From Cymodocea nodosa (lineage: Eukaryota; Streptophyta; Magnoliopsida; Alismatales; Cymodoceaceae), in the NCBI GenBank assembly GCA_036874045.1, contig CM072339.1, forward strand, positions 11,539,501 to 11,603,500: a DNA stretch of 64,000 nucleotides, given 5' to 3'. Positions within the stretch are counted from its first letter, which is position 1. The number at the start of each line of letters is the position of its first letter. This document shows, piece after piece, positions 1-64,000 of the stretch. Under the pieces are notes generated by a model. That model was not told where the DNA came from, did not search any database, and worked only from the letters and a program-made list of their open reading frames with translations. Made by a program: the position numbers and the translations under genes.

Positions 1-643
1 ACTAATGATCTAGTCCTAACTCCTTGATTAGAATTGCCTATTATCTAATCAATAGGATGAGATGAAGCATAACGCCAATTTCTATGTTGTTCCACATGAC
101 ATTATTTTCTTCTAAATCTTCATCATTTAAATTTATATTTCTTAGTCTGTCAGATAGTCTCTCAATTTCTTTATCAACATCATTTGATATTATTTCTCGA
201 AGAATTTCTGAATTAATGTTTTCAACATGTCTAAGATCCAAATGAGAATTTTCATGAAATTTTACATGTAGGGTTTCCTCAATGGTTTTTGTTGATTTAT
301 TATATACTCTATATGCCTTACTTCTAATAGAATAACCAAAAAATACCCTCATCTGATTTGGCTCTAAATTTATCTCTATGTTCCTTAGTGTTCAAAATAA
401 AACACTTACAGCCAAAGGATTTTAAATAACTTATTTTGGAAACCCTATTATACCATATCTCATAAGGAGTTTTATCCAAAATTGGTCTTAGATGTACTCT
501 ATTTATAACATAATATGTTGTATGAATTGCTTCTGCCTAGAGAGATAGGGATAACTTATTTTCATTTTACATGATTCTAGACATTTCCTGAAGTGATCTA
601 TTTTTACATTCTACTATCCCATTTTATGAAGGAGCTCTTGGAA
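1..643 (-). pseudogene. pol: Copia B integrase C-terminal part and linker
   Basis: Read on the minus strand from 643, this continues the integrase core that element A cut: an SFPRAPS-stop-NG stretch, then residues matching the LPQNLW, KTPFE and GCKCFILNT blocks of Copia C. The open part (352 to 41) contains GYSIRSKAYRVYNK and IEETLH, also seen in C near 45950-46030. One Gln codon has become TAA in the first stretch, and the frame breaks near the left edge. RT and RNase H would lie left of position 1. It is clearly Copia integrase and non-functional. Confidence 0.85.
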
Positions 644-1070
644 ATGAGTGTTAAGATGAAACCTGATCATTCAATTAACTCACTATGACACGATTCTAAA
701 AACCTCTCTTCTAAACTCACCAAAACTGGAAATGAAGAGAAAGAAGGAAGAAAGAACAATGAAGACACAGGATTTACGTGGTTCAGCAACAACCTACGTC
801 CATGGAGAGTTGAGAGTTCTTCTATGAGCTTTAGTACAATCAACCGCAATGTTTTACAACATCATAAAGGTTTATATACTACCCAACTTAGGGTTAATAA
901 ACCTTTAATTACATTTGAGCCATTACAATAGAGAAATAATACTTTGGAGAAGGAACTCTCAATTTCAGAGCCTTATCTTCCTATCTTTCCAAAAAACTAC
1001 AACACTTCGGATAGTTACAAACTTAACTACCCGAAGAAATTCTTCTTTCTGCATTTGTTGTAACGGGCGG

Positions 1071-3253
1071 TGTAAAGTATCAATTTGTGCATTTTATATA
1101 TGTTAATTCATACATATTAAGGATTATAAGTCATCATTATATATGTTCTTATGAAAGATTACATGAAAATCATATTTTAGAACTATGCATGTTTTATTGG
1201 TTAAATAGTCAATAATGCACAAATTTATCCTTTATTAAATTAACACCTAGTCAATTAGCCCATGTGTAGATATAAGTAATTTATATATTGATTTCATGTA
1301 TATCTTAAAAGAATTATCATTAAGATATGAAATCAAATAATCCTCAATTGAGCAAGCAATATATTATGCACATTTCATTTTTGCTTTATAATTGTGTAGC
1401 AATTTATGTGTAATGTGCATATGCATTTAATGTTATCTTTTGAGTTGTTGTAGGTGAGGACGTGGATCTTTGGATTAAATCATGGGAAATCAACAACTCA
1501 TGGTCGTCTAATTCAAACTCCAAATCAATCCACCAATCAATCAATCAATGACTAAAGCTTGCCTAAATTAGAGGCCACAAATTTGAAGGTGTTTGAATTC
1601 TTTCCATAGATGAATGACAAGGGAAGAGAAAAGTGCATGGCCGACCAAGGAAACATATCATCTCCTCTTTCTCCTCCACGCAAGGGCAAGAACTCCAACT
1701 CCAATTTTCGTCCATCCTCTTCCACCCAAGATTTTGAAAGAGTTTTCCTCCAAGATTGGTGAGCTTAGGCGCCTCCCCCCTCATACTAGAAGACCTTCTT
1801 CTCTCCACTCCAAGCCGACATATGGAAGGACCTCTACGGGTGAAATCGGTGGTATTGGAGGCACATGTGCAACATTGGAAGAGCTTGGGACATGATCTTC
1901 AAGATGAGGTAATAGGAAGCATCAAAATTGAGAGGAAAGCCAACAAATCCGTATATCTTGGAAATGGATTGAGGACGTGCAACCCATTTTCTCCAAAGCA
2001 AACATAGGTGGTTCCCCTTTGGACGTGATTTGCAAGTGGTGACAGCCTTGTAGAGGAGCAGACAAAGTGGTTCATCATCAAATAGGGATCAAATGCTTGA
2101 AGAGAAGTTGATGAATTAAAGGTAAAAGAGAAGGGAGAGATCCTCATACTTGTAAACATATTTTCATATCAAATGTGTATGAGTATTTAGGTATTTTTAA
2201 TTTATAAGTGTATGCATGTTTAGGATCTTTGTTAAATCTTTATTTCTTTAATTTAAATAGTTGTTTTAGATTAGATCTTATGGAATATAGTTGCTTCATG
2301 TGAATGTGTGAATGTTGTGCATAAAACTAACTCTTAAACCTTGTGAATGCGTGTATATCCTATTTGCTATAAATTCCAGTGCATGTTCCATTTTGTTGTA
2401 TATTGTACGATTTGATTTCTTAGAGTTATATGTCGTGTTATAGCTTTTTTTGTAATTAATTTAAGTGTACAATACGTATGTAGTGTTGTTGGAATTTTTT
2501 AGAATGCATTTCTTCGGTTTTTCGATTTTTCTTTCGAAGGTAGCATCTGCTCTATTTTACTGGTCGAGCAACAGAAATTGTTCTCGACGCCTTCGTGTTG
2601 CCTTGATTTTGTGCATTCCGAAATGTTTTCTTGTAAATTTTCCTGATTAGAAAAATGAGTTATCTTTCAAGGCGCGGTGATTTCGTGGTGTTTCATGAAG
2701 ATTTGATTGAGTTATGATTTTTACACCAACGACGCATTTTTGGAAAGTTTTCAGAATTGTTTTGCGCACTGTTTGTATATCCGATTTTGGTAGCAACCTA
2801 GAGTGAATTATTCCTAGAAATTACTGCCATTTTATAGATAACTCGATGACCTTTCCAACCAATATTTTCTCTGGATTTTTCAATGTCCAGGTTGGAAGGA
2901 AGAAGAGTTAGAATTCGGACTAGTTTTTGTGATTCCAGAAACGTGAACTTAAGATTTTCTTGAGTTTTCTAGCTATTAGCTCTAGGAATTAACAAGTTTT
3001 ATACTACCTTTGAAATCTTTATTGTATTTTTGTAAATTATAACTTAATTGCATGTAATTAGATTTTTAATTGTAGAATTAATAGAGTGGATGTTTTATCA
3101 AACAATCATTTTAATAAAATTATTTAAGATAAACTCCTTGTGGATTTGACCTGTACTTGTAAATGCTTATTACAATGGGCACCGTGCGCTTGCGGTTATA
3201 AATGTAAAATTTGCACTTTTTCCGTTAATTTAACAACACATAAAAGCGTTACA
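1071..3253 (+). mobile_element. Solo LTR, probably Athila/Tat-type Gypsy
   Basis: A 2183-bp unit starts TGTAAAG and ends GTTACA, with GGCGG duplicated at 1066-1070 and 3254-3258. It contains no retroviral coding sequence. Near its 3' end, about 3130-3205, it has a GACCTGTACTTG stretch followed by a GCGCTTGCGGTTA stretch. The G1 LTR has the same two blocks at about 13998-14060, so it is most likely an LTR of a related Gypsy family on the plus strand, left by LTR-LTR recombination. The short ORFs inside (1563-2160) have no recognisable domain and I do not regard them as genes. A non-autonomous element of this size is a less likely alternative. Confidence 0.82.
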
Positions 3254-3259
3254 GGCGGT

Positions 3260-3735
3260 ACTGTAGCAAGCTAACTGTTTGGAGAGATTCGGTCTTTCAA
3301 ATAGTTATAGACTTAACTGTTTAAAAACCCACTTATGTCTTTCTTTGTCCATTCGGAAGGTTCTACCGTTAACTCTCTGAAAACTACATGCCTTTCGAAT
3401 AGTTATTATCTTAACTATCCGAAAACTCACTTAAGTATCTCTTCAGTCACTTCAGAAGGTTGTAGTTGTAACCTTCCGAAAAACTTATGATTTTCAGATA
3501 GTTACTGCCTAACTATCCGAAGATCCACTTAAGTTACTACTTTTCGGATACTTGGCTTCTTAACTATCCAAACATCCACTTAAGTGTTTGACTTTTGGAT
3601 ACTTAGCTTCATAACTATCTGATTGTCCACTTAAGTGTCATTTAAGTCATTACAGATGGTTAGAACTAGTAACCCCCTAAAATCTTCTAACTTTCGAATA
3701 GTTAGCTCAAAGCCTTTCGACTAAACCTGAACTTC
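3260..3735 (-). promoter_or_regulatory. Stem-loop array in U3 of element A (3' LTR copy)
   Basis: This is a series of imperfect inverted repeats of the form TTCGGATAGTTA, a short loop, then TAACTATCCGAA, separated by spacers containing CCACTTAAGT. Spacing is about 60 bases. It matches the array at 8150-8745, more or less unit for unit. Its place in U3 suggests promoter or enhancer elements; that is inference. Confidence 0.6.
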
Positions 3736-4011
3736 TTATGGCATACTCCACACCTATACTACTTGTCCTAACAATCTCTCACTTGGAGTTTGACATAATG
3801 ATCGAAAGAAAAAAAAATCTCTACACTTGGCTTACAGATTATTGCAACAGCAACTCAAATAATCATCAACTCTTCTTCTCCATCTTTTTTCTTAATTCTT
3901 TAGAAGACCAATTAAGGCCATATAGAGTCTTAATTTCTATAGATTCAGAACTTTAGTTAACATGTCTACAGCATTTTCAGCATCGGTAATCTTCTGCAGA
4001 TCTAATCTATT

Positions 4012-5456
4012 CTACTCTATCTCTTCCCTTATGAAATGAAATCTCATTCTCATATGCTTGGACCTTGAATGAAACTTCGGATTTTCAGCTAAATAAATGG
4101 CACTTTGATTGTCATAGAATAGAATGCTTCTTTTCTGTTTGTGCCCTAATTCGGCTAGTACATTCTCTAGCCAGATTCTTTCTTTAGTTGCCTCTACAAC
4201 TACAACATATTCAACTTCTGTGGTCAAGAGTGCAACAATACTTTGCAGCTTGGATCTCCAACTTACTACAATACTTCCTATGTAGAAAACATAGCCTGAA
4301 GTACATTTGCTTTTATCGAACTCTCTTCCCAAATCAACATCACAATAGCCAATCAATTCAATTGGTCCTTTCTTGAAGTTTAGATCTACATCTAGAGAAT
4401 ATCTGAGTGTCCACAGTATAGCAGACCAATGTTCAGCTCCTGATCTGCCATATATCTACTAACCACTCCCACTACATGAGATATAACAGGTCTTGTGCAT
4501 ATCATGGCATACATTAAACTTTCCATTACTGAAGCATATGGTATTCTGGACATTTTTATCCTTTCTTCTTCAGACTTAGCTGATTGATCTTTAGACAACT
4601 TGAAATGGGGCTCGAGAAGGAGTTCAGTTTTCCTCTCATTTGAAATATTAAATCTCCTAAGTACCTTTTCTAAGTACTTCTTCTGATTTAATCTCAATGT
4701 GTTTGCCATTCTATCTTGGATGATTCTCATACCTAAGATTTGTTTGGCTTCTCCCATATCCTTCATGTCAAATTCTTTTGACAATTATCTTTTTAATTAC
4801 TTAATCTGTTCCATACTTGAACAAGCAATTAATATATCATCTACATAAATCAGTAGAATAATGAAGCAATCATTAAACAGTTTTATGTAGCAGCAATAGT
4901 CTGTATCGCATCTTTTGAAGCCTAGGGTACAAATAAAGGTATCAAATCTCTTGTACCATTGTCGTAGTGCTTACTTCAAATCATATAGACTCTTCAACAA
5001 TCTACATACTGTCTTTCTTTTCTTGCCAGTTACTGCAAACCCTTCTAGCTGCATCATGTAGAGTTCTTCCTGCAAATTTCCATGTAAGAATGCTGTCTTT
5101 ACATCCATTTGCTCCAAGAACAAATTTTCTACAGCAACAATACTTAAGACTATTCTTATAGTATTCATCTTCACAATTGGAGAGAATACTTCAGTATAGT
5201 CTATGCCTTGAATTTGTTGAAAACCCTTGACTACAAGTCTAGCTTTATATTTCTTGTTGTCATCTGGTTGTTCTTTCATCCTGAACACCCACTTGTTTCC
5301 TAAGATTTTCTTTCCTTCTAGCAATGAAGTTAGCTCCCAAGTTTTATTCTTCTCTAGGGACTTCAATTCTTCTTTCATTGCTAACTCCCATTTATGTGCA
5401 TCAGTTGCATAGATTGCTTCCTGATATGTTTCAGGTTCACCATCATCTATCAACAA
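4012..5456 (-). pseudogene. pol: Element A reverse transcriptase and RNase H
   Basis: From 5456 leftward the Copia RT starts with the EAIYATDAHKWELAMKEE block, followed by NKTWEL, NKWVFRMK, ARLVVKGF, FSPIVK and QMDVKTAFLHG. The catalytic YVDD is intact near 4840-4850, where the frame is broken around it. Then come GEAKQILGMRI, the PYASVMESLMYAM region, and RNase H with GYCDVDLG, SGYVFYIG, TTEVEYV and HSRSKHM. The acidic YCDVD is altered from the usual YSDAD, and stop codons or frame changes split the region near 4970, 4785 and 4390. The domain order is Copia-type; the copy is dead. Confidence 0.88.
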
Positions 5457-6265
5457 CAGATAATTAAATGATAGTACATACCTTTCTGGTTGTCTAGAAA
5501 CCCTTCCAGATCTTCTAAGTTGCCTTGTGACAACTTCATCTTCTTAATCATCTAGATGTTCTTGTTGTTCAGCCTTTGGAAGTTGAATTTCTTTTGTAAG
5601 TTCCTTCTGAAGTTGTTCAACACCATTATCTAGACTGATCTCAATAGTATTTTCAAAGTGAAGCTCAAACTACTGTTCATCTGCACTTTCTTTATGCTTG
5701 TACATCTTGGATTCAATGAGTGTGACATCTTTTGCACAGATTATTTTCTTGATTTCTTCTACCCAAAATCTGTAACCATAATAATCCTTACCATAACCAA
5801 TGAAATAACACTTTTGTGATTTTGAATCCAACTTGTCTCTTTGTCACTATTCAAGTAAACAAACGACTTAGATCCAAAAACTTTTAAGTGAGCATAGTTG
5901 ACATCTTTCCCAGTCCACAATTCTTTAGGGTTTTTGAGCCCCATTAGGATAGATGGTCCTCTATTTATTAGATAGGCAGTTGTATTGACAACTTCTGCCT
6001 AAAATGTCTTGGGAAAACCTACATGTAGTCTCATGCATCTTGCCTATTTATTCAAGGTCCTATTCATCCTTTTAGCAACTTCATTTTGTTGTGGAGTTCC
6101 AGCTACAGTACTCTACCTTTTAATCTCTTACTCCTCACAATAGACTTTGAATTCATGACTATCATATTCTCCTCCATTATCTGATCTAATGGATTTGATT
6201 TTTCTTCCACTTTGATTTTCCACTTTTGCCTTCCATTTCTTGAAGAATTGGAAAACTTCAGACTT
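5457..6265 (-). pseudogene. pol: Element A integrase, central and C-terminal part
   Basis: Reading leftward from 6265, the integrase core continues from the open frame to its right. The RSDNGGEYDSHEF block, with the second catalytic Asp, lies near 6160-6190. It is followed by a GTPQQNEVAKRMNRTL stretch with the catalytic Glu region. The KELWTGKDVNYAHLKVFGS block at 5944-5860 is the usual Copia integrase C-terminus. Several in-frame stops, mostly Gln or Trp codons turned into stops, break it. The stretch 5460-5750 is the low-complexity linker to RT. Confidence 0.82.
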
Positions 6266-7786
6266 CTATTTCAGAAAATAAATCCATACCTTCCTGGTAT
6301 TGTCATCAATGAAGGTGACATAATAGAGAGCACCTCCTAAAGAACTGATAGGAGCAGGCCCCCACACATTTGTGTGAACTAGCTCTAATTTTTGTGTCTT
6401 AGGACCATGAAGAGTCTTGGCAAAACTAACTTTCTTCTGCTTTCCCTTAATGCAATCCACACATATCTCTAAATTGACAATCTTCAGCTTAGGGATTTTC
6501 CCATCTGCCACTAAAACCTTCAATCCATTCTCACTAAGGTGTCCTAGTCTTTTATGCCATAAGTTAGTATCTTTAGTATCACTAATTGCTGCAATAGTGT
6601 CATCTTGATCTGATGTCAAATATAAGGTGTTAGTCCTCTTTCCTAAGGCAATAATTCTTGCACCTTTGGTTACCTTCCATTTGCCTACACCAAAGGCAAT
6701 CTGATAACCATCATTATCTAGAGAACTTATGGAAATTAGTTGCTTTGCAAGATCAGGAACATATCTGACTTCTTGCAATTTCCATATCCCTTGTTTTGAT
6801 TTAATGTGTACCTCTCCTTTTCCCAATACATCCAAGCTTGTGTTATTAGCTAGGTACACTTTCTTCACAAGAGTTGCATGATAATTGTGTAACAAATCTT
6901 TCCTATAGGTAGTGTGGAAAGAAGCTCCTGAGTCTAGTACCCATGAGTCAATAGAACTATCCACATAGCAAATTAGGGCATCATCTGAATTGTAGGAGAC
7001 AACATTTGCACCTGCTCCTTTTAATTCCTTCCCTTTGCTGTCTTTCCTAGGAGCCTTACATTGTGACTTGAAGTACCCCCATTGATTACAATTCCAACAT
7101 TTAATATCTGATCTCACCTTACTGATATCTCTAGACTTTGACTTTCCTTTGGATTTAAATTGTTTTGACTTACTTCTCTCTCTACTTTCAACACTGAGGG
7201 TAGAAGTTGAAGCTAACAATTCACTTTTCCTGCGAATGTTCTCACTCAAAATTAAATCCCAAATGTCACTCATTTTAAGCTTTTCATGACCTAGTGAACT
7301 ACTTACACTAGTCACGATAGGAGACCAACTTTCTGGTAATGAGGATAATAAAATCAAGGCATTGACTTCATCGTCAAATACTATATCTACTAAATGCAGT
7401 TGATTCAAAATAGTATTTAACTCATTAACGTGGTCTGTAGCATTTCCACATTCATGCATTTTTAGATTGAATAATCTATGCATGAGAAATACCTTGTTGG
7501 CGGTTGATGGCTTCTCATACATGTTGGATAGTGCTTTCATCAAGTCAACCGTTGTTTTCTCCTTGGCAACATTTGAATGAACATTCCTTGCTAGTGACAA
7601 CCTATCGAGACCTAGAGCTTTTCTGTCCAACAACTCTCACTCTTCCTGATCCATCTTCTCTGATTTTCTTTCGAATAGAGGTTGATGAAGATCCTTCTGA
7701 TATAAACAGTCTTCTATCTAAGACCTCCAGTATCTGAAATCTTTTCTATCAAACTTCTCGATCCTAAGCTTTCTATCGTCTTCCAT
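6266..7786 (-). pseudogene. gag-pol: Element A gag, protease and integrase N-terminus
   Basis: The start ATG is at 7786 on the minus strand, 39 bases inside the 5' LTR. The first 50 codons carry two stops (near 7737 and 7638). From 7633 the frame is open for 455 codons. Domains in order are a UBN2-type Copia gag (MHRLFNLKMHECGNATDHVNE), a zinc knuckle read as CWNCNQWGYFKSQC in which the usual His is Tyr, a protease with WVLDSGASFH, the GAG-pre-integrase region with HKRLGHL and the CxxC of DCIKGKQKKVSF, and the integrase start with FIDDNTRKVW. This is the best preserved coding block of element A. Confidence 0.9.
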
Positions 7787-7810
7787 TCTATTAAACTAAA
7801 AAAAACTTTT

Positions 7811-7824
7811 GGCTTTGATACTCG
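7811..7824 (-). other. Primer-binding site of element A (tRNA-iMet type)
   Basis: On the minus strand just inside the 5' LTR the sequence reads CGAGTATCAAAGCC, close to the Copia initiator-Met primer site TGGTATCAGAGC. It fixes the minus-strand direction of the element. Confidence 0.7.
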
Positions 7825-7825
7825 T

Positions 7826-8762
7826 TGTTGAGATGAAACCTGATCGTTTAGTTAATTCACTATGACACGATTCTAAAAACCTCTCTTCTAAACCCACCCA
7901 AACTGGAAATGAAGAGAAAGAAGGAAGAAAGAATAATGAAGACACAAGATTTACGTGGTTCAGCAACAGCCTACGTCTACGAAGAGTTGAGGGTTCTTCT
8001 ATAAGCTTCAACACAATCAACCACAATGTTTTACAACATCATAAAGGTTTATATACTACCCAACTTAGGGTTAATAAACCTTTAATTACATTTGAGCCAT
8101 TACAGTAGAGAAATAATGCTTCGGAGAAGGAACTCTTAATTTCAAAGCTTTATCTTCCTATCTTTCCGAAAAACTGCAACACTTCGGATAGTTACAGACT
8201 TAACTATCCAAAGAAATTCTTCTTTCTACATTTGTTGTAACAAGCGGTATTGTAGCAGGCTAACTATCCAAAGAGATTTGGTCTTTCGAATAGTTACAGA
8301 CTTAATTGTCCGAAAACCTACTTATGTCTCTCTCTATCCATTTGGAAGGTTCTACCATTAACTCTTCGAAAACTGCATGACTTTCAAATAGTTACTGTCT
8401 TAACTATCCGAAAACTCACTTAAGTGTCTCTTCTGTCACTTCGGAAGGTTGTAATTGTAACATTCTGAAAAACTTATGATTTTCAGATAGTTACTGCCTA
8501 ACTATCCGAAGATCCACTTAAGCCACTACTTTTTGGATGCTTGGCTTCATAACTATCTGAACATCCACTTAAGTGTTTGACTTTCGGATACTTAGCTTCA
8601 TAACTGTTCGATTGTCCACTTAAGTATCCTTTAAGTCATTCCGGATGGTTACAACTAGTAACCCTCTGAAATCTTCTGATTTTCGAATAATTATCTCAAA
8701 GCCTTTCGACTGAACCTAGACTTCTTGTGGCATACTCCATACCTATACTACTTTCCCTAATA
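7826..8762 (-). repeat. Element A 5' LTR
   Basis: A 937-bp LTR matches 649-1070 plus 3259-3773. Ends are TGTTGAG on the inside and CCTAATA on the outside, where the last CA has become TA. Target duplication ATGAG follows at 8763-8767. U3 (right part) carries the stem-loop array. Confidence 0.9.
8150..8745 (-). promoter_or_regulatory. Stem-loop array in U3 of element A (5' LTR copy)
   Basis: About nine imperfect palindromes follow each other with a spacing near 60 bases. Each is roughly TTCGGATAGTTA, a 5-7 base loop, then TAACTATCCGAA, followed by a spacer with CCACTTAAGT. Individual arms vary (AGGTT for AGTTA, CTTAG for AGTTA), often with matching changes in both arms. Position upstream of the transcription start suggests a regulatory role; nothing in the sequence proves it. 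Confidence 0.65.
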
Positions 8763-8767
8763 ATGAG

Positions 8768-9609
8768 TACTTATGATCCATGCCTAATTCTTCACAAAAG
8801 GTGTCCATTTGATCATTATCAAATTCTGTACTATGATCATTCCTAAGTTTTTGAATTTTAACATTTTGCTTATTTTGAACTTTATTATAGAATATCTTAA
8901 ATATTTCAAAAACTTCAGTTTTATTAGCTAGAAAATAAATCCAAGTAAACCTAGAATAGTCATCAACTAATACAAAAGCATAATGTTTACCTCCTAAACT
9001 AGTTGTCCTAGTAGGTCCAAATAAATCCATCTACACTAGTTCTAATACTCTTTTGCTTGTTATTTCATTTAAACTTTTAAAGGATGTTTTATGTAATTTA
9101 CCTTGTTGACATGCATCACACATAAACTCTTTCGAGTACTTAATACTAGGTAAACCTCTAACTAGATTCTTTTTAGACAAATTTAGTAATAATTTTAAGT
9201 TTAAGTGTCCTAGTCTTCTATGCCATAAAATAACTTCATCCGATTTTGCAATCAAGCAAGCATTGTCCTTAATAATATTAGAAGGCAAATTCAAAATACA
9301 AATGGATCCTTTTTTATATGTAGTGAATAAAATTTTGTTTGTAGATATGTTAATAATTTTAAAGGAATCTTTTTCAAAAATTACTCTATAAAACTTCATT
9401 AAGACAAGAACACTCAATAAATTAAAACCTAAGTTTTCCACTAATAAGACATCATTTATAAAACATTTTTCAGTTACCTGAACCTTGCCAAATCCAAGGA
9501 TATTTGTTTTGCTTTTATTTCCAAAGGTAACTTGTCCATTCTTGGTCTTTGTTACTTCTGTAAGTAATTGTATATCTCTAGTCATATGGTTGGATGCTCT
9601 ACTATCCAT
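8768..9609 (-). pseudogene. pol: Copia B protease and integrase N-terminus
   Basis: Reading leftward from 9609, the protease active site is DSRAS where Copia elements have DSGAS, so it is probably inactive. Then come the VENLGFNLLSV block, the GAG-pre-integrase region with LWHRRLGHLN and CDACQQGKLHK, a stop near 9031, and the integrase start MDLFGPTRTTSLGGK with DDYSRFTWIYFL and RNDHSTEFDN. The order and sequence parallel Copia C at 44763-45540. Element A interrupts the frame just after GMDHKYS. Confidence 0.87.
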
Positions 9610-11652
9610 TATCCATTTTGATTTGTGTACCTACAAAATAGTTAAGAAGAGATTTTATCTCATGGAACCCATTTCTGAGTGGGTCCAAGAATTTTAGAGA
9701 GAGTCATATCAAAATAATCAATATTTTTAAACTTCAACTTATCTATTTTCTGATAATTATTCCTGCATTTATTCCTCTTAATGTTCTAATTATTAGAGGA
9801 TTTATCTCTATGTAAACCAAAGTTGAAATTTTCATTTCTAACATTATTTGATTGTTGATCCCAATGTTCGATATTTTTTAAATATGAAGAAAACTGATCA
9901 AAAATATTAAAATTCTCAAATGACTTAGCTTGATTTTTTTTGAAAATTTCTTTTGGGGTTCTTGCATCGTGTGCTATTATCTATGTATTGTAGTTTATCA
10001 ATTTGCACATATTTATCACCCTTTTTGATCACACACGGAATAATTTTTCTTTTACTATTCTTAGTACTAGAAATAAGGACATTATTTTTAGCAATACCAT
10101 CATGCAATACATAATTTTCAGAAGATACATCGTGTAAATTAGTACCATGTTTTTCTACATTTGATATTTTACTACTAAGTTCATTTGTTATAGTCTGACT
10201 ATTATTTCATTTACTTAAAATAGCCTTTTGATCGCAAACCTTAATCTTTAACATATCAATTTCTGAATTTAAATCAGTAATAGTCAGTTTCAGTTTTTCA
10301 ACTTCACAGATCATTTTCTTTTTATCAACAATTAAATTTTCATAATTAGCATGCAATTTTCTTTCTATTGTAGTAAACTTTAAAATTTCCTATGCATGCT
10401 TTTAATTTTCTTCTTTAAATTTATTCAATGTAGAATTCAGAAAATCAATCTTATTTTCAAATTCATCTAGCATTTCCCTAGAGTCCTTTCCTTATGTTTT
10501 TACTTTCTTATATTTCCTAACTAGTTTATTGTATTCAACAAGTAATCTATCAAAACTAGCATTTTGATTAGAAGATACCTCACTAGATTTTGCCATGAAG
10601 CATACGCTTGCTAAATTTTCTTCTAAATCTGATTTTGATGAGGATTCATTGTCTGATGTTGAATCCTTTGTTTCTTCACTTTGTGAAGTTGAAGAGTCAT
10701 CCCATGTCACTTTAAGTGTTATTCTCTTTTTGAATTTCTTATTCCTGAAATTTCTCCTCAAATTCTTCTTATCTTTGTTGAGAAGACAATTAGTTTGAAA
10801 GTGACTCGGCTTGTTGCACTTGTAGTATATGATTTTGTCCTTTATGAATGACTTCTTCTTCATATCTCTAGATGTCTTTGCTGACCTGAAGTTCTTGCAT
10901 TTCTTCAATAGATTTTTAAATTTTCTAGTCAACAATAGTAAATCATTGTCAGAATCACTAGTGACTTCTGAGACTTTATCAGCCTCAAAAGCTAGATCCC
11001 TTCTAGGATTCTTCTCTTTTGGATCTAAATGTTGTACTTCATAAGCTGTTAGATTTCCTATGAGATCATCAAGAGTATATGTATTTAAATCTTTGAATTC
11101 TTCAATAGATGTTGTCTTTTAAGCCCAAATTTTTGTTAAAGATTTAATGATCTTTCTTACCAAGTATTTTTCCTTGAATATCTTTCCTAAAGATTTTAAT
11201 GAATTTACAATCTCAAGAAAATGAGAAAACATATCAGAGATACATTCATTTTTGTGCATTTTAAAAAGCTCATATTTATGTACCAACATATTAATCTTAG
11301 ATTCCTTGACCTGGTTAGTACCTTCGTTGGCAACTCCTAATGCATGTCATATCTCATATGCAGTTTGATATGTAGAAACTTTGTTAAATTAATCATGAGA
11401 TAAAGCACAGAACAAGATGTTTAAATATTTAGCATTCAGTGTCATTCGCTCCTTTTCATCAAAAGTTCAAGTATCATATGGAGTCATAACTAACACTATA
11501 GGATTGCGAATTACATGCCATAATTTGAAATCAATTGACTAAAAGAATACTTTTATCCTATATTTCTAGTAGTCATAATTGCTACCTTCAAACATAGGAG
11601 GGCGATTAGTGGTCTGTCCTTTAGTCATAACTAAGATTTCAATATTATCCAT
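9610..11652 (-). pseudogene. gag: Copia B gag
   Basis: The start ATG is at 11652, with N-terminal residues EILVMTKGQTT and PPMFEG. These resemble the gag start of fragment E (37557 leftward). The UBN2-type region (11600-11000) is full of stops. At 10935-10492 an open stretch holds a zinc knuckle in which the first Cys is Tyr (YYKCNKPSHFQTNC), then KVTWDDS and FMAKSSEVS. The rest (10490-9610) is a coiled-coil-rich C-terminal gag region like that of Copia C. It is decayed throughout. Confidence 0.78.
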
Positions 11653-11724
11653 TTTAAACAAATGATCCTAAATAAATGACAGGAAAAATCGATTCCTAAA
11701 TCGAGAAATGAAAGTTCTTAACTA

Positions 11725-11738
11725 TGCTTTGATACTAG
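11725..11738 (-). other. Primer-binding site of Copia B
   Basis: On the minus strand the bases next to the LTR read CTAGTATCAAAGCA, matching the initiator-Met primer site with TGG changed to TAG. The same position in C reads TGGTATCAAAGC. Confidence 0.7.
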
Positions 11739-11739
11739 T

Positions 11740-12379
11740 TGTAGGATCATTGTATCACAAGAGGGTAGGTGAATTGTGTCTTTAGTAATTAATATTACCA
11801 GCAGATAAAATAAGAGCACAAAACACTCGTAAATAAAATTCTATTCTTTATAAACTTTAAAGAAAGAATTTATAATTTCTTTTCAGCTCAATTCCCTTCT
11901 TGTCGATTTTGATACAATAAAGTCTGATATACAATTCAAATAGAAAATGAAGTCCTTATTCTAAACTAATTTCGAATTGTATAAAACCTGATCTTTATGC
12001 ACATAACTCCTTTTCCTTCTTTTTGCTTAGCTTTTGTATCTTTTCTTCTCTAGTTGTAGAATTTCCAAACTTCTTGCATTTACAGCTCCTTTTTCTGAAA
12101 TTGCTTGAAATTCTGAACTTCTTCTATTGTTGGAGAATTTCTTTAGATATGAATATTTAGACTTGATTTTTGAGATTGAGATTGGGATTGGGATTATTGT
12201 GATATAGCTCATACTCTCTATTTTTAGTAGTCGAACTTTGACTTCACATTCAGCATGTTCATCCACTTAATCCATAATCCATGTATTAATTTTGATTTCA
12301 AATTTTCCTCAATCTCTACTATCTTTTTAAATTTCCACTATGTTTACTTTCTATTTTGAATTTCCACTTTCTCCACTAC
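11740..12379 (-). repeat. Copia B 5' LTR, R/U5 side
   Basis: The LTR starts TGTAGGATC at 11740 and is interrupted by G1 after the ACTAC at 12375-12379. It resumes at 29167. Fragment E at 37625-38420 is a related LTR with the site empty: it reads CTCCACTATCATTTTG where B has G1. Confidence 0.85.
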
Positions 12380-14204
12380 TGTTTAGAATGAAAAAGTACA
12401 TATTATTAACGATTAAATGATGGTTAATTGCATAATATTTAGCTTATCATATGAGAATTAAGCCATTATGTTATAATTGCACTGTTATATGCTTTAATTG
12501 AAGAATCTGCTTAATTTTGGGGAATTAATGTTAATTTAGTACATTTATGAACTGTCGGTAAATTGCAGGCTGTGAAATTCTTAAGTATCCGAAAATGCAT
12601 CTGAGCATCGAATAGTTATACTTGTAACTCTTCAGAATGTTATTTTATGTTTAAACTACTGCTGCCACGTGTTGAGAGCTGGTAGATTTACTTACGTTAT
12701 AACTCGTTAAGTTAGTATAACTGTACGCATTGAGTTACATGAAAATACACTAAGGCAACGCGTTAGGTTAGCGTTATAAACTTAAGTTGTTATTTTTGCA
12801 TGTGTTTTATAGTTAAATCAACGAAGGAAGTCCGTTGAGTTATCTGTAACTCCACGAACTATATATTTTCTAATATACCACTATAGCGGTTGCAAGAACA
12901 GACAGTTGGAAGGAAAAACCACGTTTGCACATATCACGCAGGAATTCAATCGCGTAGGGAGAAAGAAATCATCGCTGTTGATCTGAAGGAAGGAAATCCA
13001 ACCGACCATACAAGCAGAAGCAGTTACCACTGAAGAAATATAAAAGAAAAGAAGAAAAAAAAGAAAGAGTGTGATCGATGGACGGCCAGTGTAGACAGAG
13101 GAGGAGCACCGAGCTTTCTGCAGACAGTATCGGCAATTCTCCAAAGTATCACACCAACCATCGTATCACCACCATAATCACCAATCATCGGAGGTCTGTG
13201 AGGATACTTGCCTGATGTCGGGTCGATTCCGAGCCAAACACAGTGCCTGACAACCACTGTGAGGAGTGATCACGTCGCGGGAAGGGAAGACATTTTCACC
13301 AAGCGCCGACTCATATTTCAGGAGATCGTAAAGCTTTTAGTTTTGGCTTCAAGTTGATGCCTGTATGCTGAAGACGAGATCATCTTGCAATTCTAGACTC
13401 GCGATTCTATAGGGAGAGGAGACAGAATTGTAACTGGTTCAATTTTCAGTGGTGTAATCGCATTGCAAGTAGTGTCAGAAGTATTTACTGTCAAGTGAAA
13501 TTACTTTACATTTCACCTTTTTCCCATCACATCAAAACAAAAATACCAAAAACAAATTATCTTTGTTTGTATGTTGTATTTGAGTGTTGTATTGTTGGTG
13601 TTGTATTGTGATTAATGTTATCTGTATCAGTTTTATGATTGTTTTATGTTAGTTTTAATTTTACAGTTTACTGAAATTGATTCGTACAAAACAACTTAAA
13701 GATTTTAATGGTTAATTAATGTTTGAATCATTTGAATGTTAGTATTGCATAATGATAAATCCAATGTTAACTAGCATTAAAAAGCTTAATTGATGTTATT
13801 TACAATCTGTGGAATCGCCCAATGGTTGGCTGAATTCCTCTGTAATTAGCAGTATTATAAAGAAGAGACAGGCTTGTGGAGTTAACTTAAGTCCACGAGG
13901 ATAGTCCGTTGAGTTAACTGTAACTCAACGGAGTGCTTATTGAATATAAATTTGAATTGTTTATAATCAAACATTTCTTAAATTCGTCAGCAATTCCCTG
14001 TGGGATCGACCTGTACTTGCACACTGATACAATAGACACTATGCACTTGCAGTTAAAGTACAAATTGGAATTAATATCTAAATTGTATTAAAGGTTGTTT
14101 GTTTACTTCTAAAAGAAAGAATAGGCATAAAGATAAATTAACTAAGTAAAAATAGAAGTAACAAATCCAAGTTTTTCTAGTGTAGTGTTGAGAAAACACG
14201 AACA
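12380..14204 (+). repeat. G1 5' LTR
   Basis: The LTR is 1825 bp, from TGTTTAGAATG to ACACGAACA, and 34 bases shorter than the 3' LTR. That difference is one stem-loop unit of the GTTGAGTTA family missing near 13900. The part before 12860 (U3) holds GTTGAGTTA/TAACTCAAC motifs, a CACGTG at 12668-12673 and a 57-base block (12748-12804) shared with Copia C-family LTRs. The middle (13050-13420) is GC-richer than its surroundings. Confidence 0.95.
12860..12867 (+). promoter_or_regulatory. TATA-like box in G1 LTR
   Basis: TATATATT lies directly after a TCCGTTGAGTTA..TAACTCCACG stem-loop and is kept in the 3' LTR (about 27783). It is the likeliest core promoter for the genomic RNA. G2's LTR lacks this stem-loop and TATA segment. 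Confidence 0.45.
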
Positions 14205-14211
14205 AGTTTTA

Positions 14212-14229
14212 TGGCGCCGTTGCCAAGGA
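14212..14229 (+). other. G1 primer-binding site (tRNA-Asp)
   Basis: TGGCGCCGTTGCC begins eight bases after the LTR. It is complementary to the 3' end of plant tRNA-Asp(GTC), with a mismatch in the next bases (AAGGA for GGGGA). A tRNA-Asp primer is typical of Athila-group Gypsy elements. Confidence 0.88.
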
Positions 14230-14327
14230 ATTGAATTGAATTGAACTGAATTGACTAGATATAAACAACTGTTAGAGTTGTTTCATTTTAATAGTCAGAG
14301 TTGTTTTTTTCTTCTGTAATTGAGAAT

Positions 14328-16010
14328 ATGGCATATGCTTATGCTCAAAGATTTCTGAAACATTTAATTAGCATATGTGAATTCTGCAATTCTGAAGGAC
14401 ACAACATTTCTGATTGTTTGAAATTGAGACATTTACAGATTGATAGATCCCATGAACAACAAATGAATTATCCTCAATATAATAGAGCCGAGTATGAGAA
14501 TCCTATAGTTTACCCAACTGATGGTCAGTATAGAATCTGTAATATGATGAGAGACACTGATGTTTGGGATAGCTATGACAGACTAGAGCATAGTATAGAG
14601 CAAAATCTGGACAAACTGGAATACTTTGTCTATCAACAACAAGAAGTCAACCAATTAAACTATAAGGAGGCATATTCAGAACCTAAATAGGATATAATTT
14701 ACGAAACTGAAAAAGCCATAAAGAAAATTGATCAAAAATTGAATGCAATGAAATTAGATGATCTAGAAACAAAATTAAAAGCATTAGACAAAAATGCAAT
14801 GAAAATACAAGTTTTACAATAGGACAATGAAAATTATAATGTTATAAACCTGCACAACTTGCAAAATATACAACAAATAGAAAACACAAATGTAAGAGAA
14901 TTTAAAGAATGCACTTTAAAACTAAAAACAATTGAAGATCATAATCACAAAAATGATATACAAAAACATCATGAAAGTAACGAAAATCTGGACGATGTAT
15001 GTGTAACATTAAGATCTGGAACTGATATACCACCAAGAACTCAAAATGAAAATGATATGAAGGTGGACAAGAGTAAAAATCAAAATGATAATGAAAATGT
15101 AATAGCTGAAAATCTAGAAATCATTGAAGAACAATCTGAATCTGCAATTGAAGCTAAAAATGATCAAACAAATCAACTGAAAGAAAAAGAGTCTTTGAAA
15201 TCAAAATCTTTAGCACCCTATCCTAAAAGATTACAACAAACAATTCCTGAAAAATAAGAAAAAATAAGAGAAATTTTTGAAAAAGTACAAGTTAACATTC
15301 CTTTGTTAGATCTATTGCAGAATATGCCACCTTGTGCTAAATTTCTAAAGGATTGGTGTACTAAGAAAAGAGAGCGAAAAGTTCTTAGAAATGTCTTTTT
15401 AGCTGAGCAAAGTAGTTCCCTATTTCTGCCACAAATTCATAAAAAGTTATTTGATCCTGGAATCCCTGTTATATCATGCACCATAGGAAATACCATTCTA
15501 GAAAGAACCTTAATAGACTTAGGTGCAGGTATAAATGTTATGTCAAGTGATATATTTGCATCTTTAGGATTAGAAGGCTTAACTCCTACTAGTACGGTTA
15601 TTCAATTGGCTGATAGAAGTATAAGATACCCTAGAGGAAAAATAGAGGATGTCTTAATTAAAATCAAGAATTTTATATATCCTATTGATATTGTAATTTT
15701 GGATTCCCAACAAATTAAGCATAAAAATAGTGATACATCTTTAATTTTGGGAAGGCCATTTTTAGCAACATTAGGGGCTATTATAAATTGTAAAACTGGA
15801 GTAATGAAGTTAGCATATGGTAATGAGGATACTCAATTAAATATTTTCAAACCAGAAAGGTTTGAGGAGTTAGAAATGTTCTTACATACCATAGACTTTT
15901 TAGAGGATGAAAGAGATATGTTAGATGATGTGATTCAAGAAGAATTAAATAGGCAAATCAATTCTGAAACTTTAGAAGAAAGTGAAAGCATAAATATAGA
16001 AGGAGATTAG
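14328..16010 (+). pseudogene. G1 zinc-knuckle plus protease ORF
   Basis: The first ATG in frame is at 14328. A CCHC zinc knuckle CEFCNSEGHNISDC comes about 23 codons in, then a Lys/Glu-rich coiled-coil stretch, and a CVTLRSG motif near 15005, which in Athila gag marks the end of gag before protease. The aspartic protease follows with LIDLGAGINVM, IQLADRS and ILGRPFLAT (15510-15790). DLGA, not DTGA, is normal for this clade. No capsid-type gag domain stands before the zinc knuckle, although Athila elements have it there. In-frame stops at 14688, 14819 and 15255 break the ORF; the last is probably a CAA changed to TAA. Confidence 0.88.
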
Positions 16011-16039
16011 GAAGAAATTAATTTAAAAAAGATGATGTT

Positions 16040-17700
16040 CAATTAGGAGCTCTAGCTTCTGATGGGCAGCATTTAGAATTAAAACATTTACCTCCTGAAT
16101 TAACCTATATATTTCTGGAAGATAAACAGACCTATCTAATCATTATTGCTTCAGATTTGAAAGAGGATCAAATAGCTAAATTAAAAGAAGTAATAAAAAG
16201 TTATAAAGAAGCAATAGGATGGACTATGACTGATATAAAAGGGTTAAGTTCAACTTTATGCTGTCACCACATATATTTAGAAGAGAATGCTAAACCTGTT
16301 ACAATTCCTAAGAGGAGATTAAATCCAAACCTTAAGGAAGTAGTCAGGAAGGAAATAGTTAAATGGTTAGATAATGATATAATATATCCGATTTTTGATA
16401 GCTCGTGGGTTAGTCCAATCCATGTAGTTCCCAAGAAATCAGGATTAACAGTTATTAGGAATGAAAGTCAAGACTTGATACCTACTAGAATTCAATCAGG
16501 ATGGAGAGTATGTATAGACTATAGAAAGCTGAATGCTGTGACTAGGAAAGATCATTTTCCCTTACCTTTTATAGATCAAATGCTAGAAAGATTAGTAGGG
16601 CAAGAATATTTTTGTTTCCTAGACGGGTATTCAGGGTATAATCAAATTCCAGTAGCATTAGAGGATCAAGAGAAAACAACTTTCACTTGTCCTAATGGAA
16701 CTTATGCTTTTAAAAGAATGCTATTTGGATTATGCAATGCACCAGCTACCTTTCAAAGGTGTGTGCAAGGCATATTTACTAGAATGACTGATGAATTTTT
16801 AGAAATATTTATAGATGATTTTACTGTATATGGCAACTCATATGAAGTGTGTTTAAGCAATTTAGACCAAATATTAAAATACTGTGTGGAAAAAAATCTG
16901 GTTTTAAATTGGGAAAAATGTCACTTCATGGTTAAACAAGGAATAGTCTTAGGGCATGTTGTTTCTAAAAAAGGGTTGGAAGTAGATAAAGCTAAAATAG
17001 AAGTAATTTCTAATCTACCGAAACCTAAATCAGTAAAAGATATTAGATCATTTCTAGGACATGCTAGTTTTTATTGAAGATTTATTAAAGACTTTAGCAA
17101 GATAGCTAGACCTTTAACTAATTTATTAAAAGATGTTCCATTTAACTTTGATAAAAATTGCAAGGAAGCATTTTTTAGACTTAAGACTAGCTTAATTTCA
17201 ACTCCTATAATTCAAGCACCTAATTGGAACCATCCATTTGAATTAATGTGCGATGCTTCTGATTTTGCTGTAGGAGCAGTGTTAGGACAGAAAATAGAAA
17301 AATCTCGTAGGGTGATTCATTATGCAAGCAAAACCTTAAATGATGCTCAAGTTAATTACACAACTACTGAAAAAGAATTATTAGCTGTTGTGTTTGCTTT
17401 AGAAAAGTTTAGATCATATTTGATTGGAGCTAAAGTAATAGTATACACGGATCATTCAGCTCTAAAACATCTAATAAAGAAAAAAGAAACTAAACCTAGA
17501 TTGATCCGATGGATATTATTATTGCAAGAATTCGATCTAGAAATTAAAGATAAAAAAGGTTGTGAGAATGTAGTAACAAATCATTTATCAAGATTACAAA
17601 TAGAAAAATCAAATATTGAAATTAAGGATAATTTTCCTAATGAACAATTAATGACCATCAACACAATGCCTTGGTATGCAGACATAGTTAATTACTTAGT
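16040..17700 (+). pseudogene. pol: G1 reverse transcriptase and RNase H
   Basis: The ORF is in another frame from the protease, so a frameshift lies near 16010-16040. It shows LELKHLPPELTYIFL and AIGWTMTDIKGLS, which usually precede RT in this clade. RT then shows WVSPIHVVPKKSG, RVCIDYRKLNAVT, FCFLDGYSGYNQI, FKRMLFGLCNAPATFQR and the catalytic FIDDF (about 16810). RNase H follows with [29 protein letters not shown] and [14 protein letters not shown] at 17075 replaces an Arg codon in the FYRRFI block (CGA to TGA, a CpG change). The domains are otherwise well kept. Confidence 0.93.
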
Positions 17701-18973
17701 TACTGGTTTAACACCTAAGGATTGGAATAGACAGGATAAGAAATTGTTTTTCTCAAGAGTAAAATATTACTATTGGGAAGACCTTTACTTATTGAAGAAA
17801 TGTCCTGATCTGGTTTTAAGGAGGTGTGTTCCAGAAACTGAATATTCGAGCATATTGTCTTTCTGTCATGACCAAGCTTGTGGAGGACATTTTGGTTCAG
17901 GGAAAACTACTGTAAAAATTCTGTAATGTGGGTTTTATTGGCCAACACTATTCAAAGATGCTCATAAATATTGCTTAAGTTGTTTAAGATGTCAACAAAT
18001 AGGAAGAATATCAAAGAGGAATATGATGCCTCTTAATCCTATTGTTGAGGTTGAAATCTTTGATGTGTGGGGAATAGATTTTATGGGTCCATTTCCTATA
18101 TCTAATCAATTTAATTACATATTGATGGGAGTGGATTATGTATCTAAATGGATAGAAGCTATTCCTACAAAAACTAATGACAACAAAGTGGTAATACAAT
18201 TTATAAGAACCAATATATTTACTAGATTTGGAATACCTAAAGCTATTATCAGTGATAGAGGAACTCATTTCTGTAATAGAAGTTTTGAAGCCTTAATGAA
18301 GAAATATGGAGTAAACCACAAAATTGCAACATCATATCATCCGCAAACAAGTGGACAAGTAGAAAGTGCAAACAAACAAATTAAATTAATCTTGGAAAAA
18401 GTAGTAAATCCTACTAGAATAGATTGGGCTAATAGATTGATTGATGCACTTTGGGCTTATAGAACTGTTTATAAAATGAGCTTAGGTATGTCACCTTTTA
18501 GGCTAGTATATGGAAAAAGTTGTCATTTACCTGCTGAAATAAAACATAAAGCTTATTGGGCATTAAAAACTCTAAACACTAATTTAAATCAAGCTGCTGA
18601 AAATAGGAAAATGCAACTAATTGAATTAGAAGAATTTTGAAATGAAGCTTATTCAAAGATCGTAAGAGAAAAAGAGAAAATGAAATTCTGGCATGATAGA
18701 AAAATTATTTCTAAAAACTTTGAAATAGGACAAGAAGTATATCTTTATATGGTTAGACTCCATAACCATCCAGGAAAATTAAGATCTAGATGGGTAGGAC
18801 CTTACATAGTTCGAAATGTTTATCCTTATAAAGCTATTGAAATTAAAAATCCTAAAAATCAGAATATATTTAAAGTAAATGGACAAAGACTTAAACCTAT
18901 TCTGAAAACACCAAAAAGCTCCTTTGGAATTATAGAAGAAATCAGAGTAGAGGACTACTCGAGTTTTACTTAA
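17701..18973 (+). pseudogene. pol: G1 integrase
   Basis: The His-Cys zinc finger ([10 protein letters not shown] .. CLSCLRCQ) spans about 17868-17995. The core catalytic triad is seen as GIDFMGPF, ISDRGTHFCN and SGQVESANK (about 18075, 18250, 18355). The C-terminal GPYIVRNVYPYKAIEI block follows and the frame ends SSFT-stop at 18973. There is no chromodomain, as expected for Athila/Tat. Stops occur at 17924 (CAA to TAA when compared with G2) and 18638 (AGA to TGA). The next ORF begins 700 bases downstream. Confidence 0.93.
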
Positions 18974-18988
18974 GAAATCAGTTTTTAT

Positions 18989-19026
<38 letters not shown>

Positions 19027-19669
19027 AAAAATATATATAAAACATAAAAATAGTTGTGGTTCAACCGACTGGATCCATTGGTATGGCCGGAAAATTAAAA
19101 AAATATTTAGGTCTGACCGAAGCGTAGCATCGGTATGACCAGAACATTAAAAAAATATTGGTTTTACCAAAGAATAGTATCGGTTAAACCGGAAAAAAAT
19201 TGTATATTAATTTTCAGAAAAAAAAATTTGTTTTACCGAAACATAGTATCGGTTCAACCGAAAGAAAGATAAAAAAATAAAAAAATATTTAGGTCCGACC
19301 GAAGTATAGTATCGGTTAAACTTGTAAAAAAAAAAAAAACAGAAAAACTATTCTCTGTAATATTTTTATTATTATATTTGCTTGTACGAGGAGTCCGTTG
19401 AGTTACGCTTAACTCAACGAGCTACTCTGTTAAGTCTTGAGTTAGTCAACGAGCTTATTCCGTTGAGTTACCTATAACACAACGGAGTACTGTAGCTAAG
19501 ACCGTGGATAAAATAGTAATAGTTGGTTCGGGAAATGACCCGATTACCCGCCTAAACTTAGTGCTTATTTAAACTAAAACCTAGGGTTTTGGGGGCATTA
19601 TCCAACAAATCATTTAGAATCTAGAACAGTAGAAATCAAAGCGATTACGTGCTATTGTGTAACTCCACG
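18974..19669 (+). promoter_or_regulatory. G1 inter-ORF region: microsatellite, repeats, possible promoter
   Basis: Nothing here codes. In order there is a TA run at 18988-19018, five degenerate units of an ACCGAA..TCGGTT motif (19058-19325), stem-loops of the GTTGAGTTA type (19386-19500), and TATTTAAA at 19566-19573, about 100 bases before the next ATG. The TATA-like box is kept in G2 (62361-62369), and a similar CCTATTTAAA stands before the related ORF of Copia C (49380). An internal promoter is inferred, not shown. Confidence 0.45.
19058..19325 (+). repeat. ACCGAA..TCGGTT motif array, five units in G1
   Basis: Units of about 55-65 bases each contain an ACCGAAxCATAGTATCGGTT-like imperfect palindrome joined by A-rich spacer. 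Five are recognisable here, three in G2 (62600-62780). Confidence 0.7.
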
Positions 19670-21892
19670 ATGATGAAGATGACGCCTGAATTCTGGGAAG
19701 ATGTTGTTGATACATCAGAATTTCTGAAGGAATCAGAAGAGTAGCACACGCAGTAGAAGATCAGAAATACGACAAGAGAGAAAAAGCTACAGAAGGTAGA
19801 ATCAGAACTTTTCATGTTGAGAAGAGATTTAGTAGATATGGATATACGAATACCTCAAATAATGGAAACACAAATCAGAATAGCAACAGAAATAGCTGTA
19901 AGTAAGGAAAGACAAATAAGGCCAAGTAATGAAGTTGCCCTAGAATTAATCCAACGTAAGTCCCAACTCTGGTTCAAAAGACGAATCGGTAGACAAGCTA
20001 AACGGGTGATTTGGGAGCAAGAAAGGAAAGCAAATGAAAAGGCAATTAAAGAACGGGAGGAACCAACTACTGAAAGACCTGTTCTTGAGGAGTAGTAGTC
20101 TGGACCTTCAGTTCCACCATTTAAGCCATTGACATGAGCAGAAATGATGGGGCCTTCGACTAAAGAAGAAATAAGAGAATTTGCAGAACTAATTCAAGTT
20201 GGAAAAAATCAAGGAGAATTAGAAGATTTGGTAGTGGCTAAAGCACATCTGGTGTTTGATGTACTGTACAAAAAGAGGGTTGTAGAAAAGTTGAAAGCCC
20301 AATATAAAATTAAAGTGGAACAACATCAAGAAGCTACCGCCAGAACTACTGTTAGAGATGCTGCAAAAGAAGCTGAAGTTGGTCCTCCGAGACCAACAAT
20401 TATTGGAAGAATTAAACAGGAAGAGCTAGTACCTATGGTTCGAAAGCCTGCAGAGCCTATTTTTGTAGATTTAATTTCAGAAGATGAAGAGGAAGAACAA
20501 GCACAACTAATCAGAAAAAAGAAAGAAAAAGAAAAAGTGTCTGATTATAAAGAAATTAAATCTGAAGTACCAATTTTTACAAGGCCTGTGGAGTAGATTT
20601 TTATTAACCTGCTATCCGAATCTGAGGAGGAGCAGGAGGAGCAAAGAAAAGAAAAAAATCAAGCTGAAATTAGTTTGCATCCTGTACAAGAAGAAACAGA
20701 AATTAGGGTAGAAACTAAATTGCCCGTGACTCCATCCCAATCTGTTACAAAATCAGAAAGAACAGTAATAGAATAGATTGGTAGTCAGGAGGAAGAAGAA
20801 AGAGTAGAAAATGAAGAGGCTGAAAGAAGCCATTTGGACAAAAATAATTTCACAGATTCCACTGAAGAGCAAGAAACTCTTCAGCAAATTATGGAAAGAA
20901 TTCAAGACAGAGTGGAGAGTTCTACCGGCTCACCACCACAGACAGAAGCAAAAGTAAAAATTCAGGAATCTGAAGAGAATGTCCAAATGCAGCCTATGCT
21001 AGAGGAAGAGCAAGAGTAAACCCCTCTAGAGCAACAAAGTCACCTTCCTGACCCGACTGAAACAACAATTTTGAATGAAATACATTTTTGTAGTTAGGAA
21101 GCTTATATCAAATACCAAGAAATAAGGGGTTACGATATTATTTACAGTAGACCAGTAAATTGGGATGGAATGCAAGAAATCAAAGATCTATTTGAATTCC
21201 AAGGTCTACTGCAATTTATATCTCAAGATAGAGGGCATGCAGTATATGAGAATTTAGTGCCCTGTTTCTATGCAAATTTAAGAGAAGGAAAATTAATTTC
21301 AAACGTGGAGGAAGCTGATGTATAGATAACACCAGAGCTTCTCCACAACATATTTGGTTTAAAGAATGAAGGAACAAAAATTTTGGAGGATACAACTACA
21401 GTTGAATAGACTGAGCATCAAATTAAGGATTGTTTAGCTATCAATCTTGGTGTGCCATTATTAAACAGATTGAAGCATTTAAATGGTAAAGCACACATGG
21501 TAGATAACATTCTAATTAAGAATGTCTATCAACGACAAGGCCATGACATAGAATTAAGTCAATTTGTCAAATGGGCCACGTATGCAGTTGTAAATAAGAT
21601 CCCAATAAATTGGTTTGTAGTTTTTATCTCCAAGTTGAAAATAGTAAAGAAGAAATTATTTTATGGAGATTTGATTCCATTGTTGATGGTGGATAGTATT
21701 GATTTCACTAAATGGACATCAAAAAGGTTAAGATCTAGAACCATTTCAGTGAAAGAATATAGAAATTTTGTAGCTGTAGAATTAGCTGTACCTTCTGGAG
21801 AAATTGCAGGAGTAGTAGAGAGGATAAATCAATTAGAGCAGCAATTAGAAAAACTCCAGAAGGAAGTAGATGAACTTAGGCATAGAGATTAA
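19670..21892 (+). pseudogene. G1 coiled-coil ORF in env position (plant transposon protein type)
   Basis: The ORF starts at 19670 or 19673 and keeps one frame for about 740 codons. Many stops interrupt it (about 19742, 19757, 20090-20095, 20594, 20774, 21017, 21095, 21324, 21408). Visible parts are an N-terminal MKMTPEFWEDVVD block, a long Glu/Lys-rich coiled coil, an acidic middle, and a C-terminal domain with LFEFQGLLQFIS, LVPCFYANLREG, DVxITPELLHNIFG and GVPLLNRLKHLNGKAH. That domain resembles the putative plant transposon protein domain (Pfam PF20167) from memory, not from a search. Most stops are Gln or Trp codons in G2 or G3. It stands where Athila elements have env-like ORFs; no clear membrane segment is seen. 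Confidence 0.78.
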
Positions 21893-22662
21893 ATTGTATT
21901 GTTCGTCTACTTGTGTAAAATTGTATGAAATTGTATGATGTACTTGTAATGTAATTGATTCATATTAATGAATATAATTTTTCAGATGTAATTTTCATAC
22001 TTATTTGAATGTGAAATGAATAGAATTTATTGAATATTATGTAATTTGTGGAACTTTATGAATATGTAACAGATTTACAATTTGCTGAATGACAAGATAA
22101 CTGCTTAAAAATTTCTGCATGTTATAAGGTAAAATGTAAATTCTGCATAACATAAAATGACTTGCAATTTAAATCTTTATATAATGTTCAGATTTAAATG
22201 TATTTTAATCAAAATGAGGCATTAATGACATAGATTTAACTTTATTACAGTTAGTAGAATGACAAAGAAAAAAAAAAAAAAAAAAAACAGAATAGAAAAC
22301 TTACGAGAGTGAAACCTAGAAGTTGCCAAGTGTTAACTCAACAAAGTAATTCCGTTGAGTTAACCGTAACTCCACGAGGTCAATAATATAATATAAGGTC
22401 ACTCCGTTGAGTTATTTATAACTCAACGAAGTTAGTCCGTGGAGTTAGCAACAGTAACCGACTATGTTCTGTTGAGTAATCTGTAACTCAACGAGGTTAG
22501 TTCCTGGATTAAAAAGACGGTTATTCTTTTAACCACAAACGAAACTTCATCGGTTTAGCGGTTACCAAAAATTTGAAATTAGTAGTGGTACACGTACCCA
22601 TTAAAATAGGAACCACGATACACGTTGCAAGACACATTCTTTCAACGAGATTTATTCACTTT
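21893..22662 (+). other. G1 noncoding spacer with stem-loops
   Basis: AT-rich DNA with an A run at 22268-22287 and three or four GTTGAGTTA/TAACTCAAC stem-loops between 22330 and 22510. No domain is seen in the ORF-like stretch before the ATG at 22663. G2 keeps the same spacer at 59330-60093. Confidence 0.6.
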
Positions 22663-24190
22663 ATGGATGCGCAGTATATATATGAAACAGAATGTTATTT
22701 ACGAGTTACCAGCACTTTTAAGAGAAAGGAGAAAGCGTTGGAGGAACTAGAAGGAGAAGCAGCTGATTCAACCTTCATCCGACAACAAATATTTATAGAA
22801 TGGAAAGCTTCAAACTGGTATGTAATTAATCTTCTGTTATTTATTTATGAGCACATGGACTCGTTCTCTAAGCACTAAACGATTAGTAAGAACACCTATC
22901 TAGGAATTTTCATTGCAGAGGGGTACTGAAAAATTTTCTGAACTGAACTTTAACGAAATTCTTTGGGGTGTAGCTAACCTTTCTTTAAAAGAGAATGTAG
23001 AGATGGTTGCTCTAGTAGAAAAACCATTAGGAGAGATTCTGTATCTTGAATTAATTGATGAACCTTCACGTATTCGATTGCCAAACTTTGAGGGAGATAG
23101 GTTTGAACTGAAATCTAATTATATTAGTCAATTGCCACATTTTCATGGATTAGAAAGAGAGGATGCCTATTATTTCCTTAGAGAATTTAACGAAGTTTGT
23201 CAAATGATGAGAATTCCGAACATGAGTATAGATGCTATTAAACTTAGATATATCCCTTCTGCTTTAAAAGATACAGCTAAGAGATGGTTATATACTCTAT
23301 CGCCTGATTCAATTTCTACATGGACTGAATTTTGCTCTGTTTTTCTGGAAAAATACTATCCAACACATCAAACGATTAAAAAGAAGAAAGAAATATTAAT
23401 GTGTAGCCAAAAACAGGGTGAATCATTCTGGAAATATTTTGAAAGATTTAAAGATTTACTGACTCAATGTCCACATCATGCAATGAGTAAAGCACAATTA
23501 ATAGGTATAATTTATGAAGGCATAGATGTTTCAACGAAATTTTTATTAGAATCTACTTGTCAAAATGGATTTTTAAAATTATGTAGTGAAGAAGCATGGG
23601 CATATTTAGAAAATTTTGCAAAAAGAACTGCAAAGTGGGAAAATTCGGCTGAAGCTATTGCAGATAAAAGATTATTGCCAAGAGGAATGCATGAAATAGA
23701 TTCCAATACTATGCTTGAGGTGAAATTAAATGAATTAACAAAGAAAATAGAAGAGTTATCATTAAATCAAAAGCTAGCAGAAAAGAATACAAACATAAAT
23801 GACTTAGATATTATTTATGCTAGAAACCAGAGAGATAAGTTGGGAAATTCTTATAATCCTAATTAGAGAAATCACCCGAATTTATCTTGGAGAAACAACA
23901 ATTTCCAGGGAGGAGAAAATATAAATGAGAAGAACATAAGTTATGAAGTATTAATTGAACAAGGAGCTAGAATAGAGAAATTAGAAAAGATAATCCAACA
24001 AGTAAACAATCATCTAGAATTTATATTTGGAAATGCTGTAAATCAAAATCAGAATAGAAATATACCACTTAGACAAAAGGAACCAATGGAAGTTAGACCT
24101 ACTGGAGGATTGCCAATACAAGCTATACCTAATCCTGTCAATAGAATGGTTAATGAAATTGATACCTCTTCTGGGAGGGCAGTTGAATGA
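22663..24190 (+). pseudogene. gag: G1 capsid-type gag, placed after pol, with a putative intron
   Basis: Exon 1 (22663-22817) runs from an ATG to ..EWKASNW. A putative intron 22818-22920 starts GTATGT and ends TTGCAGAG; splicing joins TG|G in frame to GTEKFSELNF. Exon 2 has no early ATG, so it needs the upstream exon. It shows a Retrotrans_gag domain: FLREFNEVCQMM, DTAKRWLYTL, FLEKYYPTHQTIK and QKQGESFWKYFERFK (about 23150-23460). Then come NSYNPN-stop-RNHPNLSW, the Athila motif with Trp changed to TAG at 23864, and GGLPIQAIPNP near the end at 24190. No zinc knuckle is present; it lies in the first ORF of the element. Athila gag normally comes first. Confidence 0.87.
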
Positions 24191-24385
24191 AGCAGCATAT
24201 CTGAAGCAACTATCTATATGTATATATGTTTTTATTTTTATTTTAAGTTAATAGTATCGTAGAGTTAATTTTTAACTCAACGAACTTAGTATGTTGAGTT
24301 ATGCCTTAACTCCACGAGGGTATGCAGTAGTTATGTTAATTTTTGTCTCTACTAAATTTTTGTTTTTATTTTACAGAATCGACAA
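24191..24385 (+). promoter_or_regulatory. Spacer with stem-loop and splice-acceptor-like site
   Basis: A GTTGAGTTA-type stem-loop lies at about 24255-24325. The sequence TTTTTATTTTACAG at 24363-24376 ends nine bases before the F-box ATG and looks like a plant 3' splice site. G2 also has a T-rich run ending ACAG here. Confidence 0.45.
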
Positions 24386-25525
24386 ATGGAATTAATGCAA
24401 TTACCGTTGGATGCACAAAGGGAAATACTAAGTAACTTGTCAACTAAAGATTTGTGCAGGATGTGTTGTGTATCAAAGGAAATTAAAGATTGTATTGAAG
24501 AAAAATATTTTCAGGGACTACAAGCTGCAAAAATGACTAAGATTAGAGGTGGATTTATATGGAGGTCATTTAATCGTAGTTCAAATACCCATGAATATCT
24601 AGCTATGGAAGAAACTATTGGAACTCCACCCAATGCATTAGAAGGAATGAGTCATATTATGGGGATAGATGAAGGATTAATCATATACAAGACGAGACTA
24701 AGGTATGCAAGTTTATCATTACCTGAGATTTTGATAAGAAATCCTATAATAGGAGAAGAATGTAATATAGGAAGACCTAATATATTTGAAGCACCAACTG
24801 AAAATTGTGGGTCAACTTTAATATTTTCTGATAAAAATTCTGCAATTCCTGAAAAATTATATTATTGGAGACCTACAGGAAATTAGGGTGAAGATTTACG
24901 CTTAAGTATGTATAATTTTCTGAACAGATCTTGGAATGAAAACATTATAATATATCTAGGACAAAAATCATTAATTAACCAAACACATGTCATACTTGAT
25001 GGTTATATTTATTTAGTCATGGAGAAATCAATAGCATATAGATCTGATTTATACATAGTAAGCATAGATAGTTATGATGATTATACAGAAATTTTACCTA
25101 TATCGAGTGAAATAGCTAAACCACCATCTGAAAAATTTAATAAAATTCAAATAGGAATGTGGTATAATGAAAAAGATGATCCTACTTTATGTCTGATAAG
25201 ATGGTGGGATGAACTGATGAAATTTCAAATATGGATTATGGAAGACATGAATGAATGGAAGTGGGAAGAGGAGTATATTGAAATAGATGTAGAAATAGAA
25301 ACTGCTACATTACCTTGGAACCAAAAAGGATCCCTTTCTGCATTACATATCATTAATGGTAATACACTCGTATTTGGAATTTATAATATATTGCATGTTT
25401 ACAAATTAAAAAGGACCAAGAACTGCATTAAAATAGAATTAATAGCAAGAAGAACTATGCCTAAAAAGTTTGCTTGGACTGATACATTTATTCCATTTGT
25501 TTCTACTTTTCAATCATGTTCTTAA
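24386..25525 (+). pseudogene. F-box/F-box-associated protein carried by G1
   Basis: An intronless ORF of 379 codons has one stop, at 24884, a TGG to TAG change as G2 has Trp there. Residues 5-40 fit an F-box: LPLDAQREILSNLSTKDLCR, then CVSKEIKDCI. The rest fits an F-box-associated region: GGFIWRSFNRSS, ILIRNPIIGEE, YNFLNRSWNEN, LCLIRWWDELMKFQIWIMED, GNTLVFGIYN and FIPFVSTF. Known plant F-box proteins bind SKP1 in SCF ubiquitin ligases through the F-box; the partner bound by the C-terminal part cannot be told. It lies between gag and the 3' LTR in both G1 and G2. Capture of a host gene copy by an ancestor is the likeliest origin. Except for single lesions the frame is intact in both copies. 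Confidence 0.9.
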
Positions 25526-25959
25526 GCTGTGATTTTGTGTGTTTAATGTTGTGTATTCTGCATTTATTTTTTTTAAAAAAAAAAAGAATTTTGAAGTTTT
25601 TCATGTTCATTTTATAAAAAAAAAAAAAAAAAAAAAACGAAACAAAATATCAATCCAGTTTGTTGGTATCTGTTCTGGGAAACCAACTAGCTTTCTTGTG
25701 AGCCACCAAAGGCATAGAAGCTTGGGTTCCACACAAGACACTGATTTATTAATACCTGTTAAATGTTATTTTGTTTTATATTCTGTGTTTATCTAGGAAT
25801 GAAAAGTTTTTCAGAATGAAAAATCGAAATATGTAGAAAGAGATACAAATGGAACAAGGTATGTAACCAATTACTTATCTTGAATTTTAAATCAAACAAA
25901 ACTTTATTCATGCCTGCTACAATTACTGTACTTATTGTCAAATCTTTTACATTGAGGAC

Positions 25960-25986
25960 AATGCAAAATGTAGGTATGGGGGGGAG
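25960..25986 (+). other. Internal polypurine-like site
   Basis: A TTGAGGACAATG stretch is followed by GTAGGTATGGGGGGGAG. The true polypurine tract at 27302 is preceded by nearly the same TTTAGGTATGGGGGAAG. It is kept in G2 (56024-56055) and, weaker, in the 38.4-39.9 kb copy (39063-39100). It may prime a second plus strand or mark an old element end. Confidence 0.5.
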
Positions 25987-26580
25987 TTAATTAAAGTAAC
26001 AGCCATGTAAGTTTGTTAATTAAAGGAATTAAAATGGTACTACAAAGTTTTGAGGAAATTGAAAATTTTTATGAACTTATTGTAACTATCCGATAATTGA
26101 GACTGTAAAATTTTTATAAACTGCTTGAATGTTATATTTAGAAGGCTATAGAAGATGCTATAGAATTTATTATTTATGTAAATCTAGATATTATCTTATG
26201 ATTTTTTTGAATTTCATGAGTTTAACAGTTTCACAATTTTAAAATGAAATCAGAATATTTAATGTTTAATCAGAAAATTATCTGAAGTCCTGAAGAAGCT
26301 GAGATGTGAATTCTAGATTAAATGAAACACATATGATGAAAGATACATTTACTTTCACTGATTGAACTTGTAGAATGATTTATGTGTAGATCTTATTAAA
26401 CTACAGATAAAGTATGAACTTATTGTTATGGATTCATATCTTTAGTAAATGATAGAAGCAGGATTATATGAGATTGGTGTTTTACTGCATCTGTATTAAT
26501 GAAATACGTGCATATACAGTATGTGATTAATGCTTTGTTTTGTGTGTGCATTTATTTTTAGAAAAAAACCTTGAGAGTTT

Positions 26581-26775
26581 ATTGACTTGTTTGATCACGA
26601 GCCTTTTGTACTTGAGCAGATAGGTATGTAAGAATTTTTGACCTGAAAAAGGACTCTGAAAATCTGGCAACCTAAGATCTTGATCAGATCTAGGATTATT
26701 ACTGAAAGCTCGTTACATGGGTACATTAGAAAGCTCTTGCATGATTCAAGCTTGTCAAATTAACTTTTAAAGTAC
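26581..26775 (+). other. Conserved 190-base noncoding element (Gypsy copy)
   Basis: This stretch includes TTTTGTACTTGAGCAGATAG, CTGGCAACCTAAG, GATCAGATCTAGGATT and GGGTACATTAGAAAGCTC. It is kept at 39731-39925, in Copia C at 48391-48590 and in G2 at 55228-55435, better than the DNA around it. GAAAGCTC occurs twice about 26 bases apart. It has no ORF. An RNA-level role (export, packaging or 3' end formation) is a guess. Confidence 0.55.
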
Positions 26776-27289
26776 ACAAAAAAAGAAAAAAAAAAAAAAC
26801 ATATCTTGCTCTGAAAAGATACAAGTGTTTTGTGAAATACATATATCATATGAATCAAGTATATTTTCTGTTATTTAGAATTGCTGAAATATGAATCTGG
26901 AATTGACTTTTGAAGTTGTTTAATGGAAATACAATACTTTATTCTACTTGTCTTAATTAGATTGAATTGGATTGCACTTTAATTTGTATGTTGTTGAAAT
27001 TTCTTCTGGAAAAACTTATTGGAAAATTCAGGATTACAAATGATGAAAAGAAGAACAAACAATAATATAATTAACACCTATATGAAGATGATATACTTTG
27101 TATGTAATTTACATATATTCTAAATATCTTTGCAGGTTGATTACTGAAACATACAGAATATATGTTTATGCTAAATAGAAGAAAAAAAAACAAAAAAACA
27201 AACAAAACAAAAGGGGGAGAATTAATTCTAGCACTTTTTGAAAAACCAATTAATTAAATCTTAGTTTGCCAAGGGACTAGCAAAATTTA

Positions 27290-27302
27290 GGTATGGGGGA
27301 AG
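27290..27302 (+). other. G1 polypurine tract
   Basis: GGTATGGGGGAAG directly abuts the TG of the 3' LTR at 27303. It is the normal plus-strand primer of LTR elements. Confidence 0.85.
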
Positions 27303-29161
27303 TGTTTAGAATGAAAAAGTGCATATTATTTACGGTTAAATGATGCTTAATTGCATAATATTTAGCTTATCATATGAGAATTAAGCCATTATGTTATAAT
27401 TGCACTGTTATATGCTTTAATTGAAGAATCTGCTTAATTTTGGGGAATTAATGTTAATTTAGTACATTTATGAACTGTCGGTAAATTACAGGCTGTGAAA
27501 TTCTTAAGTATCCGAAAATGCATCTGAGCATCGGATAGTTATACCTGTAACTCTCCGGAATGTTATTTTATGTTTAAACTGCTACTGACACGTGTTGAGA
27601 ACTGGTAGATTTACTTACGTTATAACTCGTTAAGTTAGTATAACTACACGCGTTGAGTTACATGAAAATACACTAAGGCAACGTGTTAGGTTAGCGTTAT
27701 AAACTTAAGTTGTTATTTTTGCATGTGTTTTATAGTTAAATCAACGAAGGAAGTGTGTTGAGTTATCTGTAACTCCACGGACTATATATTTTCTAATATG
27801 CCACTGTAGCGGTTGCAGGAACATACAATTGGAAGGAAAAACCACGTTTGCACGTATCACGTAGGAATTCAATCACGTAGGGAGAAAGAAATCATCACCA
27901 TTGATCTGAAGGAAGGAAATCCAACCGACCATTCAAGTAGAAGTAGTTACCACTGAAGAAATATAAAAGAAAAGAAGAAAAAAAAAGAAAGAGTGTGATT
28001 GATGGACGGCTAGTGTAGACAGAGGAGGAGCACCGAACTTTCTATAGATAGTATCAGCGATTCTCCAAAGTATCACATGAACCATCGTATCACCACCATA
28101 ATCACCAATCATCGAAGGTCTGTGAGGATACTTGCCTAATGTCAGGTCGATTCCAAGCCAAACACAGTGCTTGACAACCACTATGAGGAGTGATCGCGTC
28201 GCAGGAAAGGAAGACATTTTCACCAAGCGCCGACTCATATTTCAGGAGATCGTAAAGCTTTTAGCCTTGGCTTCGGGTTGATGCCTGTATGCTGAAGAGG
28301 AGATCATCTTGCAATTCTAGACTCGCGATTCTATAGGGAGAGGAGACAGAATTGTAAGTGGTTCAATTTTCAGTGGTGTAATCACATTGCAAGTAGTGTC
28401 GGAAGTATTTACTGTCAAGTGAAATTACTTTACATTTCACCTTTTTCCCATCACATCAAAACAAAAATACCAAAAACAAATTATCTTTGTTTGTATGTTG
28501 TATTTGAGTGTTGTATTGTTGGTGTTGTATCGTGATTAATGTTATTTGTATCAGTTTTATGATTGTTTTATGTTAGTTTTAATTTTACAGTTTACTGAAA
28601 TTGATTCGTACAAAACAACTTAAAGATTTTAATGGTTAATTGATGTTTGAATCATTTGAATGTTAGTATTGCATAATGATAAATCCAATGTTAACTAGCA
28701 TTAAAAAGCTTAATTGATGTTATTTACAATTTGTGGAATCGCCCAATGGTTGGCTGAATTCCTTTGTAATTAGCAGTATTATAAAGAAGAGACAGGCTCG
28801 TGGAGTTAACTTAAGTCCACGAGGATAGTTCGTTGAGTTATCCATAACTCAATGAACTTAGTCCGTTGAGTTAACTGTAACTCAACGGAGTGCTTATTGA
28901 ATATAAATTTGAATTGTTCACAATTAAACATTTCTTAAATTCGTCAGCAATTCCCTATGGGATCGACCTATACTTGCACACTGATACAATAGACATTGTG
29001 CACTTGCAGTTAAAGTACAAATTGGAATTAATATCTAAATTGTATTAAAGGTTGTTTGTTTACTTCTAAAAGAAAGAATAGGCATAAAGATAAATTAACT
29101 AAGTAAAAATAGAAGTAACAAATCCAAGTTTTTCTAGTGTAGTGTTGGGAAAACATGAACA
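27303..29161 (+). repeat. G1 3' LTR
   Basis: An 1859-bp LTR, TGTTTAG to GAACA, followed by ACTAC at 29162-29166. It has one more GTTGAGTTA stem-loop than the 5' LTR (about 28828-28862). The TATA, CACGTG and the 57-base shared block (27676-27733 area) are kept. Confidence 0.95.
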
Positions 29162-29760
29162 ACTACCATTTTGAATTTTCATGATTTCCACTCGTAGATG
29201 CACTGAAACTTTATTGTCCTGAAGATTTGTAGAATATCTTCTAAGTCTTCATTTTAGTTGAACACTTATCCTTTAAGTCCTGTAAAAACTCAAACACTTA
29301 TCTATAACTCTTCGAGTTCTTGCACCTACAAAACACATGACTGAACAAAGAAAACTTATTTGTTTGTTAGTCATTTTATAAAACTCAAACAATTATCTAT
29401 CCATGCGTATAAAAACTCGAACAGTTATCTAACTCTTTGATTTTCATTATCGAACTTAAATGGAAAATATGTGAAAACTTAAAACATTAAAAACACACAT
29501 GTAGATAACTTAAATATACAAGTTTTTAACATAACTCTTCCACTAAATCGAAACGTTAACTATCCGAAAGTTTAACTATCTGAAAATCTAACTATCCAAA
29601 AACTTTAACTATCCAAAAATCTAACTATCCGAAATTTTAAATGAAACTTTCTGATAACTTGTCAATATTTAATTACATGACTATTATACTTAGAAAATAT
29701 TATTTAGACATATTTATAAACTTTAATAATGCATTCATCATCAAAAAAAAATTCCTAACA
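29162..29760 (-). repeat. Copia B 5' LTR, U3 side
   Basis: This is the continuation of 11740-12379 after G1. It has AACTATCCGAAA motifs in series (29560-29645), in U3 as in element A. The end ..TTCCTAACA at 29760 is chosen by comparison with C-family LTR starts; total LTR length would then be about 1.23 kb. Confidence 0.75.
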
Positions 29761-31043
29761 TATTTAAACATCACAAACTAATGAAAAGACATTTTCCTTA
29801 GGTTCATCCTCTAAGTACACCCCAAGTGAAATATGTTCTTTTTAAAAAAATATTTAAAAGCTTAGGAGAAAAACTTTAAGAAATGAAAACATACAAAAAT
29901 ATTTGTTTCTCTTAAAATGATTGAAGCTCCACTAAGTTGGAAAAGAATTTTTCTAAACAATTAGAATTCTTCACACTTCTCTAAGGATTGATCAACTATA
30001 CTCTTGGTCAACAACTCTTGTGTAAATACTTTAGTGTTTGGCTATCTAGTGTTGTTTTGTTCACCACAACATTTCCACACATTTATAACAATATACAAAC
30101 ATACATGACTAAATGCATATTCAACCACGATCTCTAGTTCTTTAGCTACGAATGTGGAAAACATAGGTTGTTGACACTCTTCCACTATCTTTAGAAAATT
30201 TGTTTGGTTTGAATTTTAATTTTAAACTACACATTTTTTTTATTCAATATAGTTTTTAATTTGGTTGACATCAACTCCTATGACATTTCTTATATTTTTC
30301 TTGTAATAAAATGTAAAACAAATTTTTCCTATAAAACTAACTTTCATAGAATTTGTTAGATAACCTGGAATAATAATCACAATGTGATAATAATAATGTT
30401 CAATGAGAAATGTAACATTACATCCATAGAGTTTGTTCAAATATAATGAACTTACTTTGTTACATTTGGATTTGTTATTTTTCTAACATAACATCTATAT
30501 GCGTAAAAGTGAAATACAACAAACTTCATTGGGTTTATACAAAAATCACGAGCACATGTATATGTGCACAAAGGTTAAATATAATGACTTAATTTTGTTG
30601 GATTTACATAAAGACCATAAGCACACATAAGTATATAAACAATAAATACAATAAACTAACTTTATTAAGTTTACATAAACACTACAAGCACCTCGTAGAG
30701 TTTATATGTTTAAATACAAGGAACTAATTTTGTTAGATTTACTTGAACACTATAAATTCTTTATGAAGATTACATGTCTAAATATAATGAACTAATTTTG
30801 TTAGATTTATATAAACCTTACAAACTATCAGAGAGTTAACATAATACTTCAGGCACAACATTCTAACTTTGTTAGATTTATACAAATATCATGAACTTTC
30901 CTAGAATTTATCTAAATATCATGGACTTATTCTATTGTGAAATTTTATCAGGCAATTACACTTAAAACTTTTTTAACTATAGTTTTAAGATATACGTAAA
31001 TAAAATAATTATCATCATCAAAATATAAATATAAGTTGTTACA
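29761..31043 (-). repeat. AT-rich LTR-like remnant beside Copia B
   Basis: No gene is seen. The right end resembles the end of the LTR fragment at 37357: CATCATCAAAATATAAA followed a few bases later by a TTACA or CTAACA end. Composition and the tandem array inside are like a U3. It may be an old minus-strand Copia LTR into which B was inserted, but no partner LTR or target duplication was found. Confidence 0.35.
30439..30915. repeat. Degenerate tandem array, 67-68 bp period, about seven units
   Basis: Units begin AAATAyAAyrAACTAAyTTTGTT (consensus written loosely) at about 30439, 30510, 30577, 30644, 30712, 30780 and 30848, followed by AGATTTAyATAAACAC. The steps of 67, 67, 68 and 68 bases are regular, although the units differ a good deal. 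Confidence 0.75.
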
Positions 31044-32028
31044 TAGTTTCATTTCTTTATAACTCGTCTACATAGTGATTATTTAAGGGCATTTTCGTCT
31101 TTCATTGTAAACATTTTTACATATGAATAGGCCCTTGCTCCCTTGATTCCTCAAGGGTGTTTACACTACTTCACAGCAGCCTCAATGTTGTGGGTGTCTC
31201 AGTTGTGTGAACTTTTATAGAGAAGAGGGTTGCGGGTGTTTACAAATCGATTTAATTACAAAAGCTAATTGAAAAGATAAATGACATCGTTGGTTTCGGG
31301 AGTATGAAATTCAGTAGTCCGGAGATGGTGACATGACATGACCGTATTTCTGGACAAGTACAAATATACTTGAAAAAGTAGTTAACAAAAAATCACTTTC
31401 TCGTACATATTTTCCTGCATTTTCTAATTATACCATTTGACCACCGTAATTTGTTGAAACCACTTTTTCCATCATTTCTTTGCACAAGAATGGAGAAAAT
31501 TGAATTAAAAGCCTTCCTTGTATATGTAGGTAAAAATAAAAAAAATGTGCTTATATATAATTAGGACTTGTGCATAAACATCAATCATTATTTTGACATG
31601 TTAAAAGGAATTGAATTTTCACAAATTCATCTTTTTTACTTTCTAATTACACCAACTCCTTTAATATTAATGTCGATTCGATGATATCTTTTCTTTCTCC
31701 TTTTGCCTTTATAATAACGTACGTACGAAGACATAGATAGAGAGATTCCACTTTGCATAGCAACAAACTTCTAGCAGAGAGAATATTTGCAGATTGCTGC
31801 TTCAAACAAGTGGGATGTACCCATTTCCTTGAGGGAAAGGAAATAAAAATAGCAAAGATTCTTGAAATGATAATGTTGTGTTATAATATTGTAATCATCA
31901 GTGGAGGGATCCGAACGCCTCTACCCCACACCATTCTCGTCCGTCCGTGGGTCGGCTGAAAGCCTCAAACGGTATACAAATATAGAACATTATAATGAAA
32001 AGAATGGCTCAGATCGATCGGGCTCAGT
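31044..32028. other. Apparently unique intergenic DNA
   Basis: I see no transposon similarity here. TTTATAATAA at about 31710 could be a TATA box for the ORF at 32029. A short open stretch at 31753-31959 has no recognisable domain and is not called a gene. Confidence 0.4.
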
Positions 32029-32340
32029 ATGCATATATTCATACTTCAGTTGTCCCTACTAGTACTGCTTTCGACGTCTTTAGCGAATGAACAGCAAACT
32101 GGGTGGTCGAGAATCGAATCGATGCTGATGCATGGCCAACTCGGTGAACGGGATGTATCGTCGACCGTCTACGCATTCGCATTTGATTCTCCTGTCAAAA
32201 CTAGCCCACAAGATGACATGTATAGATCGAGAATGGCACATATTCTTTCGTTGTCCAAAGGCTGCCGCTATCGTTGTTTTCCGGATAAAGAATTCGATTC
32301 AATAGCAAGTAGGCGAATGCGGAACTTTGCTGTTGCGTGA
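32029..32340 (+). CDS. Candidate small secreted protein, 103 aa, unknown family
   Basis: An ATG-started ORF of 103 codons lies in DNA clearly richer in G+C than the rest of the window. The N-terminus has a typical signal peptide: MHIF, a hydrophobic core ILQLSLLVLLSTSLA, and a probable cut before NEQQ. The mature part of about 83 residues has only two Cys (GCRYRCF) and no family I recognise. No transposon similarity is seen on either side for about 500 bases, and a TATA-like box lies about 320 bases upstream. It could be a true small gene, one exon of a larger gene, or a captured fragment. Confidence rests on the signal peptide and composition only. Confidence 0.4.
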   Translation: MHIFILQLSLLVLLSTSLANEQQTGWSRIESMLMHGQLGERDVSSTVYAFAFDSPVKTSPQDDMYRSRMAHILSLSKGCRYRCFPDKEFDSIASRRMRNFAVA

Positions 32341-32934
32341 TGGTCCACCCAAATGGCAAAAAGCAAACTGGAGCACGCATTTAATAATTCCATTGGTACA
32401 TATCCAAAGTTTAAACTTTAAGAAAAGGAAAATGTAGTAATCTCCCTTGCAAAAAATGCAGCCATCTCATAAAAGAAAGTTTCTTTTAGACTTTGTTTTT
32501 GTCTTACTTACAAAAACTATCACTGATTCCCTTTACAAAAACTTTTTTAGAAACGACCTTGACTTCCTTTCTAAAACATCACTGAAACATCTCAACGGCA
32601 TAATGTTCCGCGGTTATTTCAATTACTTTTGGCTGACCTAAAACCAAGGACAAAACCTACGGTTTTGACATGCGTGGTAGCATATAGTCATGCCTTAAAA
32701 TATCAAAAAATGATAATATCTATAATATTAAAAAAATTACATAAAAAAAAGACATAAAAAACTCTCTTTTAACGTGGCAAGGCTTTAGAATAAAGGGACT
32801 CCATGAGTTCCATGCGTGAGAAGAGGAGTATTGTTGTATGTAACAGAGATGTCAATCGGGCCGAACCGCTATGGGCTGACCCAACCCAACTTAGTTGAAT
32901 AGGGTCTAGCCTAGTCTAACACAGCTCATCATAT
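32341..32934. other. Noncoding stretch, nothing recognised
   Basis: AT-rich with A runs. A TGTCAATCGGGCCGAACC segment near 32850 resembles sequence common in plant transposons, but no terminal repeats were found. Confidence 0.35.
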
Positions 32935-33283
32935 TTAATGTTTAATGTTGTTTCCAAGTGCAGCACCTCTCATGAAGTCAGGAAAATCATCGAAGATGGA
33001 ATGGAAGAGAAGAATACTGGAAAAGAAATAGATGCTAAAAAAGAAAAGGGTGCTAAAAAGGAAATGGATTCTAAGAAAATCAGGAAGAAAATCAGGAAAA
33101 GAAAAAGAAGAAATGTTCAAAGAAAAATAATGATCAAATGGATTCAAATTCTACATCAATAGAGGTGAGTTCAAATAAAAAATTATTTGTTCATTCATGT
33201 TTTTTGGTTATGGAAAATGATGTGAATAATTATAAAATAAAGGATTCAAATTCCTGCAATACTAATTTTCTTGAATTACTTGA
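32935..33283 (+). pseudogene. gag: Copia gag C-terminal fragment
   Basis: A Lys/Glu-rich stretch leads into KKLFVHSCFLVMENDVNN and NTNFLELLDVFY. It lines up with HVCFMADESEV and FNFDELLCAYHAL of Copia C gag (43580-43675). It is cut at 33283 where LTR D begins. Frame breaks lie in the A-rich part. Confidence 0.5.
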
Positions 33284-35427
33284 TGTATTTTATTAAGAAT
33301 TATGTTTTGATAATATATACAAAATATTAGGTAATCGTATTTTATCAATTAATTTTTTTATTTAAGAAGTTAAATTGAAAACATCAATTTATATAAAAAA
33401 TGTTTTGAAGTTATATATTTGTTTATATTAGATTTGAATATGTGCTAAGTTATATAACATATTGTTGAGTTATACTAACTGTTATACAACTTGTTGAGTT
33501 AATGTGTTTTTATAATGTTAAGTATGATATGTTTTAATTTCATATATTTGTAGCATATGTTGTGCACATAAATAACTCATTAAGTTAACACAACGTTACA
33601 TTACAAGGTCACATGAGTAACTCGTTGAGTTAGTAATAAAACATTATGAGTTGTATGTACACATTGAGTTAGCAATAAAACATTATGAGTTGTATGTACA
33701 CATTGAGTTAGCATTTTGCACATGTTGAATTTTAACTTTAAAAATGTTATACTATATCACGTGAGTTGCATTTATTTAACTTGTTAAATTAGCATAACTA
33801 CACGCATTGAGTTGTAAATTTAAATATTAAGGTAATGCATTAGGTTAGTGTTAAAACTTAAAAAGTTAATTTTTGCTCATGATAAGTTAGTATTGTTTAA
33901 ACATTTGATTCATGTCACGAGTATGTCACATGCCAAACTCGTTGAGTTAGAAGTTCATATTCTATTTATGCATTTAGTTAGTATTAATGTAACTATTAGT
34001 TCATTATTTACAAGTTTAATTTTGATAATGAAAAATTGAGTGCTTAATATTAGGTCAAATGTTTTTAGCACTTACTTTATTTTAATTGTAATTGCCTAAC
34101 TACTTTTATTTAGTAAACCTTTGAAAATAGGTTTTAGAAGGTTTCAATTCTTATTAGGTATAGTATTGGAGAGTTTCACTGAAAGTCTAGGTCAATTGAA
34201 TAATTTCACCTGTTTCTAGAAGGACACGTGTCTTGATCTTAATACATAACTTAAGTTTGTCCTTTAGAAGGTTTCACTAAAAGTCTTTGAAAAACCTTAA
34301 GCTTTAGAAGGTTTCATTCTGAAAGTATCTAAAATACCATTTAACCATTAGATTGTTTTGTTTTTAATGGCTTATAAAATGTTTTCTGCTATTGTTTATA
34401 GGGCATGTGTTATGTTTCTAACATACAACTTAAGTTTGTATTTTAGAAGGTTTTAGTCGAAAGGTTTTGATTTCACTAAAAGTATCTAAAATGTTTCTTC
34501 TACCTTTTCTGAAAGTATTTGATGAATTTAAACTTTGAATTTCTGCTACTGTTATACAATATATTACTGTTTTGGCAAAATATTATCCTAATTGCATGTC
34601 TAATTTGAAGATAACTAATTATGATTGGAAATTGATTGACGCACAAGCAATTTGACAAATTTAGATTGCTTTCCTGATTAAGGAATTCAGAGAAGAATAG
34701 AAAATAGAAATATAGAAGATAGAAAAAATATAGAGAACATGCAAAGAGAGAAAAGTTTACATTTCTGTAACTACTAAAGAACTAAAAGATTTTTCTACAA
34801 CAACTAATGAAGATCCAATACTGTAGATTCATTTAAGATTCTCTTAAGGCTTTAGCCATCAACATTCAAATAGGATTTTTTTGTAGTATGTTTTTAATTA
34901 TTTTGAGTTGTGAACTCTTATGCTGAAAACCTTCATAAACATCTAATAAACCCTAACTCACAAGGGTGTTGTGAGTAAACCTTCACAAGGTTGGGGCCTT
35001 GGGGAAGAAAGTGAAGTGTGAGACTTCACTTACTCAAGATTAGGGTCATGAGTGCACAAAGTTGGTGCTTTGTGTAAGGTTGTTGTTTAGCCTAAAAAAC
35101 AGCATTTGTGAGGGTTGTTGTTGAGCCCAAGAAAAACAACACTTGTAAAGGTTGTTGCCTAACCTATAAAAGTAATTTGACTAAGGCTTGTGCTTAGCCT
35201 TAAAAGCACTTAGTGAATTCTCATGGCTGATGTCTTGAGGAGTAGACTACTTGTTTGGGGAACCACTATAAAATTTCCTATGTCTTTTTATTTTGTGTGT
35301 GATAGCTTATTGATTTCTAAATCACTTCAATTAAGCTTAATTGGTGTCAACCACTTCTGAATTTTTAAAAGTAATTAAAACTTTCTAGGACATTATTCAC
35401 CCCTTAGTATGCCATTCAATCCCAACA
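33284..35427 (+). repeat. Copia D 5' LTR
   Basis: A plus-strand LTR of about 2.1 kb. The end ..CCCAACA is certain because a primer site follows; the start TGTATTTTATT is set by likeness to C-family LTR starts. U3 holds degenerate versions of the AACTCGTTGAGTTAG motifs and of the 57-base shared block (33825-33882). At 35070-35170 a GGTTGTTGyyTAGCCTA unit is repeated three times. Confidence 0.7.
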
Positions 35428-35559
35428 AGTGGTATCAGAATAGGTTATCTCTGTAATAAATTTAACTAAAGTGATATCAACGATAGAGAGACAACATGTA
35501 CATAGACCACCTCTATTTGATGGTAATAACTACAATTTTTGGAAAAATAAAATGACTAA
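35428..35559 (+). pseudogene. gag: Copia D primer site and first codons of gag
   Basis: TGGTATCAGA at 35430-35439 is the initiator-Met primer site. Gag-like residues STIERQHVHRPPLFDGNNYN and FWKNKMTN follow at about 35477-35559, then the sequence switches to a Gypsy LTR. The start ATG is mutated (ATATCAACG). Confidence 0.7.
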
Positions 35560-35929
35560 TGTTTAGAATGAAATTGTGTATAATATTAGTGGTTAATGAA
35601 TGGTTAATTGTAAGATATTTAGCTTATCATATGAGAATTAAACCATTATGTTACAATTATACAATTATAGGCCTTAATTAAAGAATATGCATAATTTTAA
35701 GGAATTAGTGGTTAATTAAGTATCAGTCATAAATGAATTAGAAATTACTTCTTTTACATATCAAATGTAAAATGTTATATAAATATTTGTTTTACTAAAC
35801 TACAGAACTGAAGGAGTCCGTTGAGTTAAGCTTAACTCAACAATGTCGGTCCATTGAGTTACAGTTTAGTCAATAGAATAAGTCCATTGAGTTACAGTTT
35901 GGTCAATAGAGTAAGTCCATTGAGTTACA
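35560..35929 (+). repeat. Truncated Gypsy G-family LTR fragment
   Basis: It begins TGTTTAGAATGAAA exactly like the G1 LTR and follows it through the ATTTAGCTTATCATATGAGA block. It ends after three or four GTTGAGTTA-type repeats (35815-35928). About 1.5 kb of LTR is missing. The right side is Copia RT, so a deletion or recombination joined them. Confidence 0.8.
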
Positions 35930-36817
35930 CTAAATGGTTTAATTAATGAACAAGTTTATGTTAAACAACCTCTTGGATTTAAAGATTATAAGCATCTTGA
36001 CTATGTTTTTAAACTGAAAAAAGCCATATATGGTTTGAAGCAAGCACCTAGATTGTGGTATGAAAGATTATCTACTTTTCTTATAGAATAAGGATATATC
36101 ATGGGAAAAGTAGACCATACTCTTTTTATCAAGAAGGATGATAAAGATCAGATTGTTGTTTAAATATATGTGGTTGATATTATCTTTGAAGCAACTTTTG
36201 ACAAACTAATAAAAATATTTTCTAAAGAAATGACTAGCCAATTTGAAATGAGTATGACAAGGGAACTTTCATATTTTCTAGGACTTCAAATTAAGCAAAT
36301 GGGTAAAGGTATATTCTTAAATTAGGAAAAATAGGTGGTGAATATACTTAAGAAATTTAATTTTAATGATATAAGGTTTTGAGGAAATCCTATGAGTAAT
36401 TCTTTAAAGTTAGATATTGACGACATAGGAAAATCAATAGATCAAAGAAAATATAGAAGTATGATTGGTTCTTTACCTTATTTAATAGTTAGCAAACCTA
36501 TTATTATGTTTGTTGTGTGTGTGCTAGATTTCAATCTAATCCTAAAGAATCACACTTAATTGCTGTTAAAAGAATTTTTAAATATATACAAGGAATTAAA
36601 AATTTTGGACTTATCATTCTAAGGATAGTTCAATAGATCTTATAGGATATACTAATGCTAATTACATAGGATCTAAATCTAATAGAAAGAGTACCAATGG
36701 CACATGTCAATTATTAAAAAATAATCTAGTGTCATGGTTTAGTGAAAAGTAAAATTGTGTAGCACTTTTAACCACTGAGGCTGAATATGTTGTTGCACTA
36801 TGTTGTACTCATTACAA
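35930..36817 (+). pseudogene. pol: Copia RT-RNase H fragment (C-like)
   Basis: This starts in LNGLINEQVYVKQP and runs through YGLKQAPRLWYERL, IYVVDIIFEA (catalytic YVDD changed to YVVD), SYFLGLQIKQM, DQRKYRSMIGSL and CVALLTTEAEYVVAL. It parallels Copia C 46690-47580 at both DNA and protein level. It has at least four stops and several frame changes and is cut at both ends. It may be the remaining 3' part of element D. Confidence 0.85.
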
Positions 36818-37357
36818 ACATCTGTAAACTTATGCCCTTAACTTTACGAACTCTTACGAGCTAACACGTGTAAAGCACAATTGTTTATCTTTAACAAACT
36901 ACGTATACTAAACTTATAACTTTATGAACCCCTTGAGAGATAACCTTACAGAGGTCTGCCAAGTTATCATTATAACTTACGGATTCTATATATCATAAGT
37001 TTACAAAGATCTGTAACGTTAAAGTCATAACTTTATGAGCTTAAGATTCATAACTTATATATATATGTATATATATACAACTCCATAACTTTACGAATGT
37101 CCATAAAGTTATCTTTATAACTTTATGACTCTTCGTAATATTATATACTTGGATAAATTATAGAGATTTAAACCAGGGTTATGAAACAGATAAGTTTACA
37201 ATTGTACGTAAAGTTAACTATATAACTTTTATGATAGTTTGTAAACTTATGGACTTGATACGATTCTAAAGTTCATCATTTTTACATAACGAAGTATAAA
37301 TCATTTTGTCAATCATCAAAATATAAACATATTAATAGATAAGAACATTATTTCTAA
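36818..37357 (-). repeat. LTR-like fragment with TAACTTTACGAA motifs
   Basis: No coding sequence. It ends ..TTTCTAACA at 37357 like the outer ends of minus-strand Copia LTRs here. It holds many short ATAACTTTATGA or TTCGTAAAGTTA motifs in both directions and an AT run at 37058-37080. It is probably part of a Copia LTR. Confidence 0.45.
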
Positions 37358-37557
37358 CAAAAGTCCAAGTATGATATGGAGTTGTGATTAACACTCTAGG
37401 ATTGCTAATTGTGCCATAATTTGAAATCAATTGACTGAAAAAATACTTTTATCTTATATTTCCAATAGCCATAATTACTACCTTCAAACATAGGAGGATG
37501 AGTAGTAGTCTGTCCTTTAGTCATTATCAGAATTTCATTGTTTGAAATATTAGCCAT
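37358..37557 (-). pseudogene. gag: Copia E gag N-terminal fragment
   Basis: The ATG is at 37557 (minus strand), followed by EILIMTKGQTT, PPMFEGSNYGYWKYKIKVF and FKLWHN, the Copia gag N-terminus as in B and C. It is cut at 37358. Confidence 0.78.
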
Positions 37558-37608
37558 TTTAAATGATGATCCTAACTTATGAAAGAAAGAAAACTGATTC
37601 TTAAACTT

Positions 37609-38420
37609 TTGCTTTAATACCAATTGTAGGATTGTAGTATCACAAGAGGGGTGAATTGTGTCTTTAGAAATTAAAAAATTTCTAGCAGATAAAACAAGAG
37701 CACAAGACACTTACAAATATAACTCTAATCTCTATTGACTAAAAGAAAGAATTTACAGTCATTTTTCAGCATAATTCCCTACTTATCGGTTCTGATATAA
37801 TATAGTCTGAGATACAATTCAAAGAGAAAATAAGTACCTTATTCTAATATTGTTTGAATTTTATAATCAAACCTGAGCCTTTGTATGTAGTTTTTGATTC
37901 TTTAGATTTTCTTTTCTTTTGCTCAACTTCTATATCTCTTCTTCTTCTATCTTCGAATCTCCTAGACTTCTTACATTGCAGCTCTTTTTTGAATTTGCTT
38001 GGGATTTGAACTTTCTCTAATGTTGGAGAATTTTTGGGATGATTGTAGTGTAGCTCGTACCCTTTATTTATAGTAGTAGAACTACAACTTCACATTCAAT
38101 ATGTTCATCCACTTAATCCATAATCCCATGTACTAATTTAAATTTAAATTTTCCACGATTTCCACTATCTTCTTGAATTTCTACTATCTCCACTATCATT
38201 TTGAATTTTCATGATTTTCTATCATAGAACAATTGAAAATTCTTCTTCTTAGAGATTTGTAGAATATCTTCTAAGTCACCACTTTAGTCGAATACTTATC
38301 ACTTAAGACCTGTAAAAACTCAAACACTTATATGTAACTCTTCGAGTTCTTCCACCTACAATACACATGACTGATAATAACAAAACTTATCTATTTGTTA
38401 GTTACTTTATAAAACTCGAA
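37609..38420 (-). repeat. Copia E primer site and 5' LTR, truncated
   Basis: The primer site is 37609-37622 (TTGGTATTAAAGC on the minus strand). The LTR starts at 37625 TGTAGGATTG and matches the Copia B 5' LTR along its length. It includes an uninterrupted version of the place where G1 entered B. Similarity stops at about 38420. Confidence 0.82.
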
Positions 38421-38448
38421 CAATTACATAGACTGACATGTTTAGCAT

Positions 38449-38544
38449 GCAAATATCATAGAAGTAGAATTACAAGTTAGAAGGGAGATGCCTAAAGGTT
38501 TTGCATGGAATGACATGTTTATCCCATTTATCACTACTTTTTAA
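38449..38544 (+). pseudogene. Third F-box protein tail (C-terminal 31 codons)
   Basis: Residues EVELQVRREMPKGFAWND then MFIPFITTF and TAA match the C-terminus of the G1 and G2 F-box proteins, with many substitutions. It is followed by the same 3' module. It shows an older or diverged member of the F-box-carrying family. The rest of the gene was lost at the junction with the LTR of E. Confidence 0.82.
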
Positions 38545-39925
38545 TCATGTTTTTAAACTGTATTCCTGTATGATGCATTTATTATTGCATTTATGAAGAA
38601 AAAAACTTTAGTGTAGATCATTATTATTTTTTGTTTACATTTTATTTTTTTTACAAGGAAAAAATAAAATTGAAAGAAAATTTTTATCATCAATCCAGTT
38701 TGTTGGTATCTATTCTGAGAAACCAACTAGCTTGCTTGTGAACCACCAAAGGCATAGGAGCCTAGGTTCTACACAATGCTTATATATAAAACTATATGTT
38801 TTACTTTTTATTTGTTATATTGTTATATGTTTTACTTTTACTTGGTGAAAAAAAGATTTATCAGGAACAAAAGTCGAAAGACAGTAATGAAGGTACAAAA
38901 ATACAAGGTATGTTACTTAATTACCTTTTTTGAAATTAAAATCTTGTGTAGTTTGTGGAGTTAAGTACTAACTCAATGAACTAAGTTCATTGACTTAATT
39001 ATTAAGCCAACGAAGTCAATTTATCATGCTTGCTATCATGTACTACATATTTTGTTAATCTATTACATTGAGGATAATGTAAAATATAGGTATGGAAGAG
39101 AGGTAATTAGATTAAAATCAAATTAAATCTTGTCATTTGTAGGAATTAGGATTGTGTTGCAATTTTCTAAAGAATTTGATAAATTTTTATGAATTTTGCT
39201 GAAACTATTTGAAAATTTATTAGAAACCTTCTGAAAATTGAAGCTATCTGAAAATTTATTAGAAACCTTTCGAAAGTTAGTTGAAACCTTTTAAACAATT
39301 GTATACCTAGATTATTGTAGAGGATACAATATATTGGTAGTAAAGCTTTATAGTATCTTATGTTTCTCCTGAGTTTTATGAGTTTAATGGTTTTGCAATT
39401 TTAAATGGAAATTAGTATGCTTAATAGAAAATCAAAATTTGTTTGAAATCCTAACATATTGAATTGTTGATTTTTAGATTGAATGAAATGCATATGATCA
39501 AGGATAAATTTAACTTGATTGATTAAATTTGTAGAATGATTTATGTGTAAATCATATTGAACTACCAGTAAAAAGTATGAGCTTCTTGAGATTGATTCAT
39601 ATTTTTAGTAGATCATAGAAGCAAGATTATATGAGATTTGTGCTTTATTGAATCTGTATTGATGAAATACACATATACTATGTTGAAGAGAAAAAAATGA
39701 GGCTTATAAAGTGAAGATCTTTGAGAGTTTATTGATTTGTTTGATCATGAGTCTTTTGTACTTGAGCATATAGTTTTGTAAGAATTGTTGACCTGATAAA
39801 GGACTCTTTAAATCTAGCAACCTAAGGACTTAACAAAACTTGGGATTGTTGATTTAAAGCTCGTTACATGGGTACATTAGAAAGCTCCTATATGATTCAA
39901 GCTTTTCAAACTAACTTTTAAAGTA
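38545..39925 (+). other. Gypsy 3' noncoding module, third copy
   Basis: It matches 25526-26780 in order: CAATCCAGTTTGTTGGTATC, the AACCACCAAAGGCATAGG block, the TTGAGGATAATG/GGTATGG site (39063-39100) and the conserved 190-base element (39731-39925). It breaks off at 39926. Confidence 0.8.
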
Positions 39926-39929
39926 AAAA

Positions 39930-40581
39930 TATGCATAGCCACAAGTACTGGCTCTTCCTGTTTAATTTTTCCAATATTTGCTGGTCTCGAAGGACCAGCT
40001 TCAGCTTCTCCTCTTGCAGCAAATCTGGTAGTGGCTTCTTGATGCTGTTCAACTTTAATTTTGTATTGGGCTCTCAATTTTTCTGCAGGCCTCTTCTTGC
40101 AAAGTGCATCAAATACTAGGTGTCCTTTAGCTACTACCACATCTTCTAGTTCTCCTTGGTTTTTCCCAACTTGAACCAGTCCTTGGAATTCTCTTAATTC
40201 TTCTTCAGTTGAAGGCCCCAAAATTGCAGCTCGTGCCAATGGCCTGAATGGTGAAACTAAAGGTCTTGGCTGTTGTTCCTTAGGAACAAGTCTTTCAGTA
40301 CTCGGCTCCTCTTGTTCTTCCTCTACTTATTGCTGCTGCCTCATTTCACCCCTTGCACTACCAGCAACGTGCCTTTTGAACCATAATCTGGCCTTACGCT
40401 GGATTAGCTCTAGGGCTACTTTGTTGTTTGGCCTGATTTTTCTTTCTTTACTAACAACAATTTCCGTTTCTACTCTGATTCTTGTTTCCATTATCTAGGG
40501 TATTTGTATACCCATATCTACTAAAACTCTTCTCAACTTAAAAAGTTCAGATTCTACCTTTTGTAGCTCTTTTTCTCTTGT
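39930..40581 (-). pseudogene. Gypsy G3 coiled-coil ORF fragment
   Basis: On the minus strand it matches the N-terminal half of the G1 and G2 env-position ORF: LRxFRRVLVDMGIQIP-like at 40540-40490, then GPSTEEELREFQGLVQVGKNQ and KIKVEQHQEATTR. It has CAA CAG at the place where G1 and G2 have TAG TAG. Copia C inserted at its right end; its continuation lies beyond the window if C's other end is intact. Confidence 0.82.
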
Positions 40582-42300
40582 TGTTCAGTATTTTGTTTTG
40601 ATGATGTGTGCTAAATGAAAATAATCATATTTGCTCAAATTACTATTGCTTGTGAAAAGAAATTAAAATCATCAATTAATACAGAAAAAGCTTACTAGCA
40701 TAAATACTTGTCTGTATTAGATCTGAAGTTAATAACTAGTCGTTTCATTGCATTAATTTCTCATTTAACTAAATGTTAAGTTAACATGTGTTTTTATTGA
40801 AAAGCATGATATGTTTTAAAGTTATATCTTCTGTATCATGAACAGTGCACGTTTAGACAACTCGTTAAGTTAGAGTTTTGTTTGTATAGAGGTCACGTGA
40901 GAACTCGTTAAGTTAGAGGCTTAAATGTTAAAATATGTCACGTTATAACTCGTTAAGTTAGTGAGTAAAAGAAGAGACGAACTTGTTAAGTTAGTGTTAT
41001 ACACGTGGTGAAATTATAAGTTACAAATGTTGTATTGTATCACGTGAGGTGCATATGTTCAACTCGTTAAATTAACATAACTAAACGCATTGAGTTGCTA
41101 TATTGAACACTAAGGCAACACGTTAGGTTAGCATATAAAACTTAAATTGTTATTTTTGCAAGTGGTAAAATTCTTATTATAAAAACATTTGTTTATTACT
41201 GAATCGATGAGTTAATGTTTTTTCGAAGACTTACAGTCGTAACTATCCGAAAGGTAACTTAAGTCATGTTTTCAGGTCTTGACATGTGTCTCACTACTTT
41301 TATGGTATAAAGAGTTTTTCAGTGACTTACAACTGTAACTATCTGAAACTTAAACTATTTTTGGTGAGTTATCGTTTAACCTTCTAAAAGAAAGGTTAAG
41401 CTGGTTCGTTGAGTTAGCTATAGTACTTATCACATGAAATGGCACATGAGGAACCTGTTAAGTTAGAAATGTTAAGTTATATATACTTGTGTTACTTGTT
41501 TAGTTAACATTAAAGTAACAACTTCTTATTACACTTGATGGAAAATTCTTTGGACGAGAAAGTTTATTTTGCAGGAAATTTTTCAGAGATCCAGGACTGA
41601 TGATTAAAGAAAATTCGAAATATAAACGTGGGTCAGAATGTGTGTGTTTCGATGAAGGAAAAAGAAAAGACGTGGAGAAGTGGAAAACTGGTAGTGATTG
41701 AATGTGAAAGATATGGATGAAATGAAGATACAGTATAAAAGGCATAGAATTCTCGATGATCAAACTATCATTGCACACAAAAAGAAAAATCTTTTCAAGG
41801 ATCAAACTATCCCTGCACACCAAAAGAAAAATCTTTTTCAGGGATCAAAAACACCTCTTCAGGGAAAATCTCTCAAGTGGAAGAAAATTCAGTGAAGCAG
41901 AACCAGGTATTATTTATGTCACTGAAGATTTAAAGTATCAGAAGAAAGTAAATTCGGTGAAGCAGAGAAAGATAAGATATTCGTCACTGAAGAATTACTA
42001 AAGAAGAAAAGAAGAAGAAGAAAGATCTCAAACAGAGAGAAATGTTTTAAATTCCGCAAATTAGTTTTCTCTATTTGTAGTTATGAAATTGTTTAGATGA
42101 TACATGCTATCGAGTTATAATTGCATCTACAATTTCTGAGGAGAATTGAATTGTATATTGTAATTGAAACCTTGAATAAAAATGATTTTATGAAAACAAT
42201 GTCTCGACTTGTTTTTGAGTTTTAAAGTTTCAATTATATTTTAGAAAATATTAAAAATACACAATTCACCCCCCCTCTTGTGTAGCCATACGATCCTACA
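40582..42300 (+). repeat. Copia C 5' LTR
   Basis: 1719 bp, TGTTCAGTATTTTG to ATCCTACA, nearly the same as the solo LTR at 50841-52373. U3 has repeated AACTCGTTAAGTTAG motifs next to CACGTG and the block shared with the G1 LTR (41108-41164). The left flank CTTGT belongs to fragment G3. Confidence 0.92.
41757..41841 (+). repeat. Two-unit tandem repeat in Copia C LTR
   Basis: Two 42-43 base units (GATCAAACTATC, then TGCACAC, then AGAAAAATCTTTT), partly repeated a third time to 41852. They are also in the solo LTR (about 51831-51925). Confidence 0.75.
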
Positions 42301-42302
42301 AG

Positions 42303-42316
42303 TGGTATCAAAGCTT
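42303..42316 (+). other. Copia C primer-binding site
   Basis: TGGTATCAAAGCTT follows the LTR after two bases. It is the initiator-Met site of plant Copia elements (usually TGGTATCAGAGC). Confidence 0.85.
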
Positions 42317-42500
42317 TGTTAATAATCTTTGACATAAAATCGATACAAACTTATTTAATATCATTGCTTATTCTACCTTTCTTGTTTTTAAACAGAAATT
42401 AATATCTAAGCATACGTTTAACTTTCTTGATTTAAGGCTCAAGTTGTTTTAAAGTTTTTAGACTATTTAAAATCAAATAGGTTGAAAAATCTAAGGTAAG

Positions 42501-44759
42501 ATGGCTACTGGAAATGGTAATTTTTCTTTATATGAAGGCCAAAATCTTAATCGTACTCTTTTATTTGATGAAATATATTTTGAATATTGGAAATATAGGA
42601 TGACTATTTTTCTTCAAAGTATAGATCATAAGTTGTGGTTCATGATTTTTAAACTATATACTCCGTTAACTACTCCTTATAATACTTGGACAATTACTGA
42701 AAAAGAATATGAAACTCTGAATGCTAAGGGCTTAAATATTTTATTTTGTGCATTGAGTTATGAACAGTTCAGTAAAGTGTCGGCATATAAATCTGCTTAT
42801 GAGGTGTGGCATGCATTAGAAGTTTCACATGAAGGTACTTCTCAAGTTAAAGAGACTAAAATAAACACATTGATTCATAAGTATGAACTCTTTAAGATGC
42901 ATGAAGACGAAAGTATTTCTGAGATGTTTTCCAGATTTCTTGATATAATAAACTCTTTAAAATGCTTAGGAAAGAATTTTGAACAGAAGGATTTGGTGAG
43001 GAAAATTCTTAGATCCTTAAGTTCTAAATCGTCTTAGAAAGTAACATCAATTGAGGAATCACGAGATTTAAATGTTTATACTATGAATGAACTTATAGGA
43101 AATTTAATAGCTTATGAAGTTCAATTAAATGAATCACTAAGTCATAACAAACTAAAAATGAAGAAAGAAATAGCCTTCGAAATTAATTCAAATTCTGATA
43201 TATCTACTGATTTTGATGAGAACTTGATTTTGCTGACTAGGAAATTCAAGAAAGCATGGAAAGCTAGGAAACAGCAAAGGAACAAAAATGATAAACCCTC
43301 AACGTCAAAATCACTAAATGACAAGAATTCTTCATCCAGAAAGCATGTATGTTACAACTGTAAGAAACCTGGACATCTTTTTCCAAACCGTCCTATGAGG
43401 AAAAATGAAAAGCAAAGTAGGACAAATCAGAAGAAGACGGCTCAGAAAACTCAGAAAAAGTTTTATAAGAAAAAGGCTTTGAAGGTCACTTGGGATGACA
43501 CGTCTGAAGAGTCTGAATCTAAGGAATCAACATCAAAATCTTCACATTCAGAAGGAGAACAGGAGTTAGAAGACGTTGCTCATGTGTGTTTCATGGCAGA
43601 TGAGTCTGAGGTAATATCTGATCCTAAAAGTCATTCAGATTTCAACTTTGATGAATTATTATGTGCTTATCATGCATTATTACAAAAGCTTAAAGTATGT
43701 AAACTGGAAAATAATAATATTAGAAAATCTTCATCCATTATGGAAGAACAAAATTGTCTCCTGTCTACTATTTTAGAAAAGTTTAAATGTGATAATGAAA
43801 ATCATACTAGAGATTTGCAAAAATTTAGATTTAATGAATGTATCTTGCATGAACAAATACAGAATATAAAAGTTGAAAAATTAAAGATAGAATTTGAAAA
43901 TGAAATGTTGAGAAACAATATAAATGAACTTGAATTAGAGATAGATAAATTAAAACTGAGAGAGCTAGATTTAAATTCAACCATTGAGAAATGGAATTTA
44001 AGTCAAACTAAGTTAGACAAACTAACTAGTACCCTTGCGGTGTCTTATAAATTTGGCTTAGGATTTGATTATCCTGAAGATCCTGAATCTCAAGCCAATA
44101 AAGGTTTTATTAGTTGCAGTTCAAGTAAATCTAAGACTAAAATTCCTTTTATTATGAAACAAGGTAATAAATATGTAGAAGTAGGTACTTCAAGGGATGA
44201 ATCATGTAGTAATAATATAAATCAATGTGATTTGTCAAATTGTACTTCTAACATGACTATAAATGTTTCTAAAAATCTTGTTTCTTGTTTTGGAAATTCA
44301 GTTTCTAATGTTTCTAAAATTTCAAATGATTATAGTAAACTAAAAATTCAGAAACCTGAGCATGTAATTCAATACACTGGTATTAGACCAATTACTCATT
44401 CTGCATGTGATAAATCTGAAAATTTTGGTGCGGAAAAAAATTTTGTATACACTGAAAATTCAAATACAAGTACAAAATCTAGGTATGAACTTACTGAAAT
44501 GTATGAGCATGACCAAAATAAATTAACATCTGATAAAAATCTATTTGGTCTTGGTTATACTACATCTGAAAACAAAAAGAATGATTGTAAAAGCAATAAT
44601 GCTATATGTGAGTATGAAGCTAATGATAAATCAATAGTACTTACAACTAATAAGAATATAAATGATAATGTTAAACTATTTTTAAACAAAAAGAAGAAAT
44701 ATGCGTTTAATGAACTTGGTCCTCAACAACATTGGGTACCAAGAAAAAGCTTTTCTTAA
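42501..44759 (+). pseudogene. gag: Copia C gag
   Basis: From the ATG, the UBN2-type gag shows FEYWKYRMTIFLQSIDHKLW, YNTWT and EVWHALEVSHEGTSQVKE. A TAG at 43036 replaces a probable Trp. From 43083 the frame is open for 558 codons: LLTRKFKKAWKA, a zinc knuckle whose last Cys is Arg (CYNCKKPGHLFPNR), KVTWDDTSEESESKE and FMADESEV. A long coiled coil and a Ser/Asn-rich tail follow. The frame stops at 44757, just before protease in the same frame. The long coiled-coil gag is usual for SIRE-type elements. Confidence 0.9.
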
Positions 44760-44762
44760 TTT

Positions 44763-46260
44763 GTGTTGCAGGAGGAAACAACATCAAAATGGATCTTGGA
44801 TATTGGAGCGTCAAGTCACATGACTGGACAGAAAAGTCTACTACAAAATTTTACAAATACCATGAAAGGAAGTGTAACATTTGGAAACAAAAGCAAAGAT
44901 AAAATCATAGGTATGGGCAATGTTCAAATAACTCCTACTTGTGTTATTTCCAATGTACTATATGTAGAAAACCTAGGATTTAATTTGCTGAGTGTCATAA
45001 AACTAACTGAAAATGAATATTATGTAGTGTTTAAAGATAATGTATGCAAAATAATTGATAAAAATACAGATGAAATTAAGTTTATTGCTAAAAGAAAAGG
45101 TTCTGTATGTATTTTATCTTTACCTTCTAGTGCAGTTGATTTAAATTCATGTTTGCTAGTTAAAACTAGTGATGCATATCTATGGCATAGAAGGATTGGG
45201 CATATAAATATGAAACTGTTACATAATCTATCAAAAAAACATTTAGTGAGAGGTTTACCAAAGATTAAATACTCAAAGGACTTTATGTGTGATGCATGTG
45301 AGTTAGGTAAACTCCATAAAAACTCTTTTAAATCCAAAACTAATATTTCAAGCAAGAGAGTCTTAGAACTTATACATATGGATCTATTTGGACCAACAAG
45401 AATCATGAGTCTTGGTGGTAAACGGTATGTATTTGTTTTAGTAGATGACTTCTCTAGATACACTTGGGTATATTTTCTATCATCTAGGATAGAAGTTTTT
45501 GAAAAGTTTAAAATGTTTTACAATTTTGTTCAAAATGAATAGAGTGTTTCTATTCAAAAACTTAGCAGTGATCATGAAATTGAATTTGATAATGATCAAA
45601 TGGATAATTATTGTAATGAGCATGGCATTGATCACATTTTTTTTTTCCAAGAGCACCGTGTCAAAATGGTGTTGTTGAGAGAAAGAATAGATCACTACAA
45701 GAAATGACCAGAATTATGTTGAATGAACATAAGTTACCTCAAAATCTTTGGGTTGAAGCATTAAATAGAGCTTGTTATGTTATTAACAAAAGTCATTTAA
45801 GACCTCATGTTAATAAAACTCCTTTTGAAATTATGTTTAATAGGGTTCCAAAAATTTCCTATATGAAACCATTTGGCTGCAAGTGTTTTATTCTTAATAC
45901 TAAGGATAAAAAGGATAAATTTCAAGCCAAATCGAATGAAGGAATTTTTGTAGGTTACTCTACTAGAAGTAAAGCCTATAGAGTATATAACAAGACTTCT
46001 AGGACTATTGAAGAAACCCTCCATGTAAGCTTCAATGAAAATTCTCTTAGAGAATCTCAATCTAAAGCTGATAATGATGACTTGATCAATTTTCCAAATG
46101 AGTTAGAGATCAATAGAGAGATTGATGATTTATCTGAGAAAATCAAAAATATGAACTTAAATGGTCAAACTAATGATGAAAGTGATGGACTTTCAGATGT
46201 TGATGAGAATATTGAGGAAAATCAGAGAAATTGGCGTTATTCTTCATCACATCCCATTAT
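44763..46260 (+). pseudogene. pol: Copia C protease and integrase
   Basis: The protease site is DIGAS where DSGAS is normal. GAG-pre-integrase follows with LWHRRIGHIN and CDACELGKLHK. The integrase shows MDLFGPTRIMSLGGKR, VDDFSRYTWVYF, SDHEIEFDN (normally NG/SE) and, after a frame change in the T run at 45638-45648, CQNGVVERKNRSLQEM. The LPQNLWVEALN, KTPFEIMFN and IFVGYSTRSKAYRVYN blocks close it. A stop at 45541 adds to the damage. Acidic linker sequence (46060-46230) leads to RT. Confidence 0.9.
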
Positions 46261-46319
46261 TCAAGTCATTGGTAATATTAATGAGGGAGTTAAAACTAGA
46301 GCTATAGTAAATTTAAATA

Positions 46320-47860
46320 GTATGTGTATGTTTGTTTCTATGGTGGAACCAAGGAATATACAAGAAGCATTATTTGATGAAAATTGGATAGTGGCAATGC
46401 AAGAAGAACTAAATCAATTCATCAAAAATGATGTATGGGAATTAGTCTCTCCACCAGAAAATCAGTCCATAATAGGTACAAAGTGGATCTTTAGAAACAA
46501 AACTAACGAAATTGGTCAAGTTATAAGGAATAAAGCTAGATTAGTTGCACAAGGGTATACATAGGAAGAATGATTAGATTATGATGAAACATTTGCTCCT
46601 GTGGCTAGGTTAGAAAGTATTAGAATATTATTGGCCTATGCTTGTTATATGGATTTTAAATTATATCAAATGGATGTAAAGAGTGCATTTCTAAATGGTT
46701 TAATTAATGAAGAAGTCTATGCAAAACAACCACCTGGATTTGAAGATATTAAAAATCCTGACTTTGTGTATAACTTGAAGAAAACCTTATATGGTTTGAA
46801 GCAAGCACCTAGATCATGGTATAAAAGATTGTCTATTTTTTTAATAAAAAAAGGCTATATCATGAGAAAAGTGGATCATAATCTATTTATTAAGAGAGAT
46901 GGTAAAGATCAGATTGTTGTTCAAATATATGTGAATGATATAATCTTTGGAGCAACCTCTGATAAGTTGATAAAAATATTCTTTGAAGAAATGACTAATT
47001 AGTTTGAAATGAGTATGATAGGAGAACTTTCATATTTTCTAGGACTTCAAATTAAGCAAATGGATAAAGATATATTTTTAAATCAAGAAAAATATGCAGA
47101 TGAAATGCTTAAGAAATTTAATTTTAATGATACAAGGATTCAAGGAACTCTTATGAGTACTTCTTTAAAGTTAGATATTGATGACATAGGAAAATCTATA
47201 GATCAAAGAAAATACAGAAGTATGATTGGTTCTTTACTTTATTAGACTGCTAGTAGACCTGATATTATATTTGCTGTGTGTTTATGCTAGATTTCAATCT
47301 AATCCTAAAGAATCACACTTAATTGCAGTTAAAAGAATATTTAGATATATACAAGGAACTAAAAATTTCGGACTGTATTATTCTAAGGATAGTTCAATAG
47401 ATCTTATAGGATATACTGATGCTGATTATGTAGGATCTAAATTTGATAGAAAGAGTACCAGTGGCACATGTCAATTATTGGGAAATAATTTGGTGTCATG
47501 GTTTAGTAAAAAGCAAAACTGTGTAGCACTTTCTACTACAGAAGTTGAATATGTTGCTGCTACACTGTGTTGCACTCAAATTCTATGGATAAGGCAAACT
47601 TTAGAAGATTTTGGATTATCTTATGATACAACTGAGATTTATTATGATAGTAGTTTTGCAATAAATCTTTCCAAAAATCCTATACTACATTCAAGAGCAA
47701 AGCATATGGAGGTTAGACATCATTTTCTAAGAGATAACGTAATTAAAGGAAAAATTAAATTAGAATTTGTGTCTAGTAAAAATTAATTAGCTGATATATT
47801 TACAAAACCTTTAGTCGAAAATACATTCTGCAACATTAGATTAAATTTAAGTATTTGTAG
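46320..47860 (+). pseudogene. pol: Copia C reverse transcriptase and RNase H
   Basis: EPRNIQEALFDENWIVAMQE opens RT. Then come GTKWIFRNKTN, ARLVAQGYT (stop at 46562), ETFAPVARLESIRILLAYAC and YGLKQAPRSWYKRL. The catalytic box is IYVNDIIFG, in which one Asp of YVDD is Asn, so the enzyme would be dead. RNase H has YTDADYVGSKFDRKSTSGTC, LSTTEVEYVAAT and HSRAKHMEVRHHF, then ADIFTKPLVE. Stops at 47000 and 47243 and frame changes near 47280 and 47786 break it. Motifs such as QRKYRSMIGSLLY are SIRE-like. Confidence 0.92.
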
Positions 47861-47869
47861 GCTATGTGA

Positions 47870-48990
47870 TGTGTAAAATGCTTAAACTCCACATAGAAAA
47901 AGATAAATATTATTGATGATGTTGCTCACCTCATAGATATTATATACTTATCATAAATATCTAAAGTAATATTTAAACTGCTGCTTAAGATACTATGTAT
48001 TTATTGTAAAATCATAGTAGTATCTTATTGATTTTAAGTAGTTTATCAATTTTAATGGTTTTTACGATTTTAAGTGGAAGTGTAAATGAAAAGCATTAAA
48101 TACTTTTGACATTCTAAAATTTTGATTAAATGTTTTCTTTGAATCAAGGAAAATGCATATGATCATGCATAAATTTGACTTAATTGATTAAACTTGTAAA
48201 ATAAGTTGTATGTAACTCATCTTAAACTGTTAATCAAAAGTATACGCTTATTAAAACTGATTCATATTCTTAGTACAATCATAGAAGTAAAAATTATATG
48301 AGATTTGTATTTTATTGCATCTGTATTAATGAAATACATATATATTGTGCTTAAAATGAAAAGTACTTACAAAGTGAAAATCTTTGAGAGTTTATTGATC
48401 GGTTTGATCACGAGTCTTTTGTACTTGAGCAGATAGGTATATAATGATTGTTGTCTAGAAAAAGGATTTTTTAAATCTGGCAACCTAAGGTCCTGATCAG
48501 ATCTGGGATTGTTGACTGAAAGCTCATTACACGGGTACATTAGAAAGCTCTTGTATGATTAAGCTTTTCAAACTAACTTTTAAAGAAAATTATCAATATT
48601 TACTATTTTGAAAAAAAAAAAAAATGTTGTTTCATTAATTACAGATATCTTTGAATCACATATAGTTTCTACCAATTTGACTACTGATTTATTGAATCAA
48701 CATTAGTACTTTTGAAAACGTTTATTTGAGATACATTCTTTTATTCTCCTTGAATTGATCACATTGAGTTCAAAGTTGTGTTTTGATTCATATACAGTAG
48801 GAATTGATTCTGGAAATCATTTTTGACGATGTCAGAATAACAAAAGTCTCTGAAAAGAAAATTTAAAAGTATAGTTATACTTAACTTCTATTGTTACTAC
48901 AAGTATATTTTGTATTTTGATTGAATATATTTGAAGTATATTTGTAGGGGGAGGATACCAATGCCGATTACAGATTAATATAATTCAGAA
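47870..48990 (+). other. 3' noncoding module behind Copia C pol, shared with Gypsy
   Basis: After about 80 bases of its own, this matches G1 26100-27230 in order, including the 190-base conserved element (48391-48590). It ends at a purine-rich TTTGTAGGGGGAGGATACC (48942-48960), matching the AAAAGGGGGAGAATTAATT of G1 at about 27210. No ORF is present. One Copia and three Gypsy-family copies thus carry one module. Confidence 0.75.
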
Positions 48991-49462
48991 TACAAATCTT
49001 GGTTAATCTGAATTAATGTCCTCTTAAAATCTTGATGAAATAATTTAAAAAGACAAAAAAACTATTTTAGATTCAAAGGACAAAAATGTTCGAATAGTTT
49101 AAAATGTTCTCAAGATAATGTTAAGTTTAGCATGTATGTTGTTTTCGGAACGTTTCAGTTGGAAGCATCCGAAACTTGTTTAAGTGTACTAACTAGACGT
49201 TATGTTAGATAAGGTAACGTGTAAAACTACCTCTAGACAGCGTTTTACTCGTTAGGTTAGTTAACTCAACGAGTTATACTTGAATATTTCGGGTACCTTG
49301 ATTGAATAAACCTTATTCAATATTTATTTAATATCTAAACCCGACTTCTCTTCACGTTGAGTTATTCACCTAAAACCCTATTTAAACACTTATTACACGG
49401 GCACATAGGTTATTTGTAAACTTTGTCAAGAAAATATTTCTCGCTTGTTGCTGTTACAACTT
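48991..49462 (+). promoter_or_regulatory. Spacer with stem-loops and TATA-like box
   Basis: It holds CCGAAACT and ACTCAACGAGTTA motifs and CCTATTTAAACACT at 49379-49392, some 75 bases before the ATG at 49463. The G1 counterpart has TATTTAAA about 100 bases before its ATG. Confidence 0.4.
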
Positions 49463-50835
49463 ATGACGATGGTCTCCAAGTTCTACAAAGGTCGTGGTAG
49501 AGGAAAAGGCAAAAGCAGAGGAGATGCAACAGGAAAAGAAATAGAGAATGATAAAGTTCCACGCACTTGGTTCAAGAAAATATTTTGAGTAGACAAAAGG
49601 TTAGCAGAAATTTATAGTGAATATTTCTTTCCTGAAGGTATACTGAATGAAGTTAGACAAGAACTCCAAAATACTGATGCAAATATTACATACATGGGTA
49701 TTCGTAGTAAATTTGATAGAGAATACAAAATGAAATGTGTTGAGATTGCATTTCTCGAATAGTATGCAAATTATTTGGAAAAAGGTGTAGGTTCTTCAAC
49801 TAAAACTCCTTAAATACCAATAAATGGTATTAGACTACATGCATTTGAGGAAGAGCATGAATCAGCTATCCCTACCCCTTTATATTCAAAACAAGTAGAA
49901 TCAAATATTACTGTAGACAAAACAAAAGTTGATAGTCTTCGAAAGGCCGTTGCAATAGAAAGTGCCTTAGAAGAATTAAAGTAGAAAACTTTTATGTAGC
50001 AAGTTGAAAAGAAAACAACAATACTTGAAGAGGAGAAACAGAAATGTTATAGAAGAAGAAAAGTCAGAAAAATTATGTCTAAAGAAACAAAGTCTATTGA
50101 AAAAGGAAAATTAGATGAAAATTTATTTCCAAAGGACAATGTATGTCTAGACATTGTACCTTATTGTGCATCTAATAAACTCATCAGTTCCGTACACACT
50201 GAAACTGATGAAGATAATGAGACTTTATTTTCCCTTGCTAGAAAGCTTGAGAAGAAATACAAGTCAAATATGAGCTAAGTTTTTCTATTAGTACAAGTCC
50301 TGATGATGTAGAAATTGAAAAATCAGAGCATCAGGCACCTGACATTGAACAAGTTATTGCAGATATAATTGGCAATGTTGAGGTAGTAACTAGTTCACAA
50401 GCTGAATTGTTTGGAGTAGCAGATATTGAAAATGTTAAGACTCCAGAAGAGCTAAAAGTTAGCCAACCTTCTTTAGAATCTATAGAAGCAGAGTTTGAGA
50501 ATTCACAACATGACTCAATGGAAATATCTATTGAACAAAATGAACAATTACAGATAGATACATCGGTTGTAGAATTTGTGGAAAAATTGAACTTTGAAGA
50601 TTCTATAGAGACTGAATAGATGAATGTTGAGCATATTGAAGATGTTCCTAATATTGTTGAAGCTGAAGAATCAAGCTTACCTGAGCAGCTTCAAGATAAT
50701 ATTTTGGAAGAGGAACAACATGACATTCATTTTGAAGAAGCAGCTCTTGAAGATGAATTAAACTCTGAATCACGGCTTTAGGTATCACCTTCTTTGTGTA
50801 CAGTATTACAAATTCAAGGTAATGCAATTCATTTT
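49463..50835 (+). pseudogene. Copia C env-position coiled-coil ORF
   Basis: ATG at 49463 (or 49469), with a basic N-terminus KGRGRGKGKSRG, then Lys/Glu-rich coiled coil and an acidic middle. Stops occur at about 49588, 49760, 49812, 49982, 49997 and 50618, and the frame changes near 50278. The end ..QIQGNAIHFRS is continued after the solo LTR by SEEALQKYYNL .. ELRDLFEFQGL (52379-52491), where G2 cuts it. This last part matches the G1 ORF (EIHFCS .. EIKDLFEFQGL). So a Copia and a Gypsy element share this ORF type, and the N-terminal halves differ strongly. Confidence 0.7.
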
Positions 50836-50840
50836 AGATC

Positions 50841-52373
50841 TGTTGAGTATTTTTGTTTTGATGATGTGCGCTGAATGAAAATAATCATATTTGCTAAATT
50901 ACTATTGCTTGTGAAAAGAAATTAAAATCATCAATTAATACAAAAAAAGCTTACTGATATAAATACTTGTCTGTATTGGATCTGAAGTTAATAACTAGTT
51001 GTTTCATTGCATTAATTTCTCATTTAGCTAAACGTTAAGTTAACGTGTGTTTTTATTGAAAAGCATGATATGTTTTAATGTTATATCTTTTGTATCATGA
51101 ACAGTGTACGTTTAGACAACTCGTTAAGTTAGAGTTTTCTTTGTATAGAGGTCACGTGAGAACTCGTTAAGTTAGAGGCTTAAAAGTTAAAATAGGTCAC
51201 GTGATAACTCGTTAAGTTAGTGAGTAAAAGAAGAGACGAACTCGTTAAGTTAGTGTTATACATGTGGTGAAATTATATGTTACGAATGTTGTATTGTATC
51301 ACGTGAGGTGCACATGTTTAACTCGAAAGGTTAACATAACTAAACGTGTTGAGTTGCTATATTGAACACTAAGGCAACGCGTTAGGTTAGCGTTATAAAC
51401 TTAAGTTGTTATTTTTGCACGTGGTAAAATTCTTATTATAAAAATATTTGTTTATTACTGGTTCGTTGAGTTATCATAACACAACGGAGATGGTTCGTTG
51501 GGATAGCATAACACTACGGACTTAGTTCGTTGAGTTAGCTACAGTACTTATCACGTGAAATAGCACATGGTGAACTCGTTAAGTTAGAAACGTTAAGTTG
51601 TATATATATACTTGTGTTACTCGTTTAGTTAACATTAAAGTAACGACTTCTTATTACACTAATGAAAAATTTTTGGACAAGAAAGTTTATTTTCAGGAAA
51701 TTTTTCAGAGATCCAGGACTAATGATTAAAGAAAAGAAAAGACGTGGAGAAGTGGAAAACTGGTAGTGGTTAAACATGAAGGATATGCATGAAATGAAGA
51801 TACAGTATAAAAGGCATAGAATTCTCGTTGATCAATTTATCCTTGCACACAAAACGAAAAATCTTTTCAAGGATCAAACCATCCCTGCACACCAAAAGAA
51901 AAATCTTTTTCAAGGATCAAAAACACCTCTACGGGAAAAATCTCTCAAGTGGAAGAAAGTTCAGTGAAGCATAAAAAGGTAAGATTTTCGTCACTAAAGA
52001 ATTGAAGTATCAGAAGAAAGCAAATTCGGTGAAGCATGAAAAGACAAGATATTCGTCACTGAAAAATTGCTGAAGATGAAAAAGAAGAAGAAGAAAGATC
52101 TCAAACAGGAAGAAAAGTTTTAAATTCCGCAAATTAGTTTTCTCTGTTTGTAGTTATGAAATTGTTTAGATGATACATGGTATTGAGTTATAATTGCATC
52201 TACAATTTCTGAGGAGAATTGAATTGTATATTGTAATTGAAACCTTGAATAAAAATGATTTTATGAAAACAATGTCTCGACTTGTTTTTGAGTTTTAAAG
52301 TTTCAATTATATTTTAGAAAATATTAAAAATACACAATTCACCCCCCCTCTTGTGTAGCCATACGATCCTACA
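50841..52373 (+). mobile_element. Solo LTR of the Copia C family
   Basis: 1533 bp, TGTTGAGTATTTTTG to ATCCTACA, with AGATC at 50836-50840 and 52374-52378. The host ORF reads on across it as HFRSEEALQ once one AGATC copy is left out. It contains the 57-base block (51367-51423) that matches the G1 LTR with one difference, and five CACGTG or near-CACGTG sites. Confidence 0.93.
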
Positions 52374-52378
52374 AGATC

Positions 52379-52491
52379 TGAAGAAGCATTGCAGAAATAC
52401 TATAATCTGATTACATGTCAGATTCTGCATGCTCATCCAATAATGTTCAGAAATTTAATGGAATTAAGAGATCTATTTGAGTTTCAAGGCC
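52379..52491 (+). pseudogene. Continuation of Copia C env-position ORF
   Basis: SEEALQKYYNLITCQ then MFRNLMELRDLFEFQGL is open in the frame that ended at 50835. It is cut at the G2 LTR. The matching G1 sequence goes on LQFISQD. Confidence 0.78.
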
Positions 52492-54723
52492 TGGTTGGTT
52501 TTTCCAACACTACACTAGAAAAACTTGGATTTGTTACTTCTGTTTTTTCTTAGTTAATTTATCTTTATGCCTATTCTTTCTTTTAGAAGTAAACAAACAA
52601 CCTTTAATACAATTTAGATATTAATTCTAATTTGTACTTTAATTGCAAATGCATAGTGTCTATTGTATTAGTGTGCAAGTACAGGTCGATCCTACAGGGA
52701 ATTGCTGACGAATTTTAGAACTGTTTGATTGTTAACAATTCAAATTTATATTCAATAAGCACTCCGTTGAATTATAGTTAACTCAACAGACAAAGTTCGT
52801 TGAGTTATGGCTAACTCAATGGACTATTCTGGTGGACTTAAGTTAACTCTATGAGCCTGTCTCTTCTTTATAATATTACTATTTACAGAGGAATTCGGCC
52901 AACCATTGGGCGATTCCATAGATTGTAAATAACATCAATTAAGCTTTTTAATGCTAGTTAACATTGGATTTATCATTAAGCAATACTAACATTCAGATGA
53001 TTCAAATAGTAACCATTAAAATCTTTAAGTTTTTTTGTACAAACCAATTCAGTAAACTGTAAAATTAAAACTAACATAAAACAATCACAAAACTGATACA
53101 AATAACATTAATCACGATACAACACTCAAATACAACATACAAACAAAGATAAATTGCTTTTGGTATTTTTGTTTTGATGTGAAGATGGAAATGGGCGAAA
53201 GGTGAAATGTAAAGTAATCTCACTTAACAGTAAATACTTCCAACACTACTTGCAACGCGATTACACCACTGAAAATTCTGTCTCCTCTCCCTATAGAATC
53301 GCAAGTCCAGAATTGCAAGATAATCTCCTCTTCAGCATACAGGCATCAACCTGAAGCCAAGGCTAAAAGCTTTACGATCTCTTCAAATATGAGTCGGTGC
53401 TTGGTGAAAATGGCTTCCCTTCCCGTGACGCGATCACTCCTCACAGTAGTTGTCAGGCACTATGTTTGGCTCGGAATCGACCCGACATCAGGCAAGTATC
53501 CTCACAGACCTCCGATGGTTGGTGATTATGGTGGTGATAACGATGGTTGGTGTGATACTTCGGAGAATCACCGATACTGTCTGTAGAAAGCTCGGTGCTC
53601 CTCCTCTGTATACACTGGCCGTCCATCGATCACACCTTTTTTTTTTCTTCTTTTCTTTTATATTTCTTCAGTAGTAACTACTTCTACTTGAATGATCGGT
53701 TGGATTTCCTTCCTTCAAATCAACAGCGATGCTTCCTTCTCCCTACGCGATTGAATTCCTATGTTATACGTGCAAACGTGGTTTTTCCTTCCAACTGTCC
53801 TGTTTCTGCAACCGCTATAGTGGCATTTTGGAAAATAACTATAAAATACATGCAATAAAGAAATAAGCCACTAACATACCGCGTTACCTTAGTATATATT
53901 CGTGTAACTCAACGTGTACATTTATGCTAACTTAATGAGTTAAACATGTGCATCTCACATGATATTCTAAAGCATTTAAATTCAACATGTGCATAAATCT
54001 AACTATCCGATGCTTAGGTGCATTTCGGATACTTATAAACTTAACTCACCGATATATAACTTAAGTAAATCTACCAGATCTCGACACGTGTCAGCAGTAG
54101 TTTAATCATAAAATAACATTTCGGAGAGTTACAGGTCTAACTATCTGATGCTCAAATGCATTTCAGATAGTTACAGCTAACTCAACGAAAATCCACTTAA
54201 GTCACTTACCCAGAACATGACACGTGTCCTCAGCTATTTTATAAATAAAAAGAGATTTTGGAGAGTTACAGGGATAACTCCCTGATGCTCAGCTGCAATT
54301 TCGGATAGTTATAGATAACTCACCGAAAGTTCACTTAAGTCATTCATTCTAGTTTCGACATGCGTACTTCAGGAAATAATAAAATATTCTCTCAAAACAT
54401 AATTGTTCGGCAATTTAAACATAACTATCCAATACATATTCGGTCTGTTAAACATAACTGTCCGAATTTGTTCGGTATGTTAAACATAACTGTCTGAAAT
54501 ATCAGAATATTCGAATACTTAAGAATTTTACAGCCTGCATCTTACCGACAGTTGATAAATGTACTAAATTAACATTAATTCCCCAAAATTAAGCAGATTC
54601 TTCAATTAAAGCATATAACAGTGCAATTATAACATAATGGCTTAATTCTTATATGATAAGCTAAATATTATGCAATTAACCATCATTTAACTGTTAATAA
54701 TATGCACTTTTTCATTCTAAACA
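52492..54723 (-). repeat. G2 3' LTR, with enlarged U3
   Basis: 2232 bp on the minus strand from TGTTTAGAATG (54723) to the CCA end at 52492. It is 370-400 bases longer than the G1 LTRs. The extra DNA lies in U3 (about 53990-54545) and consists of CCGATGC, TTCGGATAGTTA and TTCGGTATGTTAAAC stem-loop units with two GACACGTGTC sites (54080, 54217). It lacks the stem-loop and TATATATT found at 12835-12867 of G1. Confidence 0.9.
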
Positions 54724-56476
54724 CTTCCCCCATACCTAAATTTTGCTAGTCCCTTAGAAAACTAAGATCTAATTAATTGGTCTTTAAAAGTGCTAGAATT
54801 AATTCTTCCACTTTTGTTTTTCTTCTATTTAGCATAAAAATAAATTCTGTATGTTTCAGTAATCAACCTGCAAAGATACTTAGAATATATGTAAATTACA
54901 TACAAAGTATATCATCATCATATAGGTGTTAATTATATTATCGTTTGTTCTTCTTTTCATCATCTGACATCCTGAATTTTCCAATAAGATTTCTAGAAGA
55001 AATTTCAACAACATACGAATCAAAATACAATCTAATTCAATATGATTAAGACAAGTAGAATAAAGAATTGTATCTCCATTAAACAACTTCAAAAGTCAAT
55101 TCCAGATTCATATTTCAGCAATTCTAGATAACAAAAAATATACTCGATTCATAAGATATCTGTATTTCACAAAACACTTGTACCTTTTCAGAACAGTATA
55201 TGTATTTTTTCTTTTTCTTTTTTTTTCGTACTTTAAAAGTTAATTTGATAAGCTTGAATCATACAAGAGCTTTCTAATGTACCCATGTAACGAGCTTTCA
55301 GTCAACAATCCCAAATCTGATCAGGATCTTAGGTTGCCAGATTTGAAGAGTCCTTTTTCAGGTCAACAATCCTTACATACCTATCTGCTCAAGTACAAAA
55401 GGCTCGTGATCAAACAAGTCAATAAACTCTCAATTTTTTTTTTTTTCAATCAAAACTACAAACACAAAACAAAACATTAATCACATACTATATATGTATG
55501 TATTTCATTAATACAGATGTAGTAAAACGCCAATCTCATATAGTCCTACTTCTATCAGTTACTGAAAATATAAATCCATAACAATAAGCTCATACTTTAT
55601 CTGTAGTTTAATAAGATCTACACATAAATCATTCTACAAGTTCAATCAGTCAAAGTAAATGTATCTTTCATCATATGTGTTTCATTTAATCTAGAATTCA
55701 CATTTCAGCTCTTTCAGGACTTTAGATAATTTACTGATTTTTCATTAAGCATTCTGATTTCATTTTAAAATCGTGAAACTGTTAAACTCATGAAATTCAG
55801 AAAAAACATAAGATACTATATCTAGATTTGCATAACTAGTAAATTCAATAGCATCTTATATAGCCTTCTAAATATAACATTCAAGCAGTTTATAAAAAAT
55901 TTTACAGTCTTAATTATCGGATAGTTACAGCAAGTTCATAAAATTTTCAATTTCCTCAAAACTTTGCAGTACTATTTTAATTTCTTTAATTAACAAACTT
56001 ACATGGCTGTTACTTTAATTACCTCCCCCGCATACCTACATTTTGCATTGTCCTCAATGTAAAAGACTTGACAATAAATACAGTAATTGTAGCAGGCATG
56101 AATAAAGTTTTGTTTGATTTAAAATTCAGGATAAGTAATTGGTTACATACCTTGTTCCATTTGTATCTCCTTTTGCATATTTCGATTTTTGATTCTGAAA
56201 AACTTTTCATTCCTAGATAAACATAGAATATAAAACAAAATAACATTTAACAGATATTAATAAATCAGTGTCTTGTGTGGAACTTAGGCTCCTATGCCTT
56301 TGGTGGCTCACAAGCAAGCCAGTTGGTTTCCTAGAACAAATACCAACAAATTGGATTAATATTTTGTTTTTTTTTTTTTTTTTTTATAAAATGAACATGA
56401 AAACTTCAAAATTTATTTTTTTTTCTTTCTAAAAATAAATGCAAAATACACAACGTTAAACACACAAAATCACAGC
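54724..56476 (-). other. G2 polypurine tract and 3' noncoding module
   Basis: The tract GGTATGGGGGAAG (minus) spans 54724-54736. The module then matches G1 25526-27289, including the 190-base element (55228-55435) and the internal polypurine-like site (56024-56055). No gene seen. Confidence 0.88.
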
Positions 56477-57615
56477 TTAAGAACATGATTGGAAAGCAGA
56501 CACAAATGGAATAAATGTATCAGTCCAAGCAAACTTTTTAGGCATAGTTCTTCTTGCTATTAATTTTGTTTTAATGTAGTTCTTATTCCTTCTTAATTTG
56601 TAAACATGCAATATATTATAAATTCCAAATACGAGTGTATTACCATTAATGATATATAATGTAGAAAGGGATCCTTTTTGGTTCCAGGGTAATGTAGCAG
56701 TTTCTATTTCTACATCTATTTCAATATACTCCTCTTCCCACTTCCATTCATTCATGTCTTCCATAATCCATATTTGAAATTTCATCAGTTCATCCCACCA
56801 TCTTATCAGACATAAAGTAGGATCATCTTCTTCATTATACCACATTCCTATTTGAATTTCATTAAATTCTGCAAATGGTGGTTTAGCTATTTCACTCGGT
56901 ACAGGTAAAATTTCTATATAATCATCATAACTGTCTATGCTCACTATGTATAAATCAGATCTATGTGCTATTGATATCTCTATGACTAAATATATATATC
57001 CGTCAAGTATGACATGTGTTTGGTTAATTAATGATTTCTGTCCTAGATATATTATAATGTTTTCATTCCAAGATCTGTTTAGAAAATTATACACACTTAA
57101 GCGTAAATCTTCACCCCAATTTCCTGTAGGTCTCCAATAATATAATTTTTTAGGAATCGCAAAATTTTTATCAGAAAATATTAAAGTTGACCCACAATTT
57201 TTAGTTGGTGCTTCAAATATATTAGGTCTTCCTATATTCCATTCTTCTCCCGTTATAGGATTTCGTATCAAAATATCAGGTAATATTAAACTTGCATACC
57301 TTGGTTTCGTCTTGTATATGATTAATCCTTCATCTATCCCCGTAATATGATTTATTCCTTCTAATGCATTGGGTGGAATTCCAGTAGTTTCTTCCATAGC
57401 CAGATATTCATGGGTATTTGAACTACGATTAAATGACCTCCATATGAATCCATCTTTAATCTTAGTCATTTGTGTAGCTTGTAGTCCCTGAAAATATTTT
57501 CTTCAATACAATCTTTAATTTCCTTTGATACACAATACAGCCTGCACAGATCTTTAGCTGACAAATTACTTAATACTTCTCTTAGTGCATCCAATGGTAA
57601 TTGCATCAATTCCAT
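56477..57615 (-). pseudogene. F-box/F-box-associated protein carried by G2
   Basis: ATG at 57615 on the minus strand; the ORF is 1139 bases against 1140 in G1. A single base is missing in the A run at about 57491-57503 (four A where G1 has five), which puts the F-box out of frame with the rest. From 57469 the remaining 330 codons are open to the stop, with Trp where G1 has a stop (PTGNWGEDLRL). F-box residues LPLDA .. VLSNLSAKDLCR and CVSKEIKDCIEE are clear. G1 and G2 carry different single lesions, so their common source had an open F-box frame. Confidence 0.9.
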
Positions 57616-57803
57616 TTGTCGATTCTGTATAACACAAACAAAAATTTAGCAGAGACAAAAATTAACATAACTACTGCACACCCTCATGGAGTTAAGGCAT
57701 AACTCAACGGACTAAGTTTGTTGAGTTAAAAATTAACTCTACGATACTATTAACTAAAAATAAAACATATATGCATACAGATAGTTGCTTCAAATATGCT
57801 GCT

Positions 57804-59329
57804 TCATTCAACTGCCCTCTTAGAAGAGGTTTCAATTTCATTAACCATTCTATTGAAAGGATTAGGTATAGCTTGTATTGGCAATCCTCTAGTAGGTCTA
57901 ACTTCCATTGGTTCCTTCTGTCTAAGTGATATATTTCTATTCTAATTTTGAATTGCAGCATTTCCAAATATAAATTCTAGACGATTGTGTACTTGTTGGA
58001 TTATTTTTTCTAATTTCTCTATTCTAACTCCTTGTTCAATTAATACTTCATAACTTATGTTCTTCTTATTTATATTTTCTCCTCCCTGGAAATTGTTGTT
58101 TCTCCAAGATAAATTCGGGTGATTTCTCCAATTAGGATTATAAGAATTTCCCAAGTTATCTCTCTAGTTTCTAGCATAAATAATATCTAAGTCATTTATA
58201 TTTGTATTCTTTTCTGCTAGCTTTTGATTTAATGATAATTCTTCTATTTTCTTTGTTAATTCATTTAATTTCACCTCAAGCATAGTATTGGAATCTATTT
58301 CATCCATTCCTCTTGGCAATATTGTTTTATCTGCAATAGCTTCAGCCGAATTTTCCCACTATGCAGTTCTTTTTGCAAAGTTTTCTAAATATGCCCATGC
58401 TTCTTCACTACATAATTTTAAAAATCCATTTTGACAAGTAGATTTTAATAAAGATTTCGTTGAAACATCTATGCCTTCATAAATTATACCTATTAATTGT
58501 GCTTTACTCATTGCATGATGTGGACATTGAGTCAGTAAATCTTTAAATCTTTCAAAATATTTCCAAAATGGTTCACCTTATTTTTGGCTACACATTAATA
58601 TTTCCTTCTTCTTTTTAATCGTTTGATGTGTCGAATAATATTTTCTAGAAAAACAGAGCAAAATTTAGTCCATGTAGAAATTGAATTAAGCAATAGAGTA
58701 TATAACCATCTTTTAGCTGTGTCTTTTAAAGAAAAAGGGATATATCAAAGTTTAATAGCATCTATACTCATGTTCGGCATTTTCATCATTTGACAAACTT
58801 CGTTAAATTCTCTAAGGAAATAATAGGCATCCTCTCTTTCTAATCCATGAAAATGTGGTAATTGACTAATATAATTAGATTTCAGTTCAAACCTATCTCC
58901 TTCAAAGTTTGGCAATCGAATACATGAAGGTTCATCAATTAATTCAGGATACAGAATTTCTCCTAATGGTTTTTCTACTAGAGTAGCCATCTCTACGTTC
59001 TCTTTTAAAGAAAGGTTAGCTACACCCCAAAGAATTTCGTTAAAGTTCAGTTCAGAAAATTTTTCAGTACTCCTCTGCAATGAAAATTCCTAGGTAGGTG
59101 TTCTTACTAATCGTTTAGTGCTAGGAGAACGAGTCCATGTGCTCATAAATAAATAGCAGAAGATTGATTACATACCAGTCTGAAGCTTTCCATTCTATAA
59201 ATATTTGTTGTCGGATGAAGTTGAATCAACTACTTCTTCTTCTAGTTCCTCCAATGCTTTCTCCTTACTTTTAAAAGTGCTGGTAACTCGTAAATAACAT
59301 TCTGTTTCATATATATACTACGCATCCAT
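57804..59329 (-). pseudogene. gag: G2 capsid-type gag with the same putative intron
   Basis: Exon 1 starts with ATG at 59329 but has TAG as fourth codon (CAG in G1). The intron 59175 to 59073 is 103 bases, GTATGT to TTGCAGAG as in G1, and joins W in frame to STEKFSELNF. The gag frame is open to 58745, then has stops and frame changes until the NPNWRNHPNLSW block (58150-58115), which is intact here. It ends SSKRAVE-stop at 57804. There is no zinc knuckle in G2 gag either. Confidence 0.83.
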
Positions 59330-60093
59330 AAAGTGAATAAATCTCATTGCAAGAACGTGTCTTGCAACATGCATCGTGGTTCCTATTTTTATGTGTACGT
59401 GTACCACTACTAATTTCAAATTTTGGTAATCGCTAAATCGATGAAGTTTCGTTCGTGGTTAGAAGAATAACCGTTCTGCTTAATCCACGAACTAACCTCG
59501 TTGAGTTACATATTACTCAACGGAACACAGTCGGTTACTGTTGCTAACTCCACGGACTAACTTCGTTGAGTTACAGATAACTCAACGGAGTGACCTTATA
59601 TTATATTACTGACCTTGTGGAGTTACGGTTAACTCAATGGACTTGCTTCGTTGAGTTAACACTTGGCAACTACTAAGTTTTACTCTCGTAAGTTCCTCTT
59701 TGTTCTTATTTTCTTTGTTTATTCTGCTAACTGACATAAAGTTAAATCTATGTCATTAATGCATCATTTTGATTCAAATTCATTTAAATCTAAATTTTAT
59801 ATAAATATTTAACTTGTAGGTCATTTTATGTTATGTAGAATTTACATTTTACCTTATAACATGCAGAAATTTTTAAGTAGTTATCCTATCATTCAGTAAA
59901 TTGTAAATCTGTTACATATTCATTCATAAAGTTCCATAAATTACATAATATTCAATAAATTCCATTCATTTCACATCCAAACACGTATGAAAATTGCATC
60001 TGAAAAATTTACATTCATTAATATGAATCAATTACAATACAAGTACACTATACAATTTCATACAATTTTACACAAGTAGACGAACAATACAAT
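59330..60093 (-). other. G2 noncoding spacer with stem-loops
   Basis: This is the counterpart of 21893-22662. Four GTTGAGTTA/TAACTCAAC stem-loops lie at 59490-59660. No gene seen. Confidence 0.6.
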
Positions 60094-62265
60094 TTAATCT
60101 TTATGCCTAAGTTCATCTACTTCCTTTTGGAGTTTTTCTAATTGCTGCTCTAATTGATTTATCCTCTCTACTGCTCTTGCAATTTCTCCAGAAGGTACAG
60201 CTAATTCTGCAGCTACAAAATTTCTGTATTCTTTCACTGAAATGGTTCTAGATCTGATCCTTTTTGATGTCCATTTAGTGAAATCAATACAATCCACCAT
60301 CAACAGTGGAATCAAATCTCCATAAAATAATTTCTTCTTCATTGTTTTCAGCTTGGAGATAAAAACTGCAGACCAATTTATTTGGATCTTATTTACAACT
60401 GCATACGTCGCCCATTTGACAAATTGACTTAATTCTATGTCATGGCCCTGTCGTTGATAGACATTCTTAATCAGAATGTTAGCTACCATGTGTGCTTTAC
60501 CATTTAAATGCTTCAATCAGTTTAATAATGGCACACTAGGATTGATAGCTAAACAATCCTTAATTTGCTGCTCAGTTCATTCAACTGTAGTTGTATCTTC
60601 CAAACTTTTTGTTCCTTCATTCTTTAAACCAAATATGTTGTGGAGAGGCTCTGGTGTTATCTGTACATCAGCTTCCTCCACGTTTGAAATTAATCCTCCT
60701 TCTCTTTCTCTCAAATTTGCATAGAAACAGGGCACTAAATTTTCATATACTGCATGCCCTCTTTCTTGAGATATAAATTGCAGTAGACCTTGGAATTCAA
60801 ATAGATCTTTGATTTCTTGGTATTTGGTATAAGCTTCCTGACTACAAAAATGTACTTCATTCAAAATTATTGTTTCAATCGGGTCAGGAAGGTGACTTTG
60901 TTGCTCTAGAGGGGTTTGTACTTGTTCTTCCTCTAGCATAGGTTGCATTTGGACATTCTCTTCAGATTCCTGAATTTTTGCTTTTTCTTTTGTTTATGGT
61001 GGTGAGCCGACAGAACTCTCCACTCTATCTTGAATTCTTTCCATAATTTGCTGAAGAGTTTCTTGCTCTTCAATGGAATCTATGAAATTATTTTTGTCTA
61101 AATGGCTTCTTTCAGCCTCTTCATTTTCTGCTCTTTCTTCTTCCTCCTAACTACCAATCTGTTCTGTTATTGTTCTTTCTGATTTTGTAACAGATTGGGA
61201 TGGAGTCACGGGCAATTCAGTTTCTGCCCTAATTTCTGTTTCTTCTTGTACAGGCTGCAAACTAATTTCAGCCTGATTTTTTTCTTTTCTTTGCTCCTCC
61301 TGATCCTCCTCAGATTCGGATAGCAAGTTAATAAAAATCTGCTCCATAGGCCCTGTAAAAATTGGTACTTCAGATTTAATTTCTTCATATTCAAGCGCTT
61401 TTTCTTTTCCTTTCTTTTTTCTAATTAGTTGTGTCTGTTCTTCCTCTTCATCTTCTAAAATTAAATCTACAAAAATAGGCTCTACAGGCCTTCGAGCCAT
61501 AGGTACTGGCTCTTCCTGTTTAATTCTTCCAATAATTGCTAGTCTCGAAGGACCAGCTTCAGCTTCTTTTGCAGCATATCTAATAGCAGTTCTGGCAGTA
61601 GCTTCTTGATGCTGTTCCACTTTAATTTTATATTGGGCTTTCAACTCTTCTGCAGCCCTCTTTTTGTACAGTGCATTAAACACCAGGTGTGCTTTAGCCA
61701 CTACCAAATCTTCTGATTCTCCTTGGTTTTTTCCAACTTGAACCAGTTCTACAAATTTTCTTATTTCTTCTTCAATCGAAGGCCTCATCATTTCTGCTCG
61801 TGCCAATGGCTTAAATGGTGGAACTGAAGGTCCAGACTACTACTCCTCAGGAACATGTCTTTCAGCAGTTGGTTCCTCTCGTTCTTTAGTTGCCTCTTCA
61901 TTTTCTTTCCTTTCTTGCTCCCAGATCGCCCATTTAGCTCGTCTACAGATTCGTTTTTTAAACCAGAGCCGGGACTTATGCTGGATTAATTCTAGGGCAA
62001 CTTCATTACTTGGCCTTATTTATCTTTCCTTGCTTACAGCTATTTCTATTGCTATTCTGATTCGTGTTTCCATTATTTGAGGTATTTGTATACCCATATC
62101 TACTAAATCTCTTCTAAACTTGAAAAGTTCTGATTCTACCTTTTGTAGCTCTTTCACTCTTGTCGTATTTCTGATCTTCTGCCTCGTGTGCCACTCTTTT
62201 GATTCCTTCAGAAATTCTGATGTATTAACAGCATCTTCCCAGAATTTAGGCGTCATCTTCCTCAT
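60094..62265 (-). pseudogene. G2 coiled-coil ORF in env position
   Basis: ATG at 62265 (MRKMTPKFWEDAVN). Long open stretches (62286-62020, 61806-61147, 60948-60577, 60516-60094) are separated by stops, including the TAG TAG at about 61838-61843 shared with G1 and a TGA at about 60577 where G1 has TAG. The C-terminal domain shows LFEFQGLLQFIS, LVPCFYANLRE, EADVQITPEPLHNIFGL and FVKWATYAVVNKI. Several Gln codons here are stops in G1. About 35 codons near 60830 (RGYDIIYSRPVNWDGMQ in G1) are missing. Confidence 0.82.
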
Positions 62266-62339
62266 CGTGGAGTTACACAACAACACGGAATCACTCTGAT
62301 TTCTACTGTTCTAGATTCTAAATGATTTGTCGGATAATG

Positions 62340-62857
62340 CCCTCAAAACCCTAGGTTTTAGTTTAAATAAGCCCTAAGTTTAGGCGGGTAATCGGGTCAT
62401 TTCCTGAACCAACTATTACTATTTTATCCGCAATCTTAGCTACAGTACTCTGTTGAGTTACAGTTAACTCAACGGAATAAGCTCATTGACTAACTCAAGA
62501 CTTAACGGAGTAAGCTCATTGAGTTAAGCGAAACTCAACGGACTTCCCGTACAAGCAAATATAATAATAAAAATATTACAGAGAATAGTTTTTCTATTTT
62601 TTTACCGGTTTAACTGATACTATGTTTCGGTCAAACCTAAATATTTTTTATTTTTTTTATTTTTCTTTCGATTGAACTAATACTATGTTTCGGTAAAACC
62701 ATTATTTTTTCTAAAAATTAATATACAATTTTTTTAATGTTCCGGTCATACCGATGGATCCAATCGGTTGAACCACAACTATTTTTATGTTTTATATATA
62801 TTTTTAATATTATTATTATTTTTATATATATATATAAACATAAAAACCGATTTCTTA
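62340..62857 (-). promoter_or_regulatory. G2 inter-ORF region
   Basis: The TATA-like TTTAAATA (62361-62369 area) and CTCAACGGA-type stem-loops (62450-62545) are kept. There are three ACCGAA..TCGGTT units (62600-62780) against five in G1, and a short TA run (62820-62836). Confidence 0.5.
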
Positions 62858-64000
62858 CTAAGTAAAGCTCGAGTAGTCCTCTACTTTAACTTCTTCTATA
62901 ATTCCAAAGGAGCTTTTTGGTGTTTTCAGAATAGGTTTAAGTCTTTGTCCATTTACTTTAAATATATTCTGATTTTTAGGATTTTCAATTTCAATAGCTC
63001 CATAAACATAAACATTTCGAACTATGTAAAGTCCTGCCCATCTAGATCTTAATTTTCCTAGATGGTTATGGAGTCTATCCATATAAAGATATACTTCTTG
63101 TCCTATTTCAAAGCTTTTAGGAATAATTTTTCTATCATACCAGAATTTAATTTTCTCTTTTTCTCTTATAGTCTTCGAATAAGCTTCATTTCTAAATTCT
63201 TCTAATTCAATTAGTTGCATTTTCCTATTTTCAGCAGCTTGATTTAAATTAGTGTTTAGAGTTTTTAATGCCCAATAAGCTTTATGTTCTATTTCAGCAA
63301 GTAAATGATAACTTTTTCCATATACTAGCCTAAAAGGTGGCATACCTAAGCTCATTTTATAAGCAGTTCTATAAGCCCAAAGTGCATCTATCAATCTATT
63401 AGCCCAATCTGTCCTAGTAGGATTTACTACTTTTTCTAAGATTAATTTAATTTATTTGTTTGCACTTTCTACTTGTCCACTTGTTTGCGGATGATATGAT
63501 TTTGCAATTTTGTGGTTTACTCCATATTTCTTCATTAAGGCTTCAAAACTTCTATTACAAAAATGAGTTCCTCTATCATTGATAATAGCTTTAGGTATTC
63601 CAAATCTGGCAAATATATTTGTTCTTATAAATTGTATTACCACTTTGTTATCATTAGTTTTTGTAGGAATAGCTTCTATCCATTTAGATACATAATCCAC
63701 CACCAACAATATGTAATTAAATTGATTAGACATAGGAAATGGACCCATAAAATCTATTCCCCACACATCAAAGATTTCAACCTCAACAATAGGATTAAGA
63801 GGCATCATATTCCTCCTTAATATTCTTCCTATTTGTTGACATCTTAAACAACTTAAGCAATATTTATGAGCATCTTTGAATAGTGTTGGCCAATAAAATC
63901 CACATTGCAGAATTTTTGCAGTAGTTTTCCTTGAACCAAAATGCCCTCCACAAGCTTGGTCATGACAGAAAGACAATATGCTCGGATATTCAATTTCTGG
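62858..64000 (-). pseudogene. pol: G2 integrase
   Basis: From the window edge leftward: [14 protein letters not shown] and CLSCLRCQQ (zinc finger), GIDFMGPF, INDRGTHFCN (the Asp kept, Ser changed to Asn), SGQVESANK and then a stop at about 63452 (CAA to TAA). Then ALWAYRTAYKMSLGMPPFRLVYG to SSFT-stop at 62858. It matches G1 17840-18973. The RT and earlier parts lie beyond 64000. Confidence 0.92.

Follow-up and report, generated by a model that had tools for sequence, protein, structure and literature searches.

How does a long F-box open reading frame (ORF) come to lie inside an LTR retrotransposon, and is it a working gene of that element or a captured fragment that rides along? The question is raised by a 64,000-nucleotide stretch of the Cymodocea nodosa genome (the window), in which the ORF occupies 24386-25525 on the + strand, with 379 codons plus a stop and one in-frame TAG at codon 167. 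An earlier note had placed it behind gag and ahead of the 3' LTR in an element termed G1, and both coordinates and frame proved to be as described.

G1 is a complete Ty3/gypsy, Athila-like LTR element of 16,782 bp, bounded by a 5-bp target-site duplication (TSD). Besides the TSD it has two TG..CA LTRs, a primer binding site (PBS) and a polypurine tract, as expected of an LTR retrotransposon, and its reverse transcriptase (RT) and RNase H precede the integrase, the order by which Ty3/gypsy elements are recognised. A second copy, G2, is inverted and runs past the window end, with its 5' end outside the window. The features are as follows.

12375..12379, no strand: left TSD, ACTAC, identical to the five bases at 29162-29166
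12380..14204, +: G1 5' LTR with TG..CA ends
14212..14224, +: PBS, TGGCGCCGTTGCC, starting seven bases past the 5' LTR
14295..16007, +: 5' part of the polyprotein; aspartic protease just under the cut-off, zinc knuckle weak and sub-threshold, internal stops in G1
16022..18970, +: RT, RNase H and integrase, with single stops within the G1 copy
19757..21889, +: downstream ORF region, the label 'env-like' reflecting its position alone
22513..22817, +: open exon preceding intron A, without Pfam match
22818..24376, +: intron A, GTATGT...TTTTACAG, containing the gag capsid
22904..24187, +: ORF of the gag capsid, matching Retrotrans_gag at 2e-20 and interrupted by one stop in G1
24216..24376, +: intron B, a shorter alternative with the same acceptor as intron A
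24386..25525, +: F-box ORF, 379 codons
27290..27302, +: polypurine tract, GGTATGGGGGAAG
27303..29161, +: G1 3' LTR
29162..29166, no strand: right TSD, ACTAC
37358..38426, +: paralogous empty site corresponding to the G1 insertion, 73% to the left G1 flank and 84% to the right
38452..39925, +: deeper-subfamily remnant, F-box C-terminus (64% amino acid identity over 33 residues) and 3' region
52498..54723, -: G2 3' LTR, interrupted by an unmatched stretch and diverged in its last few bases
56480..57615, -: G2 F-box ORF, one one-base gap (frameshift) near codon 38, otherwise without stop codon
58131..59080, -: G2 gag capsid, with stops and one frameshift

The pol domains of G1 matched Pfam RVT_1 (3e-29), RT_RNaseH (3e-38) and rve (2.5e-16), and the K2P distance between its LTRs is 0.043 (1823 aligned sites). 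The PBS is presumably of the tRNA-Asp type. A tRNA-Asp PBS five bases past the LTR is described for Diaspora and Calypso (PMC1142308). The 1.8 kb between the F-box ORF and the 3' LTR of G1 holds no ORF of 100 codons. The empty site matches both G1 flanks with no element between them and reads ACTAT at about 38192-38196. The gapped match between G1 and G2 covers 17831-29154 and breaks off no more than about ten bases from the end of the LTR, the pattern expected of two insertions. At 52498, the final bases of the G2 3' LTR differ from those of G1, and the 3' flank is unmatched. One short motif, a palindrome based on GTTGAGTTA...TAACTCAAC, was seen by eye and in short BLAST matches at several places in the LTRs, ahead of gag and within the intron preceding the F-box (about 12820-12860, 13885-13935, 22320-22510, 24255-24320 and 28792-28890) and is perhaps a control signal. 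Elsewhere in the window lie Copia-type fragments at 4015-7636 (-) and 42495-47783 (+); Pfam Retrotran_gag_2 and Pol_BBD match within 6269-7636, and the remaining Copia assignment was made by eye.

The components of G1 run in the order 5' LTR, weak zinc knuckle, protease, RT, RNase H, integrase, downstream ORF region, Pfam-less exon, gag capsid, F-box and 3' LTR. The capsid domain was found only at 22904-24187, after the integrase and inside the GT-AG intron A, and Pfam detected no gag capsid domain in the three scanned pieces of 14295..16007. In another copy (L005) the capsid ORF is open across the 434 codons covered. Gag is unusually split, with the capsid after pol and just a weak zinc knuckle in the scanned 5' polyprotein pieces. 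G1 departs from the GAG-PROT-RT-RH-INT order expected of the Athila clade, an order given for 8453 Ty3/gypsy polyproteins, with GAG not reliably identified in 159 (PMC6317226). PF03078 (Athila ORF-1) was unmatched in the scanned downstream ORF pieces of G1 and G2, the G2 counterpart giving a weak, sub-threshold PF20167 match. PF03078 is present in 16% of Athila elements (PMC6317226) and is not required of members. Since the capsid follows pol, against the published GAG-first order, we name G1 Athila-like rather than filing it as Athila. Its placement by that clade is one we take from resemblance in sequence. Like Athila4, Calypso, Diaspora, Bagy-2 and Cyclops-2, G1 has the RT, RNase H and integrase domains, a primer site just past the LTR and an extra ORF region after pol. 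Unlike them, it carries its capsid in an intron after pol rather than before the protease and an F-box gene ahead of the 3' LTR, and its scanned pieces show no PF03078 match. A gag lying in an intron after pol bears on how the amounts of Gag and Pol are set.

The Pfam F-box (PF00646) covers residues 4-41 of the G1 ORF with an E-value of 5.4e-10 when the frame is read through its stop. In G1 and its relatives it scores 39-43 bits against a cut-off of 20.5; it exceeds that cut-off in all five open relatives and in 3 of the 15 members of the set A2, as many as contain the N-terminus. The C-terminal domain is at best an FBA_1, sub-threshold in two of the five open relatives (E 0.048 and 0.069), and Pfam matched no FBA domain in the G1 ORF. 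Of the 'F-box/FBA gene' proposed in the earlier note, the F-box half therefore stands and the FBA half is weakly supported. Two AlphaFold2 runs on the F-box protein gave mean pLDDT values of 31.7 and 34.2, too low to be informative, and the F-box call rests on Pfam. Among solved structures there is no full-length relative, and the N-terminal 53 residues matched best, at E 0.11, to F-box only protein 4. A set of 5.8 billion proteins yielded no F-box homologue with a single sequence (E 1e-3) or an alignment (E 0.01), and viral contigs no match for the F-box, integrase or gag; as both sets are presumably poor in plant sequences, these negatives say little. An S-locus F-box cluster was dropped as a candidate because the F-box sits within LTRs, and a gag/F-box fusion because the gag frame terminates ahead of intron B. 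The description of the ORF as nearly open in both copies is accurate, with one TAG (codon 167) in G1 and one frameshift near codon 38 in G2.

The unspliced start of the F-box gene was counted genome-wide with a 34-base pattern spanning the acceptor and the F-box start, allowing at most 3 mismatches. It occurs at 985 genomic places, and the reversed control at none. In a genome search with the F-box ORF, the best 40 of 4336 candidates were all at least 97% identical and full length or nearly so. We fetched 30 loci, the best matches to G1; the F-box frame is fully open in 11 and not open in 19. End stretches were taken from seven elements, six of which (L006, L023, L018, L015, L005 and L014) were readable at both ends and each carried its own perfect 5-bp TSD; the seventh, L004, has no 5' LTR within its fetched stretch. 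With G1 included, the perfect, mutually different TSDs number seven out of seven. A tree built from G2 and 29 of the 30 loci (all except L003) is star-like and poorly resolved, with a median end branch of 0.015, which points to one burst; L009 and L021 are set apart in it, and both have deletions in the stretch used. In another copy, L030 (38-4140), an internal deletion joins positions equivalent to 20288 and 24055 of the window; it takes out part of the downstream ORFs along with most of gag, and the F-box frame is open. The 985 starts and the independently inserted elements bear out the claim that the ORF belongs to the family and is not one dead transduced copy. Segmental duplication, the alternative named at the outset for its presence in both window copies, is rejected by the same count and by the element-specific TSDs.

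Deeper subfamilies, at about 50-85% amino acid identity, also carry the F-box gene. One was reached by a genome search with the remnant at 38452-39900, whose first 99 bases are F-box sequence, with the best 40 of 6762 candidates scored. F-box sequence is present in each of the 12 loci taken from it, in variously broken frames and at 42-74% amino acid identity by piece, mostly 50-65%. The gag C-terminus precedes the F-box in five (L037, L038, L040, L043, L044) and the F-box is cut short in four (L033, L034, L041, L042); L035, L036 and L039 have room for gag and gave no gag match at E 1e-3, which we count against the proposal set out below. The position of the F-box ATG reads TTG or TTA in all seven deeper copies read there (L035, L037, L038, L040, L043, L044, L060), four of which have a Met three codons downstream. 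A genome scan with PF00646, with the best 150 of 4219 candidates scored, led to 11 loci being read, namely 4 top matches and 7 picked for long open frames. Ten (L059-L068) match the element F-box, at 53-85% to L004, and gag precedes the F-box in all four with longer flanks (L059-L062). The eleventh, L069, does not match the element F-box; it is an F-box gene of host type that also matches beta-propeller and kelch domains. A look at other family members, as the earlier note had suggested, thus recovered the gene across copies and deeper subfamilies, and its suggested look for the closest host F-box gene returned no parent among these 11 loci from the best 150 of 4219 candidates.

Selection on the F-box frame was assessed from fixed differences between two subfamilies, represented by 31 rows (the 30 loci and G2) and 11 rows (L034-L044). 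The differences comprise 42 synonymous, 66 nonsynonymous and 2 stop changes against a neutral expectation of 18.8, 80.7 and 10.5; none of 3000 neutral placements gave as high a synonymous excess, and the three codon positions hold 33, 24 and 53 changes. The omega-like value is 0.33-0.41 under looser and stricter cut-offs. The adjoining noncoding stretch behaves neutrally in all three frames (P 0.34-0.85; 27 and 11 rows), and the gag C-terminus shows 9/11/1 against 3.8/15.8/1.4 expected (21 and 5 rows). These counts demonstrate purifying selection on the F-box frame between subfamilies, where a dN/dS near 1 throughout can accordingly be rejected. Omegas of 0.19-0.38 are published for Athila gag and env (PMC2410132); the F-box value, a different kind of estimate, lies at or just above the top of that range. 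Five open relatives at 78-85% amino acid identity, picked for long frames, gave pairwise NG86 omegas of 0.27-0.70 among themselves and against L004. Within the G1 burst (30 loci and G2), private changes are neutral (45/154/14 against 42/154/16 expected) and shared variants show a weak signal (24/53/4 against 16/58/7, P 0.016). The G1-G2 pair gives an NG86 omega of 0.49, with a stop shortage at P 0.025 and a synonymous excess at P 0.17 against neutral placement, and was not taken as proof of selection; known coding pieces in the same pair range from 0.35 to 1.5. The dN/dS comparison that had been called for among copies is therefore positive between subfamilies, without clear signal in the window pair alone, and neutral for private burst changes. 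With private changes neutral and 19 of the 30 copies not open, most copies look dead. The 985 places and the selection on the frame between subfamilies confirm, at the level of sequence, that the F-box ORF in the element is real and beyond chance.

Introns A and B share an acceptor nine bases upstream of the F-box ATG. Intron A is missing to the base in 4 of the 30 fetched loci (L006, L013, L018, L023), where the exon ending at 22817 directly precedes the F-box, and intron B is precisely missing in one (L015). Genome-wide, junction A occurs at 203 places and junction B at 13, with 0 for the controls; junction A is also found in L065, a relative at 85% amino acid identity from a second subfamily. 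The spliced L006, L018 and L023 (A) and L015 (B) have LTR ends and their own TSDs, and L006 and L023 retain pol and the downstream ORF region upstream of the junction (L031, L032). The acceptor AG is retained in 13 of 15 unspliced relatives read, the exceptions being L059 and L063. The intron B donor reads GT in 14 of the 19 readable copies among the 30, and AT in five, including G1. The T content is 48% in intron B and 31% in both the F-box exon and the whole of intron A; the intron A value, like a crude donor scan that listed neither donor A nor donor B, counts against our preferred explanation. A second acceptor-like site just ahead of gag (22907-22918, TTTTCATTGCAG) could join the upstream exon to gag via an intron of about 100 bases. 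The F-box gene is most likely expressed through alternative splicing. Family-wide presence, selection, the splice acceptor and integrated spliced forms together mark it as an element gene, and we conclude that it is a fixed gene of this retrotransposon family which, to judge by the genomic record, is made by splicing.

We propose that an Athila-like family captured an F-box gene before its present subfamilies diverged and retained it as a working element gene. Unspliced RNA would keep gag, and splicing from the upstream donor would drop gag and place the F-box ATG shortly after the exon junction. Because donor-A splicing both removes gag and positions the F-box ATG, splicing would set which of the two is made. 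The F-box protein may join host SKP1/CUL1 as an SCF substrate receptor, and its C-terminal part would bind a target whose removal benefits the element. By analogy, a host silencing factor is the likeliest single class of target, though at well under even odds; turnover of the element's own Gag, or of another host restriction factor, would be alternatives. The anti-silencing role, suggested by viral F-box proteins such as P0, is the least certain step and stays an inference. As a whole, comprising capture, retention, the splicing choice and an SCF role, we regard the proposal as reasonably probable. A wider version is possible but doubtful, in which the lineage recruited a ubiquitin-ligase adaptor of host type for counter-defence, splicing switches between capsid and adaptor, and capsid-less, adaptor-bearing elements spread via helper particles, so that the adaptor would be common to cooperating and cheating elements.

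Other readings of the spliced forms have to be weighed. Introns A and B might have been lost, to the base, by ordinary DNA deletion, and further deletions do occur in the family (L009, L021, L030). However, each loss begins precisely at a GT and ends at an AG, the two have one acceptor in common and separate donors, they recur at 203 and 13 places and in a second subfamily (L065), and all four such elements with both ends read carry their own TSDs; a single deletion spread by transposition could reach many places but would not produce a GT-AG fit two times over. Deletion does not explain this pattern and we consider it very improbable, and the elements lacking exactly one GT-AG stretch are best read as reverse-transcribed, integrated copies of spliced element RNA. 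How often this happened is less clear-cut. The spliced-A class could be a gag-less lineage of single origin that multiplied by parasitising gag-bearing copies, and not the outcome of many separate splicing events; 203 places is many, and barley BARE2 is a gag-less parasite of BARE1 (PMC3735527). On the other hand, the four spliced-A copies are ungrouped in the star-like, poorly resolved tree, A and G variants both stand beside the junction among the matches listed, and the junction is present in another subfamily. We give this single-origin reading somewhat less than an even chance.

The proposal that the F-box gene works for the element faces two further rivals. Captured once, the gene could simply ride along and be useless to the element, and this would fit the 19 of 30 copies that are not open, the neutral private variation within the burst, the absence of a clear signal from the two window copies and the deeper subfamily, in which all seven copies read lack the ATG where it is expected. 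Such a passenger is already strained by purifying selection between subfamilies beside a neutral noncoding control, by the five fully open relatives at 78-85% amino acid identity (among seven loci picked for long frames) and by the splice acceptor retained in 13 of 15, and we hold it to be quite improbable. The protein might instead act within the element, controlling the amount of Gag or other element proteins, or when they appear, and not host silencing. One pre-RNA contains both the F-box exon and gag, which donor-A splicing removes, and integrated spliced-A copies without gag would need to borrow Gag; yet the sequence gives no pointer to Gag as a substrate, and this version seems unlikely.

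LTR elements with additional ORFs are a known kind, and the F-box ORF resembles their env-like ORFs as a sense extra ORF kept family-wide, but it differs in encoding a recognisable host-type F-box; the term F-box appears 0 times in the main texts of the two papers compared on such elements. Host genes captured by LTR elements are exemplified by Bs1 of maize and by cases in sorghum and rice. For Thlaspi arvense, a single LTR-borne F-box-family gene that subsequently underwent tandem duplication is described (PMC8764390). All of these share with G1 a host-type gene within an LTR element, whereas here the gene occupies about a thousand places in several subfamilies with selection between them. 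Among the matches listed in the open-licence PMC literature (titles, abstract starts and selected passages), no retrotransposon family with a fixed F-box gene is reported. Any likeness to virus- or element-coded counter-defence would be one of function only. Polerovirus P0 is a viral F-box protein directed against AGO1, and the VANC proteins, the best-known element-coded anti-silencing proteins, belong to DNA transposons. To our knowledge, the resistance of plant retrotransposons to silencing is largely an open subject, for which an F-box protein encoded by a retrotransposon and held under purifying selection offers a candidate that can be tested.

In the alternative splicing of its RNA, the family resembles BARE1, Ogre, CRR and the env of Bagy-2 (PMC3735527), and packaging of spliced RNA has been proposed as a one-step route to env loss (PMC1142308). 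DNA copies of spliced BARE RNA, as reported in the same BARE source, could not be amplified from barley DNA (PMC3735527), whereas the spliced junction is here integrated at 203 places. The integrated spliced copies hence provide a genomic record, sought for BARE and not found there (PMC3735527), of splicing and of the origin of capsid-less elements. In summary, some two hundred integrated spliced junctions are an uncommon by-product of a known kind of element, and what is new is the combination of a gag capsid placed after pol within a GT-AG intron, an acceptor before the F-box exon, and integrated spliced forms.
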